Below, in pieces: positions 1 to 64,000 of a stretch of 64,000 bases of DNA. The first letter of the stretch is position 1. Each line of letters starts with the position of its first letter. The position numbers were made by a program, and so were the translations under genes. The notes beneath the pieces were generated by a model. That model did not search any database, was not told the origin of the DNA, and saw only the letters and a list, made by a program, of their open reading frames with translations. This stretch comes from Massilia sp. WG5. GTDB lineage: Bacteria > Pseudomonadota > Gammaproteobacteria > Burkholderiales > Burkholderiaceae_D. The stretch is taken from NCBI RefSeq assembly GCF_001412595.2, contig NZ_CP012640.2:1116001-1180000 (forward strand), given 5' to 3'.

Positions 1-1397
1 CGCTGGCAGGAGCGCTTGCGACCCTGGTGCTGGCGGTGCTGCTGTGGTCCGGCTTCGATCCCGCGACGAAGAGCCTGCAGTGGCGCGAGACGTTGCCCTG
101 GATCCCGAGCATCGGCGCCAGCTACGATGTTGCACTGGACGGTATTTCCCTCGCGTTGCTGATGCTCACGGCAGTGCTCCTTGTTGCCGTGATGGTGTAC
201 GTCCTTCCTGAACACGGCGAACGGACACGCCTGCACGCCTTCCTGTTCCTGCTGCTGGGGACCGGCCTGATGGGGGTGTTCGCTTCACGCGACCTGCTGC
301 TGTTCTACCTGTTCTTCGAGATCGGCCTGGTGCCGATGTATTTCATTATCGGCATCTGGGGCGGCGAACGCCGGTCCTACGCCGCCATGAAATTTTTCCT
401 ATATACCCGTGCGGGTAGCCTGGCGATGCTGCTTGGCTTTCTGGCGCTGTATTTATCGATGACGCCGCATACCTTTTCCCTGCCGGCGATCATCGCGGCC
501 CGGCCCTTGGCCAGCTCACCGGGTGCGGCAGCGGCTGTCTTTTTCGCTCTGCTATTTGGCTTCGGGGTCAAGCTGCCGGCCTTCCCGCTACATAACTGGT
601 TGCCCGACGCCCACGTCGAGGCGCCCACCGAGGGCAGCGTCGTGCTCGCGGGCCTTCAACTGAAGATGGGGGGATATGGCATGCTGGCAATTCTGTTGCC
701 GACAATGCCGGGTACGGTGGCGCGCTTTGCCTGGCTCGTCATTCCGCTGGCGCTGGTCTCGCTTCTGTACGGCTCGCTCGCCGCGCTGGGCCAGCGCGAC
801 CTCAAGCGGCTGGTAGCCTACACCTCGGTCAACCACATGGCCTTCGTGCTGCTGGCATTGCCGGTCGCAGGGCTCGGCATAGTCGGCGGCAACCCCGACC
901 TGGCGCACCTCGCCGTGAATGGGGCCGCGGTCCAGATGGTCAGTCACGGCCTGCTGACCGGGGCAATGTTCTTAATGATAGGCATGCTTCAGCATCGCGC
1001 CGGCACCCGCGACATCGACCGCTTCGGCGACCTTCTGGGTCGCTTGCCGGGCTACGCCGGGCTGTTTGCCGTACTGTCGTTCGGCTCGCTAGGCCTGCCG
1101 GGGCTGTCAGGATTCATCGCCGAGTTCCAGGTGATCGGCGCCACCCTGCTAATAAGTATGTGGATCGGCGCCATCGCCGTGCTGGGCCTGGTCATCACCA
1201 CCGGCCTCTACCTGCACATGCTCGGCAGGCTGTTATTGGGCAAACCGCCGGAAGCAATGCCGGATCTGCCCCCAATGTCCATGCACGAGTCGTGGAGCGC
1301 CGGTACGCTGGCGGCCCTGTCGGTACTGATCGGCGTGCTGCCCGGCACGATCATGCCAATGATCGCGGCCGCGTCCTCCGCCTTGGCGGGCTCCTGA
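1..1397 (+). CDS. nuoM: NADH-quinone oxidoreductase subunit M (5' partial)
   Basis: Antiporter-like membrane subunit of respiratory complex I, which couples quinone reduction to proton pumping in the inner membrane. The frame is open to the first base of the window, so roughly the first 30 residues of a normal NuoM of about 490 residues are missing. The family hallmarks are present: the glutamate in FFEIGLVPMYF, the lysine-bearing segment LPDAHVEAPTEGSVVLAG followed by KMGGYG, and RDLKRLVAYTSVNHM. Hydrophobic segments run the whole length. The stop overlaps the nuoN start (TGATG), so the two are translationally coupled. It lies on the ligA side of the inferred island boundary, so it may be a second complex I copy rather than the housekeeping one; that is inference. 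Confidence 0.93.
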   Translation, partial: LAGALATLVLAVLLWSGFDPATKSLQWRETLPWIPSIGASYDVALDGISLALLMLTAVLLVAVMVYVLPEHGERTRLHAFLFLLLGTGLMGVFASRDLLLFYLFFEIGLVPMYFIIGIWGGERRSYAAMKFFLYTRAGSLAMLLGFLALYLSMTPHTFSLPAIIAARPLASSPGAAAAVFFALLFGFGVKLPAFPLHNWLPDAHVEAPTEGSVVLAGLQLKMGGYGMLAILLPTMPGTVARFAWLVIPLALVSLLYGSLAALGQRDLKRLVAYTSVNHMAFVLLALPVAGLGIVGGNPDLAHLAVNGAAVQMVSHGLLTGAMFLMIGMLQHRAGTRDIDRFGDLLGRLPGYAGLFAVLSFGSLGLPGLSGFIAEFQVIGATLLISMWIGAIAVLGLVITTGLYLHMLGRLLLGKPPEAMPDLPPMSMHESWSAGTLAALSVLIGVLPGTIMPMIAAASSALAGS

Positions 1398-2860
1398 TGC
1401 GCCTGCCGATGCCAAGCGCCGGCTGCATGGACCTGTGGGCCGTGGTCCCGGAAATGCTGCTGGCTGCGCTTACGCTGGCACTGGTGCCAGTGGCCGGCTT
1501 CGCGCGTGGTCGCTGGCGCGGTTTGCCGGCGCTCGTCGCGGGGGCCGGGCTGGTAGCCAGCATGGTGCTCACCGCGCGCACGTGGAACTACCCGGCCGCC
1601 GCGGCATTTTGCGGCACCTGGGCCGTGGACCGCTTTGCTGTACTCTACAAGCTCCTGATCGAAGCCGCAGCCTTGCTATCGCTGCTGATGCTGGCGTCCC
1701 ATTTTCGCGGGCGGCGCGCGCAGGCACAGGTCGCGATGCCACTGCTGTTTGCGACGGTCGGCGGGCTAGGCCTGGTTTCCGGCCTGGACCTGGCGCTGAT
1801 CGTGCTGTTTCTTGAAATACTCAGCATAGCCTCCTATCTGCTGGCGCTGCTGATGCGCACCGACCTCAAGGCGCAGGAAGCCACCCTCAAGTATTTTATC
1901 TACGCCAGCGCCGCGCTGGCGATCATGTCGTATGGCATGACCTTCCTGTATGGCTTGACCGGCAGCCTCGACCTGCCCGGTATCGCGCGCGGCCTCCATC
2001 GCGCGGATCCGGTGTGGCTTCTGGTGGCTGCGGGCATTGTGCTGGTCGGCTATGGGTTCGAGATCACCTTGGTGCCGTTCCAGTTCTGGGCACCCGACGT
2101 CTACCAGGGCGCCAGCGCGCCGGCCACCGGCTTTATCTCGGTGGTGCCGAAGATTGCCGCCTTCGCCGCGCTACTGCGTTTCCTGCTGGAGGCTTTGCCG
2201 GCCTATGCTCCACAGTGGTCGCCGCTGATCGGCGTGCTCGCAGTAGGTACCATGACGCTCGGCAATCTTGCGGCGCTGCGCCAGCAAAGCCTGAAACGGC
2301 TCCTGGCCTACTCCAGCATCGCCCAGGCAGGCTATGTGCTGATCGGCGTGGCGGTGGCAAACCGCAGCCCGGGAGGAGTGCCGGCGGCAAGCTTTTACCT
2401 GCTGACCTACCTGGCGATGAACCTGGGCGCATTCGCGGTCATCGGCGTGCTGGAGCGCCACACCGGAAGCGACGCGCGCGACGTCGTACGCGGACTGGCA
2501 CGTCGCGCTCCCTGGCTGGCCGCCGTGCTGACGCTGGCCTTGCTGTCGCTTGCCGGTATCCCACCGCTCGCCGGTTTTGCCGGCAAGATACTGCTGCTGA
2601 CGCAAGCCATCGACGGCGGCATGGCGTGGCTCGCCATCGCTGGCGCAATTAATATGGCGGTCGGGCTGTATTACTATGCGCTCGTCGTGGCCGACATGTT
2701 CATGGAGGCGACGTCGCAGGCCCCCCCGCAGTCAGCCCGCATCCCGGTCGGCGCCGGCTACGCGGCGGCCGCAGCGATCGCCACGGCCGGCACCCTCGCT
2801 CTCGGAATTTCGCCCGATAGCGTGTTATCGGCGGTGATGGCAGTGGGATGGCTGCGCTGA
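1397..2860 (+). CDS. nuoN: NADH-quinone oxidoreductase subunit N
   Basis: Last antiporter-like subunit of complex I, 487 residues, the usual length. The ATG at 1397 overlaps the nuoM stop. A longer reading frame upstream (from 1160) only shadows nuoM and is not used. Diagnostic segments are VPFQFWAPDVYQGASAPATG and LKRLLAYSSIAQAGYVLIG, with multiple membrane helices throughout. No further complex I or DUF2818-type gene follows; the next genes belong to metal efflux. This fits an accessory nuo cluster carried next to unrelated cargo. Confidence 0.93.
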   Translation: MRLPMPSAGCMDLWAVVPEMLLAALTLALVPVAGFARGRWRGLPALVAGAGLVASMVLTARTWNYPAAAAFCGTWAVDRFAVLYKLLIEAAALLSLLMLASHFRGRRAQAQVAMPLLFATVGGLGLVSGLDLALIVLFLEILSIASYLLALLMRTDLKAQEATLKYFIYASAALAIMSYGMTFLYGLTGSLDLPGIARGLHRADPVWLLVAAGIVLVGYGFEITLVPFQFWAPDVYQGASAPATGFISVVPKIAAFAALLRFLLEALPAYAPQWSPLIGVLAVGTMTLGNLAALRQQSLKRLLAYSSIAQAGYVLIGVAVANRSPGGVPAASFYLLTYLAMNLGAFAVIGVLERHTGSDARDVVRGLARRAPWLAAVLTLALLSLAGIPPLAGFAGKILLLTQAIDGGMAWLAIAGAINMAVGLYYYALVVADMFMEATSQAPPQSARIPVGAGYAAAAAIATAGTLALGISPDSVLSAVMAVGWLR

Positions 2861-2916
2861 ACGAAGCCATCGCGCGTCCAAGGCCTACGTAGCGCCTTCA
2901 TTTAAGGTCTGCGTAA

Positions 2917-2945
2917 TTGACAAAGATATGTGGCGGTTTTAAACT
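2917..2945 (+). promoter_or_regulatory. candidate sigma70 promoter for the copper efflux cluster
   Basis: A consensus -35 hexamer TTGACA (2917-2922) is followed after 17 bases by TAAACT (2940-2945), a 4/6 match to the -10 consensus. It lies directly upstream of the first small gene of the copper/silver cluster. Seen only as a motif match; no operator was recognised. Confidence 0.35.
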
Positions 2946-2956
2946 TCACTGTAATT

Positions 2957-3361
2957 ATGAGAATTCCGCGCACATCCCGACTGTTAGCCGCAACAATATT
3001 GCTGTTTAGCATATTGTTCATGCAGCTTGCCGTCTCGGCATATGCGTGCCCGGCATTCAACCTGGGGCATGACGACCAGCTGACCTCGTCCATGCAGGCG
3101 AAGCCAGCTGACATGAGCTCATGTCACGACGTGGATATGGAACAGCCCAGTCTGTGCCATGCGTCCCACCAGACAGACAAGCAATCGCTCGACAAGCCTG
3201 CGACGCCCCCCCTGTCGCCTTTCGTGGCCGTCGGATACGGGCTTCCGATAAGCCTTATCACATTGACCTACCAGCGGCCTCTCGGCTCGCCTATTCCCGC
3301 CTTCCTCACCTATGCGACGGCACCGCCTATAGCCATTCGCAACTGCTGTTTCCGCATTTGA
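2957..3361 (+). CDS. small exported Cys/His/Met-rich protein of the copper cluster
   Basis: 134 residues from ATG 2957; a GTG at 2930 in the same frame would add nine residues, and neither start has a clear ribosome binding site. The N-terminus has a basic stretch and one hydrophobic helix (LLAATILLFSILFMQLAVSA) ending near AYAC, so it is probably exported. The following region is rich in potential soft-metal ligands (CPAF, GHDD, SSCHDVDM, LCHASH). Small proteins of this style often precede CusCBA-type operons in Burkholderiales. A periplasmic metal-binding role is inferred; no named family was recognised. Confidence 0.6.
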   Translation: MRIPRTSRLLAATILLFSILFMQLAVSAYACPAFNLGHDDQLTSSMQAKPADMSSCHDVDMEQPSLCHASHQTDKQSLDKPATPPLSPFVAVGYGLPISLITLTYQRPLGSPIPAFLTYATAPPIAIRNCCFRI

Positions 3362-3435
3362 TTTTCCAGTTTGCTTGATTCCTCATCGCTGCGCCTTTGC
3401 GCGAGCGGTGTTACTCAATGCATTCTGGAGGTTCA

Positions 3436-4743
3436 ATGTTGTCCCCAAGTTTCATTGCGCCACGCTTGGCGCATCATTCGGCTGCCCGGTCTTTCCGCGC
3501 AATCTTGCTTGTTGTCGTGGTTGCCATTGGCAACCGTGCGTTTGCCGCCGAAACGCCATTGACGCTGGCTGGCGCTCAACAGCTCGCTGTCGAGCGATCG
3601 CGAATGGTAGCGGCAAAAGACTACGCAGCCCAATCGTCACGGGAGATGTCAGTCGCTGCCGGTCAGCTCCCCGATCCGGTTTTGAAGGTCGGTATCGATA
3701 ACCTGCCGATCAATGGGCAAGATCGCTTCAGCCTGACGCGAGATTTCATGACAATGCGACGCATCGGCGTGATGCAAGAGCTGACGCGCTCTGACAAACG
3801 TCGCCTGCGTGCCGAACGCTTTGAACGCGAAGCGGAAAAATCCATTGCGGAGAAAGCGGCTACGGCCGCGACAGTCGAACGCGAAACCGCCCTCGCCTGG
3901 CTGGACCGTTACTACGCCGAAGCCATGTCGACCGCAATAGCCGAACAGATAGATCAGGCGAAGCTGGAAATCCAGGCGGCCGAGTCCGCGTATCGGGCCG
4001 GCCGCGGCAGCCAGGCTGACATCTTCAGTTCGCGCAGCGCACTCGCGGCTTTGGAAGACAAGGCCAGCGATATCGACCGCCGCATCGGGAACGCCAAGAT
4101 CGCACTGGCGCGCTGGATCGGTGACGCAGCGCAGCAGCCGTTGGGCGCCAAGCCGGCGGTCGATACCATCCGCCTCGACGAAGCCACACTCGACACCCAG
4201 CTTAACCACCACCCGGAGCTTGCCGTGCTCGCAAGGCAGGAAGACATCGCAGTCGCAGAAGCCCAACTTGCAAAAGCCAACAAGAAAGCGGACTGGAGCG
4301 TTGAGGTCGCAGTGCAACAACGCGGCCCAGGGTATTCGGACATGGTGTCGGTTGGCCTGTCGGTGCCGCTGCAGTGGGACCAGAAAAACCGCCAGGACCG
4401 CGAACTGTCTTCCAAGCTGGCTCAAGTCGAACAGGCGAGGGCCGAGCGCGAAGATATGCTGCGTGCCCATGTCGCCGAAGTGCGTGCCATGTTAAACGAG
4501 TGGCATACGGACAGACAGCGACAAACCCGGTTTGAGAAAGAACTGACTCCTCTGGCCAACTCGAGAACAACCGCGATCGCTGCCGCCTACCGGGGCGGAA
4601 AAGCCACGCTGGCGGACGTCATCGCCGCCCGGCGCAGTGAAATCGACGTGCGCCTGCAGGCATTACAACTCGAGCAGGAAACCGACCGCCTGTGGGCGCA
4701 ACTGAATTTTCTCTTTCCGCAAAACGGCGGCTACGGCCACTGA
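3436..4743 (+). CDS. cusC: TolC-family outer membrane efflux protein (CusC/CzcC type)
   Basis: Outer-membrane channel of a tripartite heavy-metal efflux pump, 435 residues. The start at 3436 is chosen because GGAGG lies at 3426-3430; in-frame starts at 3397 and 3418 lack this spacing. A signal peptide runs through RAILLVVVVAIGNRAFAAE. The rest is mostly long alpha-helical, coiled-coil-like sequence with duplicated halves, as in the OEP family. It lies 25 bases before the membrane fusion protein gene. Assignment to the Cus rather than the Czc branch follows from the partner subunits. Confidence 0.85.
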   Translation: MLSPSFIAPRLAHHSAARSFRAILLVVVVAIGNRAFAAETPLTLAGAQQLAVERSRMVAAKDYAAQSSREMSVAAGQLPDPVLKVGIDNLPINGQDRFSLTRDFMTMRRIGVMQELTRSDKRRLRAERFEREAEKSIAEKAATAATVERETALAWLDRYYAEAMSTAIAEQIDQAKLEIQAAESAYRAGRGSQADIFSSRSALAALEDKASDIDRRIGNAKIALARWIGDAAQQPLGAKPAVDTIRLDEATLDTQLNHHPELAVLARQEDIAVAEAQLAKANKKADWSVEVAVQQRGPGYSDMVSVGLSVPLQWDQKNRQDRELSSKLAQVEQARAEREDMLRAHVAEVRAMLNEWHTDRQRQTRFEKELTPLANSRTTAIAAAYRGGKATLADVIAARRSEIDVRLQALQLEQETDRLWAQLNFLFPQNGGYGH

Positions 4744-4768
4744 AAAGTCGGGCGAACAAGGATTTTAA

Positions 4769-6328
4769 ATGAATGCAAAAAAAGCAACAATTGCCCTGCT
4801 GGTGGCTGCTGCACTGGGCGCCGGCGGGTATGGTGTGTACAAGCTCGGCATGCATCGAGGGATGGGGATGTCGACCGTTCCACAAACGGCGTCCTCCACC
4901 CACGGAACAGGTGTGAATCAATCCAGCGGACGCAAGGTACTTTACTGGCACGACCCGATGGTCCCGGGCCAGAAATTCGACAAGCCGGGCAAATCACCGT
5001 TCATGGACATGGAACTGGTGCCCGTGTATGCGGATGAGGCTGGCGACGAGGGCAAGATCAGCATCAGTCCTCGCGTCGAACAAAACCTGGGCGTGCGTAC
5101 CGCCGAAGTCACGAAAGCCAGGTTTGCCGCCAACGTGGAAGCTGTCGGCAACGTCGCGTACAACGAGCGTGACGTTGCCGTGGTGCAAGCACGTAGCAAC
5201 GGCTACGTCGAGCGGCTATTCGTGCGTGCACCGCTCGACCCGGTAAAAAAAGGCCAGCCGCTGGCTGCACTGTATGTGCCCGACTGGGTAGCGGCGCAGG
5301 AGGAATACCTCACCGCAAGGAAAATGAACGGTCCCGGGACGGACGGACTGGCGGAAGGGGCGCGACAGCGCATGCGCCTGGCGGGCATGACGGATGCGCA
5401 AATCCGTGGCGTCGAGTCCAGCGGCAAGGTGCAGCCCCGCTTGACCGTCAGCTCGCCTATCAATGGCGTGGTCGGAGAACTCACAGTCCGTGAAGGGATG
5501 ACGATCGCATCGGGCGCGCCTATGTTCCGGATCAATGGGCTCAGCACGGTCTGGGTCAACGCCGAGCTACCTGAAGCCGCGTCGGCCGAGGTACGCCCAG
5601 GCACACGGGTGGAAGCCCGTGCACCTGCCCTGCCCGGCACGGTATTGAAGGGCAAGGTCAGCGCGATCCTGCCTGAAGTCGAGGCGGCAACGCGCACATT
5701 GAAAGCGCGTGTCGAACTGGCCAATCCCGGACAGCGACTGGTACCGGGCATGTTTGCGACCGTGAACTTTACGCCCGCGGCGAGCGCGGAGACCTTGACG
5801 GTGCCGACGGAAGCAGTGATCCAGACCGGTACGCGCAGTGTCGTGATGCTTGAACAAGGCCAGGGCAAATTCATGCCCGTCGATGTCCAGATCGGCCGCG
5901 AGAGCAATGGACAGACCGAAATCCTCAAAGGTCTCGACGTCGGGCAAAAAGTTGTTGTCTCAGGCCAGTTCCTGATCGATTCCGAAGCCAGCCTGCGAGG
6001 CACCACGAACCGGCTGAGCGGTCCGGCGCCGGCGGGCGGCGCCAAGCAAACCTCGGGGCCGACGACGCATCATGCCCATGGCAAGGTGGAGAATATCAAC
6101 AAGGATGAAATCACGTTTTCGCACGATCCGATCCCGAGCATGCAGTGGCCGGCAATGACAATGGGCTTCAAGGTCCCGGCAGGAGGTGTGCCGAAAGATC
6201 TGGCGGTCGGCGACACGGTGAACTTCGAATTCCAGCAGACCAAGGACGGAGCGTTCCAGATCACCAGCATTTCCCCTGCCGGCCCGGCGATGCAGGGCAT
6301 GAGTGGAATGGGAGACACCAGGAAATGA
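4769..6328 (+). CDS. cusB: RND efflux periplasmic adaptor with C-terminal CusF-like domain
   Basis: Periplasmic membrane-fusion subunit that links the inner-membrane pump to the outer-membrane channel, 519 residues. Order of parts: N-terminal membrane anchor/signal (residues about 7-27); a heavy-metal-binding segment around residues 50-90 ([19 protein letters not shown], then MDMELVP); the lipoyl/barrel hairpin body; and, after about residue 430, a fused CusF-type copper/silver-binding domain ([16 protein letters not shown]). In CusF the His, Trp and two Met residues of this motif bind Cu(I)/Ag(I). The stop overlaps the cusA start (ATGA). The fused domain probably loads metal directly into the pump. 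Confidence 0.9.
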
Positions 6329-9300
6329 TCGCCAAACTCATTCGCTGGTCGATCCTCAATCGCTTCCTGGTGCTGCTTGCGACAGTCGGCATCACGGCCT
6401 GGGGCATCTACGCGCTGCAGCGTACGCCTCTGGACGCATTGCCCGACTTGTCCGACGTGCAGGTCATCATCCGCACGTCCTATCCTGGCCAGGCGCCGCA
6501 AATCGTCGAGAACCAGGTCACCTATCCGCTGACGACGACGATGCTGTCGGTACCCGGCGCGAAAACGGTGCGCGGCTATTCATTCTTTGGCGATTCCTTC
6601 GTCTATATCCTGTTCGAGGACGGCACCGACCCTTACTGGGCACGCTCGCGCGTCTTGGAATATTTGAACCAGGTCCAGTCGCGCCTGCCACCACAGGCAA
6701 AGACCGCGCTCGGGCCGGACGCCAGTGGCGTTGGCTGGGTGTACGAGTATGCCCTGGTCGACCGCAGCGGCAGGATGGACCTGTCGCAGCTGCGCGCCTT
6801 CCAGGACTGGTTCCTCAAGTACGAACTCAAGACGGTGCCCAATGTGTCGGAAGTCGCGAGCCTTGGCGGCATGGTTCGTCAATACCAGATTGTCCTCGAT
6901 CCTGACAAGCTGCGAGCCTACAACATCCCGCATAACGTGATCATCGATGCCGTACAAAAGGCAAACCAGGAGGCCGGCGGTTCGGTGCTCGAGTTGGGCG
7001 AAGCTGAATACATGGTCCGTGCAAGCGGTTATCTGCAATCGCTCGACGACTTCCGCAAGATTCCACTGATGACCTCCCAGGCTGGTGTTCCCGTGCTGCT
7101 GGGTGACGTCGCGCGAATCCAGCTGGGGCCGGAAATGCGGCGCGGCATCTCTGAGCTGAATGGCGAAGGCGAAGTGGCCGGTGGCGTCATCGTCATGCGC
7201 TCAGGGAAGAATGCACTGGAGACCATCGATGCGGTGAAAGCCAAGCTGACGTCGCTCAAGTCGAGCTTGCCCGCAGGGGTCGAGATCGTCCCGACCTATG
7301 ACCGCTCGAATCTCATCCAACGGGCTGTCGACAACCTGCGGGATAAGCTGGTCGAGGAATTCATCGTTGTTGCGGTGGTGTGCGCAATCTTCCTGTTCCA
7401 TCTGCGGTCCGCGCTGGTCGCGATTGTGACATTGCCGATCGGGATTCTGATCGCTTTCATCGTCATGCATTACCAGGGGGTGAATGCGAACATCATGTCG
7501 CTCGGCGGTATCGCGATCGCGGTGGGCGCCATGGTGGACGCCGCCGTCGTCATGATCGAGAACGCGCACAAGCATATCGAGGCGTGGAATCACACGCATC
7601 CCGGCGCAAGACTCGAGGGAGAAGCGCGCTGGCGGGTCATTGGGGACGCCGCCGCCGAAGTCGGTCCGGCACTGTTCTTTTCGCTGTTGATCATCGTGCT
7701 GTCGTTCATTCCGGTGTTCACGCTGGAAGCGCAGGAAGGACGGCTGTTCTCGCCGCTTGCCTTCACCAAGACCTATTCCATGGCAGCGGCCGCGGGGCTG
7801 GCCGTGACTTTGATCCCGGTGCTGATGGGTTACCTGATCCGCGGGCGGATTCCCGATGAACAGAAGAATCCACTGAATCGCTTCCTGATCGTCCTGTACC
7901 GGCCGTTACTCGATGGCGTGCTGCGCTTTCCCAAGTCGACCCTGGCCGCTGCCGCCGTGATTGCCCTCATCACCGTTTGGCCGATGACCCGGCTCGGCGG
8001 AGAATTCATGCCGCCTCTCGACGAAGGCGACCTTCTGTACATGCCCTCGGCGCTACCGGGGCTGTCGGCGGGCAAGGTGTCGCAGCTGCTTCAGCAGACG
8101 GACCGCCTGATCAAGACGGTCCCGGAAGTGCAAAGCGTCTTCGGCAAGGCTGGACGGGCCGAGACGGCGACCGATCCTGCTCCACTCGAGATGTTCGAAA
8201 CCACGATCCAGTTCAAGCCAAGGGATCAATGGCGGCCGGGGATGACCACGGATAAGCTGGTGGAAGAACTGGACCGCGTGGTCAAGGTGCCTGGGCTTTC
8301 CAACATCTGGGTGCCACCTATCCGGAACCGCATCGACATGCTGGCCACCGGTATCAAGAGTCCGGTCGGCGTCAAGGTGGCCGGTACCAGCCTGCAGGAG
8401 ATCGACCGCGTTGCCGGAGAGATTGAACGGATCGTCAAGACAGTGCCAGGCGTGTCTTCGGCACTCGCCGAACGTCTCAACGGTGGACGTTATGTCGACG
8501 TCAATATCAACCGTGACCAGGCGGCGCGCTACGGCTTGAATATCGCCGATGTGCAGAGCGTCGTATCGGCGGCAATTGGGGGCGACAACATCGGCGAGAC
8601 CGTCGAGGGCCTGCAGCGATTCCCGATCAATGTCCGCTATCCGCGCGAGATCAGGGACTCAGTCGAAAACCTCCGTCAATTGCCGGTCCTGACGCCGCGC
8701 GGCGCACAGATTCGCTTGGGAGATGTAGCGGCGATCCGCATCAATGACGGCCCGCCCATGCTCAGGAGCGAAAATGCACGCCTGTCCGGCTGGGTGTACG
8801 TCGACATCCGGGGGCGCGACATGAGCTCGGTGGTGCGGGACATGCAGCAGGCTGTCGCCAGGCAGGTCAAGCTGCAGCCGGGCTACTCGATTTCCTGGTC
8901 CGGTCAGTTCGAATACCTGGAACGCGCCAGCGCGAAGCTCAAGCTTGTCGTACCGGCGACGCTCCTGGTGATCTTTGTCCTGCTCTACCTGACATTCAAG
9001 CGCTTTGACGAAGCCATCCTGATCATGGCCACCTTGCCGTTCGCACTGGCTGGCGGCATCTGGCTGCTCTGGATACTCGGACATCACCTGTCTGTCGCCA
9101 GCGCGGTCGGCTTCATTGCCCTTGCCGGCGTCGCGGCCGAGTTCGGGGTGATCATGCTGCTCTACCTGAAGCAGGCCTGGGAGGCTCGCGTCACTGTCGG
9201 AAAGTCATCCGAGGCCGATTTGTTGGACGCCATTCGGGAAGGGGCGGTACAGCGCGTCCGGCCAAAGGCCATGACCGTGGCGGTGATCATTGCAGGCCTT

Positions 9301-9501
9301 GTTCCCATCATGATCGCGTCCGGCACCGGCTCGGAAATCATGCAACGTATTGCTGCGCCCATGGTTGGCGGCATGTTGTCCGCGCCGTTGTTGTCCATGT
9401 TTGTGGTTCCGGTTGTCTACCTGTTGATGCGCCGTCGTCAGTTAAGAAAGGAGAATTTGCGGAAACCTGTACACCAAGAGGCCAACTATGAAACTACATG
9501 A
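6325..9501 (+). CDS. cusA: CusA-type RND heavy-metal efflux pump
   Basis: Inner-membrane proton-driven pump of the HME-RND family, 1058 residues (E. coli CusA has 1047). The ATG at 6325 overlaps the cusB stop; the frame extends further upstream only as a shadow of cusB. The proton-relay aspartate falls at residue 405 in [18 protein letters not shown], the same number as in E. coli CusA. Other hallmarks are [17 protein letters not shown] and [14 protein letters not shown]. Length and transmembrane pattern are complete, so the pump should be functional. The predicted role is export of Cu(I)/Ag(I) from periplasm and cytoplasm. Confidence 0.93.
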
Positions 9502-9626
9502 GTTGCCACTGCACGGTGGCTCAAGGGTCCGGCTCTTTTGGCCGGGCCGGAGCGTAGACGGCTTATAACATGCCGCAGGAAGGTTTGGCCGAGTTCGCTT
9601 TTTTGCAGTCGTTAAAGGAGTCAATC

Positions 9627-9884
9627 ATGAAAAAATTTCTTTTCACCTTACTCAGCGTAGCGTCATTCGCTACCGCTTTGCCGGCGTTCGCAGGTCCTGA
9701 TTGGCAAATCATCGAGCATGGACGCAAGGTCAAGGCGGAGCGCATGCGACAGGAACAGGCTCAGCGCGCCCAGGAGGAGCAGCAGAGAAACGTGCAACAT
9801 CCGGATAACCAAGCCGAAAAGGAACGGATGATGAAGGCGTGCATGGAAATGATGAACAAGTCACAGCAGCAGAGTGATCATTAA
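9627..9884 (+). CDS. small periplasmic protein downstream of cusA
   Basis: 85 residues from ATG 9627 with AAAGGAG at 9614-9620. The signal peptide MKKFLFTLLSVASFATALPA ends near FAG. The mature part is short, charged and Gln/Glu-rich (predicted helical), with a Met-rich tail (ERMMKACMEMMNKS) that could coordinate Cu(I). It lies between cusA and the CusF gene. No named family was recognised; periplasmic localisation is well supported, function is not. Confidence 0.75.
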   Translation: MKKFLFTLLSVASFATALPAFAGPDWQIIEHGRKVKAERMRQEQAQRAQEEQQRNVQHPDNQAEKERMMKACMEMMNKSQQQSDH

Positions 9885-9973
9885 TGAACCCGTAACGGCT
9901 AACTTAGCCACAACGACTTGGCGTCCCGTCGTGGACTCAAGACTTTACTTTTATTCACTTGAGGAGAACTCTC

Positions 9974-10423
9974 ATGAAACGTTTTGCCCAACTGGCCTTT
10001 ATTTCTGCAGTGACCATTTCGGGAACCGCCTTCGGTCAGACAGGCGATATGAAGGGTATGGAAATGAAAAAGGGTTGCATGGACATGAAGGAGATGAAAG
10101 GCATGGACATGAACAATATGAAAGGCATGAATATGGAGGGATGTAAGGATATGATGAAGGAGAACACTGCCGACAGCAAAGTCCAGGGTACCTCCAAGGA
10201 AGACACAGTACACAAGACGTCAGCCGTGGTGAAATCGGTAGACCCGACCAATGGCAAGGTGACACTCGCCCATGACCAGGTAAAGTCCCTGAATTGGCCG
10301 GCAATGACAATGACTTTCGGCGTCAAGGACAAGTCTTTGCTCGACAAGCTCGCAGTCGGAAAGAAAGTGGACGTTGAGTTCACGCAGCAAGGATCGAACT
10401 ACGTCGTTTCAGCAGTTAAATAA
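9974..10423 (+). CDS. cusF: CusF-like periplasmic copper/silver chaperone with Met-rich insert
   Basis: 149 residues, start at ATG 9974 after GAGGAG (9961-9966). A signal peptide is followed by an unusual stretch of about 40 residues made of repeated MKGM/MDM/MEMK units, then a canonical CusF domain. The domain has the Cu(I)/Ag(I) ligands His100, Trp108, Met111 and Met113 in AHDQVKSLNWPAMTMTF. It repeats the domain fused to CusB. It probably collects metal ions in the periplasm and delivers them to CusB/CusA. The Met-rich insert adds possible extra low-affinity sites. Confidence 0.9.
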   Translation: MKRFAQLAFISAVTISGTAFGQTGDMKGMEMKKGCMDMKEMKGMDMNNMKGMNMEGCKDMMKENTADSKVQGTSKEDTVHKTSAVVKSVDPTNGKVTLAHDQVKSLNWPAMTMTFGVKDKSLLDKLAVGKKVDVEFTQQGSNYVVSAVK

Positions 10424-11188
10424 GCGGAATACGGGTCTTCAGCTCGGGTTCTATTCGTCAGCACAGTGACAATCCGGGTAGCCGCGACGGTAGATCCGCC
10501 ATCGCCGCTGTGCTGATTCTAATTGCTCGCGAGTTTTAGCTAATAACGCCCCGGAACGCGTAGCGTGTCGTTATTTACAGTTTCTGAAACGCTTCCTTCA
10601 ATCTGTCGAGAAGTCACACGTTTTCTTCACCGGGCTGCGGTCGCGCACCCCGGTGTCGTGTCGTGGGCGAACTAACTGCCGAGGGAGGCCGGATCGAGCG
10701 TGAACTCGTTGATACCCCGAAAGCTCGCAGTCACGACGTCGATATCAAAACCCAACCTAACACGCAGGACAGTTTGCGACGTATTCCGCCGAGTGTCGGA
10801 CTCGTTTGCCTGTCTTGGCTTGAGGTCAGAGGAAGGTTCTATTCGTCCGCTACCCCACGGCGATCAGCTGAACTGGGCGTCGAACTCCTTGGACGCGATC
10901 CTTGGTCCTCTTTGGTCCAGGCCTTGGGCGATAACCCGACAAATCACCGAAGGTCCTGCCCATACTCAACGCCCTGCATTGCTAAAGCCGCTCTTCGCAT
11001 CAACGGTGCGGCCGAGAGGACATTATTCCCATAATGTCTGGAAAATACGGGCGCAGTGTAAGCGCATCGTTTGGCCTGTACTGCGCCAAGTCCTCAGCAA
11101 TAAGAGTGGCTCAAGTGGTAAAGTTCTGTTAAAATCAACCATACAGAATTTACCAGTAACGCTATCTTATTGTTTCAAAAGGATTGTA
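10424..11188. other. 765-bp stretch without a recognisable gene
   Basis: No reading frame here resembles a known protein; the frames on either strand are short or run out of the ietA frame. It holds an inverted repeat TCAGCACAG/CTGTGCTGA (10458-10466 and 10508-10516), a hairpin AATAACG/CGTTATT near 10541-10574 that could end the cus transcript, and the ietA upstream palindrome. It looks like a boundary between two cargo modules. Confidence 0.5.
11117..11154. promoter_or_regulatory. inverted repeat upstream of ietA, candidate operator
   Basis: GGTAAAGTTCTG (11117-11128) faces CAGAATTTACC (11144-11154). The arms pair over 11 positions with one bulged base, around an AT-rich centre (TTAAAATC). 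It ends 34 bases before the ietA start. Its position and symmetry suggest an operator for autoregulation, possibly through the helix-turn-helix at the IetA C-terminus. Inference only. Confidence 0.45.
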
Positions 11189-12274
11189 GTGGAAAGCTTC
11201 CCGCGAAAAGAACTCGTTAATATTGTGCAGTCCGGCATGACCGGCTCGCGTAGCGCCTTCGCGCTCGCCGTCGGCCGGTTCGCGACCAAGCTGAAACAGA
11301 CAGACCTAGCCCTGGCGCAGGAAATTGCACAGTTTCTCTCGTCCGAGAACGTCATGCGCGGCGCAGGCGACTTCGTGCCGGCACCTGTCGACGCGGACTC
11401 GCGCATGGAGCTGGTCGAGACCGTCTATCCGGTCGTCGTGCCGAAAAGACCGGTCTTCAACGGTACCGTGCAGGACGTGCTCGACGATGTACTCAAGGAA
11501 TGGCGCAGCCTCGACGTGCTCATCCAGGAAGGACTCGCTCCGGCGCGCATGCTGCTGTTTTGTGGCCAGCCTGGCGTCGGCAAGACCCTGGCCGCGTACT
11601 GGCTCGCCCAGGAACTCAAACTTCCCCTGCTTACCCTTAATCTTGCAACCGTCATGAGCAGCTTCCTGGGCAAGACCGGGAACAATGTGCGCGCAGTGTT
11701 CGATCACGCCATGTCCAGGCCGTGTGTCCTGCTGCTCGATGAATTCGACGCCATTGCCAAGCGCCGCGACGACGACAGTGATGTGGGCGAATTGAAACGA
11801 CTGGTCAACGTCTTGCTGCAGGCGCTGGACGACTGGCCGGCCAACGCCCTGCTGATCGCTGCCACTAACCATGGAGAATTGCTCGATCCCGCCGTCTGGC
11901 GCCGGTTCGACCACGTCATCCAGTTCGAGCCGCCCTCCGCTGAGCTTATCGAAACCTACCTTGCAGACCTGGCCATGGAAGAGAAGGTTCGTAAGAACTT
12001 GGCTGCGCTGCTACACGGGGAATCGTTCAGCGGTATCGGCCAGATCGTGAACGCTTCGCGCAAGACCGCGCTGCTGGAGAAAGCCGAGCTCGTGCCCACA
12101 CTGGTCAAGAACGCCGTTAGGTTGCGAATAAGTAAAGGAGATATGGCCAAGCCCCATGAGGGCGAGATGTTGCTCATGTACCTGGCCGGTCACTCGCGCA
12201 GGGAAATTGCCACAAGCCTGGGCAAGACCCATCCAACAGTCAGCAGTGTCATCAAACGTTACCTCGGGGAGTAA
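11189..12274 (+). CDS. ietA: AAA+ ATPase of an IetAS-type toxin-antitoxin / defence pair
   Basis: 361 residues from GTG 11189, preceded by AAAAGGA (11177-11183); the frame is open further upstream but has no good start. A single AAA+ module: Walker A GQPGVGKT (Lys132), Walker B LLLDEFDAI (Asp184-Glu185), sensor-1 AATNH. The C-terminus ends in a helix-turn-helix-like segment (SRREIATSLGKTHPTVSSVI). ATPase genes of this kind paired with an S8 protease are described as IetA, the antitoxin of the Ti plasmid IetAS system, and the same pair was reported as an anti-phage system. The ATPase probably restrains the downstream protease. Six bases separate the two genes. Confidence 0.8.
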   Translation: MESFPRKELVNIVQSGMTGSRSAFALAVGRFATKLKQTDLALAQEIAQFLSSENVMRGAGDFVPAPVDADSRMELVETVYPVVVPKRPVFNGTVQDVLDDVLKEWRSLDVLIQEGLAPARMLLFCGQPGVGKTLAAYWLAQELKLPLLTLNLATVMSSFLGKTGNNVRAVFDHAMSRPCVLLLDEFDAIAKRRDDDSDVGELKRLVNVLLQALDDWPANALLIAATNHGELLDPAVWRRFDHVIQFEPPSAELIETYLADLAMEEKVRKNLAALLHGESFSGIGQIVNASRKTALLEKAELVPTLVKNAVRLRISKGDMAKPHEGEMLLMYLAGHSRREIATSLGKTHPTVSSVIKRYLGE

Positions 12275-12280
12275 TCAGGA

Positions 12281-14497
12281 ATGGCGGCAACGAACATCAT
12301 CTTGGGCTATGGCGAAACACTGACGCATCCGTTCAAGCTCGATCGCGGTTCGGGTAACAAGAAATACCCGTATCACATCGCAGAGCAGCGAGAGTCGCTC
12401 GGCAAGCAGCTCGGAAGGCTCATGGAGGCGCAGCAGTCCCAACCGGCCATCGTCAAGCCGCGCGGCGAGTCCGTTGCCAAGTTCACCCTCCACCCTGCCT
12501 TCCTGGCCAAGACGCATCACCCGAACGGCCTACTAAAGGCGAGCGGCCTGCGCTGCGTCGGCAGCCGGTCGGCCTATGTCGTGCCGCGCAAGGTCGCCAG
12601 CACCCGCCAGAAGAGCGGTCAGTCGCTCTTCACGGCTGCGCTGTACGTGGCGGGCCCGGATGAAGCCTTCCGACGCCTGACCGACATGCTGTTTTCGACC
12701 AAGATCGCACAAACGCACCAGAAGGCGTTTTGCCGCTTTGAACTGATGCAGCCATTTGCAGCCTCCGACAAGAATTTCGTTGACGAGGCTACCCTAAACC
12801 AGCCAACACTTGAGGTTGTGCTCCATGCGTCGGCACAGGATGGCGACATCGTCAAGGCGTTTGCCCGCTACGCCGAATCGCTCGGCGGAGTGGCTGACAT
12901 CGCGCGTGCGTTAAATGTCTCTGGCCTGACCTTTGTGCCGGTGCGCCTGCCGGCGGCGAAAGCGCATGGCTTGTCCGCCTTCCAGTTCGTCCGCGCCGTG
13001 CGGGTGATGCCATCGCTACGCATCGGCGGCAGGGAGATGCGCGCCTCGAGCATCGCTGCGCCTGCCTTGCCTGCCTTGCCGGCGATCGACACTTCGCTCA
13101 AGGTGGCAGTATTTGACGGCGGGATCGGTCACTCCGACCTGAGTTCCTGGGTTCAGGAGACGGTGATGCCGGGTGCAGAGTCGACATCCGCAGCCTACCT
13201 GCATCACGGGAATGGCGTGACCAGTTCAGTCCTGTTCGGGCCGCTCGATGAGGCGGCGGAGACCTTCCCGCGCCCTTACGCGAATGTGCACCACTACCGC
13301 TGCATCAGTCCTGCGTTGGCGACGCCCGACGGGATTCCCGACGCAGACCTGTACGACGTCCTTAAACATATCGATAGCGTCCTCAAAAGCGAGCAACCGG
13401 AGTTCGTCAACTTGAGCATCGGGCCGTACATGCCTATGAACGATGACGAAGTCCACCCCTGGACTGCCTTGATCGACAGTCACCTGGCCTCGGGGAAGAC
13501 CCTCGCCGCTGTCGCGGTAGGCAATGACGGCGAAAAGGCATGGCCCGAATCGCGCGTCCAACCCCCTTCCGACATGGTCAACGCCCTGGCGGTGGGCGCG
13601 TGCGACGTCACCGAATTAGGCTGGGACCGCTCCCCGTACAGCTCGCACGGGCCAGGACGGAGCCCGGGCATGGTCAAGCCGGACGGTGTCGGCTTCGGAG
13701 GATCGGAAAAGCAGCCGTTTGTCGTCTACAACGCGCTCACGGGGCAATACGCCCACACGAGCGGCACGAGCTTCAGCTCGCCCGCGACCCTGCGCACTGC
13801 CATTGGCGTGAAGGTGTCCCTCAATTCGCCACTCAGCCTCCTCGCGGTACGGGCGTTGATGTCGCACCACGCGACGCGACCTAAAACCATGCTGATGAGC
13901 CATGTTGGGCACGGCCGCTTCCCTCAGAGTGTCGATGAGGTCCTGACCTGCGACGACAACGAAGTACGGGTGATCTACCAGGGCACCTTGCAGGCGGGGC
14001 AAAACCTCCGCGCCCTGATTCCCTTCCCGACCCTGCCCCTGAATGGCAGCGTGACGCTACGCGCCACGCTGTGCTTCGCGAGCCACACCGACCCCGAACA
14101 TGCGGTGAACTACACCCGCGCCGGCTTGACGGTGATGCTGCGGCCGAAAAAATCGCAGAAAAAGACGACCACGTTCTTCTCCTCGTCGAAAATGTACACG
14201 AGCGAGCTCGAAGCGCGCATGGACGACCAGAAGTGGGAAACGACGCTCAAGCACGAGCAGCGCTTCAACGCCGACACCCTAGACGACCCCTTGTTCGATA
14301 TCACTTACGGCGCCCGCGAAGACGGACAAAGCGTCGATAACGAAACACTGCCACCGCTCCCCTACGCCATGGTGGTGACGATTTCGGCCGAAGACACACC
14401 AGGCGTCTATAACAATATCAGGCAACGCTACCAGACGCTCCAGCCCGTCGAGGTACGTCAGGAGGTCCGGATCCAGAGCGGCACCGGTCGACCGTGA
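12281..14497 (+). CDS. ietS: subtilisin-like (S8) serine protease, IetS type
   Basis: 738 residues. The catalytic triad is complete: Asp279 (AVFDGGIGH), His309 (HHGNGV) and Ser497 (SGTSFSSP), with the oxyanion-hole Asn415 (VAVGNDGE). There is no signal peptide, so it acts in the cytoplasm, unlike secreted subtilisins. An N-terminal region of about 270 residues without a recognised domain precedes the protease core, and about 200 residues follow it. In the IetAS family the protease is the toxic partner and the ATPase gene upstream is required for control. The pair is intact here and probably functional in island maintenance or phage defence. Confidence 0.8.
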   Translation: MAATNIILGYGETLTHPFKLDRGSGNKKYPYHIAEQRESLGKQLGRLMEAQQSQPAIVKPRGESVAKFTLHPAFLAKTHHPNGLLKASGLRCVGSRSAYVVPRKVASTRQKSGQSLFTAALYVAGPDEAFRRLTDMLFSTKIAQTHQKAFCRFELMQPFAASDKNFVDEATLNQPTLEVVLHASAQDGDIVKAFARYAESLGGVADIARALNVSGLTFVPVRLPAAKAHGLSAFQFVRAVRVMPSLRIGGREMRASSIAAPALPALPAIDTSLKVAVFDGGIGHSDLSSWVQETVMPGAESTSAAYLHHGNGVTSSVLFGPLDEAAETFPRPYANVHHYRCISPALATPDGIPDADLYDVLKHIDSVLKSEQPEFVNLSIGPYMPMNDDEVHPWTALIDSHLASGKTLAAVAVGNDGEKAWPESRVQPPSDMVNALAVGACDVTELGWDRSPYSSHGPGRSPGMVKPDGVGFGGSEKQPFVVYNALTGQYAHTSGTSFSSPATLRTAIGVKVSLNSPLSLLAVRALMSHHATRPKTMLMSHVGHGRFPQSVDEVLTCDDNEVRVIYQGTLQAGQNLRALIPFPTLPLNGSVTLRATLCFASHTDPEHAVNYTRAGLTVMLRPKKSQKKTTTFFSSSKMYTSELEARMDDQKWETTLKHEQRFNADTLDDPLFDITYGAREDGQSVDNETLPPLPYAMVVTISAEDTPGVYNNIRQRYQTLQPVEVRQEVRIQSGTGRP

Positions 14498-14501
14498 CAC
14501 G

Positions 14502-14548
14502 CAAAGGCCTTTGGCAGGGCAATGCATCCGCAACGCTGACAAAGGCCT
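14502..14548. terminator. palindromic hairpin after ietS
   Basis: A perfect 12-bp palindrome CAAAGGCCTTTG (14502-14513) lies 5 bases after the ietS stop, and its right half pairs perfectly over 9 bp with CAAAGGCCT at 14540-14548. There is no T-run, so it is not a textbook intrinsic terminator; it could still end transcription or be an integrase-related site. Confidence 0.35.
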
Positions 14549-14691
14549 AGCCGCGCAGCAGGCTTTCCTCGCCCTCGGCGAGCCGCCTGTGGCCAAGGTG
14601 TCAGTGCCGATTTCGGTGACGAACTCGTAGAGCGAGGCAATGCTCGGCGCCGTGCTAAATTCTACTGCGCAGTGCACACAGGCCATGCTCG

Positions 14692-15640
14692 ATGGCGACA
14701 GACCGCGCCCTGACCATGCCTGATTTACCTATCTCCCTGGAGCACGAACGCGAGGTCGCTCCGATAGAAGCGCTGCACGTGCCTCATGAACTCGATGGCT
14801 CACGTGGAACGAACCGCGAGTGGAACGTGCCGCGACAAATCGCAGCCAACACAGACGTCGAGGCTGTGCGCGCATGGCTGGCGAACTTCGTCGGTACCAA
14901 GACGACATTCGACGCCTATCGAAAGGAGGCCGAGCGCCTGCTGGTGTGGTCGATATGGGAAGCCGGCAAGCCACTTTCCTCGCTGACCCACGAGGATTGG
15001 CTGGTCTACCAGCGCTTCCTGGCATCACCCGGGCCTCGCGAGAAGTGGGTGGCGGACAAGGGGCGCAAGCACCCCCGCAGCGACAACCGCTGGCGGCCCT
15101 TTGCTGGCCCACTCTCTACCGCAAGCCAACGACAGGCGGGCGTGATCCTCAATTCGACGTTCGCCTGGCTTGTCAACGCAGGCTACCTTGCTGGCAATCC
15201 GCTGTCGCTCTCGCGCCATCGCAAGCCTCGCTAGGCCCCGCGCATTGAGCGCTATCTTGACGAGGACCTGTGGCTACAGGTCAAGACCACAATCGATGCC
15301 CTGCCCCGCGAGACCCCGCGTGAACGCGAGCACTATTTCCGCCTGCGCTGGCTCATCACGCTGTGTTACGTCTGCGGCCTGCATATCTCAGAGGTTGCGA
15401 AAACAGCATGGGCAATTTCTTTTGCCGGCGCGACCAGGGCGGCACGGAACGCTGGTGGCTCGAGATCCTCGGAAAGGGGAGCAAGGTGCGGATCGTGCCG
15501 GCCACGAACGAACTCATGGTAGAGCTTGGCCGTTACCTGCGCGAATTGAGCTACCCGCCTATGCCGGTCCCGGGAGAGTCGACGCCCCTGTTGCTACACA
15601 TTGGCGGCAACCCAAAGGCCCTCGTCGCTCCACATAGTCA
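14692..15640 (+). pseudogene. decayed tyrosine recombinase/integrase
   Basis: The first 180 codons encode a SAM-like core-binding domain of a phage-type integrase (ATG 14692), ending in an in-frame TAG at 15232-15234. The protein reading continues in the same frame (APRIERYLDEDLWLQVK up to LCYVCGLHISEVAK), then a single-base loss near 15405 shifts it to a second frame (MGNFFCRRDQGGTERWWLEI, GKGSKVRIVPATNEL). Homology stops at about 15640, before the catalytic HxxR and Tyr motifs, where an unrelated AT-rich gene begins. Nonsense, frameshift and 3' truncation make it clearly non-functional. Confidence 0.8.
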
Positions 15641-16060
15641 TGCCACATATGTCCCTTTTAGATTGCGCGCGGCTTTTATCACGTCATTGGTCCGGTCCAG
15701 TGCATCTTTCGGGGCCACAGACACGGCCTCGCTATCTGTTTCTTTCGTGATCCAGCCATTTGGAAAGTGGAACCACGTTGCGATTGACCAGGTATCCGCG
15801 CATTCGCCATACGCCTTCAGGATATTCCTGACGACCGGCAAAGGTTGAAACATCGGGTCGAATTGATAACGAGGATAATATTCTTCTCCATTATACAAGA
15901 CACTGAAGATCCGCCCATGGCGCTTCCAAGCACTCGCTGGAAATGACTTTTTCCGTGGGGGCCTAATTTGTAGCTTGTTGATCTCTTCTGCTGTCAGCCA
16001 TTCACCATCATCGAACACCTTTTTGACTGTAGCCATCTGATCAATCCGATCTTCAAGCAT
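15638..16060 (-). CDS. small protein with MbcA/ParS/Xre-like C-terminal region
   Basis: 140 residues; the ATG at 16060 has a good AAAGGAGG about 8 bases upstream. The C-terminal half (QPLPVVRNIL, then IATWFHFPNGWITKE and APKDALDRTNDVIKAA) follows the pattern of the toxin-binding domain of MbcA/ParS/Xre antitoxins (tryptophan-rich strand, PNxWL loop, LL/LD helix). No RES-domain toxin lies beside it. Base composition is far more AT-rich than the core genes, so it was probably acquired. Family assignment is tentative. Confidence 0.5.
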   Translation of the reverse strand: MLEDRIDQMATVKKVFDDGEWLTAEEINKLQIRPPRKKSFPASAWKRHGRIFSVLYNGEEYYPRYQFDPMFQPLPVVRNILKAYGECADTWSIATWFHFPNGWITKETDSEAVSVAPKDALDRTNDVIKAARNLKGTYVA

Positions 16061-16402
16061 GATGCCGTCCTCCTTTTCAACACCATATTGATGGCTTTCA
16101 CGGAAGTGAGTTCCAAGCTAAGCAAATCAGATGCTATCCGTCAGCCTGCCTGCGAACCATATTTTCGATAACCGCCTCAGGCATCGCCCTCACGAGCAAG
16201 CCACCAAATTTGCGAAAACTTTAAAGCCTACAAACTTGCTAGCAATCGCAATCAGCATAATTATTCACACTTAGGCTAATGTGCTCGCCACCAATACAAC
16301 GACCCGAAGTATTAGGAAATTCCTTCGCTATCATTACATACTCCTTTCGCGCGCCGCCAGTATGCCGTAATTACTCATTGATTCTTCCTCATTCTCTTAA
16401 TA
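16061..16402. other. AT-rich intergenic stretch without a gene
   Basis: About 340 bases with no open frame of useful length and no RNA gene that I recognise. It contains the ribosome binding site of the 140-residue gene at 16069-16076 (read on the minus strand) and otherwise only low-complexity AT-rich sequence. Confidence 0.5.
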
Positions 16403-16690
16403 TCATGTATAGACACCAAATTCTACTCTAGTTAGATAGTCTAGTAAAATCTGGACGTTTGCAGATTTTGCCAAATCCACAGGGCGTCTGCCACCAAGGC
16501 CTATTGCTGGGGCAATAAACCAATTTAAAGCAGACCTTTTATCGCAACCAAGCGCACGAACGATGCTGGGCTCAATAGCATGCCATTCACTCAATAGCCC
16601 AAGCATTTTTAAACGCTTTTTTTGACCATTTGGCGCAGAGTAATGAAACGAGTAGCTGTAAAGTTGCGTTTTTCGCGACCTAACTCTCAT
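16403..16690 (-). CDS. orphan antitoxin-like protein with MbcA/ParS/Xre toxin-binding domain
   Basis: 95 residues. The last 45 residues (NWFIAPAIGLGGRRPVDLA followed by a helix ending DYLTRVEFGVY) closely match the toxin-binding domain of the DUF2384/MbcA/ParS/Xre family, whose typical form is W-x-TPN-x-x-LGG-x-xPxxLL. The N-terminus is basic (RVRSRKTQLYSYSFHY) and too short for the usual Xre DNA-binding domain. No RES toxin is adjacent, so this is an orphan or a remnant. It is the second such domain within 1.1 kb. Confidence 0.6.
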   Translation of the reverse strand: MRVRSRKTQLYSYSFHYSAPNGQKKRLKMLGLLSEWHAIEPSIVRALGCDKRSALNWFIAPAIGLGGRRPVDLAKSANVQILLDYLTRVEFGVYT

Positions 16691-16760
16691 AATTAAGATT
16701 TCTACAAAATAGTTAATTAATTATTTAAAAAATCGTTTTGCAGAGCTAAATCGAAAATTT

Positions 16761-17111
16761 CTACTTGAGACGACGTAACACTTCCTCATTGATCCATTGC
16801 GCTTCAGCCTTCGATATCAGGCCGCCTTCAAAAAATGCGTCGAGATAATGATCCAGTACTTTCTCTTCGCTCAGCCCTACGATTTTTCCTTCCTTGGCAG
16901 CGTGCGCCCTTCCCGTCAAGTCGGCCACATATTCTAAGCACATGGTCCAACGTTCATAGATTTCAGGTGGCGTACAGCCGGCCACATAAAATTTTCCTTT
17001 GTACTTTGACATTATTAGTTTTGGCTGCGTTCCAGGAATCGTGGCCGGGTAGTCAGGGCGAGGAAAACTCACCGGGACCTTCAAAAATTCATTCTCATCA
17101 ATCTCGCGCAT
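16761..17111 (-). CDS. conserved-looking hypothetical protein
   Basis: 116 residues, soluble, no signal peptide or membrane segment. It contains PGTQPKLIMSKYKGKFYVAG and a helical second half (CLEYVADLTGRAHAAKEGKI, then a C-terminal pair of helices). I do not recognise a named family, though short proteins with a PGTQPKL motif occur in mobile regions of proteobacteria. It sits in a run of minus-strand AT-rich orphan genes. Confidence 0.55.
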   Translation of the reverse strand: MREIDENEFLKVPVSFPRPDYPATIPGTQPKLIMSKYKGKFYVAGCTPPEIYERWTMCLEYVADLTGRAHAAKEGKIVGLSEEKVLDHYLDAFFEGGLISKAEAQWINEEVLRRLK

Positions 17112-17429
17112 TTGATTAAACTTTTAATATTTTCGGAAATTCACTTTGGTGCTTTGAAAAGGTCCTGCTGCGTGGCAAATATCAGCAATGAACTGAAAAT
17201 TTACGAACTTGTTTGAGCGGCCGCTTCAAATTCGGTTGAATACGCAAAATAAAACTTCTTACGAATAAAAAACGACACGGTATTAAAATTTTCGCCAACA
17301 ACATAAAATCCCGGCGGCCCACAATAACCGGACTCTTCAACAATTTGGCAATCGCCGAATAATAACTAGGTATCAAGGACAACCATTATCGTTCCAATTC
17401 AGTAAACGCGCCCATCACATAACTGCATA
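17112..17429. other. AT-rich spacer without a supportable gene
   Basis: A 66-codon minus-strand frame (17182-17382) exists but has no ribosome binding site and no recognisable domain. I see no RNA gene or clear repeat in this stretch. Confidence 0.45.
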
Positions 17430-17918
17430 TCATATTTTGAAGTCTGGCTCAGCCCATACCAATGATACCTTCCGCAAATTATCTTTATCGACTTCGTCTA
17501 ATGCGTTGTGTTCCATTGCCCCATCAGATAGCTCAAATACGTGAACAATATTGCCGTCCGGACTATTGCCAACGAACACTCGCTTAACCGATCTTATTTT
17601 ATAATCGCGCTCGTCTACCCTCCGCGACTGCAATGATATCTTATAGAATTTTATATTTTCGGATTGAGCAAATAAAAAAACTTTTTCTATCGAATCAAAT
17701 ATGAAACGTTGCCAGCGGCTTTCCATAGAAACAGGCGCTACGTCAACATGAAAAATCTGGCCGTTAAATGGTATTTCAACAAACGAAAAAATATTAATAC
17801 TTGGTTGATCAAATAACTCACGCAACACATCGATTTGCTCAGAACTATATGAGCTTTGATAGGCATAAAACACTTTTCCGTCCTCAAACGTCAAAAAATG
17901 AATGACTGGCTTGAGCAA
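17430..17918 (-). CDS. hypothetical protein, AT-rich island gene
   Basis: 162 residues, mixed alpha/beta with many aromatic residues (FLTFEDGKVFYAYQSSYSSE; INIFSFVEIPFNGQIFHVDV). No signal peptide, no membrane helix and no motif that I recognise. Its composition (AT-rich, Phe/Ile/Ser-rich) differs strongly from core genes, as expected for transferred DNA. Single small acidic soluble proteins of this type are sometimes immunity proteins, but no toxin gene adjoins, so that is only a possibility. Confidence 0.5.
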   Translation of the reverse strand: MLKPVIHFLTFEDGKVFYAYQSSYSSEQIDVLRELFDQPSINIFSFVEIPFNGQIFHVDVAPVSMESRWQRFIFDSIEKVFLFAQSENIKFYKISLQSRRVDERDYKIRSVKRVFVGNSPDGNIVHVFELSDGAMEHNALDEVDKDNLRKVSLVWAEPDFKI

Positions 17919-17952
17919 TCAAGCGGCAAAATAGATGGCTAGTAGACGTTAA

Positions 17953-17994
17953 CATAATTCATCGTTACCTTAGCATAATTCATCGTTACCTTAG
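17953..17994. repeat. perfect 21-bp tandem duplication
   Basis: Two identical copies (17953-17973 and 17974-17994) of a 21-bp unit beginning CATAATTCATCG. The second copy contains the stop codon of the neighbouring minus-strand 104-codon gene (TAA at 17991-17993). Probably a replication slippage duplication. Confidence 0.85.
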
Positions 17995-18305
17995 GAATAC
18001 ATTAGGGCCTGCTGTGCCGACGATTTCATCAATTCAAGCGCTGCAGCGTTACCGGTAAGCTCGACTGTCAAGGCCGAAAATAGTGCCAAATAAAAACTTC
18101 GCTTGGGCCAAAGCGCATCTATCGGCACATGAAGCTCTTCGCGATAATTTTCAAAAAAATACCACAAGCCAAAACTCAAATTCCGTCGAATCATATATAC
18201 CTGACCTCGCAAGGTAAGTGCGAGAACGCTCGGCCGGTCATTCCGTATTGACGAACATTTTTTACAGTCCGCTTCAACTTGATGCAGGCTCTTAAGTAAG
18301 CACAC
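17991..18305 (-). CDS. hypothetical protein, AT-rich island gene
   Basis: 104 residues. The N-terminus has three cysteines (MCLL, CKKC) and a basic stretch; the second half is hydrophobic and helical (PKRSFYLALFSALTVELTGN) but not clearly membrane-spanning. No recognised family. The stop codon lies in a 21-bp tandem repeat. Confidence 0.4.
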   Translation of the reverse strand: MCLLKSLHQVEADCKKCSSIRNDRPSVLALTLRGQVYMIRRNLSFGLWYFFENYREELHVPIDALWPKRSFYLALFSALTVELTGNAAALELMKSSAQQALMYS

Positions 18306-18470
18306 AGGCCGACGTGAACCCCATCGCGACGGACACTAACGCGGGTTCAGACTAAGCGAGACCCTGGAACTTTAAGCCGAAAATCATTTTACATCAAGTG
18401 AATAGGCATTTTATGTCATTTTCTTCGAACTGCGCGCAGTTGAACATGACGGATTTTCAAGAGGAAACGC

Positions 18471-18836
18471 ATGCCAAGAAAGCCAAAAGCGCCCCGCGGA
18501 GCGGCTCTTGGCGCTCAGGTGGGGCGCAACATTAGGACTGCGAGAACCCAGCGCGGAATGACACAAGGGCAGCTAGCCGAGGCTATTGATATCGAAACGG
18601 CAACATTATCTCGCATCGAAATTGGCGCCCAACTTCCCTCGCTCGACCGACTTCAGCATATCTCGGAGGTCCTGCAGGTGCACCTGCGATCATTGGTAGC
18701 AGAGGAGAACACCCCAAGCCTATTCATCGAATCAATAGCAGAGGCGCTCAGCGGCCTTCCGACACGGGAGCAAGTATTTTTACGCGATTTCGTGCTCAGC
18801 TATTCTCTTCACTGGAAGCGTGGTCAGACGAGCTAA
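18471..18836 (+). CDS. Xre-family helix-turn-helix transcriptional regulator
   Basis: 121 residues, start at ATG 18471 after AAGAGGA. A canonical HTH_3 domain covers about residues 18-75 (RNIRTARTQRGMTQGQLAEA, then ATLSRIEIGAQLPSLDRLQ). The C-terminal 45 residues are a short helical tail, perhaps for dimerisation. It stands alone, divergent from the minus-strand small genes, and may control the adjacent island genes. Confidence 0.8.
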   Translation: MPRKPKAPRGAALGAQVGRNIRTARTQRGMTQGQLAEAIDIETATLSRIEIGAQLPSLDRLQHISEVLQVHLRSLVAEENTPSLFIESIAEALSGLPTREQVFLRDFVLSYSLHWKRGQTS

Positions 18837-18957
18837 GGATAACAAGACCATGCCTTTTACGATCGGAATTGGTGTAAACGCAATTTGACTAACAGGGTGT
18901 AGACGAAATCAATAAACATAGCTGTGGCATGCTATCGCGGTGTAGAAGGAGCATGCC

Positions 18958-19583
18958 ATGGCGACGAAACGTTCACTCGACGACTCTACCCCGTCGGTCC
19001 ACACTGGCGACAGGCCGCCAGCGTCGAACTCTGACCATATCGCAGCTTTGTACGATATCGTGACAGAGCATGCCCGGGCTGGTCTGCAAGAGATTGCTGA
19101 GGACTTACATCGCCGCTGTGGCGCACGCGTCTGTGCGGCGACGATTCGTCGCGCGTTACGTGCTCAAGGCATCGTACGACTCAAGCCGGTACGACGGGCG
19201 TACGCTGCAACCGCGGCCAAGGGGCCCAAGCGCTATGGCTACACGGCAGCCCATCGCCGCAAGGACGTGTCACCGTACAGTACCAATCTGACGGACGCGG
19301 AATGGGATCTGGTCGCCGATTTGTTCGAGCCTGCGCCGGGGCAACAAGGTACGCCTGTGCACTACAGTCGGAGAGAGAGCTCGTGAATGCATGTTCGTAC
19401 GGACTACGTACAAGCTGCGCCTGGCGGCTCTTACCCGAGACGTTCCCGCTCTGGCAGGCAATCTACAAAGCATTCGCGCGCTGGGTTGGGGCGGGCGTGT
19501 TCGAGCAGATACAAGACCGGCTGCGCGAACAATGGCGTGCACCGGTACAACAAAACCGCATTGTCCTGACCAAACGATCATGA
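18958..19583 (+). pseudogene. IS5-type transposase remnant with N-terminal winged helix
   Basis: The first frame (18958-19386) encodes a winged-helix/HTH region (LQEIAEDLHRRCGARVCAAT) followed by the start of an IS5-type DUF4096 domain (STNLTDAEWDLVADLFEP). A gain of two bases in the short (GA)n run at about 19371-19380 shifts the rest into another frame (LVNACSYGLRTSCAWRLLPE, then PLWQAIYKAFARWVGAGVFE). Homology stops near 19580, before any DDE catalytic residues. It is a frameshifted and 3'-truncated transposase. Confidence 0.75.
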
Positions 19584-19825
19584 CGGTAGCGTCACCCTTG
19601 CAGATGAAAGAGACTTGAGGGTGGAAGGTGACGGGTAGAGGTCGTGCTTAAACTTTGGCGGGCTCGCACCCCGTACCCAACGTGACCCGCCGAGCTGACT
19701 CGCACCCAGGATTGCACCTGCAAGGGCGTACGCTAAATTGGCCGTTGGCGAATTATCACCATCAGGCATCTTCAGTCTCGGCTCCCGCACCTTCCATTTT
19801 TGAGTCTAGCTCAAAGGGAGGGGCG

Positions 19826-21049
19826 ATGGAACTGGTGACGATCCATAAAAGCGTGATTGGCCTGGATGTCCATCAGGCGCAGATCACGGCCTGTGCGCTG
19901 ATTGAAATGCCCGATGGATCAACCCGGGTCGAACAGCGCCAGTTCGGTGGGTTCAAGCGTGATCGACGAGAATTGGCTGAATGGGCGTTGGCCCTCAAGC
20001 CAGACGAAGTGGTCATGGAAAGCACGGGCATCTATTGGAAGAGCCCTCATGCAGCGCTTGAAGCGGTCGGCATTCTTGCCAAGGTCGTCAATGCGCGGCA
20101 TGTTAAAAACGTTCCAGGGCGCAAGACCGACATTGGCGACGCGCAGTGGCTGGCGATGCTGTCACGGGCCGGTTTGCTACGTGGATCATTCATTCCACCC
20201 GCTGTCCTGAGGGAGCTGAGGCTGATCGCCCGTCAGCGACAAAAACTGGTCAGCCAGCTCACGGGTGAAAAAAACCGACTCCACAAGATCCTGGCCGATG
20301 GCGGCGTGCGTCTGAGCGTTGTGGTCAGCGATCTTCACGGACAGTCCGCGCGGATCCTGGTCAAAGCCATCATCAGAGGATGTTCGCCTCAAGAAGTTCT
20401 GGATCAAGCGAGCAAACGCCTTCGCGCCAGTAGAGAAGTGCTCTACGATGCGGTACAGGGGGAATTGACCGATAGCCATCGGTTTGCGTTGGGCGAAATA
20501 ATGCAGCACATCGAGGAGATCGAAGCGCGCCTTGCGCGCTTCGAGGCCCGTTTGCTCAATGGCCTCCAACCTGAACACAACGCGTTGGCGTTGCTGCAAA
20601 CGGTACCCGGTATCGACCTTGTGGGCGCGGCCATGCTGCTTGTCGAAATCGGCTCTGACATGACTTCATTTGGCAGCGCTGACCGATTGGCATCGTGGAT
20701 CGGCATTTGTCCGGGCAATCACGAATCTGCGGGCAAGCGTAAATCCGGTCGAGCGCGCAAAGGCAATCCCTACGTGCGTCGGCTGCTTTGCGAGTTTGCA
20801 CATGCCGCCTGCCGTTCAAACTGTGCCTTTAAACCGAAATTTGATGCCTTGATGCCGCGTCGAGGTTACAAGCGCAGCATCGTTGCAATCGGCCACAGCA
20901 TCATCCGCACCATCTTTTTCATGCTCCAGCGCCGCGAACATTACCGCGACCGCCTGGTCGATTACGAAGCCATGGCGGTCAAGCGTAATGCCCCCCGATG
21001 GATCAAGGCACTGACTAAATTCGGCTACCTCGATTCAGCCAGCGCCTGA
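19826..21049 (+). CDS. IS110 family transposase
   Basis: 407 residues from ATG 19826, with AAGGGAGGGG just upstream. The N-terminal DEDD domain has SVIGLDVHQAQITA (first Asp), VVMESTGIYW (Glu) and GRKTDIGDAQWLAML (Asp pair). The C-terminal Transposase_20 domain has LLQTVPGIDLVGAAMLLVEI and SGRARKGNPYVRRLL, with the serine region expected for this family. The reading frame is undamaged, so the element could still be active. Confidence 0.92.
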   Translation: MELVTIHKSVIGLDVHQAQITACALIEMPDGSTRVEQRQFGGFKRDRRELAEWALALKPDEVVMESTGIYWKSPHAALEAVGILAKVVNARHVKNVPGRKTDIGDAQWLAMLSRAGLLRGSFIPPAVLRELRLIARQRQKLVSQLTGEKNRLHKILADGGVRLSVVVSDLHGQSARILVKAIIRGCSPQEVLDQASKRLRASREVLYDAVQGELTDSHRFALGEIMQHIEEIEARLARFEARLLNGLQPEHNALALLQTVPGIDLVGAAMLLVEIGSDMTSFGSADRLASWIGICPGNHESAGKRKSGRARKGNPYVRRLLCEFAHAACRSNCAFKPKFDALMPRRGYKRSIVAIGHSIIRTIFFMLQRREHYRDRLVDYEAMAVKRNAPRWIKALTKFGYLDSASA

Positions 21050-21234
21050 TCTAACGGCGTCGTCCCCGAGTATGGCTACTCACAGGCCAGGGGTACGCAC
21101 GTCTCGATGGTTCTCTCTTTCACGCTAAATTCGGCTACCTCGATTCAGCCAGCGCCTGATCTAACGGCGTCGTCCCCGAGTATGGCTACTCACAGGCCAG
21201 GGGTACGCACGTCTCGATGGTTCTCTCTTTCACG
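21015..21234. repeat. 110-bp tandem duplication at the IS110 3' end
   Basis: Bases 21015-21124 are repeated at 21125-21234 with no difference that I can see, each unit starting CTAAATTCGGCTACC. The unit includes the last ten codons and stop of the transposase (FGYLDSASA) and the downstream end of the element. The ninth base of a third unit departs from the repeat (CTAAG at 21235). Confidence 0.9.
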
Positions 21235-21241
21235 CTAAGTT

Positions 21242-22085
21242 TACAGAAAGCCGAGAGAGCTAAGTCTTGCCGTGATAGGTCGCGCGGGCGCTCGCCACGA
21301 GCTCGGAAAAATCGAGCTTCCTGACTCGCTGAATGACGCAAAAAGTCGTTTAGCACGCGTAGACCCATTTGGTCTTAAGCGTCTCTACGACAACTTACGC
21401 GAGAAGATCGAAGAAGGCAGGATTTCCGAGTTGCTGCCTATGAACCCGAAGGACGCCCCTTCAGGTTTCTATGAATCGCTGTTTGGCCGAATCGTAGAAC
21501 AGGTGAATGGGGGATCAAGGAAGTTTGGGGCGCTAGCAGGAAGGCTGGCCGTGGACTGGATGAAGGCCATCCCCTACCTCGAGATGTTAGGTCGTTGGAT
21601 TTCAAGGCAGCGCAAGAGCGAGCGTAAGAAAGCCGAGCAAGCTTTAAATGATGGCATGACTCCTGCGAAGCCCAAAACGCTAGACGCTCTCATACGAGAC
21701 GCCTTCGACCTTATTGAAGAAATCGTACGTTTCCAATGTTTGCAGCTTGGGAAGGCCTGTCGAGACCTTCTGCTACAGGCACTACGACAAACAGGGAAAC
21801 GCCGATCTAGTACTAAAGGTGTTCGACTCTGCCCTGGCGCTGGAACTCGGAATTTCATAAAAGGCCGCAACAGCCTATGTTGAACTCGACCTGTCGCGAA
21901 TAGCTGCGTCCGCCCTCCAGCGTCTTTCGCCTGAGGAAGGCCCTCTCACAACGGAAGCCTCACGGCAACTCCTTCGCGATTTGAAGGTGGAAAGCCTTAA
22001 CCTAAGCCCAATAATCGTCACCGAGTTGCTTAGACTGGGCCTGAGTAAAGAAGCGAATAATTCATCACCATCCCAGCAAGGCTAG
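21242..22085 (+). pseudogene. 3' remnant of a larger gene, frameshifted
   Basis: An open frame enters from the IS110 end with no credible start and reads KPRELSLAVIGRAG, faintly like helicase motif VI, then a long helical region (DPFGLKRLYDNLREKIEEGR, VDWMKAIPYLEMLGRWI). Near 21790 the protein reading moves to another frame (NADLVLKVFDSALALELGIS), meets an in-frame TAA at about 21860, and resumes (KAATAYVELDLSRIAASALQ) until a stop at 22083-22085. The 5' part was probably removed by the IS110 insertion. The original function is unknown; helicase is only a guess. Confidence 0.5.
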
Positions 22086-22251
22086 CTAGCCAAATTAATC
22101 CTAGGAGCCTACTGCATGCTTTACCCTATGCGACTCGTTTCTTTGCCTAACTAGGGGGTTGTCGTTTTGATACTCTCATTAAATCAGTACAAAGCCTTAA
22201 AAAAAGGAAAAACTTCGCTCGTCAGATTCAGTGGCCTACAGATGAGCGATA

Positions 22252-23565
22252 TTACACCAAGAAGTTGGAAACCGAATTAGTTGAAATTGTTTCAGACTTT
22301 CCGGCAAAAAAATCGAGCATTTTTATCTCTTCAACCGCTTCAGGCGGCAATCCTTCGTCAATCTGCTGACGATTCCCTGGCAATGCAAAAGGAACTACAA
22401 TCTCCGCTCTCTTCCGAGTAATGGTTTTGATGTAATGACGTGTCGTCTCAATGGAAACATGCCCGAGCTGAAACTGCAAAAACGTTTGAAACTGGGCTGC
22501 CATTCTTTCATCTAACTCAATTCCTTTTAGTCGACAATAGTTCCATAAAAGATGCGTCGCGCCGGTATGGCGTAGGTAGTGAGGTTTAACTTTTAAGCCT
22601 GTCTGACGAAATGCCTCTTCCACCATGTATGGTTTTACTGGAACCCCGCTTTCCGTAAGCCAGAGTAACTGTCCCGCTTGTGGTAGCTCAAGCTGCCCCT
22701 GACGTAGACTAGCATTTTTGCGAACACTATAACTCTGGTCAAATAGTTTCTTGCGACTCTCGAAACATTTCGATATATAGTCACGGTAAATAGCCTCAAC
22801 AGTTTCTGGCCAAATATAACACCAAGCGGGCTTGCGTCCTTTAGCGATATGGTGAAACTTAAGAAATTCCGTGTCAGTGGCCCTCATTTCCGGCCATAAC
22901 ATCCAATGCGGATTTAATTTTCCTCGCGATCGAGGCAATTGGCATGCATTACTTACCCGAAGGCAAGTTTGCATCATTGTTTGCGCTAGTACCGCATATA
23001 CAATGTCAATTTTCGCTAGGCGACGATATAGTTCCCCGTAAGTCGCCATGCTAATTACACGACCGACGTAATCATCAACTATTGGAGTTCTTTTCTGTCC
23101 GTCATCTTGGGCATAATGATGAACGTACCTACTATGGACATCACCAACCTCATCACGATGCCCGGCCCGTGTGGCTGCTCGCTTTTCCGGGAAGATCGCC
23201 GCATGAGAGATTCCTTTCATGGTTAGAAACTCGAAAAACTCGCGTATCCGAAGGTATTTAGTGTTGTACGTTGAATTACCCCATCCGTGAACGTTCTGCT
23301 GCGCATCAAGTAGACGCGTTACCTGCTCATAAGTCACTGACGTAAAATGAAACCCATTTGCAAACAGCGCCTCTAAGAACTGCTTGATGTCATAAGCTAT
23401 ATTTCTTAGTGAACTTACGTCCACAGTCTTCATCCCGACCAAGATACGCGACGGCCAATAGAAGCGATATATCAAAAACTCGCACATCTCCCTTTGCAGA
23501 ATTCCGTCAACAAAAGGAATAAGCAAGCCTGAGTCAAGATCTTTATACAGTTCTATTTCCATTTG
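22252..23565 (-). CDS. tyrosine recombinase C of the integration module
   Basis: 437 residues from ATG 23565; the frame is open to a TTG at 23733 (56 more residues), which would overlap the upstream gene, so the start is uncertain. All catalytic motifs are visible: Arg in QTCLRVSNACQLPR, HxxR as KPHYLRHTGATHL, His in LGHVSIETT and the nucleophile Tyr in RHYIKT. It is the smallest and least divergent of the three recombinases here and is the last gene of the module. It probably performs strand exchange for integration or excision of the island. Confidence 0.88.
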   Translation of the reverse strand, partial: QMEIELYKDLDSGLLIPFVDGILQREMCEFLIYRFYWPSRILVGMKTVDVSSLRNIAYDIKQFLEALFANGFHFTSVTYEQVTRLLDAQQNVHGWGNSTYNTKYLRIREFFEFLTMKGISHAAIFPEKRAATRAGHRDEVGDVHSRYVHHYAQDDGQKRTPIVDDYVGRVISMATYGELYRRLAKIDIVYAVLAQTMMQTCLRVSNACQLPRSRGKLNPHWMLWPEMRATDTEFLKFHHIAKGRKPAWCYIWPETVEAIYRDYISKCFESRKKLFDQSYSVRKNASLRQGQLELPQAGQLLWLTESGVPVKPYMVEEAFRQTGLKVKPHYLRHTGATHLLWNYCRLKGIELDERMAAQFQTFLQFQLGHVSIETTRHYIKTITRKRAEIVVPFALPGNRQQIDEGLPPEAVEEIKMLDFFAGKSETISTNSVSNFLV

Positions 23566-23704
23566 CCCAACAGATGCTTTATTTATCAAACCAAAGCAGA
23601 TTCCCGGACGAGTAATTGCCGCGCCCGAGCGACCGCCCTCTTCACCAACCTGCTTCCGCACGCAAACAGCGAAACGCGCTATAGCAGAAGTTCTTACATT
23701 GTGA

Positions 23705-24709
23705 TTATGACGAGGCGTGTTTGTTTCGCACAACGATCATTTCGTCGATCCAGGTTTCCTTATAAGGATCCGGCAACGTCAACTTTTTATACATTAAATC
23801 TAAGTCCTCATAACTAAGCATCTTGCCAGAGGCGTGACGATTGGCGTTCCGTTCCTTTACGATCTCATTTGGTGTATCAAAAAATACGCAACATTTTGTT
23901 ACATCCTTGGCGCGTTTAGCGTACTGTACTAGATTTTCACGTTCATATCGCGTCAGGTTTGTCGCATCAAATATTACTGAATGGCGATCAGTGTATAGTT
24001 GGGCGTTGGCAGCCCAGGTCGACTTGCCCGAACAAGGCAGTCCGACTAATACATAAAGTCGCTTTGGATGCGCTCGGCTTAGTGCCTCATCTAATTCGTC
24101 GTAACACTTCAGCCATGCATCATGGCGGGCGCCCTCGTCACTGAATCTGTAAATCGCATTGCCAAACAAATATTTGTCGGGACAGATTACGGTTCTTATC
24201 GCACGATCAATTCCAACGACTTGTCCTGAGCCTTGTCCTTTAGTCGACACCGGATCTGATAATTTGGCTTGCAAGAGCAAGATCGTTTTACGCGCTTCGT
24301 CAAGTTCTCGCAACCAATTTGACGATACATTTTTGGCGGTTTCCAACTCCATAATAATTGGTCGAACTGATGACTTTACGCGATCTAGTTCTTGTTCCAA
24401 ATCCGCAATTTCGCTATTCTCATGAACAACAGCCTTGCAATTTTGAAATTCTTCTCGAAAAGCAATGATTTCCACACCGATTTTTCGATAGTCCTCTGCG
24501 ACACCATTTTCGGCAAATGGCTTATTTCCAGTAAGATAAGATTTAGCGACGCATGCTTTCTCAGCTATTTTTGTGATACTACATTCATTTACTTTATTCA
24601 TTCTCTTTGCGCGCTCCTTGCACTCTTTGAACGCCTGTCGGATATCTAAGAGTCGTTCCTGATGAGTTCTCGCGTCACGTTTCCTTTTCGAGCCAAAATC
24701 AGACTCCAT
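23705..24709 (-). CDS. TnpC-like helix-turn-helix/coiled-coil protein fused to a P-loop kinase
   Basis: 334 residues from ATG 24709; a GTG at 24718 overlapping the upstream stop is an alternative. The first part (SITKIAEKACVAKSYLTGN) looks like the small DNA-binding region of DUF6262/Tn554 TnpC-type proteins, followed by a heptad-like coiled coil (residues about 100-170). The C-terminal half is a P-loop kinase of the AAA_33/polynucleotide-kinase type: Walker A VGLPCSGKST (Lys229), then VIFDATNLTRYERENL and ERNANRHASGK. It sits between recombinases B and C, as TnpC follows TnpA and TnpB in Tn554. The kinase substrate is unknown; DNA ends, nucleotides or RNA are possible. Confidence 0.75.
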   Translation of the reverse strand: MESDFGSKRKRDARTHQERLLDIRQAFKECKERAKRMNKVNECSITKIAEKACVAKSYLTGNKPFAENGVAEDYRKIGVEIIAFREEFQNCKAVVHENSEIADLEQELDRVKSSVRPIIMELETAKNVSSNWLRELDEARKTILLLQAKLSDPVSTKGQGSGQVVGIDRAIRTVICPDKYLFGNAIYRFSDEGARHDAWLKCYDELDEALSRAHPKRLYVLVGLPCSGKSTWAANAQLYTDRHSVIFDATNLTRYERENLVQYAKRAKDVTKCCVFFDTPNEIVKERNANRHASGKMLSYEDLDLMYKKLTLPDPYKETWIDEMIVVRNKHASS

Positions 24710-24710
24710 T

Positions 24711-26714
24711 TCATTCACCCACCAATTCGCTTGGAAATATCTTTTCAATATCCGAGGCATATTGTTTGACAAAAGCTCGCGCTTGAATACGCAACTCCTC
24801 TGTAGCAAGAGGTTGTCCGACTCTCGATTCTAAAAATCCGATATACCAATAAAAGGAATCTCGGAGAGCGGTTGACCAAGGGCCAAGCATCGCATGCTCA
24901 CAGCGTTTACCAACGCACTGCGCAGGGTTTGGTGCCGCTTGCATATAGCGCCACAATTCTTGATCTATCGCATATTGCTTGATGTTGTCTCGCTCAGTTC
25001 GTATTGCACATGGTGGAGGAGACGAGTCATGGGGATTCCTCGTACACAGAACACCGAACGGCGTCATCATTGCCAACATTGAACCGCTAACAATTCGCTC
25101 TCTAACGCGTTCTTCAAAAGACGTCAATAGCTCTGAATCCGACATTGATTCGGAATTCGCATTTTGAACAGATCGATGAGATTCATAACCCCTAATGAGT
25201 TCTTCTCCTCTTCCACCTGCGAGCCGGCCAGTTGACGCCGCTTTACTCATTCTCTTGGCCATTGCGCTTGCAGCTTCCTCAATTGCATCTTTTCTGGCTT
25301 TAAGGAAAATAGGATTGTGATGAAGGTAGGCAAGAGGCATCAAGTTGCTACCGTGACCAAACAAACGCCTCACCAAAAGTATCGACAGACTACTTGCGGA
25401 GTCTAGCCAACCGGCAACTGTAGCACGGTAACAATGAGCGGTGTATTCATCATCGTCACCATAAGGCGTGACAAAGGGAATGTCGAACCATTGCGCGAAT
25501 TTCCGTAGCCATCGATTGACCGTGGATTTACAAACCCTTGCCTTATCTAGTTCTTGTATTCGCCTATAGTTTTTCCCGAAAGGAGCTATAACGTAAGGAC
25601 TATCGTCATTCCATCGCAATTTTTCTAGAATCGAAATAGCATGGTTAGTTTGCTCTGGAACTGGCAGACGGAGGTGTATCGCGGTTTTATTCACATAGGC
25701 GTCGACATAGTAGAGCATGTCGGCTCTACCAGAAGGCCTACAACAGCCTGTTCGGACGAAGGTGAGATCAAGGTTTCTTAGTCCAGTAGTTAAGAAAATA
25801 ATATTAACGCACGCAGCCCTCAACAAATTGACCATCGAGAGAAAGATCTTGAACGGCAGCGGCCCTTCTTTGGAGAAACCCGCGTGATTGCGCGGCGATG
25901 AGCACGCAAGTTTTTTTATCGATGTGGCAAACTTGATTCCAGCTTCAGATCGAAGATATGGAGTATAGCTTTCCGAACTCATGGTCACCGCTTCCCGATG
26001 AGCCGCTAATATCAACTCGGAATATTCCTCGATTATCCACATTGACCGTTCAATGACGGGCTGGGTGGTTTGTGGAGGCATAGCCAAATATGGCCTCACT
26101 TCAAAAGCTGGCTCTTTTAAATTTGCATAACGCTTGTTAATCCATTTCTCAAATGAAGTATCTTTCCATGGATATTCAAATGTAGGCAGAAGAAAATATA
26201 AACCGTCCACCGCATGCCGGGGCAAGTCCTTCAGAAGATTCAGGCATGTCGGCAACCTTCTGACTTCTGCACGTAAAACGATCTTCTGATCGATTAAGGG
26301 AACAAGCTCATCGGTTCCGATTTCATTGAGTCCAATTAAATATTCTCCGGCACATCCTTGAAGGATGGATTTTTCCTCTAAAGTCTGCTTTAAAAAGCCT
26401 AACAACATATTGAGATAACCCGCTACCGTAGATAGGCTAACCCGTTTCAACTCAATATAATTGAGTATAGCAATTTTTAAAAGTAGAACAAACGCAGGAC
26501 GTTTGTTGGCTGGATCAACCGACATCCAGCGGATACCGGATTGAGGTATTGTCTCATCTCGCCACTCTAGATCCTTAAAAATGTTCGTCGAGCCTGGAAT
26601 TTTTTTTTCCGAGTACCTATCGGCTAACTGTCGGATACAAATCCACTGTGCGTTTGCCAGATCCGCTAGCTCTTCAAAATTTTTAGACCGCGCTTCAAAA
26701 ACGATATTTTCCAT
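24711..26714 (-). CDS. tyrosine recombinase B of the integration module
   Basis: 667 residues from ATG 26714; the frame is open further upstream into the preceding gene, but the upstream residues look like a shadow of it. Catalytic elements are complete although divergent: Arg in FLTTGLRNLDLTF, H-x-x-R as TAHCYRATVAGW, His in RLFGHGSNL and Tyr in PLAYLHHN. It is much longer than XerC/D-type enzymes, with a large N-terminal region of about 330 residues before the catalytic core. It begins 31 bases after recombinase A and is followed by the kinase gene after one base, so the four genes form one operon. Confidence 0.85.
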   Translation of the reverse strand: MENIVFEARSKNFEELADLANAQWICIRQLADRYSEKKIPGSTNIFKDLEWRDETIPQSGIRWMSVDPANKRPAFVLLLKIAILNYIELKRVSLSTVAGYLNMLLGFLKQTLEEKSILQGCAGEYLIGLNEIGTDELVPLIDQKIVLRAEVRRLPTCLNLLKDLPRHAVDGLYFLLPTFEYPWKDTSFEKWINKRYANLKEPAFEVRPYLAMPPQTTQPVIERSMWIIEEYSELILAAHREAVTMSSESYTPYLRSEAGIKFATSIKKLACSSPRNHAGFSKEGPLPFKIFLSMVNLLRAACVNIIFLTTGLRNLDLTFVRTGCCRPSGRADMLYYVDAYVNKTAIHLRLPVPEQTNHAISILEKLRWNDDSPYVIAPFGKNYRRIQELDKARVCKSTVNRWLRKFAQWFDIPFVTPYGDDDEYTAHCYRATVAGWLDSASSLSILLVRRLFGHGSNLMPLAYLHHNPIFLKARKDAIEEAASAMAKRMSKAASTGRLAGGRGEELIRGYESHRSVQNANSESMSDSELLTSFEERVRERIVSGSMLAMMTPFGVLCTRNPHDSSPPPCAIRTERDNIKQYAIDQELWRYMQAAPNPAQCVGKRCEHAMLGPWSTALRDSFYWYIGFLESRVGQPLATEELRIQARAFVKQYASDIEKIFPSELVGE

Positions 26715-26745
26715 AGCATCAATGGTGATCCGAACTAAACGTTTA

Positions 26746-28860
26746 TTAAACTTTAGTTTGTATGATTGGAGGCAAGGACACCGCTCCCGATCTCGCGTCC
26801 TCCCACGCACGCTGAACTAAAGCCTCACCGTCCCTTGAATTTTTCTTTTTGTACTTATTTAATGCATCGTTAGCAATCAACCAACGATCTTCATATACGG
26901 CGTTCCAAGTAACACCCATTATCAGTCGTTGCTCTTCATATTGAAGAATTCTCAAGCAGATGTATGGCAGGTGTTTTTGACAAATGATACTACGCCTACA
27001 ACCGAGACATAGGTCGTAATAGGTGCATTCTTTTGCGATCGCCATGCCATGGGTAGGGTTAGCTGGATCTTTGCACTCGCACAAGTATAGGGATTTTCGC
27101 GCTTCAGGTTTATCCTCCAAAGATACTTCGCCAGCGAATTCCAACGCTTGATTAATATTTTTGGAAGTGATTGTAGCTATAGCAATATCGAGAACCGCTG
27201 TGGCGTTTTGCGAACGCATTATATAATTAGATAGAGTAACGTCTAGCGTATTGTGGTCTAGGTCTGATTGAAGCCGGTCCGCAAGCTCCTGAGAATTCAC
27301 GACACCAGATAGGTGCTCCAACATTTTTGTTGTCGCAAATACCTTTCTGAATCTTTTTGTTTCCAAGCTCTGTAAGAGCTCCCCGTTTTCTAGAGTTACG
27401 GGATAACGTTGATTCAAATCCCGACCCCATTGACTTACGACAGTTTCTGCCATTTCAAAGAACGGGCCGTCAAAATTTGTTTTCGCATGCCTTTCATACT
27501 CCTCCAACATCTGATATAAAGGACTATCGATCACTATAGCAACGGCAATTGGCTTGTCTTTTGTGAGCGAACCGGTTTTTCTTTTCCATCCGATAATCTC
27601 GACTTCTTTAGGCGCACCCTCTTTTCTAACGAACAAGGTGTCGCCTTGGGACAATATGCTTTTCCCATCAATACGCGACGACCAACTTAGCACAACCTCT
27701 TTATTGAGCCCAGTATAAATCATTACTATATTAACCAGGCAGAATGCAAGTTGCGATAGAGCCCCCGTTTTATCGTCTTTCACTGAACGTTTAGCATAAA
27801 GTCCGAAAACATTATGTCTTGGCGCAGTAGAGTGTAGAAGATGGGTCTTCCTTTCCCAGACTACATATGCCTCATATTTTTTTGCCAAATCAGGACAGTA
27901 CTTCGCATAACCAAGAATCAGTTTAGTAAATTGCTTCTTTGAATGAAAATTAAGCTTAAACCATAGAAGTTTATGATTTAATATTTTTCCGTAGCCAATC
28001 TCGGTCGATAGCCAAAGATGCAAGAAATTATAAATATCGGCCCTTCCGTTACTTGCTCGCCTGGGTTTACGTCCATGGAATATCCAATCTTCGCCAAGAG
28101 ACTCCAATGTCAACTCTTCATAATGCTTCAAGTAAGCTATCTGGCGCTTGAACCGATAGAGAAATTGCGCTAGCAATTGATACATAATTGCATCGGAATA
28201 TGCCCCGTCTATATCATCACCGGAATGATTATGCGGCTCAGGAGCATTATTCCGACGTGGATTTGGCCAAGCTATCTTTTGCAAGTTTCCGTCAAAACTC
28301 GTCGCATGATATGATGAAAATATAGATCTGGGATCACCGAATGCTCTCTTATAACCTTTGACGTTTCCCGTCTCAAGGAAGCTTCTGTAATCCAGCCAGT
28401 CCTGATATTCGATACTGTAAATGTTGAAACCATCTAATTTTTCTAAACGAGAGGTGGAGATGAACTCGATCCAAATCTTCACGCTGGTAACGATATTCGT
28501 CAGCGTGCTATATGATTTGTATTTTCCCGTTAGGAAATGAATCATTAGCCGTGCTAATTGGTGGCCGAATCCGGGCGTGATCTTTTGAGAAGCGAAATCG
28601 GGGAGTGCAAGTGACGATAAGCCGCGATTACCGCTGTTCCCGCCGATGACATATTTGATGCCATTTGCTTTGGCCGCTATGACCTCTGCAGATGAAGGCG
28701 TTTGAAGGTAGAACCGGGTAAGTTTTTGTTCAGAACGACTGCCGCCGTCTGATATATCGATAAACCGCTTGAGCGGCGGTAAACCGTCATCTTGCAACTG
28801 GGCGCGATTGGCGTCAGGCAATAACTGAATGTGTACGGGAGGTTTCGACCGACGGCCCAT
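26746..28860 (-). CDS. tyrosine recombinase A of the integration module, degenerate active site
   Basis: 704 residues, start ATG 28860, the first gene of the module. The catalytic-domain pattern is recognisable but altered: where the first Arg is expected the sequence is IYTGLNKEVVLSW (Asn386), the HxxR position reads ETKRFRKVF (Lys for His, Arg kept), while the final DHNTLDVTLSNYIM keeps His and Tyr. A cysteine cluster follows (LCECKDP, then KECTYYDLCLGCRRSIICQKH), probably a zinc site. It may be a structural or regulatory partner rather than a full strand-exchange enzyme. Large first recombinases with a C-terminal Cys cluster are known in recombinase trios. Confidence 0.8.
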   Translation of the reverse strand: MGRRSKPPVHIQLLPDANRAQLQDDGLPPLKRFIDISDGGSRSEQKLTRFYLQTPSSAEVIAAKANGIKYVIGGNSGNRGLSSLALPDFASQKITPGFGHQLARLMIHFLTGKYKSYSTLTNIVTSVKIWIEFISTSRLEKLDGFNIYSIEYQDWLDYRSFLETGNVKGYKRAFGDPRSIFSSYHATSFDGNLQKIAWPNPRRNNAPEPHNHSGDDIDGAYSDAIMYQLLAQFLYRFKRQIAYLKHYEELTLESLGEDWIFHGRKPRRASNGRADIYNFLHLWLSTEIGYGKILNHKLLWFKLNFHSKKQFTKLILGYAKYCPDLAKKYEAYVVWERKTHLLHSTAPRHNVFGLYAKRSVKDDKTGALSQLAFCLVNIVMIYTGLNKEVVLSWSSRIDGKSILSQGDTLFVRKEGAPKEVEIIGWKRKTGSLTKDKPIAVAIVIDSPLYQMLEEYERHAKTNFDGPFFEMAETVVSQWGRDLNQRYPVTLENGELLQSLETKRFRKVFATTKMLEHLSGVVNSQELADRLQSDLDHNTLDVTLSNYIMRSQNATAVLDIAIATITSKNINQALEFAGEVSLEDKPEARKSLYLCECKDPANPTHGMAIAKECTYYDLCLGCRRSIICQKHLPYICLRILQYEEQRLIMGVTWNAVYEDRWLIANDALNKYKKKNSRDGEALVQRAWEDARSGAVSLPPIIQTKV

Positions 28861-31055
<2,195 letters not shown>

Positions 31056-31059
<4 letters not shown>

Positions 31060-34000
31060 GCTGCTTGTGCCTCAGTAGCGAAATTCGCGGCGGACTCCAT
31101 GTCCACCGCCACGATGCGCGATACGCCCTGCTCCTGCATCGTCACACCGATCAGTTGGTTGGCCATCTCCATCGCGATCTTGTTGTGCGAGATGAAGAGG
31201 AATTGGGTATGGTCCGACATGCGCTTGACCATGCGGCAGAAGCGCTCGGTATTCGCGTCGTCCAGGGGCGCGTCCACCTCGTCGAGGAGGCAGAACGGCG
31301 CGGGATTCAGGCGGAACATCGAGAATACCAGCGCGGTCGCGGTCAGCGCCTTTTCGCCGCCGGACAGCAGGTGGATCGTGGCGTTCTTCTTGCCCGGCGG
31401 CTGGGCCATGACCTGCACGCCGGCGTCCAGGATTTCTTCGCCCGTCATCACCAGCCTGGCGGTGCCGCCGCCGAACAGGATCGGGAACAGTTCCGAGAAG
31501 TTGGCGTTGACGCGGTCGAAGGTGTCCTGCAGCAGGTCGCGCGATTCGCGGTCGATGCGCGCGATCGCGCCCTCCAGCGTGGCGATCGCTTCCTGCAGGT
31601 CGGCGTTCTGGGAATCGAGGAAGCGCTTCCTTTCGGTGGCCTGGGCCAGCTCCTCGACCGCCGCCAGGTTCACCGCGCCGAGCGCCGTGATCGCGTTGGT
31701 CAGGCGCGTCACCTCGCCCTGCAGGTATTGCGGCTTCATTTCCGGATTCAGCTTGCTGGTCAGCTCGGCCTCGTCGGCGCCGGTGGCGCTCAGGGCTTCG
31801 GCAAACTGTTCCTGGTTCAGGCGCGCGGCCTGCTCCTTCAGCTGCATCTCGGTGATGCGCTCGCGCTGCGGCTGCAGGCTGCGTTCGGCGCCCATGCGCG
31901 CTTCTTCGGCGCTGCGCAGCTGCTGCGTCAGCTGGTCGAGTTCGTGACGCGCGTCGGCCAGCGCCTGCTCCTGCGCGGTGCGGCGCGCCAGCAGTTCCTG
32001 CAGGCCTTCGGCGGCGGTGCCGGATTCCAGCGCTTCCAGCTCCATCTTGCCGGCGCCGATGCTCTCCAGGACCTGGGCCGCCTGCTGGTTGGCGGTGGCG
32101 ATGGTGCGGCGCAGCTCTTCGATGCGGGTGCGCTGGGTCTTCTCGGCGAATACCGCTTCCTGGGCCGCCCGTTCCAGCTCGCGCAGCCTGTCGCGCGCCT
32201 CGCTCAAGGCGCGTTCCTTGTCCTGGAATGCGAGCTGGCCGTCCTCGTGCGAACCCTGCAGCTCGGCCAGCTCCATGTCGAGCTCCTCGAACCGGGCCTC
32301 GGCCTCCGCCTTGACCTGGCGCTGCTCGGACTCCTGGGCCGCGATCTCGTCGAGGTCGGCGGAAATCTGGCCGCTCCTCTGGTTGAAGCGGGCCTCGACC
32401 TCGGCCTGCCTGACCACCTCGATCTGCAGGGCGTGGGTTTCGCGCTGCAGGGTGGCGACCTTCTGGCGGCCGTCCTGCAGGCGGCGCTGCAGCTCCGTGA
32501 CGGCGGCGTCGGCGCGGGTGGCGCGGCTGCGCGCCTCGTCCAGCAGCAGGGCCTGGGCGCGCAGCTGTTTGCCGATGTTGTCGATCTCGTGCTGGCGCGC
32601 CAGCACGCCGTCCTGCTCGGCGTCGGCGGCGTAGAAGCGTACGCTGGAGCGGCTGACGATGTGACCGTGCGGCGTGACGAAACAGCCTCCTGGCGGCAGG
32701 CGATCGCGCTGGGCCAGGGCCGTGCCCGGATCGTCGGCCACATACACCTCGTGCAGCCAGTCGTCCAGCAGGCCGCGCAGGCCGGGGTCGTTCAGTTTCA
32801 GCAGGCTGGCGAAGGATTTCAGACCGTGCGCCGCCGGCGCGGGGGCGGCGGTCGAGGGCGTGTAGACGGCCATGCGCGCCGGCGGCGCATCGCCGAAGAA
32901 GCCGCGCGCCCAGTCCAGGTTCGAGATCTCGAGCGCGCCCGTGCGTTCGCGCAGCACCGACTCCAGCGCGGTCTCCCAGCCGGCCTCGATATCGAGCTTC
33001 TGCCACAGGCGCGGCAGCTTGTCGAGTTCGTGCTTCTGCAGCCAGGGCTGGACCTTGCCCTGGGTCTGGACCCGGTCCTGCAGCTGGCGCAGGGCCGACA
33101 GGCGCGCTTCCAGCCTGGCGTTCGCCGCGCTCTCCTGCTGGACCTGGGCGTGGGCTTCGCGCCGCTCCTGCTCGCTGGATTCCTGGCGGCTGGCGGCTTC
33201 CTCCAGCAACAGGTTCTGTTCTTCCAGTTGCAGTTGCTTCTCTTCCTGCTGCATCCGCAGCTTGTCGAGGTGGCCGGCGTCCGGCAGGTTCAGGTTGCCG
33301 CGTTCCTGCTGCAGGCGCTCGCGGCGCGTCGCCAGGGTCGCGAGGATGTTGGAGGCATTGCGCTGGTGCGCCGACGAGAGTTCGATGCGCTGCTGGACCT
33401 GCATGATGCGGGCGCGCGATTCGGTCGATTTTTCCTGGGCCGCGCGCCAGGCGGCGTCCAGTTCCGGCAGGCGCTCGTTCTGCGCCTCGACCGCGATCTG
33501 CGCGCCTTCGACGCGGGCCGCCAGTTCCTCCAGCCGGTATTCCGCTTCCTCGATCTGCTCCTGGGTCTCGTTCGCCTGGTTCAGCCACTGCTCGCGCTGG
33601 GCGGTGAGCGTACCGATCTGGTTCTGCAGCCGGGTGCGCGACTCGACCACGAACTTGATCTGCGCTTCCAGGCTGCCGATCTCGGAGTTGGTCTGGTACA
33701 GCGCGCCTTGCGCCGCATGCAGGCGGTCGCCGGTTTCATAATGCGCCTGGCGCATGCGCTCCAGTTCCAGCTCCAGGTGGCGCATCTTCGCGTTCTGTTC
33801 TTCGAGGCCGGTCTGGGCCTGTTCCATCTCGAGGAACCAGCGCGCCTGCTCGGCCTTGGCTTCGTTCTTGCGCAGCAGCCAGAGCAGCTTCTGCTTTTCT
33901 TCCTGGTCGGCCTGCAACTGGTGGAAGCGGTTCGCGACCGCGGCCTGGGCCTCGAGTTTCTCGAGGTTGGCGTTCAGCTCGCGCAGGATGTCCTCGACGC

Positions 34001-34577
34001 GGACCAGGTTCTCGCGCGTGTCGGACAGGCGGTTCTCGGTCTCGCGGCGCCGCTCCTTGTATTTGGAAACGCCGGCCGCCTCTTCCAGGAATACGCGCAG
34101 CTCCTCGGGCCGCGACTCGATGATCCGCGAGATCATGCCCTGGCCGATGATGGCATAGGCGCGCGGGCCGAGGCCGGTGCCGAGGAAGATGTCCTGGATG
34201 TCGCGCCGGCGCACCGGCTGGCCGTTGATGTAGTAGGTCGAGGTCCCGTCGCGCGTGAGCGTGCGCTTGACGGCGATCTCGGCGTACTGGCCCCACTGCC
34301 CGGCCGCCTTGCCCGCGCTGTTGTCGAACACCAGTTCGACCGAGGCGCGCCCGGCCGGCTTGCGGTAGGTGGAGCCGTTGAAGATCACATCCTGCATCGA
34401 CTCGCCGCGCAGCTCGGAGGCTTTCGATTCGCCCAGCACCCAGCGTACGGCATCGATGATGTTCGACTTGCCGCATCCGTTCGGGCCGACCACGCCGACC
34501 AGTTGCCCCGGCACCTGGAAATTGGTGGGATCGACGAAAGACTTAAATCCCGACAATTTGATGGAGGATAGACGCAC
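31056..34577 (-). CDS. smc: chromosome segregation ATPase SMC
   Basis: 1173 residues, full length. N-terminal Walker A GPNGCGKSN (Lys37), two long coiled-coil arms (very Glu/Gln/Arg-rich), a hinge at about residues 510-670, and C-terminal signature HLLSGGEKALTATALVF with Walker B CLLDEVDAPLDDAN. It condenses and organises the chromosome with ScpA/ScpB. The coding density and codon bias give a long false frame on the opposite strand. It heads the smc-zipA-ligA operon whose last gene is broken by the island. Confidence 0.96.
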
Positions 34578-34878
34578 GTTTGCTCAGGGTGGAGGGGTAT
34601 CTGTCAAAAGCTGAATCATACCACCTGTTCCTTGCTTTACGGCCAAGATTTGGCGTCGCTTCCCACTCTGGGCGCCCGCGCTGTCCCGATCAATTTCACT
34701 CCCTGTAGCGTCATCGATCCTCCCTTGGGCGCATGCGAAACGCATGCTCACCAAAATAGCAATTGGAATTGCTATTCAATGGCATTTTTAGTGCTATGCT
34801 CAGGTCGTAATATTGCCGGACAGCCGAAGGCAATGCTGCTGACGAGACCATTGCCAGCCATTTACGAGAGGACACAAT
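34578..34878. other. divergent intergenic region smc / S41 protease
   Basis: About 300 bases between two divergent genes; it must hold both promoters. It is locally AT-rich around 34750-34800, but I see no convincing sigma70 pair. A 133-codon plus-strand frame here (34632-35033) runs into the protease gene out of frame and is rejected. Confidence 0.5.
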
Positions 34879-35973
34879 ATGAAAAAGAAATGGATTGCCA
34901 TACCTTCTTTATTATTGCTGGCAGGTATCGGCGTGTTTGCCGCCATGCCGGTATGGCGCCCGGCATGGGAAGCGTACCGCCCCCGCCCCAAGGTCGTGGT
35001 CGACGGGGCCATGCGCGCAGAAGCGATCGATAACCTGGTAGCTGGCCTGAACCGGTACTACGTTTTTCCCGACAAGGCAAAACAGATCGAGACCCTGCTG
35101 CGGCAGCGGCGGCAAGACGGCGCTTACGATGGCGCCCGCAGCGGCGTGAAACTGGCCGCGCTGCTTGAAGCGGACCTGGCGTTCGTTGCCCATGACCTGC
35201 ATATGCGAGTCAGGTTCAGCCCCGAACGCTTGCCGCCCCAGCCGCCCCCGCCTTCCATGAAACGGCTGGCATCGCTGCAGGCGCCACCCGAGGACAGCAA
35301 TGTCGCCATGCGCTGGATCAACCGGATCGGGCGCAGCATGGCGACATTCGGCGTCGAGAAGGTCTCACATCTGACGCCGAACATCGGCTATCTGAAAGTG
35401 TCGGGATTTCCGCCACCCTATCTCACGGCCGAAAAATATGCTGCTGCGATGGACGAGCTCGCCGATACCGATGCCCTTGTCATCGACGTGCGCGACAACC
35501 GCGGCGGCACGCCCCTATCGGTGGCCCTGCTGGTCAGCTATTTCGTCGACCAGCGCACCCGCCTGAACGACATCTGGGACCGCGCATCCGGGGAAACGGC
35601 GCAGTTCTGGACAGAAGACAAACTCGACGGCAAACGCTATGGCGGCAAGAAGCCGGTCGTGATCCTGGCCGGCCCCGGCACAGCGTCCGCCGGCGAAGAT
35701 TTCACCTACACCATGCAGGCCCTGAAACGCGCCACCGTGATCGGCGCACGGACTTGGGGAGGCGCGCATCCGACCATGCCCTGGCGGCTTGGCGATCACC
35801 TGTATGCCATGATACCGAGCGCGCGCAGCATCAGCCCGATCACCCACGGCAACTGGGAAGGCACGGGTGTGATTCCGGATGTCGCGGCGCCGCCGGCCGA
35901 GGCGCTCGCGGTGGCGAAGGCGCTGCTGCAAGGTCGACCCGGCGGCGCCATAGCCGTCGACAGCAGGAAGTGA
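34879..35973 (+). CDS. S41 family serine protease
   Basis: 364 residues with an N-terminal signal/anchor (KKKWIAIPSLLLLAGIGVFA). The C-terminal half is an S41 (tail-specific/IRBP-like) domain: VIDVRDNRGGTPLSVALLVS and the active-site segment GPGTASAGEDF, with Ser270 the likely nucleophile. The N-terminal part (residues 40-170) resembles the helical region that precedes the domain in IRBP-type members; no PDZ domain is evident. Probably a periplasmic peptidase. Monocistronic, convergent with the PAP2 gene. Confidence 0.85.
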   Translation: MKKKWIAIPSLLLLAGIGVFAAMPVWRPAWEAYRPRPKVVVDGAMRAEAIDNLVAGLNRYYVFPDKAKQIETLLRQRRQDGAYDGARSGVKLAALLEADLAFVAHDLHMRVRFSPERLPPQPPPPSMKRLASLQAPPEDSNVAMRWINRIGRSMATFGVEKVSHLTPNIGYLKVSGFPPPYLTAEKYAAAMDELADTDALVIDVRDNRGGTPLSVALLVSYFVDQRTRLNDIWDRASGETAQFWTEDKLDGKRYGGKKPVVILAGPGTASAGEDFTYTMQALKRATVIGARTWGGAHPTMPWRLGDHLYAMIPSARSISPITHGNWEGTGVIPDVAAPPAEALAVAKALLQGRPGGAIAVDSRK

Positions 35974-36702
35974 TCAGGTGCAGAGGAGGTCGAAACGGCG
36001 CCTGTACGGCGCGCACGGCGGTACGTAGGCGTTCCTCGCCGGCTGCCAATCGTCGCGCAGCCAGACGCGGTCGCTGCCGGACAGCTTGAGCGCCGCCGCC
36101 GTCAGCCACTGGTGGGAATTCATGGGGTCGGCGCGCGGCAGCAGCACGGTTGCCGCCAGCAGGCCGAGCAACAGTGGCTGGGGCGTCCAGTCGCGCGCGG
36201 CGCGGCAGCGCACGATGAACAGGCCGGCCGCGCCCAGGCCCAGCAGGCAGCCTGCAATGGCTTCGCTGGGCGTGTGGGCGTGAACCTTGACGCGGGCCAC
36301 CGCCACCGCCGCCGCCAGGATCGCGCCCGCCAGCACGGCGGCGCGCTGCCAGCCTTCCTTGCGGCGCTCGGGCTGCCCGTCCGCCCGTCCTTCCTTGCGC
36401 CGTTCGACGCGCCGCCTGCCCTGGCGATCCAGCAGCAGGAACAGCGCGACCGGGAACACGGCCGCGGCGCGGGTGGCGTGGCCTGAGAAGCCCGTAAAGC
36501 CCAGCGAGCGCACGCCGATGCCCCAGCCGAGGAAGGCCACCTGGCTGGCCGCCGCAATGAGGATCGCCGCGCCGAACAGCAGGCACCAGGCCAGCGCCAG
36601 CCGCCAGCAGCGCGCGCCGACCAGCCAGGCGGCGATGGCGAGGGCGAGCAATGCGGTGACGTTCAGGCCGCCCAGGGCGGAGAGATGGGACCACCAGATC
36701 AT
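35974..36702 (-). CDS. PAP2-family membrane phosphatase
   Basis: 242 residues, about six membrane helices. The PAP2 signature is present: FSGHAT (SGH motif) and ARVKVHAHTPSEAIAGCLLG (Arg and His of the third motif), with Glu in place of the usual Asp. These enzymes remove phosphate from lipid phosphates such as phosphatidate or undecaprenyl pyrophosphate at the outer face of the inner membrane. A basic loop rich in Arg/Glu/Lys separates the two motifs. The stop abuts the S41 protease gene end to end. Confidence 0.75.
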   Translation of the reverse strand: MIWWSHLSALGGLNVTALLALAIAAWLVGARCWRLALAWCLLFGAAILIAAASQVAFLGWGIGVRSLGFTGFSGHATRAAAVFPVALFLLLDRQGRRRVERRKEGRADGQPERRKEGWQRAAVLAGAILAAAVAVARVKVHAHTPSEAIAGCLLGLGAAGLFIVRCRAARDWTPQPLLLGLLAATVLLPRADPMNSHQWLTAAALKLSGSDRVWLRDDWQPARNAYVPPCAPYRRRFDLLCT

Positions 36703-36747
36703 GATTGGAAATCGTCGAGAATGCGTGCGGCTCGACTATAGCGCACT

Positions 36748-39252
36748 TCAGGCGGCCGCCTGCATTGCCTCCGACAGCACCTGCCCCACCACGCCATCGA
36801 TGGCCAGCACGCGTGCGGCGCCGGCGTGCAGCAGCCCGGCGAATTTTTCGGCGGACAGCGAGAAGGCTTCGCGCCGTCCCGCCCCCGAGAAGATGAACAG
36901 GGTGCGCAGCGGGCTCACCCAGGCCAGCTTGACCTTGCGCGCCCCCTCGGCGCCGCGGAACTCGAACCACATGCCGCGCTCCAGGCCGTCCACCGGCGAA
37001 ATCATCTGCTGGCGCGCCGCTTCCTGCTCGGCCGCAGCCTGTTCCAGTTCGACCCGGCGCAGCGCATCCTGCTGGGCCGCCTCGACCGCCAGTTCCAGCT
37101 GGCGCTCCGGCGACAGTTCGATCGGCGCCCGCACGATCGAGGCGTGGCACTCGGCCAGGCGGGCGAAGAATTGCAGGCGCTCGGCGTCCTGCCACTTGAT
37201 CGCATCGAGCCATTTGTTCAGCGTGGTCAGCAGCTTCGGCAGCTTGGCGATCAGGGACTTGCGCTGTTCCTGGGTCGGCTTCGGCTTGACACTCCAGATC
37301 AGCTCATCCATCGCGCGGGTGGCATTGCCGACCGCGCCCGGCTTGTCCGCTTCGATGCTGTAGGCGAAGGTCATCACCGTGGTCCAGCGCTGCTCGAGGA
37401 AACCGCTGACCACCTGCTCGACCTCGCCGGCCTCGACCCGCAGGGCGACCGCGTCGCGCGCGGCGCGGGTCGCGACCTGCAGCTTTTCCTGTCTCAGGGC
37501 GATGGCGACCGGGCCCGCCATCGCCTGTTCCTGGGCGCTTTCCTCGGCGGCGATGCCGGCCTCGAGCTCGGCCACCGCTTCGGCGAAGGCTTCGGGATGC
37601 GCTTCGCCGCCCGCGCCGACCCGTTCGACGCTGCGCTGCATCACCTGGAACAGCGGATCGTCCCGGTCCTTGCGCTGCTCCCAGCCCATGCGCGACAGCA
37701 GGTCGACAAGGCGCCGCGCCGGGTGCGCTTCCTCGTAGAAGAAACTCTTGTCGAGCAGCGCCGCCTTCAGCACCGGCACCTGCAGCACATGCAGCAGTTC
37801 GCGCGTCTGCGGCGGGATGCTGTCGTCCAGCAGGACCGTCTCGAACACGCGCGACAACAGGCCCAGCGTGCTTTCATCGCCGCGCGACAGGCTGCCCTTC
37901 GGCAGACTCTGGGCGAAGCGCGGCAAATAGAAGACGTTATGCGGCAGCGCGCCGCCTGCCGCGGGGAAGGCGCCGACCGGCTGGGCCTGGCCCTCCCCTT
38001 GCCCCCGGGCCTGAGCCTGGGCTTGGGCCTGCAGCGCCGGCTCGATGCGCGCCAGGAAGTCGAGCAGCGGCGCGGCCTGGCCCGGGCTCAGCAGCGCGGC
38101 ATCGTGCGGCAGGCCGGGGATGGGAGGCAGGCCGGCGGCGGCCAGGCTGCCGGACGGAGCGGCGCCGGCGACGCTGCCGGCCGGCGCCACGCCGGATGCG
38201 GCCGCAGCGAAGAAGCCCGCGGCGCCGGCGCCCGGATAGTGGAAGCCGGGCGCCGCAACGCCGCTTGCCGGCGCGCCCGGCACCGGCACAGACACGCCGG
38301 CGCCGGCCGCTGCAAGGAATCCGCCCGCCGGCCGGGCCGTGCCCGGCGGCGCATCCAACGCGCCGGCGGCCTCCTGCGGCTCGCCCTGCTCCGCCGCCGC
38401 CGAGGCAAACCCGGCCGCGGCGCTGGGCCGCCAGCCGCCGGTTCCCGCGGGCATCTCGGGAAGCTCGGGAATCAGGGGCGCGTCATCGCCGAACAGCTTG
38501 CGCAACTGCTCGGCCAGCGCGGCCTTGCCGCTGGCGCGCGCGGCGCGGGCCGCGGCGGCATCGTCGGTCTTCTGGATGCGACAAGCCTCGACCGCGCCCG
38601 CCTGGCCATCCTTGCGCACCAGCGCCTCGACCAGGGCCTCGTACAAGGGCGCGAAGTCGAATACCAGTGCGGGCCGCAGCAGTTCGAGGATCAGGTCGTG
38701 CGATTCTTCTTCCGGCTCGAATTCGCGCCAGGCTTCTTCCAGGGCTTTCAGGAAGACTTCGGGCCGGAAGGGATTGGCATCGGCGCGCAGCACGCCCTTG
38801 CCCAGGAAGAGGCCGAGGCGGACCGACAGCGCCGCCAGCTGCTCCGAATGCTGGATGTCGAAGGGCCGGGTGATGGCGCCGAAGGCGACCTTGCTGTCCA
38901 TGACCTCGAGCGGGACCAGGCTGAGGGTGGCCGGTACGTCCCTGGCGGCATCGCCGGGCAGCAGGCGCTCGAGTTCCTGGCGCAGGGCGCGTTCGAGGCC
39001 GGTAGCGGCCAGGTGGAAGTAGGCGTAGCCGTTGTCCTTCAGGAGTTTGCCGGAGCGGACGCGCCGGTACACCTCGCGGGTATCCATGCCCGGCTGGCCG
39101 ACGTCCGCCAGTGCGGCGCCAAACCGGCCCGCCATGGACGTGAGTTGCTCCTTGAAGCGCGCCGCTGCGATACCGACGAGCGCATCCAGCGTCGCCTGCT
39201 GCTGCAAGGCGGCCTGGCGCGCTGCCGGACGCTGGATTCGGCTCGATGACAT
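36748..39252 (-). CDS. DUF1631 domain-containing protein
   Basis: 834 residues, cytoplasmic. It matches the DUF1631 family in its N-terminus (QATLDALVGIAAARFKEQL), the central helical part with LRELLHVLQVPVLKAALLD-type sequence (here TRELLHVLQVPVLKAALLD), and the C-terminal segment GLERGMWFEFRGAEGARKVK ending near SAEKFAGLL. A Pro/Ala/Gly-rich low-complexity stretch (about residues 270-400) separates the halves. The function of the family is not established. Confidence 0.85.
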   Translation of the reverse strand: MSSSRIQRPAARQAALQQQATLDALVGIAAARFKEQLTSMAGRFGAALADVGQPGMDTREVYRRVRSGKLLKDNGYAYFHLAATGLERALRQELERLLPGDAARDVPATLSLVPLEVMDSKVAFGAITRPFDIQHSEQLAALSVRLGLFLGKGVLRADANPFRPEVFLKALEEAWREFEPEEESHDLILELLRPALVFDFAPLYEALVEALVRKDGQAGAVEACRIQKTDDAAAARAARASGKAALAEQLRKLFGDDAPLIPELPEMPAGTGGWRPSAAAGFASAAAEQGEPQEAAGALDAPPGTARPAGGFLAAAGAGVSVPVPGAPASGVAAPGFHYPGAGAAGFFAAAASGVAPAGSVAGAAPSGSLAAAGLPPIPGLPHDAALLSPGQAAPLLDFLARIEPALQAQAQAQARGQGEGQAQPVGAFPAAGGALPHNVFYLPRFAQSLPKGSLSRGDESTLGLLSRVFETVLLDDSIPPQTRELLHVLQVPVLKAALLDKSFFYEEAHPARRLVDLLSRMGWEQRKDRDDPLFQVMQRSVERVGAGGEAHPEAFAEAVAELEAGIAAEESAQEQAMAGPVAIALRQEKLQVATRAARDAVALRVEAGEVEQVVSGFLEQRWTTVMTFAYSIEADKPGAVGNATRAMDELIWSVKPKPTQEQRKSLIAKLPKLLTTLNKWLDAIKWQDAERLQFFARLAECHASIVRAPIELSPERQLELAVEAAQQDALRRVELEQAAAEQEAARQQMISPVDGLERGMWFEFRGAEGARKVKLAWVSPLRTLFIFSGAGRREAFSLSAEKFAGLLHAGAARVLAIDGVVGQVLSEAMQAAA

Positions 39253-39668
39253 TGGTGGACGGCGGTATATTTGGCTTGCTTGCTGCTATTGTGGCACATA
39301 ATTTCCATATGGCAATCACATTCTGCGGATCGCCATGCCGCTGGGGCCGCCGGGTGTCCTCCGACAGGCACCGGCTAGTCATTGCAGAAAAGAATGTTTA
39401 TGCTATTGATGAGCTAACATGATCCGCATATCAAAGACTTCACAAAATCTTCACGCATCGAGATAGAATGACTTTCTCAGCGCAGCAAATTTTATAGAGA
39501 GATTGTTTTCTATAGCTAGGCCATCTCCTACAAGACCGCACGCTGTGTTCCGATACCACATCAACTGCCGGGCTCGCATTATTGACCTACCGGAAACGCT
39601 ACTGATTTCCAATGTTTCAGGACGCTACGGTAAAGCAGAACATTTCCAATATTTTGAAAGGAATGATC
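39253..39668. other. divergent intergenic region before the KGG gene
   Basis: About 415 bases without a credible gene, AT-rich between 39400 and 39510. It should contain the promoters of the DUF1631 gene (leftward) and of the stress-protein gene (rightward). No operator was recognised. A frame from 39503 overlaps the stress gene in another phase and is a shadow. Confidence 0.5.
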
Positions 39669-39983
39669 ATGGCGAACAACAGCAAATCGGGCAACCAGGG
39701 CGGCTCCCACGAGCAGCACGTGAAGGCCGGCCAGCAGAGCCACAAGAACGACGGCAACAAGCAGTCGGGTTCGGGTTCGGGCTCGCGTTCGGGCGGCTCG
39801 GGCGGCACCCGCGGCGGCACGCCGGAGCAGCATGCGGAAGCAGGCCGTCAGAGCCACAAGAACGACGGCAACAAGCAGTCGGGTTCGGGCTCGGGCTCGC
39901 GTTCGGGCAGCACCCGTGGCGGCACGCCGGAGCAGCATGCCGCTGCCGGCCGTCAAAGCCACAAGAACGACGGCAACCGCTAA
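39669..39983 (+). CDS. KGG-type small stress protein with three repeats
   Basis: 104 residues from ATG 39669, preceded by GAAAGGAATG. Very hydrophilic and built from three near-identical units: GGSHEQHVKAGQQSHKNDG (11-29), GGTPEQHAEAGRQSHKNDG (49-67) and GGTPEQHAAAGRQSHKNDG (84-102), joined by (SG)n-Arg linkers. Each unit resembles the AGKKGG repeat of stress-induced acidophilic/GsiB-like proteins, here with AGRQSH in place of AGKKGG. Expected to be intrinsically disordered and induced in stress or stationary phase. Confidence 0.75.
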   Translation: MANNSKSGNQGGSHEQHVKAGQQSHKNDGNKQSGSGSGSRSGGSGGTRGGTPEQHAEAGRQSHKNDGNKQSGSGSGSRSGSTRGGTPEQHAAAGRQSHKNDGNR

Positions 39984-40053
39984 ATCCGCCTGAGGTCGAA
40001 GGCGACGCCGCAGCATCCGCCGCAGCGCCCCCTTCGGCCTTCAAGGACGGCAA

Positions 40054-40091
40054 CAGGGCCCGGGACGGGAAACCGTTCCGGGCCCTGTTTT
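40054..40091 (+). terminator. strong rho-independent terminator after the KGG gene
   Basis: A 15-bp stem (40054-40068 with 40073-40087, one G-T pair) closes on a GAAA tetraloop and is followed by TTTT. It lies 70 bases after the stress-protein stop and ahead of the converging ClpP-like gene. Confidence 0.92.
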
Positions 40092-40142
40092 ATCGGTGCG
40101 CCGGGAAAGCGCAGGTGCGCGGCCGGCGCCGCGCAGGCTGGA

Positions 40143-40703
40143 TCAGATGTTCTGCAGGCGGGCGCCCTTGGGCGGCGCGAAGTCGATGACGTCGTTGACC
40201 AGGCCGGCAGTCCTGGCGTCGCGCGCGTTGAGGTGCAGGTCGCCATATTGGTGGATGCCCCATTGCTCCGGCGAGAGTTCGATATGCTTGCGCAGGATCG
40301 ACTCGGTGCGGGCATCGTCGGCACGCAGGCCTTCGACGATGATGTTGAGGGCGTCCGGACGCGAGCCGGGCGAGGCCGTCGCATGCGATTTGTGGATCAT
40401 GAAGCGGGCCGTCTCGCTGGCGTAGCGCCGGGTCCCGGACAGGAACAGGATCACGGCGATCGAAGCCACCGCGCCGCCGTTGTACATCACGAACTCGACC
40501 GGGGAGTTGGCCAGGAAGTTGTACAGGCACAGGCCGTCGCTGACGTAGCCGCCGTTCGACTGCAGCAGCACGTGGGCGGTCTCGATGCCGTCCTCGGCCA
40601 TCTCGGAGACGGCTTCGAAAACGCGATGCACCATGTCGCTGTTGACGTCACCGGACAGGGTGAACCAGGCCTCCTTTTGCTGTTTTGCTTGATCTTCGCT
40701 CAT
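40143..40703 (-). CDS. ClpP-like serine protease
   Basis: 186 residues of the ClpP/crotonase fold. The likely triad is Ser81 (NGGAVASIAV), His104 (FMIHKSHA) and Asp155 (QYGDLHLNA). It differs from housekeeping ClpP (no propeptide, NGGAVAS instead of GQAAS), so it is a paralogue of the type often annotated as an ATP-dependent Clp protease proteolytic subunit-like protein. No Clp ATPase lies next to it. It may form its own chamber or act on membrane or stress substrates; unknown. Confidence 0.8.
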   Translation of the reverse strand: MSEDQAKQQKEAWFTLSGDVNSDMVHRVFEAVSEMAEDGIETAHVLLQSNGGYVSDGLCLYNFLANSPVEFVMYNGGAVASIAVILFLSGTRRYASETARFMIHKSHATASPGSRPDALNIIVEGLRADDARTESILRKHIELSPEQWGIHQYGDLHLNARDARTAGLVNDVIDFAPPKGARLQNI

Positions 40704-40860
40704 AGTCGCTCTCTTCTTTCGGAAGGGTCATAGGGCGAGTGTAACAAAACACGGCTTTTCCCCCTTGTAGACGCACTGCAATAGTGCGCGCCTACCGGGC
40801 TGGCCCGAACAGGGCTTCCTCGATTGACTTCCCGTCACGGCTCGCATATCCTTCGCAGTC

Positions 40861-41063
40861 TTGACCGGGAGAGCGCAGAAACCAGCTGCCGCCGAAGGGG
40901 CATCACCCGAAAACTCTCAGGCAACCGGACCGGTCGGGGGACGCACGCTTCTGCTTGTATAGGCAGGCGCGGCGGACCAACTCTGGAGAGCGGCCCCAGG
41001 CGGGCCCACCGAAGGGGCAGGCGGATTCAAGCCGCTATCTCTCAGGTATCGAGGACAGAGGGG
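40861..41063 (+). promoter_or_regulatory. tandem glycine riboswitch
   Basis: Two glycine aptamers in a row upstream of gcvT. Aptamer 1 (about 40861-40925) has GGGAGAGCGCAG, GCCGAAGGGGCA and ACTCTCAGGCAA; aptamer 2 (about 40977-41063) has CTCTGGAGAGCGGCC, CACCGAAGGGGCAGG and TATCTCTCAGG. These are the conserved GGAGAG, CCGAAGGGGC and CTCTCAGG elements of the class. The family switches on glycine cleavage genes when glycine is abundant. Confidence 0.95.
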
Positions 41064-41070
41064 TGCAGGA

Positions 41071-41093
41071 AGCACGCGGACATACCGCGTGCT
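41071..41093 (+). promoter_or_regulatory. expression-platform hairpin of the glycine riboswitch
   Basis: A perfect 9-bp stem AGCACGCGG/CCGCGTGCT with a 5-base loop lies just after aptamer 2 and about 20 bases before the gcvT ribosome binding site (CGAGGA). There is no T-run, so control may be at translation initiation rather than by termination. Confidence 0.55.
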
Positions 41094-41127
41094 CGACCCC
41101 TATTTCACTGCCCGAGGACCTCACGCC

Positions 41128-42252
41128 ATGACGCTCAAAGCGACCCCGCTCAATTCCGCACACCGCTCCCTCGGAGCCAAGATGGTCGACTTTGGCGGCT
41201 GGGACATGCCCGTCAACTACGGTTCCCAGATCGAGGAACACCACGCAGTCCGTACCGACGCCGGCATGTTCGACGTCTCCCACATGTGCGTGGTCGACCT
41301 GCAGGGCGCGAACGTGCGCCCTTTCCTGCGCGGCCTGCTGGCGAATAACGTCGACAAGCTGCAGACCGCGGGCAAGGCCCTGTACTCCTGCATGCTGAAT
41401 CCGGAAGGCGGCGTGATCGACGACCTGATCGTCTACTTCTTCCGCGAAGACTGGTTCCGCCTGGTCGTCAACGCCGGCACCGCCGAGAAGGACATCGCCT
41501 GGATCCGCCAGCAGAACGATGCCACCGGAAGCGGCCTGACCATCACGCCCCGCCGCGCGGACCTGAGCGACGACGGCATCGCCCTGATCGCCGTGCAGGG
41601 CCCGAACGCCCGCGCCAGGGTCTGGCAGGTGCTGCCGGCCACGCAGGCCGCTTCGGAAGCCATGAAGCCCTTCAACGTCGTCATCGTGAACGACACCCCG
41701 TTCGGCGAAGTGATGGTGGCGCGCACCGGCTACACCGGCGAGGATGGCTTCGAGATCGGCGTCCCGGCCACGCAGGCCGAAGCACTGTGGAATGCCCTGA
41801 TCGGCGCCGGCGTGAAGCCGGCCGGCCTGGGCGCGCGCGACACCCTGCGCCTGGAAGCCGGCATGAACCTGTACGGCCAGGACATGGACGACAGCGTCTC
41901 GCCGCTCGACGCCGGCCTGGCCTGGACCGTCGACCTGGTAGCCGAGCGCGATTTCATCGGCAAGGCCGCCCTGCAGCAGAAGGGCCAGCAGCAGAACTTC
42001 GTCGGCCTGATCCTGCGCGAAAAAGGCGGCATCCTGCGCGCCCACCAGAAAGTCGTGGCCGCCAGCGGCAATGCCGGCGAGATCACCAGCGGCACCTTCA
42101 GCCCGAGCATGCAGCAGGCGATCGCGCTGGCGCGCGTCCCGGCCGAGGTGCAGGTCGGCGACACCGTGCACGTCGAAATCCGCGACAAGAAACTGGCCGC
42201 TTCCGTCGTCAAGCTGCCGTTCGTGCGCAACGGCAAGGTGCTGGCCGCCTGA
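41128..42252 (+). CDS. gcvT: glycine cleavage system aminomethyltransferase (T protein)
   Basis: 374 residues from ATG 41128 (a GTG 13 codons upstream lies in the riboswitch leader and is rejected). It transfers the methylene group from the H protein to tetrahydrofolate, releasing ammonia. Hallmarks: [30 protein letters not shown] and [13 protein letters not shown]. First gene of gcvT-gcvH-gcvP, controlled by the tandem glycine riboswitch upstream. Confidence 0.96.
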
Positions 42253-42318
42253 AGCGCGTCCGCAGACAAGAACAACCTATACTTAACGCCCTCTCTCTCT
42301 ATCCATTAGGAGCCATGC

Positions 42319-42699
42319 ATGAACATCCCAGCCGACCTGAAATACACCGAATCCCACGAGTGGGTCCGTCAAGAAGCTGACGGCACCGTCACCGTCGGCA
42401 TCACCGAATACGCACAGGACGCGCTGGGCGACATCGTGTTCGTCGAACTGCCGCAGGTCGGCAAGACCTTCGCCGCCGGCGACGACGCCGCCGTGGTCGA
42501 GTCGGTCAAGGCCGCCAGCGACATCTACGCCCCGGTCTCGGGCACCGTCACCGCCGTCAACCAGGCCACCGCCGACGCCCCGGACTCGATCAACGCCGAC
42601 GCCTACGGCGCCTGGCTGTTCAAGCTGCAGCCGAGCGACCCGGCCGCGATCAACGGCCTGCTGGATGCAGCGGCTTACGGCAAGACCACCGAAGCTTAA
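42319..42699 (+). CDS. gcvH: glycine cleavage system H protein
   Basis: 126 residues. The lipoyl-carrier protein that shuttles the aminomethyl group between GcvP and GcvT. The lipoylated lysine is Lys64 in [14 protein letters not shown]. Starts 66 bases after gcvT with AGGAGCC upstream. Complete and typical. Confidence 0.96.
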
Positions 42700-42722
42700 C
42701 CAGCACCACCCCGAAAGCAGCA

Positions 42723-42799
42723 CGTCGCCCCCGCGCAGGCGGGGGTCCAAGTTTCCCGATCTGCCCGCAACCTGGATTCCCGCCTCCGCGGGGACGACG
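42723..42799. repeat. dispersed inverted-repeat element between gcvH and gcvP
   Basis: Two 29-bp arms, starting CGTCGCCCCCGCGCAGGCGG (42723) and ending TCCGCGGGGACGACG (42799), form an imperfect inverted repeat with roughly five mismatches. Each arm also contains a short C/G-rich palindrome. Elements of this GTCGTCCCCGCGnAGGCGGG type are scattered between genes in many betaproteobacteria. Confidence 0.7.
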
Positions 42800-42840
42800 T
42801 TGATCCTTCCCGCCTCGATTCCTCTTTTTCGACTTCCGCC

Positions 42841-45747
<2,907 letters not shown>

Positions 45748-45760
45748 TCGCTAACTTCAA

Positions 45761-45879
45761 GGGGCCTCGAGAAACCGTAGCGAGCGGCCGCAGTTGGCGT
45801 CGAGAAGCGCAGCTGTACGAGTAGTACAGCGAGCATCGCAGACGCCAACTGCAACGCGCAGTAGGTTTATCGGGGCCCC
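45761..45879. repeat. structured intergenic repeat, copy 1
   Basis: A 119-bp nested hairpin. The outer stem GGGGCC..GAAACC pairs with GGTTT..GGCCCC; the middle stem CAGTTGGCGTC pairs with GACGCCAACTG; the inner stem GCTGTAC pairs with GTACAGC. It shares the unpaired strings CGTAGCGAGCG, GAGAAGCGCAG, GCGAGCATCGCAG and CGCGCAGTAGGTTTAT with the copy at 56908. It contains the stop codon of the chemoreceptor gene on the minus strand. Confidence 0.85.
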
Positions 45880-47555
45880 GGCCTGCGGCTGCTTGCCAGC
45901 CGGAGATAGGGATGCCCGGGGCTGCCGGGGCGCTTGTCAGGCGCTCCGGCAGCCCCGTTTTCATTCCCGGCGTCCGAAGGGGCCTGCGCCGCCTCGTCGA
46001 GCCGGAACGCCGCCACCGCCTGCGACAGGCTGAGCGCCTGCTGCTGCAGGGTGCGCGCGGCCATCGCGGCTTCCTCCACCATGCGGGTGCCCTGCTGGTT
46101 CAGCTCGTCCATGCGCACGATGGCCTGGTTCACGCCCGCCAGGTTCTCGGCGCGCGCCGCGCTGGCGCATTCGATGCGGTTGACGATATTCCCCACTTCC
46201 TGCACCGAGCTGGTAAGAATGGCCATGCTGGAACCGGCGTCCAGCGCGATGCCGGTGCCGCCTTCGATCGCATCCATCGCCTCGCGCGCCAACTCGCGCG
46301 CCTCGCGCGCGTCGGCCGCCGCGCGGCCGGCCAGGGCCCGCACCTCGCAGGCGACCTGGGCGAAGTTCAGGGCCTGCGGGCCGCTGCGGGCCGCCTCGAC
46401 CGCCGCGCTCAGGGCCAGGCTGCCGGCGCGGCCGCAGGCGGTCTCGATCGCTTCCCCGACCTCGTCCAGGCGCGCCGCCGAGCGCCGCACCCGCTCCAGG
46501 GTCGCCACCAGCCGGTGCACCACGCTGCCGCCCTGCTGGGCCGCGACGGTGGCCGATTCGGCCAGCCGGTTGGCCTGGCGCGCCGAGTCGGCGGTCTCCA
46601 TCATCGCCGCCGCCAGGTCCTGCATCGAGGTCGCGGTCTGCTCCAGCGAAGCGCGCACGCCGGCGCGCGCGGGCAGGCCGGCGCGTCCGAGGGCGATCTC
46701 GCGCGAAGCCGTACCGATCGAACGCGCCGAGTCGAGGATCGTGCGCAGCGACAGGTTCAGGTTGCGGATGCTGTCGTCCAGCGCGCGCGAGGTGGCGGCG
46801 ATCTCGTCGTCGCCGTCGACCCGGGCGCGCACCGTGAGGTCGCCGCTGGCCAGGCTGCTGGCGGCCGCCCCGATGGCGCCGATCTCGCCCAGCAGCGAGC
46901 GCCGCACCGCCATCGAGATCATCAGCGAGGCCGCGATCGACAGGATGATCACGATCGGCATCAGGGTCGCGACCGACTTGAAGTCGTCCGCGGCCTGCTC
47001 GGAGGCTTCTTCCGACATCTCCTGCTCGCGGCGCGCCAGTTCGTTCAGGCGCTCGGCGACCACGCCGAAGGCGCGCTCCGCCTTGGCCATCGCGGTGGCG
47101 CTGACCGACTGGTCTTCGCGCGCCAGCTCGATCACGTCGCGCACCGCGGCCACGTACAGGCGCCAGGCGGAGGCGGCCTGCTCGACGTAGCGCAGCTCGG
47201 CCTCGCGGTGCCTGGCCGGGGTTTCCCGGCCCAGCCGGCTCAGGCTGGCGAAGCCGCCCTCGACCTTCGTCTGCTGCTGCTGGACGTCGCGCACCAGCGG
47301 ATCGATGCGCGAACGGGGGAAGCTGCCGCTGATCCAGGCGAGGATCTGGTAGGCTTGGGCATTCGCACGCTGCGCGGACGCCACCAGCTCGGACGCGGTG
47401 CGCATATGGGTGGCGCGCTGCTGGACGATGGCGTCGAGCGAAGCATTCTGGCGCACCATCGCGACGTAGGCACCGCAGGACAGGAGCACCAGCAGCATCA
47501 GCACCACGCCTGGCGCCAGCAGCAGTTTCGGGCCGATCCGGAGCCGCGCCAGCAT
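45867..47555 (-). CDS. methyl-accepting chemotaxis protein with degenerate signalling tip
   Basis: 562 residues: membrane helix 1 (about 9-31), a helical periplasmic sensor (about 32-190), membrane helix 2 (about 195-217), HAMP and a long cytoplasmic coiled coil. At the hairpin tip, where receptors have [20 protein letters not shown], this one reads GRAGSLALSAAVEAARSGPQ and continues ALNFAQVACEVRALA. The Glu-Gln-Gly-Arg-Gly-Phe core for CheA/CheW contact is altered. The last codons lie in a repeat element. No che genes are adjacent. Confidence 0.85.
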   Translation of the reverse strand: MLARLRIGPKLLLAPGVVLMLLVLLSCGAYVAMVRQNASLDAIVQQRATHMRTASELVASAQRANAQAYQILAWISGSFPRSRIDPLVRDVQQQQTKVEGGFASLSRLGRETPARHREAELRYVEQAASAWRLYVAAVRDVIELAREDQSVSATAMAKAERAFGVVAERLNELARREQEMSEEASEQAADDFKSVATLMPIVIILSIAASLMISMAVRRSLLGEIGAIGAAASSLASGDLTVRARVDGDDEIAATSRALDDSIRNLNLSLRTILDSARSIGTASREIALGRAGLPARAGVRASLEQTATSMQDLAAAMMETADSARQANRLAESATVAAQQGGSVVHRLVATLERVRRSAARLDEVGEAIETACGRAGSLALSAAVEAARSGPQALNFAQVACEVRALAGRAAADAREARELAREAMDAIEGGTGIALDAGSSMAILTSSVQEVGNIVNRIECASAARAENLAGVNQAIVRMDELNQQGTRMVEEAAMAARTLQQQALSLSQAVAAFRLDEAAQAPSDAGNENGAAGAPDKRPGSPGHPYLRLASSRRPGPR

Positions 47556-47730
47556 CTCAGCGGCTCCGTGGATAATGGATTACAAACGGGATTGCAAGCG
47601 TCATGGTCTTCTCCCTGTCAACGATGTCGCTCAGCTATTTCTGACAAGCACGAAATAGACGTGCATTGAGGCAATCTACGCTGTCCGGCACAATGGCTTT
47701 TGTGCCCGATCAAAAACGGAAAGGAAGTAC

Positions 47731-48060
47731 ATGAAGCGTTCGAATGGAGCCGCGGCCCTGCTGTCGGCCCTGGTGTTCCCCGGCGTCGGCCAGTGGTATC
47801 AGCGGCGCCGCCGCCTGGCCCTGCTGTTCGCGCTGCCGGCCCTGGTGGCGGGCTTCGTCTACCTGAACTTCGCGCTGGACGAGGCGAGCGCCGTCGCCGA
47901 CCAGGTGCTGTCCGGCGCGGTGGCGCTCGATCCCGCGGCGATCGCCGCGAAGGTGGAGGCGCAGCCGAGCTCGTGGATCGTCACGCTGAGCGGCTGGGTG
48001 TTCGTGGTTTGCTGGGTGGGCAGCGTGGTGGAGACGCTGGTGGGGAAAAAGCAGTTGTGA
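47731..48060 (+). CDS. small membrane protein
   Basis: 109 residues with a first helix LLSALVFPGVGQWYQRRRRL followed by a second (LLFALPALVAGFVYLNFAL) and a C-terminal helix (WIVTLSGWVFVVCWVGSVVE). The PGVGQWYQ pattern with adjacent arginines resembles TM2/DUF5683-type membrane proteins. Function unknown. Starts at ATG 47731 after GGAAAGGAAG. Confidence 0.75.
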   Translation: MKRSNGAAALLSALVFPGVGQWYQRRRRLALLFALPALVAGFVYLNFALDEASAVADQVLSGAVALDPAAIAAKVEAQPSSWIVTLSGWVFVVCWVGSVVETLVGKKQL

Positions 48061-48071
48061 CGGATGTGCAT

Positions 48072-48128
48072 GGTGGGCGCAGGCCGCCCACCCTACGGTG
48101 ACGGCAGGGTGGGCATCACATGCCCACC
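48072..48128. repeat. pair of GGTGGGC palindromic hairpins
   Basis: Two hairpins in a row between convergent genes: GGTGGGCG/CGCCCACC (48072-48092, loop CAGGC) and GGTGGGCAT/ATGCCCACC (48108-48128, loop CAC). They face each other around CCTACGGTGACGGCAGG. A REP-like pair that may also act as a bidirectional terminator. Confidence 0.65.
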
Positions 48129-48143
48129 ACCGCGCGCCAGCGT

Positions 48144-49811
48144 TCAGTCCAACTTTGCCGCGTGTTCGCGGGTCGCGTGGAACTGCAGCTTGGGCCAGCG
48201 TTCCTGCGTCAGGCGCAGATTGACGCCGGAGGTGGCGAGGAAGGCCAGGTTGCCGGCCGCATCGTAGGCCACCTGGGGCGCCAGCGCCGTTTCGAAGTCG
48301 GCCAGCGCCTTCTTGTCGTCGCTGGAGACCCAGCGCGCGCTGCTGATGCTGGAGCCTTCGAAGACGGCGTCGACGCCGTACTCGTTCAGCAGGCGGCTGG
48401 CGACCACCTCGAACTGCAGCACGCCGACCGCGCCCAGGATCAGTTCGCTGCCCATGACCGGCTTGAACACTTGCACGGCACCCTCTTCGCCGAGCTGCTG
48501 CAGGCCCTTGTGCAGCTGCTTCATCTTCAGCGGATTACGGATCCGCACGGTGCGGAACAGGTCCGGCGCGAAGTACGGGATGCCGGTGAAGGTCAGCAGC
48601 TCCCCTTCCGAGAAGCTGTCGCCGATCTGCATGTTGCCATGATTCGGCAGGCCGATGATGTCGCCGGCGTACGCTTCCTCGACCTGTTCGCGGCTCGAGG
48701 CCATGAAGGTCACCACCGAGGACAGCTTGACGTCGCGGCCCAGGCGCAGGTGCTTCACCTTCATGCCTTTGTCAAAGCGTCCCGAGCACACGCGCAGGAA
48801 GGCGATACGGTCGCGGTGGGCCGGGTCCATGTTGGCCTGGATCTTGAAGACGAAGCCGGAGAACGGCAGCTCTTCGGGCTTCACGGCGCGCACGGTGGCG
48901 TCGCGCTCGCGCGGGGCCGGGGCCCAGTCGATCAGGGCCGACAGGATCTCGCGCACGCCGAAGTTGTTGATCGCGGAACCGAAGAACACCGGGGTCTGCA
49001 CGCCGGCCAGGAAGCGCTCGAGGTCGAACACGTGCGAAGCGCCGTGGACCAGCTCGACTTCCATCTTCAGCTGCTCGATCTCCATCGGGAACATCTCGGC
49101 CAGGCGCGGATTGTCGATGCCCTTGATGATCTCGTAGTCGCCGTCGGCCTTTTCCTCGCCGGCCTTGAACAGCATGATCTCATCCTTGATCAGGTGATAC
49201 ACGCCGCGGAAGTTCTTGCCCATGCCGATCGGCCAGGTCACCGGCGCGCACTCGATCTTCAGCACCGACTCGACCTCGTCGAGCAGCTCGAGGGGATCGC
49301 GGGTTTCGCGGTCCATCTTGTTCATGAAGGTGACGATCGGGGTCGCGCGCATGCGGCAGACGTCGAGCAGCTTGATGGTCTGCTCTTCCACGCCCTTGGC
49401 GGCGTCGATCACCATCAGGGCCGAGTCGACCGCGGTCAGCACGCGGTAGGTGTCTTCCGAGAAGTCCTGGTGGCCCGGGGTGTCCAGCAGGTTGATCACG
49501 TGGTCGCGGAACTCGAACTGCATCACCGAGGACGCGACCGAGATGCCGCGCTGCTTTTCGATGTCCATCCAGTCGGAGGTCGCGTGGCGCCCGCTCTTGC
49601 GGCCCTTGACGGTGCCGGCCATCTGGATCGCGCCCGAGAACAGCAGCAGCTTTTCGGTGAGCGTGGTCTTGCCGGCGTCGGGGTGGGAAATGATGCCGAA
49701 GGTACGGCGGCGCTGGACCTCGCGCGCGATCTGCGCGGCGGTCTTGGCCGAGGGAGCGGCGCCGACTTCGTCGACGCTATCTGGAGTGCTTGCTGCGGTT
49801 TCGTTGGACAT
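48144..49811 (-). CDS. prfC: peptide chain release factor 3
   Basis: 555 residues from ATG 49811; the frame is open for 52 more codons upstream but AAGGCGAG precedes this start. A translational GTPase that recycles RF1/RF2 after termination. GTPase motifs: G1 [10 protein letters not shown]3 [15 protein letters not shown]4 NKMDRE. It also has the RF3 segment KNFRGVYHL. Complete length. Confidence 0.95.
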
Positions 49812-50288
49812 GATCTCGCCTTCTCGGCGCTTTGCATAAACGCTCGATTTTACCGAGTCTTGCCCGCTTTGTGTGAATTGCTTCGGGCCGCGCACCTTTG
49901 CCGGCACTGTAGGACAAGTCGGGCTTGCACTGCAGCGGGGACACGGGAAGAGGCTTACGGATGGCAAGACTATGAGTCCGCGCTATGTTCCCCATGAACG
50001 TAATGTAGAGAACATTGTGGCGAAAACTGCCTGTATGGCTGAGCGCGAAATCGTTTTAATGCCCCTTCACCATTTCTGAGCAGCTAACAATTCCCTTTTT
50101 TGAATGTTTCTCCCTAGTAGGACTGGACTGACAAAACATCATGCATAGAGCCTACATAGGGGCGTCGACTAGTCTTATGTTCGCCAAGTGACTATGGCAA
50201 TAAAGTACACACATCGCGATGAGGAAACCCATCCAAGCATTCGCCCCCCACGAAGTACGTGATGTAAGTCAGAGATAACGAGGACAAT
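49812..50288. other. divergent intergenic region prfC / Crp-family regulator
   Basis: About 475 bases without a convincing gene; an upstream extension of the prfC frame covers part of it. The last 150 bases are more AT-rich and probably hold the promoter of the regulator. No RNA gene was recognised. Confidence 0.45.
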
Positions 50289-51101
50289 ATGAATAACGCT
50301 CAACTTGGTGTTGCCGCTCAGAAAGCCCAGTCGGTCAGCCAGATTCCCGCTATGGCCGAGGAATTCAAAGTGGCGTCCCGTCCGGTCGTCAGCTACAGCG
50401 GCACCCAACAAAATGAGTTACTTGCGGCCCTGCCGCGCCAAGACCTGGAAACCCTGTTTGAGCATCTGGAACTGGTTCCCCTGCCCTTCGGCAAGGAACT
50501 GTTCGAATTCGGCAGCAAACTCGAATACGTCTACTTCCCCACCACCGCCATCGTCTCCCTGCTGTACGTGATGGAAGACGGCGCCACCACCGAAATCGCC
50601 GTGGTCGGCCATGAAGGCGCGGTCGGCGTGTCGCTGTTCATGGGCGAGCGCGCCACCTGCAGCGCCGTGGTCCAGAGCGCCGGCTACGGCTACCGCCTGA
50701 AGACGCAGTACCTGCGCGACGCCTTCAACAAGGGCGGCGCCCTGCCCCAGCTCCTGATGCGCTACACCAACGCGCTGTTCGCCCAGATGGCCCAGAACGC
50801 CGTCGGCGGCCGCCACAGCTCGATCGAACAGAAACTGTGCCGCTGGCTGCTGGACCGCCTGGACCGCTCGGCCAGCAACGAGCTGAAAGTGACCCAGGAA
50901 CTGATCTCGATCATGCTGGGCGTGCGCCGCGAAAGCATCACCGCCGCTGCCGGCAAGCTGCAGGACGAAGGCCTGATCCAGTACCGCCGCGGCAACATCA
51001 CCGTGCTGAACCGCCAGGGCCTGGAAGACTACGCCGGCGAATGCTACAAGGTCGCTAAAAGCGAGTATGACCGTCTGCTGATGGACGTTGCACGCGCATA
51101 A
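50289..51101 (+). CDS. Crp/Fnr family transcriptional regulator
   Basis: 270 residues. An N-terminal cyclic-nucleotide-binding-like barrel (LELVPLPFGKELFEFGSKLE; EIAVVGHEGAVGVSLFMGE) is followed by a C-terminal winged helix (LLDRLDRSASNELKVTQELI; MLGVRRESITAAAGKLQDEG). The Fnr cysteines are absent and the canonical cAMP-binding residues are not evident, so the signal is unknown. Starts after CGAGGA. The 3' end overlaps the histidine-kinase gene on the other strand by 47 bases. Confidence 0.9.
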   Translation: MNNAQLGVAAQKAQSVSQIPAMAEEFKVASRPVVSYSGTQQNELLAALPRQDLETLFEHLELVPLPFGKELFEFGSKLEYVYFPTTAIVSLLYVMEDGATTEIAVVGHEGAVGVSLFMGERATCSAVVQSAGYGYRLKTQYLRDAFNKGGALPQLLMRYTNALFAQMAQNAVGGRHSSIEQKLCRWLLDRLDRSASNELKVTQELISIMLGVRRESITAAAGKLQDEGLIQYRRGNITVLNRQGLEDYAGECYKVAKSEYDRLLMDVARA

Positions 51102-52581
51102 GGTCGCCACCGAGTTCCACACGGCGTGACGTACCGCCGCCGAGCGCCACCGGCGTCTCGGCGGAAGATTGATCCGATTTTACCTCCATTTCCAGCGCCG
51201 GCGAGGCCAGCGGCACCCAGGCTTGTACGCAAGTTCCCACCCCGTTCACCCCACGTTCCACCTTCAGCGTCCCGCCCAGCAGCAGCGCACGTTCGCGCAT
51301 GCCCAGCAGGCCGTGCGATTTCGGCCGCCGCATCGCATCGGGCGGAATGCCGACGCCGTCGTCGCTGACTTCGAGCGCCACCGCATCGCCCTCGCGCGCC
51401 AGGTGCAGCACCACATGGCGGGCCTGCGCATACTTGGCGACATTGTTCAGCGCTTCCTGCGCGATGCGGAACAGGGCAATTGCCTGCATCGGGCCGGCGC
51501 CGTCGACATCGCCCTCGACCAGCGCTTCGCAGTCCAGGCGGGTGGCGCGCGCGAAATCCTCGCAATAACTCTGCAGCGCGGCCGCGAGGCCCATATTGTC
51601 CAGCAGGCTGGGCCGCAGGTCTTCGACGATGCGGCGCTTCAGCTGCACCGTCTCGACCAGGGTCGCGCGCGCACAGCCGAGCGCTGCCGCCTGTTCCGGA
51701 TGCGAGGCCCTGATCTGCTCGCCGACGGTCGCCAGATACATGCCGATCGCCGTCAGGTTGGCGCCCATCTCGTCGTGCAACTCGCGCGCGAGACGCGCCT
51801 TTTCTTCTTCCGACACGCTGATCAGGTGACGCGACAGCACCGACAGCTGCTCGGTACGGTCCGCCACCAGGGTTTCGAGATGGTCATTGCTGTCCTGCAG
51901 GGCGCGCTCGGCGGCCAGGCGCAGGCGGAAACCGCGCCGGATCAGGTTATAGAACAGCACCAGCACCGCGATGGCGGCCATGTTGATGCCGACGCCCAGC
52001 AGCGCCGTGTGGCGGTACTGGTCATAGAAGGCGGCGCCGCCGGCGGCCAGCGTGTCGTTCTGCTCGCCCATCATCACCACGACCTGCAGGCGGATCTCGT
52101 CCATGCGGACCTGGTCTTCCTGGGTGCGCGAAATCGCCACGATATCGTCCAGGCCGCCACGGCGGTAGACTTCCAGCGCCTCGTGCATCAAGCCCATGCG
52201 GCGCCGCGCCAGGGTCTGCAGCTGGCTCAGGTTCTTCAGTTGGGAGGGATTGTCGGCCAGCAGGGTCTGCAGCGCGCCGAACTGGCCGTCCAGCTCGCGC
52301 TCGGCAGTGCGCAAGGGGCCGAGATAGGTGTCCGAACCGGACAGGAAATAGCTGCGCAGGCCGCTGTCGGCATCGGTCACGAGCAGGTTCACGTACTGCA
52401 GCCTGGCGGACACGCGGTCGGCCTGGGCCTGCCTTGCGTTGGTGGCCTTCAGGCTGTCGAGGTTGCGCACCAGGCTGACACCGTTGAGCACCAGGATGAA
52501 GATGCATATTGCGCACAGCAAGGTCTGGTACACGGGAAGGCTACGGCCCGGCCTGGGCGCGGCGTCGGTGCTGAAATACAT
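51055..52581 (-). CDS. sensor histidine kinase, NarL/UhpB type with CHASE3-like domain
   Basis: 508 residues: membrane helix (about 20-40), CHASE3-like periplasmic helical domain (about 45-190), second membrane helix, then a HisKA_3 phosphoacceptor (His269 in RELHDEMGAN) and HATPase_c with SDDGVGIPPDA and SHGLLGMRERA. It probably phosphorylates the NarL-type regulator encoded just upstream. A hairpin lies between the two genes. Its tail overlaps the Crp-family gene on the opposite strand. Confidence 0.9.
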   Translation of the reverse strand: MYFSTDAAPRPGRSLPVYQTLLCAICIFILVLNGVSLVRNLDSLKATNARQAQADRVSARLQYVNLLVTDADSGLRSYFLSGSDTYLGPLRTAERELDGQFGALQTLLADNPSQLKNLSQLQTLARRRMGLMHEALEVYRRGGLDDIVAISRTQEDQVRMDEIRLQVVVMMGEQNDTLAAGGAAFYDQYRHTALLGVGINMAAIAVLVLFYNLIRRGFRLRLAAERALQDSNDHLETLVADRTEQLSVLSRHLISVSEEEKARLARELHDEMGANLTAIGMYLATVGEQIRASHPEQAAALGCARATLVETVQLKRRIVEDLRPSLLDNMGLAAALQSYCEDFARATRLDCEALVEGDVDGAGPMQAIALFRIAQEALNNVAKYAQARHVVLHLAREGDAVALEVSDDGVGIPPDAMRRPKSHGLLGMRERALLLGGTLKVERGVNGVGTCVQAWVPLASPALEMEVKSDQSSAETPVALGGGTSRRVELGGDLMRVQRPSADGHTRF

Positions 52582-52686
52582 CCTGGAACCTTCCTCTCAC
52601 GCGGCGGACGATGTGCGCGATTATAGACTGAGAGAAATTGCTGTGCAGAGGAGCGCGGCTGGCGTGCGAGGGGGCGGGGAGCGAAA

Positions 52687-52711
52687 GGACGACGCGGCGG
52701 GCGCGTCGTCC
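52687..52711 (-). terminator. hairpin between response regulator and kinase genes
   Basis: A perfect 10-bp stem GGACGACGCG/CGCGTCGTCC with a 5-base loop. On the minus strand it is followed by TTTCG. It lies 16 bases after the response-regulator stop, so it may partially terminate transcription and lower kinase expression. Confidence 0.6.
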
Positions 52712-52727
52712 GGAAGGACTTGATCGC

Positions 52728-53360
52728 TCAGTCGAGCAGATTGTTCTTCATGGCGTAGTAGGTCAGGTCGCTGTTCGACTGCAGACCCATCTTTTCCATG
52801 ATGCGGGTGCGATAGGTCGACACGGTCTTGATCGACAGCGACAGGGCGTTGCCGATGTCCGACACGGTCGCGCCCTTGGCCAGGCGCAGGAAGACCTGGA
52901 ACTCGCGGTCCGACAGCTCCGTGTGCAGGGCCGTGTTGGGGTCGCGGTCGAAGCTCTGGGCCAGCAGTTCGCCGACCTGGGAGCTGACGTAGCGGCGGCC
53001 CTGGAACACGGTACGCACGGCGGTCTTGAGCTCGTCGGCGTCGCATTCCTTGTTCAGGTAGCCGTTCGCGCCCATCTTGAACAGGTTGAGCGCATACTGT
53101 TGGGCCGGATAACCCGACAGGATCAGCACCGGCAGGTTGGGCTGGCCCTGGCGGATGGTGCGCAGGATATCGATGCCGCTCTGGTCGGGCATTGCGATAT
53201 CCAATAGCAGCACGTCGCAGATCTCGCGACGTGCGATGTCGAGGGCTTCGCGCCCGGTCGCGCCTTCGGCAACGACTTCGAATTCGCCGGATGACGAAAA
53301 AATCTGCTTGAAACCTGCTCGAACTATCTGGTGATCGTCACAAATGGCAACGCGTATCAT
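52728..53360 (-). CDS. NarL/LuxR-family response regulator
   Basis: 210 residues. Receiver domain with Asp54 (VLLLDIAMPDQSG), Asp8/Asp9 (CDDHQIV) and Lys in the GYLNKECDA segment; C-terminal LuxR helix-turn-helix (LSDREFQVFLRLAKGATVSD; TVSTYRTRIMEKM). Its gene precedes the histidine kinase on the same strand, so they form a two-component pair of the UhpA/NarL type. The regulated genes are not evident here. Confidence 0.93.
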   Translation of the reverse strand: MIRVAICDDHQIVRAGFKQIFSSSGEFEVVAEGATGREALDIARREICDVLLLDIAMPDQSGIDILRTIRQGQPNLPVLILSGYPAQQYALNLFKMGANGYLNKECDADELKTAVRTVFQGRRYVSSQVGELLAQSFDRDPNTALHTELSDREFQVFLRLAKGATVSDIGNALSLSIKTVSTYRTRIMEKMGLQSNSDLTYYAMKNNLLD

Positions 53361-53460
53361 TGTCTTCCCTTAGATTTTTCCTGAGGCAGGAAAGAGCCGA
53401 GGCTGACACCTCACGCCCTGAACCGGCATGCGTTTGAGTCAGCAAAATAAGCAAGTGACA

Positions 53461-53484
53461 TTCTAGCACCTCCTAGGTGCAGAA
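53461..53484 (-). terminator. hairpin downstream of the MerR gene
   Basis: TTCTAGCACCT/AGGTGCAGAA forms a stem with one bulged base around CCT. It lies about 48 bases after the merR stop and probably marks the end of the thrS-merR operon, although no T-run follows. Confidence 0.4.
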
Positions 53485-53531
53485 CAACAGGAGCACGAAT
53501 GCTTGAGCCCGTCTCTCGAACCCTGGCCGGA

Positions 53532-53945
53532 TCAGGCTGTCGGCGATCCGTGTTTCAGGATGGCGAGAATGGCATGCAATTCCTCGCGCAGCAGCTCCGG
53601 CGCGATGGTCGGCTGCTGCGGCGCGGGTGGCGCCACTGGCGCTGCTTCGACCTGCTCGACCTGCCCGCCGCGGCCATCGAGGCGGTTGCGGGCGCCGCTG
53701 ATCGTGAAGCCCTGCTCATACAACAGCTCGCGAATCCGCCGGATCAACAACACTTCGTGGTGCTGGTAATAACGGCGATTTCCACGTCGTTTGACCGGCT
53801 TTAGCTGGGTAAATTCCTGCTCCCAGTAACGCAGCACATGCGGCTTGACCCCGCACAATTCGCTGACTTCCCCGATCGTGAAATAGCGCTTGGCCGGAAT
53901 CGGCGGCAATATAGTCAGTTCCGTCTTGTTGGGTCGGTCGTTCAT
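53532..53945 (-). CDS. MerR-family transcriptional regulator next to ihfA
   Basis: 137 residues. MerR helix-turn-helix RYFTIGEVSELCGVKPHVLR with YWEQEF, then a short helical region and a Pro/Ala-rich tail. Metal-binding cysteines of metal sensors are lacking. This regulator always follows ihfA in Burkholderiales; its target is not known. It starts 19 bases after the ihfA stop. Confidence 0.9.
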   Translation of the reverse strand: MNDRPNKTELTILPPIPAKRYFTIGEVSELCGVKPHVLRYWEQEFTQLKPVKRRGNRRYYQHHEVLLIRRIRELLYEQGFTISGARNRLDGRGGQVEQVEAAPVAPPAPQQPTIAPELLREELHAILAILKHGSPTA

Positions 53946-53964
53946 TGGCTTATTGGTTTGCTAC

Positions 53965-54294
53965 TCAGGCTGCCTGCGCCAGCGAAGCCTCGTCGGAGCT
54001 GACCGGATTGGCCTCCTCGACCATGCTCTTGAGCTTCTGGCTTGCGTGAAAGGTCACGACGCGGCGCGCAGTGATGGGGATCTCTTCCCCGGTTTTCGGG
54101 TTGCGGCCAGGACGCTGCGGCTTGTCGCGCAACTGGAAGTTGCCGAAGCCGGACAGCTTCACCGCCTCGCCGCGCTCGAGCGCATTGCGGATCTCGTCGA
54201 AGAAAGTCTCGACCATATCCTTGGCTTCGCGCTTGTTCAGGCCGACCTGCTCGAACAGCAGCTCGGCCAGCTCCGCCTTGGTCAGGGTCGGCAA
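53965..54294 (-). CDS. ihfA: integration host factor subunit alpha
   Basis: 109 residues as drawn from a TTG at 54294. DNA-bending protein that works with IhfB. Hallmarks: [40 protein letters not shown] and [16 protein letters not shown]. The TTG directly abuts AAGGAG (no spacing), and the frame stays open upstream with a plausible ATT start at 54375 preceded by GAGGG at seven bases; that would add 27 residues including [16 protein letters not shown]. No ATG or GTG is available. Downstream of pheT as usual. Confidence 0.9.
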
Positions 54295-54398
54295 CTCCTT
54301 TTCGGCTGCCTGCCGTACCCGGTGGGCGGCCAGCGCTTCCTCGAGTACGACGGAGTCTAAGTCGTTGTTGTTAATTTTGAAGCCCTCAAGTTCTGGAT

Positions 54399-54420
54399 GG
54401 GAACCCGGCCCCGGGTTCCC
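54399..54420 (-). promoter_or_regulatory. hairpin between pheT and ihfA
   Basis: A perfect 10-bp stem GGGAACCCGG/CCGGGTTCCC with a two-base centre. It sits just upstream of the possible ihfA ribosome binding site and has no T-run, so it may stabilise the mRNA or affect ihfA translation. Confidence 0.45.
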
Positions 54421-54441
54421 GTTAGGCGTGTCGCCCTTTTA

Positions 54442-56868
54442 TCAGGCGCGCAGTCTGGCGCCGTGTTGTTGTGCCGCTGCCGTTGCCAAGGCAGCCATGA
54501 TGGCCTCGACGGCATCGTCCTGCAGCGTCGATTGAGTATCTTGCAAGCTAAAGCGGAAAGCAAGACTTTTTTCATCCTGCTCCAAACCTTTGCCGCGATA
54601 TTCATCAAATAAAACAACGGCTTGCACGAGTTTACCATGCGCGTTCGACGCCAGCTCGGCCTTGAATGCATCGAGCAGCGCCTGGGCCGGAACGTCCTGC
54701 TTGACGACCAGCGCGAGGTCGCGGGTGGCGCCCGGGAACTTCGAGATCTCGACATAGCTCGGCACGATGCGCTCGCGCAGGGCCTCGGCATCCACCTCGA
54801 ACAGCACCGGCGCCTGCGGCAGGTCGTACTTCTGCAGCCAGCGCGGATGCAGCTCGCCGACGAAGCCGATCACGCGGCCGTCCAGCTCGACCTGGGCCGA
54901 GCGGCCCGGGTGCAGGGCCGGATGCTCGAGTTTGCTGAAGCGCAGGCTGCGCGGCGCGAACAGCGCTTCCAGGTCGCCCTTGACGTCGAAGTAGTCGACC
55001 GCGCGGGTCGGCATGTCCCACTGCTCGTCGAAAGCCGGGCCGTAGGCCATGGCGGCGACGCGCTTGGGCTGGTCGAAACCGGCGATCGCCAGCGGGCCGT
55101 CCTTGGCTTCCGGATTGCGGTGGAACACGGCGCCCACTTCGAACACGCGCACGCGGCCGGCCTTGCGGTTGAGGTTGTAGCGCACATTGGCGATCAGGCT
55201 GCCGATCAGGTTCGAGCGCATCACGCTCATCTGGCTGGCGATCGGGTTCTGCAGGCGGATCGGATCCCGGTTGCCGGCAAAGTCGGCTTCCCACTGGCTT
55301 TCCACGAAGCTCATGTTGACGACTTCCTGGTAGCCGAGGTCGGCCAGCTGGTGGCGGATCGCAAACAGCGAACGGGTGTTTTCCGGCTCGATCAGCATGG
55401 CGGACGGCGCGCTAGGGGGCAGCGCCGGGATGTTCTCGAAGCCGTACACGCGCGCGATTTCCTCGATCAGGTCTTCCTCGATCTCGATGTCGAAACGGTA
55501 GGACGGCGCGGTGACGGTGAAGCGGCCCGGCTCGCGCTCGAACGGCAGGCCCAGGCGGGTGAAGATGTCGGCGACGGTGTCGTCGTCGATCGCCACGCCG
55601 ATCACTTTCTGGGCGCGCGCGGTGCGCAGCATGACCGGCTGGCGCTGCGGCAGGTTGACGATCTGGTCGTCGACCGGACCGACCCTGGTCTCGGGCGTGC
55701 CGCAGATCTCGTTGATCAGCGAAGTGATGCGCTCGATGCGCTCGACGGTGGCGGCGTAGTCGACGCCGCGCTCGAAGCGGTGCGCCGCATCGGTCGAGAA
55801 GTTGAAGCGGCGCGCGCGGCCCTGGATGGCGCCCGGCCACCAGAAGGCGGCTTCCAGGTAGATATCGGTCGTGTCGAGCGTCACGGCGGTCGAGTCGCCG
55901 CCCATGATGCCGGCCAGCGATTCGATTTCCTTGTCGTCGGCGATCACGCCGACCCATTCGTCGACCTCGACGGTATTGCCGTTCAGGAGCTTGAGCGATT
56001 CGCCCTTCTTGCCCCAGCGTACGTCGATGCTGCCGTGGATCCTGGCCAGGTCGAACACGTGCGAAGGCTGGCCGGTTTCCAGCATCACGTAGTTGGAGAT
56101 GTCGACCAGGGCCGACACCGAGCGCTGGCCGCTGCGTTCCAGGCGGCGCTTCATCCACTCGGGGGTGGCGGCGCGCGCGTTCAGGCCACGGATCACGCGG
56201 CCGGTAAAGCGGCCGCACAGGTCCGGCGCCGAGACTTTCACCGGCAGGATCTCGTCGCTGCTCACCGGCACGATGCGTGCGGCCGGGAAGCTCAGCGGCG
56301 AGCCGGTCAGGGCCGACACTTCGCGCGCCACGCCCAGCACCGACAGGCAGTCCGCCTTGTTCGGGGTCAGCTTGATGGTGAACTTCTGGTCATTCAGGCC
56401 CAGGTAGTCGCGGATGTTCTGGCCGACCGGCGCATCGGCCGGCAGTTCCATCAGGCCGCTGCTCTCTTCCGAGATCTTCAGTTCCTTGGCCGAGCACATC
56501 ATGCCCTGCGACTCGACCCCGCGCAGCTTGCCGACCTTGATTTCGAAGGGCTTGCCGTCGGCGCCCGGCGGCAGCACGGCGCCGGCCTTGGCGCAGATCG
56601 CCTTCATGCCCGCGCGCACGTTGGGCGCGCCGCAGACGATGTTCAGCAGCGTACCGCTACCCACGTCGACCTGGCAGACGTTCAGGCGGTCGGCGTTCGG
56701 GTGCTTGGCCACTTCCTTGACTTCGGCCACCACCACGTTCGAGAACGGCGGCGCGACCGCCTCGACCTCTTCGACCTCGAGGCCGGACATCGTGAGCAGG
56801 TGGGAGAGTTCGTCCGAAGTCATCTTCGGATCGACCATGGAACGGAGCCAGCTTTCAGAGAATTGCAT
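54442..56868 (-). CDS. pheT: phenylalanyl-tRNA synthetase beta subunit
   Basis: 808 residues, full length. Starts [20 protein letters not shown]; contains the tRNA-binding domain ([20 protein letters not shown]), B3/B4 editing region, B5 domain and the C-terminal anticodon-binding FDX-ACB domain ([20 protein letters not shown]). Partner of PheS in the alpha2-beta2 enzyme that charges tRNA-Phe. Separated from pheS by the second copy of the structured repeat. Confidence 0.97.
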
Positions 56869-56907
56869 ATCAGTTTGCCTTTTGGCTGATCTTTAGTTTT
56901 CGCGTCA

Positions 56908-57025
56908 AATGGTCTCAGAAACCGTAGCGAGCGCGCTCAGTTCCGTGGGAGAAGCGCAGCCGTACTCAAGTACGGCGAGCATCGCAGCACGGAAATGTGC
57001 CCGCGCAGTAGGTTTATGAGCCCAT
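56908..57025. repeat. structured intergenic repeat, copy 2 (pheS-pheT spacer)
   Basis: 118 bp with the same nested hairpin as the copy at 45761, but with changed and compensated bases: outer stem AATGGTCTCAGAAACC with GGTTTATGAGCCCATT; middle stem TTCCGTG with CACGGAA; inner stem GCCGTAC with GTACGGC. The single-stranded strings CGTAGCGAGCG, GAGAAGCGCAG, GCGAGCATCGCAG and CGCGCAGTAGGTTTAT are kept. It is transcribed within the pheS-pheT mRNA. Confidence 0.85.
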
Positions 57026-57028
57026 TTT

Positions 57029-58057
57029 TTAGTTGAACTGTTTCAGGAAGCGGAGATCGCCTTCGTAGAAGAGACGCAGGTCGTTGATCCCATAGCGCAG
57101 CATCGTCAGGCGCTCGAGGCCGGAGCCGAACGCGAAGCCGACGTACTTTTCCGGATCCAGGCCGAAATTGCGCACGACGATAGGGTGGACCTGGCCGGCG
57201 CCCGAGACTTCCAGCCAGCGGCCCTTCAGCGGACCGGAGCCGAAGGCGATGTCGATCTCGGCCGAAGGTTCGGTGAAGGGGAAGTAGGACGGACGGAAGC
57301 GCACCTGCAGGTCGTCGGTCTCGAAGAAGGCCTTCACGAAGTTCAGGTACACGCCCTTGAGGTCCGCAAAGCTGATGTTTTCGCCGATCCACAAGCCTTC
57401 GACCTGGTGGAACATCGGCGAGTGGGTGGCGTCGCTGTCGACGCGGTAGGTGCGGCCCGGCGCGATCACCTTGATCGGCGGCGTGTGGGTGCGGGCATAA
57501 CGCACCTGCATCGGGCTGGTGTGGGTGCGCAGCAGCAGCGGCTTGCCGGTGCTGTCCTGGCCTTCAATATAGAAGGTGTCCTGCATCGAACGCGCCGGGT
57601 GGTTTTCCGGGCTGTTCAGCGCCGTGAAGTTGGTCCAGTCGGTCTCGATTTCCGGGCCGTCGGCGACGTCGAAACCGATCGAGCGGAAGATCTGTTCGAC
57701 CCGTTCCCAGGTCCGCATGACCGGGTGGATGCCGCCCGGCGAGCGGCCGCGGCCCGGCAGGGTGACGTCGATGCTCTCGGCGTTCAGGCGCGCCATCAGC
57801 TGGGCATTCGCCAGGTCCTCGCGGCGGGCCGTCAACGCCTGTTCGATTTTTTCTTTGGCGGCGTTGATCAGGGCGCCCTGGGCCTTGCGCTGTTCCGGGT
57901 CGAGCTTGCCGAGGCCCTTCATCAGTTCGGTCACCTGGCCGGTCTTGCCCAGGTATTTCGCTTTTGCGTTTTCCAGCGCGGCAGCGTCTTGTGCGGCACC
58001 AAAGTCACTTTGAGCCGAGACGACGAGTTCTTCCAGCGCGACGTTTGCGAGATCCAT
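57029..58057 (-). CDS. pheS: phenylalanyl-tRNA synthetase alpha subunit
   Basis: 342 residues. N-terminal coiled coil ([20 protein letters not shown]), then the class II catalytic core: [29 protein letters not shown] (motif 2 region) and [20 protein letters not shown] (motif 3). Catalytic subunit of PheRS. Located in the usual operon behind rplT. Complete. Confidence 0.97.
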
Positions 58058-58100
58058 GCGTATTCTTTTCCTGTTTTTGGATGGCGGGGAACGCCAGAAT

Positions 58101-58137
58101 CAAAAACGGGGCATCGGTCCTTCAACCTTTGCCCCGT
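58101..58137 (-). terminator. intrinsic terminator or attenuator ahead of pheS
   Basis: On the minus strand an 8-bp stem (ACGGGGCA with TGCCCCGT, 16-base loop) is followed by TTTTT. It lies between the rplT stop and the pheS start. In enterobacteria pheST is controlled by an attenuator with a Phe-rich leader; no Phe-rich leader frame is visible here, so it may simply end part of the ribosomal protein transcript. Confidence 0.65.
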
Positions 58138-58197
58138 CCTTTATGCGCTCTTCGGCTATTCACCGTCGAGCGCGTACTTCTGTTTGCTGTGCCGAGA

Positions 58198-58557
58198 TCA
58201 GGCAGCCAGCTTGGTCTTGACGGTGTTCACGATAGCGGCAAATGCCGGCTTGTCGTTCACAGCCATGTCGGCCAGGACTTTACGGTCCAGTTCAATCGCG
58301 GCTTTCTTCAGGCCGTTCATGAATGCGCTGTAGGTCATGCCGTGCGAACGCGAAGCCGCGTTGATACGGGTGATCCACAGTGCGCGGAAGACGCGCTTCT
58401 TGTTGCGGCGGTCGCGGTATGCGTACTGGCCAGCGCGCATGACTGCTTGCTTGGCAATACGGAATACTTTGCTGCGGCGGCCACGATAGCCTTTGGCAAG
58501 CTCAAGAACCTTCTTATGACGGGCACGTGCAGTAACCCCACGTTTTACTCGAGGCAT
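58198..58557 (-). CDS. rplT: 50S ribosomal protein L20
   Basis: 119 residues, highly basic, [20 protein letters not shown] and [20 protein letters not shown]. Binds 23S rRNA early in 50S assembly. Follows rpmI in the infC-rpmI-rplT operon. Confidence 0.97.
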
Positions 58558-58577
58558 ATTAGCTCCTTAGTGTGAGA

Positions 58578-58778
58578 TTAAACAGCAGACGGCATCATGC
58601 GGTAGACGCTCTGGACGTCCGACGCATTGATGTTGCGGGTGCCACGCAGTTGGCGCTTGTTCTTGGTGGTCTTCTTGGTCAGGATGTGACGCTTGAACGC
58701 CATACCCGATTTAACGGTACCACCCGGGCGCACGCGAAAACGCTTTTTCGCGGAGCTTTTGGTTTTCATTTTCGGCAT
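58578..58778 (-). CDS. rpmI: 50S ribosomal protein L35
   Basis: 66 residues from ATG 58778: [36 protein letters not shown]. The frame is open further upstream, but this is the conserved start. Complete. Confidence 0.97.
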
Positions 58779-59121
58779 AGTCTTCTGCCCTCTTAGAGGC
58801 AGCCTCATATGTAACAGGATTGCAGGTGGCAGCAACGCTGCTCTTGGATGCCTGCTTTCACTTGTTTCTGCAGCAGAAGCGAGTCCACTACAGTATTGCA
58901 TTCCCGCATCTAGCAATACGGGAACCGCAGATTCTAGCACAGGATCAGGCCTTGGTGGGCATGCGATCGCCACCCACCGACAATTCGTAGGGCGGGCGCC
59001 ACGCGCCGCGCGCGGATGGCCAAACAGAATGGGCCACGCCCGGACCGCAGGCGCACCTGGGTCCGGGCATGGCCCGGCTTGACTGCCACAGCGAGAAAAA
59101 GCCCGTGAAGCTGGAGAAGAA
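58779..59121. other. infC-rpmI spacer
   Basis: About 340 bases inside the translation operon with no gene. It contains a GTAGGGCGGGCGCC / GGGCCACGC-type G/C-rich dispersed sequence near 58985-59040 and could hold an internal promoter for rpmI-rplT or the L20 autoregulatory site; neither can be shown here. Confidence 0.45.
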
Positions 59122-59646
59122 TTACTTCTTCTTCTTCGGCGCCACGACCATGATCATCTGGCGGCCTTCCATCTTCGGGAACTGCTCGACCTGGCCATAG
59201 GGCTCGAGGTCGCCGCGCAGGCGTTCCAGCATGCGCGCACCGATATCCTGGTGGGCCATCTCACGGCCGCGGAAGCGCAGCGTGATCTTGGTCTTGTCGC
59301 CCTCTTCCAGGAATTTGACCAGGTTACGCAGCTTGATGGTGTAGTCACCCTCGTCCGTACCCGGGCGGAATTTGACTTCCTTGACCTGGATGATCTTCTG
59401 CTTCAGCTTCGCTTCGTGCGCTTTCTTCTGCTCCGAGTACTTGAACTTGCCGTAGTCCATCAGGCGGCAGACGGGCGGAACCGCGTTTGGCGCGATCTCC
59501 ACCAGGTCCACGTTCGCTTCCTCGGCCATACGGAATGCGTCAGCCAGGCTTACGATGCCCAGCGGCTCATTTTCTACGCCATTCAGACGCATTTCCGGAT
59601 AGGTGATTTCGCCATTGATGCGATGCGACGACTTGTCAGTAGCTAT
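59122..59646 (-). CDS. infC: translation initiation factor IF-3, ATA start codon
   Basis: 174 residues if started at ATA 59646, reading [20 protein letters not shown] and preceded by AAAAGGAAACACC. The first ATG (59592) lies 18 codons inside conserved sequence, so the non-standard start is preferred. infC genes typically use AUU/AUA/AUC starts for self-control, because IF-3 discriminates against them. Domains: N-terminal [16 protein letters not shown]-terminal [20 protein letters not shown]. The KKKK tail is typical. Starts 45 bases after thrS. Confidence 0.93.
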
Positions 59647-59691
59647 GGTGTTTCCTTTTAAAGTTAAATAGTTTGGACCGTCTCAAGGCGT

Positions 59692-61602
59692 TTATTTCGC
59701 CTTGGTTGCCACCTCGCCAAGGAGGCGTTCCAGCAGCGCATCGACGGACATGACGCCCAGGTCGACATTGCCGCGCGCGCGAACGGCCACAGTGTTGGCA
59801 TCCCGCTCTTTATCGCCGACAACTAAGATGTACGGCAGTTTTTGGACGGAATGCTCCCGGATTTTATAGGTAATCTTCTCGTTCCGCAAATCAGCGTGAA
59901 CGCGCAGGCCGGCAGCCTTCAGGCGGGCCTCCACTTCTTTCACATAGGAAGCTTGCGCATCAGAAATGTTCAGAATCGCAACCTGGACCGGCGCCAGCCA
60001 CAGCGGCAGGGCGCCGGCATAGTTCTCGATCAGGATGCCGATGAAGCGCTCCATCGAGCCCACGATGGCGCGGTGCAGCATCACCGGGACCTTGCGGGTA
60101 TTGTCTTCTGCGACATATTCCGCGCCAAGGCGGCCCGGCATCGAGAAGTCGACCTGCATGGTGCCGACCTGCCACGGGCGTCCGAGGCTGTCCTTCAGGT
60201 GGTACTCGATCTTCGGGCCGTAGAAGGCGCCCTCGCCCGGCAGCTCGGTCCACTCCACGCCGCAGCCGCGCAGGGCCGAGCGCAGTGCCTCCTCGGCCTG
60301 GTCCCAGACTTCGTCGGAGCCGATGCGGTTTTCCGGGCGCAGGGCGATCTTGACGTCGATGTTCGCGAAGCCGAAGTCCTCGTACACCTTCATCGCCTGG
60401 GCGTGGAAGGCCACCACTTCCGGCGCGATCTGCTCTTCGGTGCAGAACACGTGGCCGTCGTCCTGGGTGAAGCCGCGCACGCGCATCAGGCCATGCAGCG
60501 CGCCCGAGGACTCGTTGCGGTGGCACTGGCCGAATTCGCCGTAGCGCAGCGGCAGGTCGCGGTAGGAGCGCAGGCCGGCGTTGTAGATCTGCACGTGGCC
60601 CGGGCAGTTCATCGGCTTCAGCGCATAGGTGCGGTTTTCCGACTCGGTCGTGAACATGTTTTCACGATAATTGTCCCAGTGGCCGGTCTTCTGCCACAGG
60701 GTTACGTCGATGATCTGCGGCGCCTTGACTTCGTTGTAGCCGGTGGCCTGGTAGGTCTTGCGCATGTACTGCTCGACCTGCTGCCAGATGGTCCAGCCCT
60801 TCGGGTGCCAGAAGATCAGGCCCGGGGCCTCGTCCTGGAAGTGGAACAGGTCCAGTTGCTTGCCCAGTTTCCTGTGGTCGCGCTTCTCGGCCTCTTCCAG
60901 CATGTGCAGGTACTGCTCCTGCTCTTCCTTCTTGGCCCAGGCGGTGCCGTAGACGCGCTGCAGCATCTCGTTCTTGGAGTCGCCGCGCCAGTAGGCGCCT
61001 GCCAGCTTCATCAGCTTGAACACTTTCAGCTTGCCGGTCGACGGCACGTGCGGGCCACGGCACAGGTCGGTGAAGCCGCCTTCCGAATACAGCGACACGT
61101 CTTCGTTCGCCGGGATCGACGCGATGATCTCGGCCTTGTAGTTCTCGCCGATCGATTTGAAGTAGGCGACCGCCTCGTCGCGCGGCAGGACCTTGCGGGT
61201 CACCGGCTCATCCTTCTTGGCCAGCTCGGCCATTTTCTTTTCGATCGCGGCCAGGTCGTCCGGGGTGAACGGGCGCTTGTAGGAGAAGTCGTAGTAGAAA
61301 CCGTTGTCGATCACCGGGCCGATGGTGACCTGGGCTTCCGGAAACAGTTCCTTGACCGCGTACGCCAGCAGGTGGGCGGTCGAGTGACGGATCACGTCCA
61401 GGCCTTCGGGATCCTTGTCGGTGACGATCGCCAGGTCGGCGTCGGATTCGATCAGGAAGGAGGTATCGACCACCTTGCCGTTGACCTTGCCGGCCAGGGC
61501 AGCCTTGGCCAGGCTGGGAGCGATATTCTGCGCCACCTGGGCCACGGTCACGGGGCCTTCGAATTGACGGTTGGAGCCGTCCGGAAGTCGCACATTCAGC
61601 AT
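59692..61602 (-). CDS. thrS: threonyl-tRNA synthetase
   Basis: 636 residues, complete: TGS domain ([20 protein letters not shown]), editing domain with [16 protein letters not shown], class II core with zinc ligands ([10 protein letters not shown]), and anticodon domain ([16 protein letters not shown]). Charges tRNA-Thr. First protein gene of the thrS-infC-rpmI-rplT-pheST operon, with GAGATCAAG before the ATG. Downstream of the tRNA-Val gene. Confidence 0.97.
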
Positions 61603-61672
61603 CTTGATCTCCTGTTCGGCGCCGGTCGCGCCCGCAAAGATTGGTAAATTTGAAATTGAAAAATTTTGGACG

Positions 61673-61706
61673 AAAAAAAACGCGCACCAGGCGCGTTTCT
61701 TTTAGT
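61673..61706 (-). terminator. intrinsic terminator between tRNA-Val and thrS
   Basis: Stem AAACGCGC/GCGCGTTT with a 5-base loop (61678-61698), followed on the minus strand by a run of eight T (61673-61680), and by CTTTT on the plus strand. It could end the tRNA transcript or act as an attenuator of thrS; it works in both directions. Confidence 0.88.
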
Positions 61707-61829
61707 GTCGTAGAGCTTTTAAAAAGGCAAAAGCACACCAAACCGCGTCTAGCGATTCCCCCACAACCAGGTTGTAGTTCGCGGTGTCATAACCGTTGCT
61801 GCCTTTCTCGCTCTTACTGAAGAGTATTC

Positions 61830-61906
61830 TGGTGGGCGGTGCAGAATTCGAATCTGCGACCCCTTGGATGTCGACCAAGTATTCTAACCAGCTGAACTAA
61901 CCGCCC
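61830..61906 (-). tRNA. tRNA-Val (anticodon GAC)
   Basis: 77 nt on the minus strand. Acceptor GGGCGGT pairs with ACCGCCC; the anticodon stem CTTGG/CCAAG holds the loop TCGACAT, anticodon GAC; the T arm contains TTCGAAT. The 3' CCA is encoded. tRNA-Val upstream of thrS is the usual Burkholderiales arrangement. Confidence 0.93.
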
Positions 61907-62031
61907 GTGTCCGACCATTATAGGGCCTCGGCCGCAGTTGTGCAAGGCAGCACGGAATTCGCACGCAAATGGTGGGCATGGCGTGCACGCCCTACTATAC
62001 TCCCGGCTGTTCCCATCGATGCGTCTTTACC

Positions 62032-62946
62032 ATGTCCGACCACTCCATCTCGTCCGCCCACCTGCACGCCCACCTCGACGGCGACGCCCGCCACGCCCAC
62101 GTCATCGAAGGCCGCAGCCAGGCTGCGATGGGGCTGGCGCTGGGCCTGACCCTGCTGTTCGCCGTGATCGAAGCCGTCACCGGCTGGTTCTCGAACTCGC
62201 TGGCCCTGATCTCGGACGCCGGCCACATGGTCACCGACGCCGCCGCCCTCGGCCTGGCGCTGATGGCCCAGCTGATCGCGCGGCGCCCGCCGTCGGCGCG
62301 CCACTCCTTCGGCTTCGTGCGCGCGGAGGCGCTGGCGGCCTTCGTGAACAGCCTGGCGATGCTGCTGCTGGTGGCCTGGATCGTCTACGAGGCCTCGCAG
62401 CGCCTGGTCAAGCCCGAGGCCGTGCAGGGCGGCACCGTCTTCGTGGTCGCCGCGATCGGCGCCTGCATCAACATCCTGGTGGCCTGGGTGCTGTCGCGCG
62501 GCGAGCAGAGCATCAACACCCGCGCCGCCCTGGTGAATGTGCTGGGCGACCTGCTCGGCTCGGTGGCCGCGATCGCCGCCGGCGCCATCATCCATTTCAC
62601 GGGCTGGGTGCGGATCGACCCGATCCTGTCGATCTTCGTGTCGCTGCTGATCCTGAAGTCCACCGTCGACGTGCTGCGCGAGTCCTACCATTTCCTGATG
62701 GAGGGCGTGCCGCAGCAGATCGACTACCTGGGCGTCGGCGCCGACCTGGCCGCCGTGCCGGGCGTACTGTCGGTGCACGACCTGCACGTGTGGGACATGT
62801 CGCCGGGCGAGCCGGCCCTGATCGGCCACCTCGAGATCGCCGACCTGAACGCCTGGCCGGAAGTGATGCGCGCCGTGAAGGAAATGCTGCTCGACAAGCA
62901 CGGCATCGATCACATCACGCTGCAGCCGGAAGTCCACGAGAACTAA
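62032..62946 (+). CDS. cation diffusion facilitator (CDF) metal transporter
   Basis: 304 residues from ATG 62032. His-rich N-terminus (SSAHLHAHLDGDARHAHVIE), six membrane helices with the metal-site residues in LISDAGHMVTDAAAL and NVLGDLLGSV, and a cytoplasmic C-terminal domain (VLSVHDLHVWDMSPGEPALI). CDF proteins export Zn(II), Co(II) or Cd(II) in exchange for protons; HxxxD in the second helix suggests the Zn/Cd group. Confidence 0.92.
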   Translation: MSDHSISSAHLHAHLDGDARHAHVIEGRSQAAMGLALGLTLLFAVIEAVTGWFSNSLALISDAGHMVTDAAALGLALMAQLIARRPPSARHSFGFVRAEALAAFVNSLAMLLLVAWIVYEASQRLVKPEAVQGGTVFVVAAIGACINILVAWVLSRGEQSINTRAALVNVLGDLLGSVAAIAAGAIIHFTGWVRIDPILSIFVSLLILKSTVDVLRESYHFLMEGVPQQIDYLGVGADLAAVPGVLSVHDLHVWDMSPGEPALIGHLEIADLNAWPEVMRAVKEMLLDKHGIDHITLQPEVHEN

Positions 62947-63036
62947 GGTCTTCCGAGTGCTTGTCAGCGGCCTCCGACCCCGCTCCGGCGCGCGCGCCGA
63001 TAGGCCGCCCGTGCCGGGCATGTCGATAATCGGGAC

Positions 63037-64000
63037 ATGCCTACCCAAGATCAAGTCTACGACACCCTCATCGTCGGCGGCGGCCCCGCCGGCCTGACTG
63101 CCGCCATCTACCTGCGCCGCTTCACCCGCTCGGTCGCCCTGGTCGACAAGGGCAACAGCCGGCTGCGCCTGATTCCCGTTTCGCACAACTACCCGGGTTT
63201 TCCGGAAGGCGTGCCGGGCCACGTCCTGCTCGGCAACCTGACGGTGCAGCTGGAACGCTACGGCGGTACGGTGATGCCCGGCGAAATCGTCGACTTGCGC
63301 ATCGAGGACGGCCTGTTCGTCGCCGATTACGCGGCCGCGGACGCGCCGGAAGGAGAGTGCACGCAGTTGCGCGCCCACACCGTGCTGCTGGCCACCGGCG
63401 TGGCCGATGCCGGCCTGCCGATCGAGAACTGGCGCGAGGCGATCGCCTTCGGCTCGGTGCGCCTGTGCCCCGTGTGCGACGGCTTCGACGTGATGGACAA
63501 GCGCATCGCCGTCGCCACCGCCGACACCAACCCGGTCGGCCACGCGCTGTTCATGCGCACCTTCAGCAGCGACGTCACGCTGTTCGAGCGCGGCTCGCCC
63601 ACGATGCTGGACGACGCGGACCGGCGCCGCCTGGAGGCCGCCGGCGTGCGCCTGGTGGAGTCGCCGCTGTGCTCCGTGACCATGGACGCGGCGATGAAGC
63701 CGGTGATGCACACCGAGGATGGCGAGAACTATTCGGCCGACGTGTTCTACCCGATGCTGGGCGAGCAGGCGCGCTCCGGCCTGGCCACGAAGCTGGGCGC
63801 CCGTACCGCCCAGTGCGACGAGCTGGTGGTGGACGAGCACTACGCCACCTCGGTGCCCGGGCTGTACGCGATCGGCGACGTGGTCGTCGGCCTGAACCAG
63901 ATCGCGGTGGCGACCGGCGGCGCCGCGCGGGCGGCGGTGCACATCCACAACCGGCTGCCGCCGGCATTGCGGCAGGCGCCGGCGCGGCCTGCGCAGGCGG
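63037..64000 (+). CDS. thioredoxin-reductase-like flavoprotein (3' partial)
   Basis: About 321 residues from ATG 63037; the frame runs off the end of the window. FAD-binding motif LIVGGGPAGLTAAIYLRR, a redox CxxC (RLCPVCDGFD) and the C-terminal FAD segment GLYAIGDVVVGLN match the thioredoxin reductase family. Where the NADPH-binding GxGxxA motif should follow the CxxC, the sequence is RIAVATADTNPVGHALFMRT, so cofactor use may differ. It lies 90 bases after the CDF gene. Confidence 0.85.
   Translation, partial: MPTQDQVYDTLIVGGGPAGLTAAIYLRRFTRSVALVDKGNSRLRLIPVSHNYPGFPEGVPGHVLLGNLTVQLERYGGTVMPGEIVDLRIEDGLFVADYAAADAPEGECTQLRAHTVLLATGVADAGLPIENWREAIAFGSVRLCPVCDGFDVMDKRIAVATADTNPVGHALFMRTFSSDVTLFERGSPTMLDDADRRRLEAAGVRLVESPLCSVTMDAAMKPVMHTEDGENYSADVFYPMLGEQARSGLATKLGARTAQCDELVVDEHYATSVPGLYAIGDVVVGLNQIAVATGGAARAAVHIHNRLPPALRQAPARPAQA

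Follow-up and report, generated by a model that had tools for sequence, protein, structure and literature searches.

We analyzed a 64,000-nucleotide window of the Massilia sp. WG5 genome and identified a four-gene recombinase-type module that forms one extremity of a metal-resistance island of ~128.2 kb. The island cuts the host ligA gene at window position ~28944. Genes and features are as follows; positions are those of the window unless prefixed by C1, which gives coordinates on the contig.

26746..28860, minus strand: A, 704-aa Tfp/GinC-like recombinase-fold protein; the element's outermost gene
24711..26714, minus strand: B, 667-aa large catalytic tyrosine recombinase, IntB/TnpB-like
23705..24709, minus strand: K, 334-aa protein with a TnpC/Srap/GinD-like HTH and coiled coil, fused to a predicted permuted polynucleotide-kinase-like P-loop domain
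22252..23562, minus strand: D, 436-aa catalytic tyrosine recombinase, IntA/TnpA-like
1..28944: part of the element in the window; ~99.3 kb more lies leftward (C1:1016734-1116000)
28917..28943, minus strand: module-end terminus, TTTACTAAC...CGGTTTAC reading inward; tentatively, one arm of an imperfect inverted repeat at the element's termini
28945..28949: ATCGA core (TCGAT on the plus strand) at the module-end junction; also at the far junction (C1 ~1016729-1016733)
28945..29816, minus strand: N-terminal part of host ligA, with the adenylation domain cut between YEI and DGVVYK
C1:1015270-1016733: rest of host ligA, beyond the element's far end
C1:1017054-1019225, minus strand: replacement ligA, complete, ~0.3 kb inside the element's far end

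Module and island boundaries

The four minus-strand ORFs are tightly packed, as a preliminary description of this DNA had it, with gaps of 31 bp (A-B), 1 bp (B-K), and 142 bp (K-D). Start codons were set to reproduce the lengths given in that description, which are recovered for A, B, and K (704, 667, and 334 aa); D has 436 aa rather than 437. That description did not include the insertion into ligA, the replacement copy of ligA, a second host, or the rearrangement of the kinase domain, all of which are added by the present analysis.

Comparison with intact sites gives exact junctions, and the motif is present in 16 of the 18 ligA loci that were fetched. Across four related elements, the terminal pattern was recognized at 6 of their 8 ends (the far end of the element in the window is one of the two misses) and at 0 of 5 more distant module ends. 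The listed 295-aa ORF for the N-terminal part of host ligA extends a few codons into the element. The island also holds many other acquired genes.

The module was found at 16 loci besides the window, so the association of the four genes is not a matter of chance. Genomic context was seen for 17 loci and covers a minority of the 102 database relatives. Within these 17, K always lies beside B, with A in 16 (A is absent at one contig edge) and D in 15; the four genes form a conserved module, and in this sample K does not occur mostly without recombinases. The phage family phrog_6931, which matches the kinase half of K (below), qualifies this result. D was not found, or only partially, at two of the 16 further loci, and at one (L021) it is located at the element's far end. 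A tblastn search of plasmids with A, B, and K gave no match.

Recombinase-type proteins and their counterparts in known elements

The full set of tyrosine-recombinase residues is present in B and D only. In B, all 9 aligned sequences share the residues R-K-H-R-H-Y. In A, the Arg I position is occupied by Asn in 9 of 9 aligned sequences, the HxxR position is Lys rather than His in the window protein (one of the nine, from L026, has His), and a C-x5-C-x2-C motif occurs close to the C-terminus. A had no integrase match in Pfam or PHROGs, and a viral scan using the A alignment detected no relative. Of the "three tyrosine recombinases" first proposed, B and D are retained as catalytic; A is a Tfp-like protein without Arg I.

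For comparison we used six plasmid-borne reference modules, assigned to the GInt/SE type by gene order, size, and residues rather than through the published GinABCD or SE sequences. In these the Tfp-like gene is second, as given for SEs, although SEs are unreported in Betaproteobacteria, the source of four of the modules. With the shallow alignments available, hhalign paired D with the IntA-like protein (E 3.9e-25), B with the IntB-like protein (E 1.4e-13), and the N-terminus of K with the small HTH subunit (E 1.1e-5, Prob 81.5), while A matched Tfp weakly (E 1.9e-4, Prob 47%); mismatched pairings gave E values of 0.057 and 0.13. The match to the small subunit supports a TnpC-like N-terminus. 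DUF6262 itself was matched weakly by 2 of 25 K family members (best E 0.12), and DUF6262 references, found in 1 of 274 genomes, were too rare to use. Judged from sequence, the four proteins match four-protein recombinase systems one-to-one (D IntA-like, B IntB-like, A Tfp-like, and the N-terminus of K Srap/GinD-like).

The preliminary description could not place this gene set. The same set, in a different arrangement, characterizes GInts (PMC5385486) and SEs (PMC10214605). GInts (ginABCD, PMC5385486) likewise have an operon of four genes placed terminally in a cargo island and encoding a small TnpC-like protein and three proteins of recombinase type. Metal-resistance and restriction cargo and protein-gene targets that include ribonucleotide reductase are also shared, and the short, imperfect repeats of GInts have a tentative counterpart here. 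The GInt order, however, is ginA-B-C-D, whereas here it is Tfp-like, IntB-like, TnpC-kinase, IntA-like. The description of GinD is of a small protein that lacks conserved domains, in contrast to the 334-aa K with its P-loop domain, and the sizes reported for GInts reach at least 76 kb, compared with ~128 kb here. SEs (intA-tfp-intB-srap, PMC10214605) share the four component types and a short core between end repeats. Their ends are imperfect inverted repeats, for which the counterpart here is tentative. The module departs from the SE gene order, SEs are reported there from Gammaproteobacteria only with a median of 15.7 kb, and Srap is described as having no motifs of DNA-processing enzymes, unlike K. 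What is new relative to GInts and SEs, on present sequence comparisons, is the gene order and the predicted C-terminal domain of K.

Other systems are more distant. To our knowledge, Tn554 TnpC carries no kinase. According to PMC10214605, Tn554 (tnpABC) resembles the module in having two catalytic recombinases and TnpC, target specificity, and a 6-bp footprint, but has no Tfp-like component, whereas A is present at 16 of 17 loci. The RIT archetype, as given in PMC10214605, has three recombinases of 315-410 aa, each of which possesses the catalytic Tyr, together with inverted repeats of 34 bp; here the recombinase-type proteins have 704, 667, and 436 aa and a fourth, TnpC-like gene is present.

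By analogy with the GInt and SE families, D and B would cut and exchange strands and A would serve as a catalytically reduced architectural subunit. The N-terminus of K may bind DNA and stimulate or orient recombination, and the element would pass through a circle.

The kinase-like domain of K

The earlier reading of K as an HTH/coiled-coil, TnpC-like N-terminus joined to a P-loop polynucleotide-kinase-like domain within a multi-recombinase operon is upheld. The Walker A motif is GLPCSGKST, and DATN- and RN-type motifs are retained. In the PDB, K matches Pnkp-type kinases best; the top entries are named Metallophosphoesterase and presumably represent Clostridium Pnkp. The Walker A motif, DATN strand, and RN-type motif are shared with Pnkp, T4 Pnk, and AAA_33. 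In those proteins, however, the Asp-bearing segment follows the P-loop (classical order: P-loop, Asp segment, DATN, lid), whereas in K it is N-terminal to the P-loop, the P-loop-to-DATN spacing is ~38 residues below that of Pnkp, and the match score rises when the classical order is restored. The Asp is invariant in 25 of 25 aligned relatives. Six viral loci (two with one shared protein), judged by eye, have the classical order with the P-loop first. The short gap had suggested a domain that lost its catalytic Asp, an idea dropped once the matching segment was located upstream of the P-loop. The C-terminal domain is thus apparently a segment-swapped (circularly permuted) polynucleotide-kinase-like domain, and most likely an ATP-using one of polynucleotide-kinase ancestry.

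What such a domain might contribute can be considered in three ways. It could well bind or hydrolyze ATP for complex assembly or control of direction without phosphorylating nucleic acid, although we would stop short of calling this probable. All 25 aligned relatives have it fused to the TnpC-like part; this fusion, the short P-loop-DATN segment, and the rearranged fold are consistent with such a switch. On the other hand, kinases of this superfamily carry the general base at the position of the invariant Asp, which suggests phosphoryl transfer.

Tyrosine recombinases leave 5'-OH ends. After exchange of a single strand pair, as in the strand-biased SE route, K may phosphorylate the 5'-OH so that a ligase seals the nick; integration or copy-out would then include a further enzymatic step. 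The retained Walker A, invariant Asp, and DATN/RN-type motifs and the Pnkp-type PDB matches point this way, as does the recovery of SE circles in nicked, double-stranded form (PMC10214605). We nevertheless consider this unlikely, given that normal tyrosine recombination requires a free 5'-OH and that the small subunits of GInts and SEs, as described in the available parts of PMC5385486 and PMC10214605, are not reported to include a kinase.

Matches of K below the cut-off to PSTK (E 2.2e-7) and Zeta_toxin (E 0.13), and of its kinase half to phrog_6931, a phage family of similar length with no assigned function (E 1.1e-12), would fit a chance fusion in which the domain is a kinase acting on nucleotides or RNA, or a maintenance factor resembling zeta toxin. 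Such a passenger is very unlikely: the fusion occurs in Zeta-, Beta-, and Gammaproteobacteria, always beside B where context was seen, and general inspection of the module revealed no separate antitoxin-like gene. Whatever its role, an orphan kinase fusion is now linked to the GInt/SE/Tn554 recombinases, where it may bear on how the unjoined strand is processed.

Replacement ligA, a second host, and other targets

The genome has four LigA-profile matches, and only the island copy is full-length. Within the genus, its product is 42-47% identical to LigA from 59 other genomes, and 41 and 46% identical to two LigA pieces of genome G350. We rejected the split ligA of G350 as an excision scar; an extra C in a C run a few bases from the site and a second frame break further on make an assembly or sequencing error likelier. 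Beyond Massilia sp. WF1, relatives of the island LigA among the best 120 of 7997 are from mixed sources at 61-70% identity, and a viral scan with this protein found no relative. The GC3 of the island ligA (0.50) is closer to that of the module (0.42-0.43) than to that of native ligA (0.88) or most of the listed cargo ORFs.

Of 62 genomes compared within the genus, two carry the island, the second host being a different species (G320) with the insertion at the identical ligA site. Between the two hosts the island LigA is 100% identical and four large aligned pieces inside the island are 98.7-99.94% identical, whereas host flanks are mostly 74-94% identical per 250-bp bin (extremes 54 and 63.7%), with the level shifting at both junctions. 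A near-identical island at one site within diverged flanks indicates movement between species. Exchange of the block by homologous recombination through shared flanks, as blastn appeared to allow, was rejected by windowed identity; blastn had over-extended.

We conclude from these comparisons that the module is very probably the recombination machinery of a GInt/SE-type island that is site-specific in ligA and compensates by carrying a complete LigA of foreign origin at its other end. The available description of GInts (PMC5385486) mentions no case in which an essential gene is interrupted internally and a replacement supplied. A precedent for a self-compensating island is the RME of Vibrio cholerae S24 (PMC4405046), in which a DNA-repair gene is split at a specific site and, as in the ligA island, a complete divergent copy of the target lies opposite the integrase end. 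The RME differs in its target (recA), size (32.8 kb), and recombinases (an annotated phage integrase and XerS, versus a four-part module here); the ligA replacement is about 43% identical to native LigAs. That the replacement ligA is ordinary cargo, one of many acquired genes and near the attachment site by coincidence, is highly improbable, even with three other elements lacking a recognized replacement, given its position, its module-like GC3, its status as sole full-length copy, and the identity of the destroyed and duplicated genes.

A broader proposal, which we regard as quite unlikely, is that tyrosine-recombinase islands with four proteins have a third branch, represented by these elements, with built-in 5'-end healing by the permuted kinase on the TnpC-like subunit; the ligA member would be self-sufficient because it brings a ligase diverged at the target site, and would replace an essential gene of the host in interspecies transfer. 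A mobile element here exchanges between species what looks like the only full-length NAD-dependent ligase of its host, with consequences for ligA-based phylogenies and readings of ligA essentiality.

Related elements split recQ (L020), nrdJ (L021), and radA (L023), all with profile support. No replacement gene was recognized at these three loci (one recQ case is ambiguous), and the elements therefore do not compensate as a rule. Targets at L022, L024, L127, and L131 were named by eye, and the short target fragments of L022 and L024 had no Pfam match. No split target was recognized at L018, L025, L129, L130, L132, or L134, of which L025 and L132 stop at A or B or close by. Of the checked targets, ligA is the only one with a clear replacement, and its loss should be lethal. 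Several related elements, including those in recQ, radA, and nrdJ, interrupt genes at conserved catalytic motifs; such targeting would explain a broad host reach, at the cost of the lost gene.

The module as one end of an island in ligA

The four genes of the module lie closely packed, as the preliminary description had proposed; all are on the minus strand, and the host ligA begins just past A, where it is interrupted inside the adenylation domain. A LigA profile search of the whole genome gave four matches, which are listed here with the module (window coordinates for genes A, B, K, and D, contig coordinates marked C1).

26746-28860, minus strand: A, 704 aa
24711-26714, minus strand: B, 667 aa (a slightly N-extended 678-aa form was used as query)
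23705-24709, minus strand: K, the HTH and kinase-like fusion, 334 aa (a slightly N-extended 352-aa form was used as query)
22252-23562, minus strand: D, 436 aa
Window, beyond A: ligA N-terminal part (LigA profile match)
C1:1015270-1016757: ligA C-terminal part (two LigA profile matches)
C1:1017108-1019144: full-length ligA adjoining the C-terminal part (LigA profile match)
C1:1016734 to about 1144944: the element, ~128.2 kb

Intact ligA genes of relatives served as the reference for the junctions; the motif is present in 16 of the 18 fetched loci (L037 and L039 fail the search pattern). The empty site reads CTACGAGATCGACGGCGTGG. The module-end junction is CTACGAGATCGA joined to ATTTACTAAC, and the far-end junction is CATATGAAAAC joined to ATCGACGGCG, with ATCGA at both. 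Comparison of the empty site with the two junctions shows that the insertion is precise. The four-gene module is one end of an island sitting inside ligA.

By eye, the cargo ORFs include arsenic, copper/silver, and cadmium/zinc-type resistance genes, IS elements, and others. Genes for an AAA ATPase, a subtilisin-like protease, and a broken tyrosine recombinase occur together within the island at window 10700-15848 (by eye) and may be what is left of a different element. Directly after an IS110-like transposase gene (19655-21049), a stretch of ~100 bp is apparently in tandem duplicate (21040-21240, by eye).

The probable replacement ligase and a second host

LigA is generally essential in bacteria. 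The far-end gene, located ~0.3 kb inside the element, encodes a 723-aa protein with adenylation, OB, zinc, HHH, and BRCT domains, and is the sole full-length match to the LigA profile in the host genome. Among 62 genomes of the genus, the island LigA is 100% identical between the two carriers, 42-47% identical to LigA of 59 others, and 41 and 46% identical to the two ligA pieces of the remaining genome, G350. The ligA of G350 (C1, about 3949232) has one surplus C in a C-run near the insertion site and a further frame break, most likely sequencing or assembly errors. The island ligA has a GC3 of 0.50; native ligA (0.88) and most of the listed cargo ORFs are further from this value than the module is (0.42-0.43). 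The insertion-site DNA within the replacement gene has only 20 of 39 bases in common with the empty site, and by this divergence the replacement ligA could be spared as a target. Among the matches listed, the top relative outside the carriers is from Massilia sp. WF1 (94%). Proteins 61-70% identical to the island LigA (P0106-P0223, among the matches listed) come from Glaciimonas, Blastocatellia, Syntrophobacteraceae, and metagenomes, and these mixed sources may indicate a widely transferred LigA type. A cytidine/dCMP-deaminase-like gene of equally low GC3 (C1:1019768-1020691; L006:8768-9691) adjoins the replacement ligA and is perhaps part of the element backbone.

In a second genome of the genus (G320, 7.5 Mb), ligA is split in the same way, and the full ligA and the module are present as well. 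Identity over the element is 98.7-99.94% in four aligned pieces >1.5 kb, separated by some kilobases of insertion differences, and reaches 99.97% over 6,684 bp in the module. In 250-bp bins, the inner DNA is 99.6-100% identical. Bins of host flank fall to 63.7-90.8% on the left, past the far junction, and to 78.3-94% on the right, past the module junction, where a single bin is at 54%. Exchange of the island together with its flanks was rejected, as flank identity is far below that of the inner bins. The base beside the far core also differs (CATCGA in the window's genome, TATCGA in G320). Given the near-identical interior, the diverged flanks, and this base, we read the two islands as insertions of one element into the same site, each in a different species. 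Within the family (392 genomes), A was found in three: the two carriers and G437, where the match has the coordinates of the element at locus L021. Among 300 genomes of the order, K matched at full length only in the window itself; five further matches were weak and partial.

An island can supply its own copy of the gene that it breaks, as described for the recA island RME (PMC4405046); RME brings a recA copy, whereas the island studied here brings ligA. Among the matches listed in the open-licence literature, we found no report of islands in ligA or with a replacement, which does not prove absence.

Proteins of the module and an apparently rearranged kinase domain

Three tyrosine recombinases had been proposed. 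This holds for B and D, in which the catalytic R-K-H-R-H-Y is invariant (9 and 8 sequences, respectively), but not for A, which has an invariant G-x-N at the Arg I position while keeping R505 and Y546; near its C-terminus are invariant Cys residues spaced C-x5-C-x2-C (9 sequences). In Pfam, D matched Phage_integrase and K matched AAA_33/KTI12, with no match above cut-off for A or B; PHROGs gave integrase matches for D and B and none for A.

Plasmid modules (six records), located using D as well as the second gene from the first such module, encode in order a ~380-aa recombinase, a 559-aa protein, a 620-aa recombinase, and a ~142-aa HTH protein (sizes from the first module). Insertion sequences break up one record, which left five for comparing the third and fourth genes. 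When profiles were compared, D paired with the first gene (E 3.9e-25), B with the third (E 1.4e-13), and A with the second (E 1.9e-4, Prob 47); wrong pairings gave 0.057 (A-third) and 0.13 (B-second). Both the G-x-N and the Cys spacing of A recur in the second-gene family. The N-terminus of K matched the small HTH protein (E 1.1e-5, Prob 81.5), in agreement with the HTH region first suggested.

The P-loop polynucleotide-kinase-like domain proposed for K was recovered: besides the Pfam assignment, the P-loop and a DATN stretch align with the best PDB matches, which we take to be Clostridium Pnkp. The interval between them is 47 residues in those matches versus 9 positions in the K profile, and the piece absent from that interval, with an IS-x-D motif, lies directly ahead of the P-loop in K (residues 192-233, 352-aa form). 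Moving this segment behind the P-loop raised the AAA_33 score from 59.7 to 72.6 bits in the window's K (57.9 for one shuffled-segment control) and from 47.9 to 56.9 in the relative P0037 (control 44.6); NCBIfam Pnkp rose from 28.1 to 39.7 in the window's K, figures without a shuffled control. With a local profile from six classical kinases and 20 shuffles each, the moved form exceeded the shuffle mean in 83 of 83 parsable K relatives (of 102) and all 20 shuffles in 80, with a mean gain of 24.5 bits over the shuffles; these relatives are not independent of each other. The parsing pattern demands the Asp, so invariance of Asp196 rests on its presence in 25 of 25 aligned relatives. The kinase domain of K is predicted to be segment-swapped, its Asp-bearing piece preceding the P-loop. 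A stand-alone 163-aa ORF (L014, G099:C21) seemingly has the same order by eye, so kinases permuted in this way may not be confined to the module.

GInts and strand-biased circularizing elements (SEs) are the closest systems and cover most of the finding. PMC5385486 reports the GInt circle as undetected in mutants of any one of the four genes; SE circles are double-stranded and nicked with a one-sided 6-bp mark, according to PMC10214605. Beyond the anatomy, precise insertion, replacement gene, occurrence in two hosts, and homology observed directly, this GInt and SE work suggests that A, B, K, and D would all act at the element ends. The P-loop domain of K might be an ATP switch, a tentative reading that falls somewhat short of an even chance; healing of a nick on its 5'-OH side by the kinase is speculative and unlikely. 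A kinase-fused recombinase subunit was not reported among the matches listed in the open-licence literature, which does not prove absence, and the available portion of PMC7824862 holds nothing relevant to one.

Distribution, other targets, and termini

AAA_33 is listed for every one of the 102 database relatives of K, which come from a search that filters by length; three of them (P0013, P0089, and P0090) are clearly shorter than the rest. Of 13 loci from a species-genome scan with K, four match only partially, in the kinase region, and the other nine (L018-L026) are real relatives. Seven of the nine have A, B, K, and D in order; in the 54.5-kb element of L021, A, B, and K mark one end and D the other, and L025 is a 5.8-kb contig with partial B, K, and the start of D (D by eye). 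In the family of G332, 11 of 395 genomes contain K, and six of those loci are new, with A, B, and K in all six, D in five, and a RecD-like helicase and 257-aa-type protein downstream of K in five. Including the window and G320, A was found in 16 of 17 loci and D in 15, with one partial. A kinase protein found chiefly apart from recombinases would have counted against the preliminary description; at the 17 loci whose surroundings were viewed, B is beside K in every case. The phage family phrog_6931 (343 positions, function unknown) matches the kinase half of K (E 1.1e-12), so proteins laid out like K may exist outside the module. Alteromonadaceae-type modules (L023, L024, L025, L127, L129, L130, L131, and L134) have two extra genes after K: one encodes a ~257-aa protein of unknown family, the other a RecD-like helicase of ~700 aa (PADLOC typeIV_RecD in L023, E 9.8e-60; by eye in L024 and L025).

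The genes interrupted at other loci are as follows.

L019, L020: recQ, split at the Walker A codons (Pfam or profile support)
L021: nrdJ (Pfam or profile support)
L023: radA, split at KNRFG (Pfam or profile support)
L026: HI0933-like gene (Pfam or profile support)
L022, L024: aspartoacylase-like gene and thioesterase-like gene (by eye only)
L127, L131: two peptidase-like genes (by eye only)

Both target halves were found for L020, L021, and L023. A search for a second recQ in the L020 genome gave no match >79 bits, and L019, from a MAG, has a further full-length recQ on a different contig. On a different contig, the L021 genome has one more ribonucleotide reductase, which scores lower (386 bits, under the NrdJ cut-off). 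In L023 the radA halves are on separate contigs of a MAG, so the missing copy is not proven absent. Given this copy status, ligA is the only target for which self-compensation is clear.

An AT-rich terminus and, after it, a CGGTTGAC-like block are common to eight ends of four elements. The written pattern catches six of the eight, missing the far end of the window's element and the L021 module end, and none of five more distant module ends; its frequency is 0.008-0.054 per kb and strand in three elements plus flanks, their own ends counted in. Metal-efflux genes were also seen by eye on the recQ (40.4 kb) and nrdJ (54.5 kb) elements (L079-L084).
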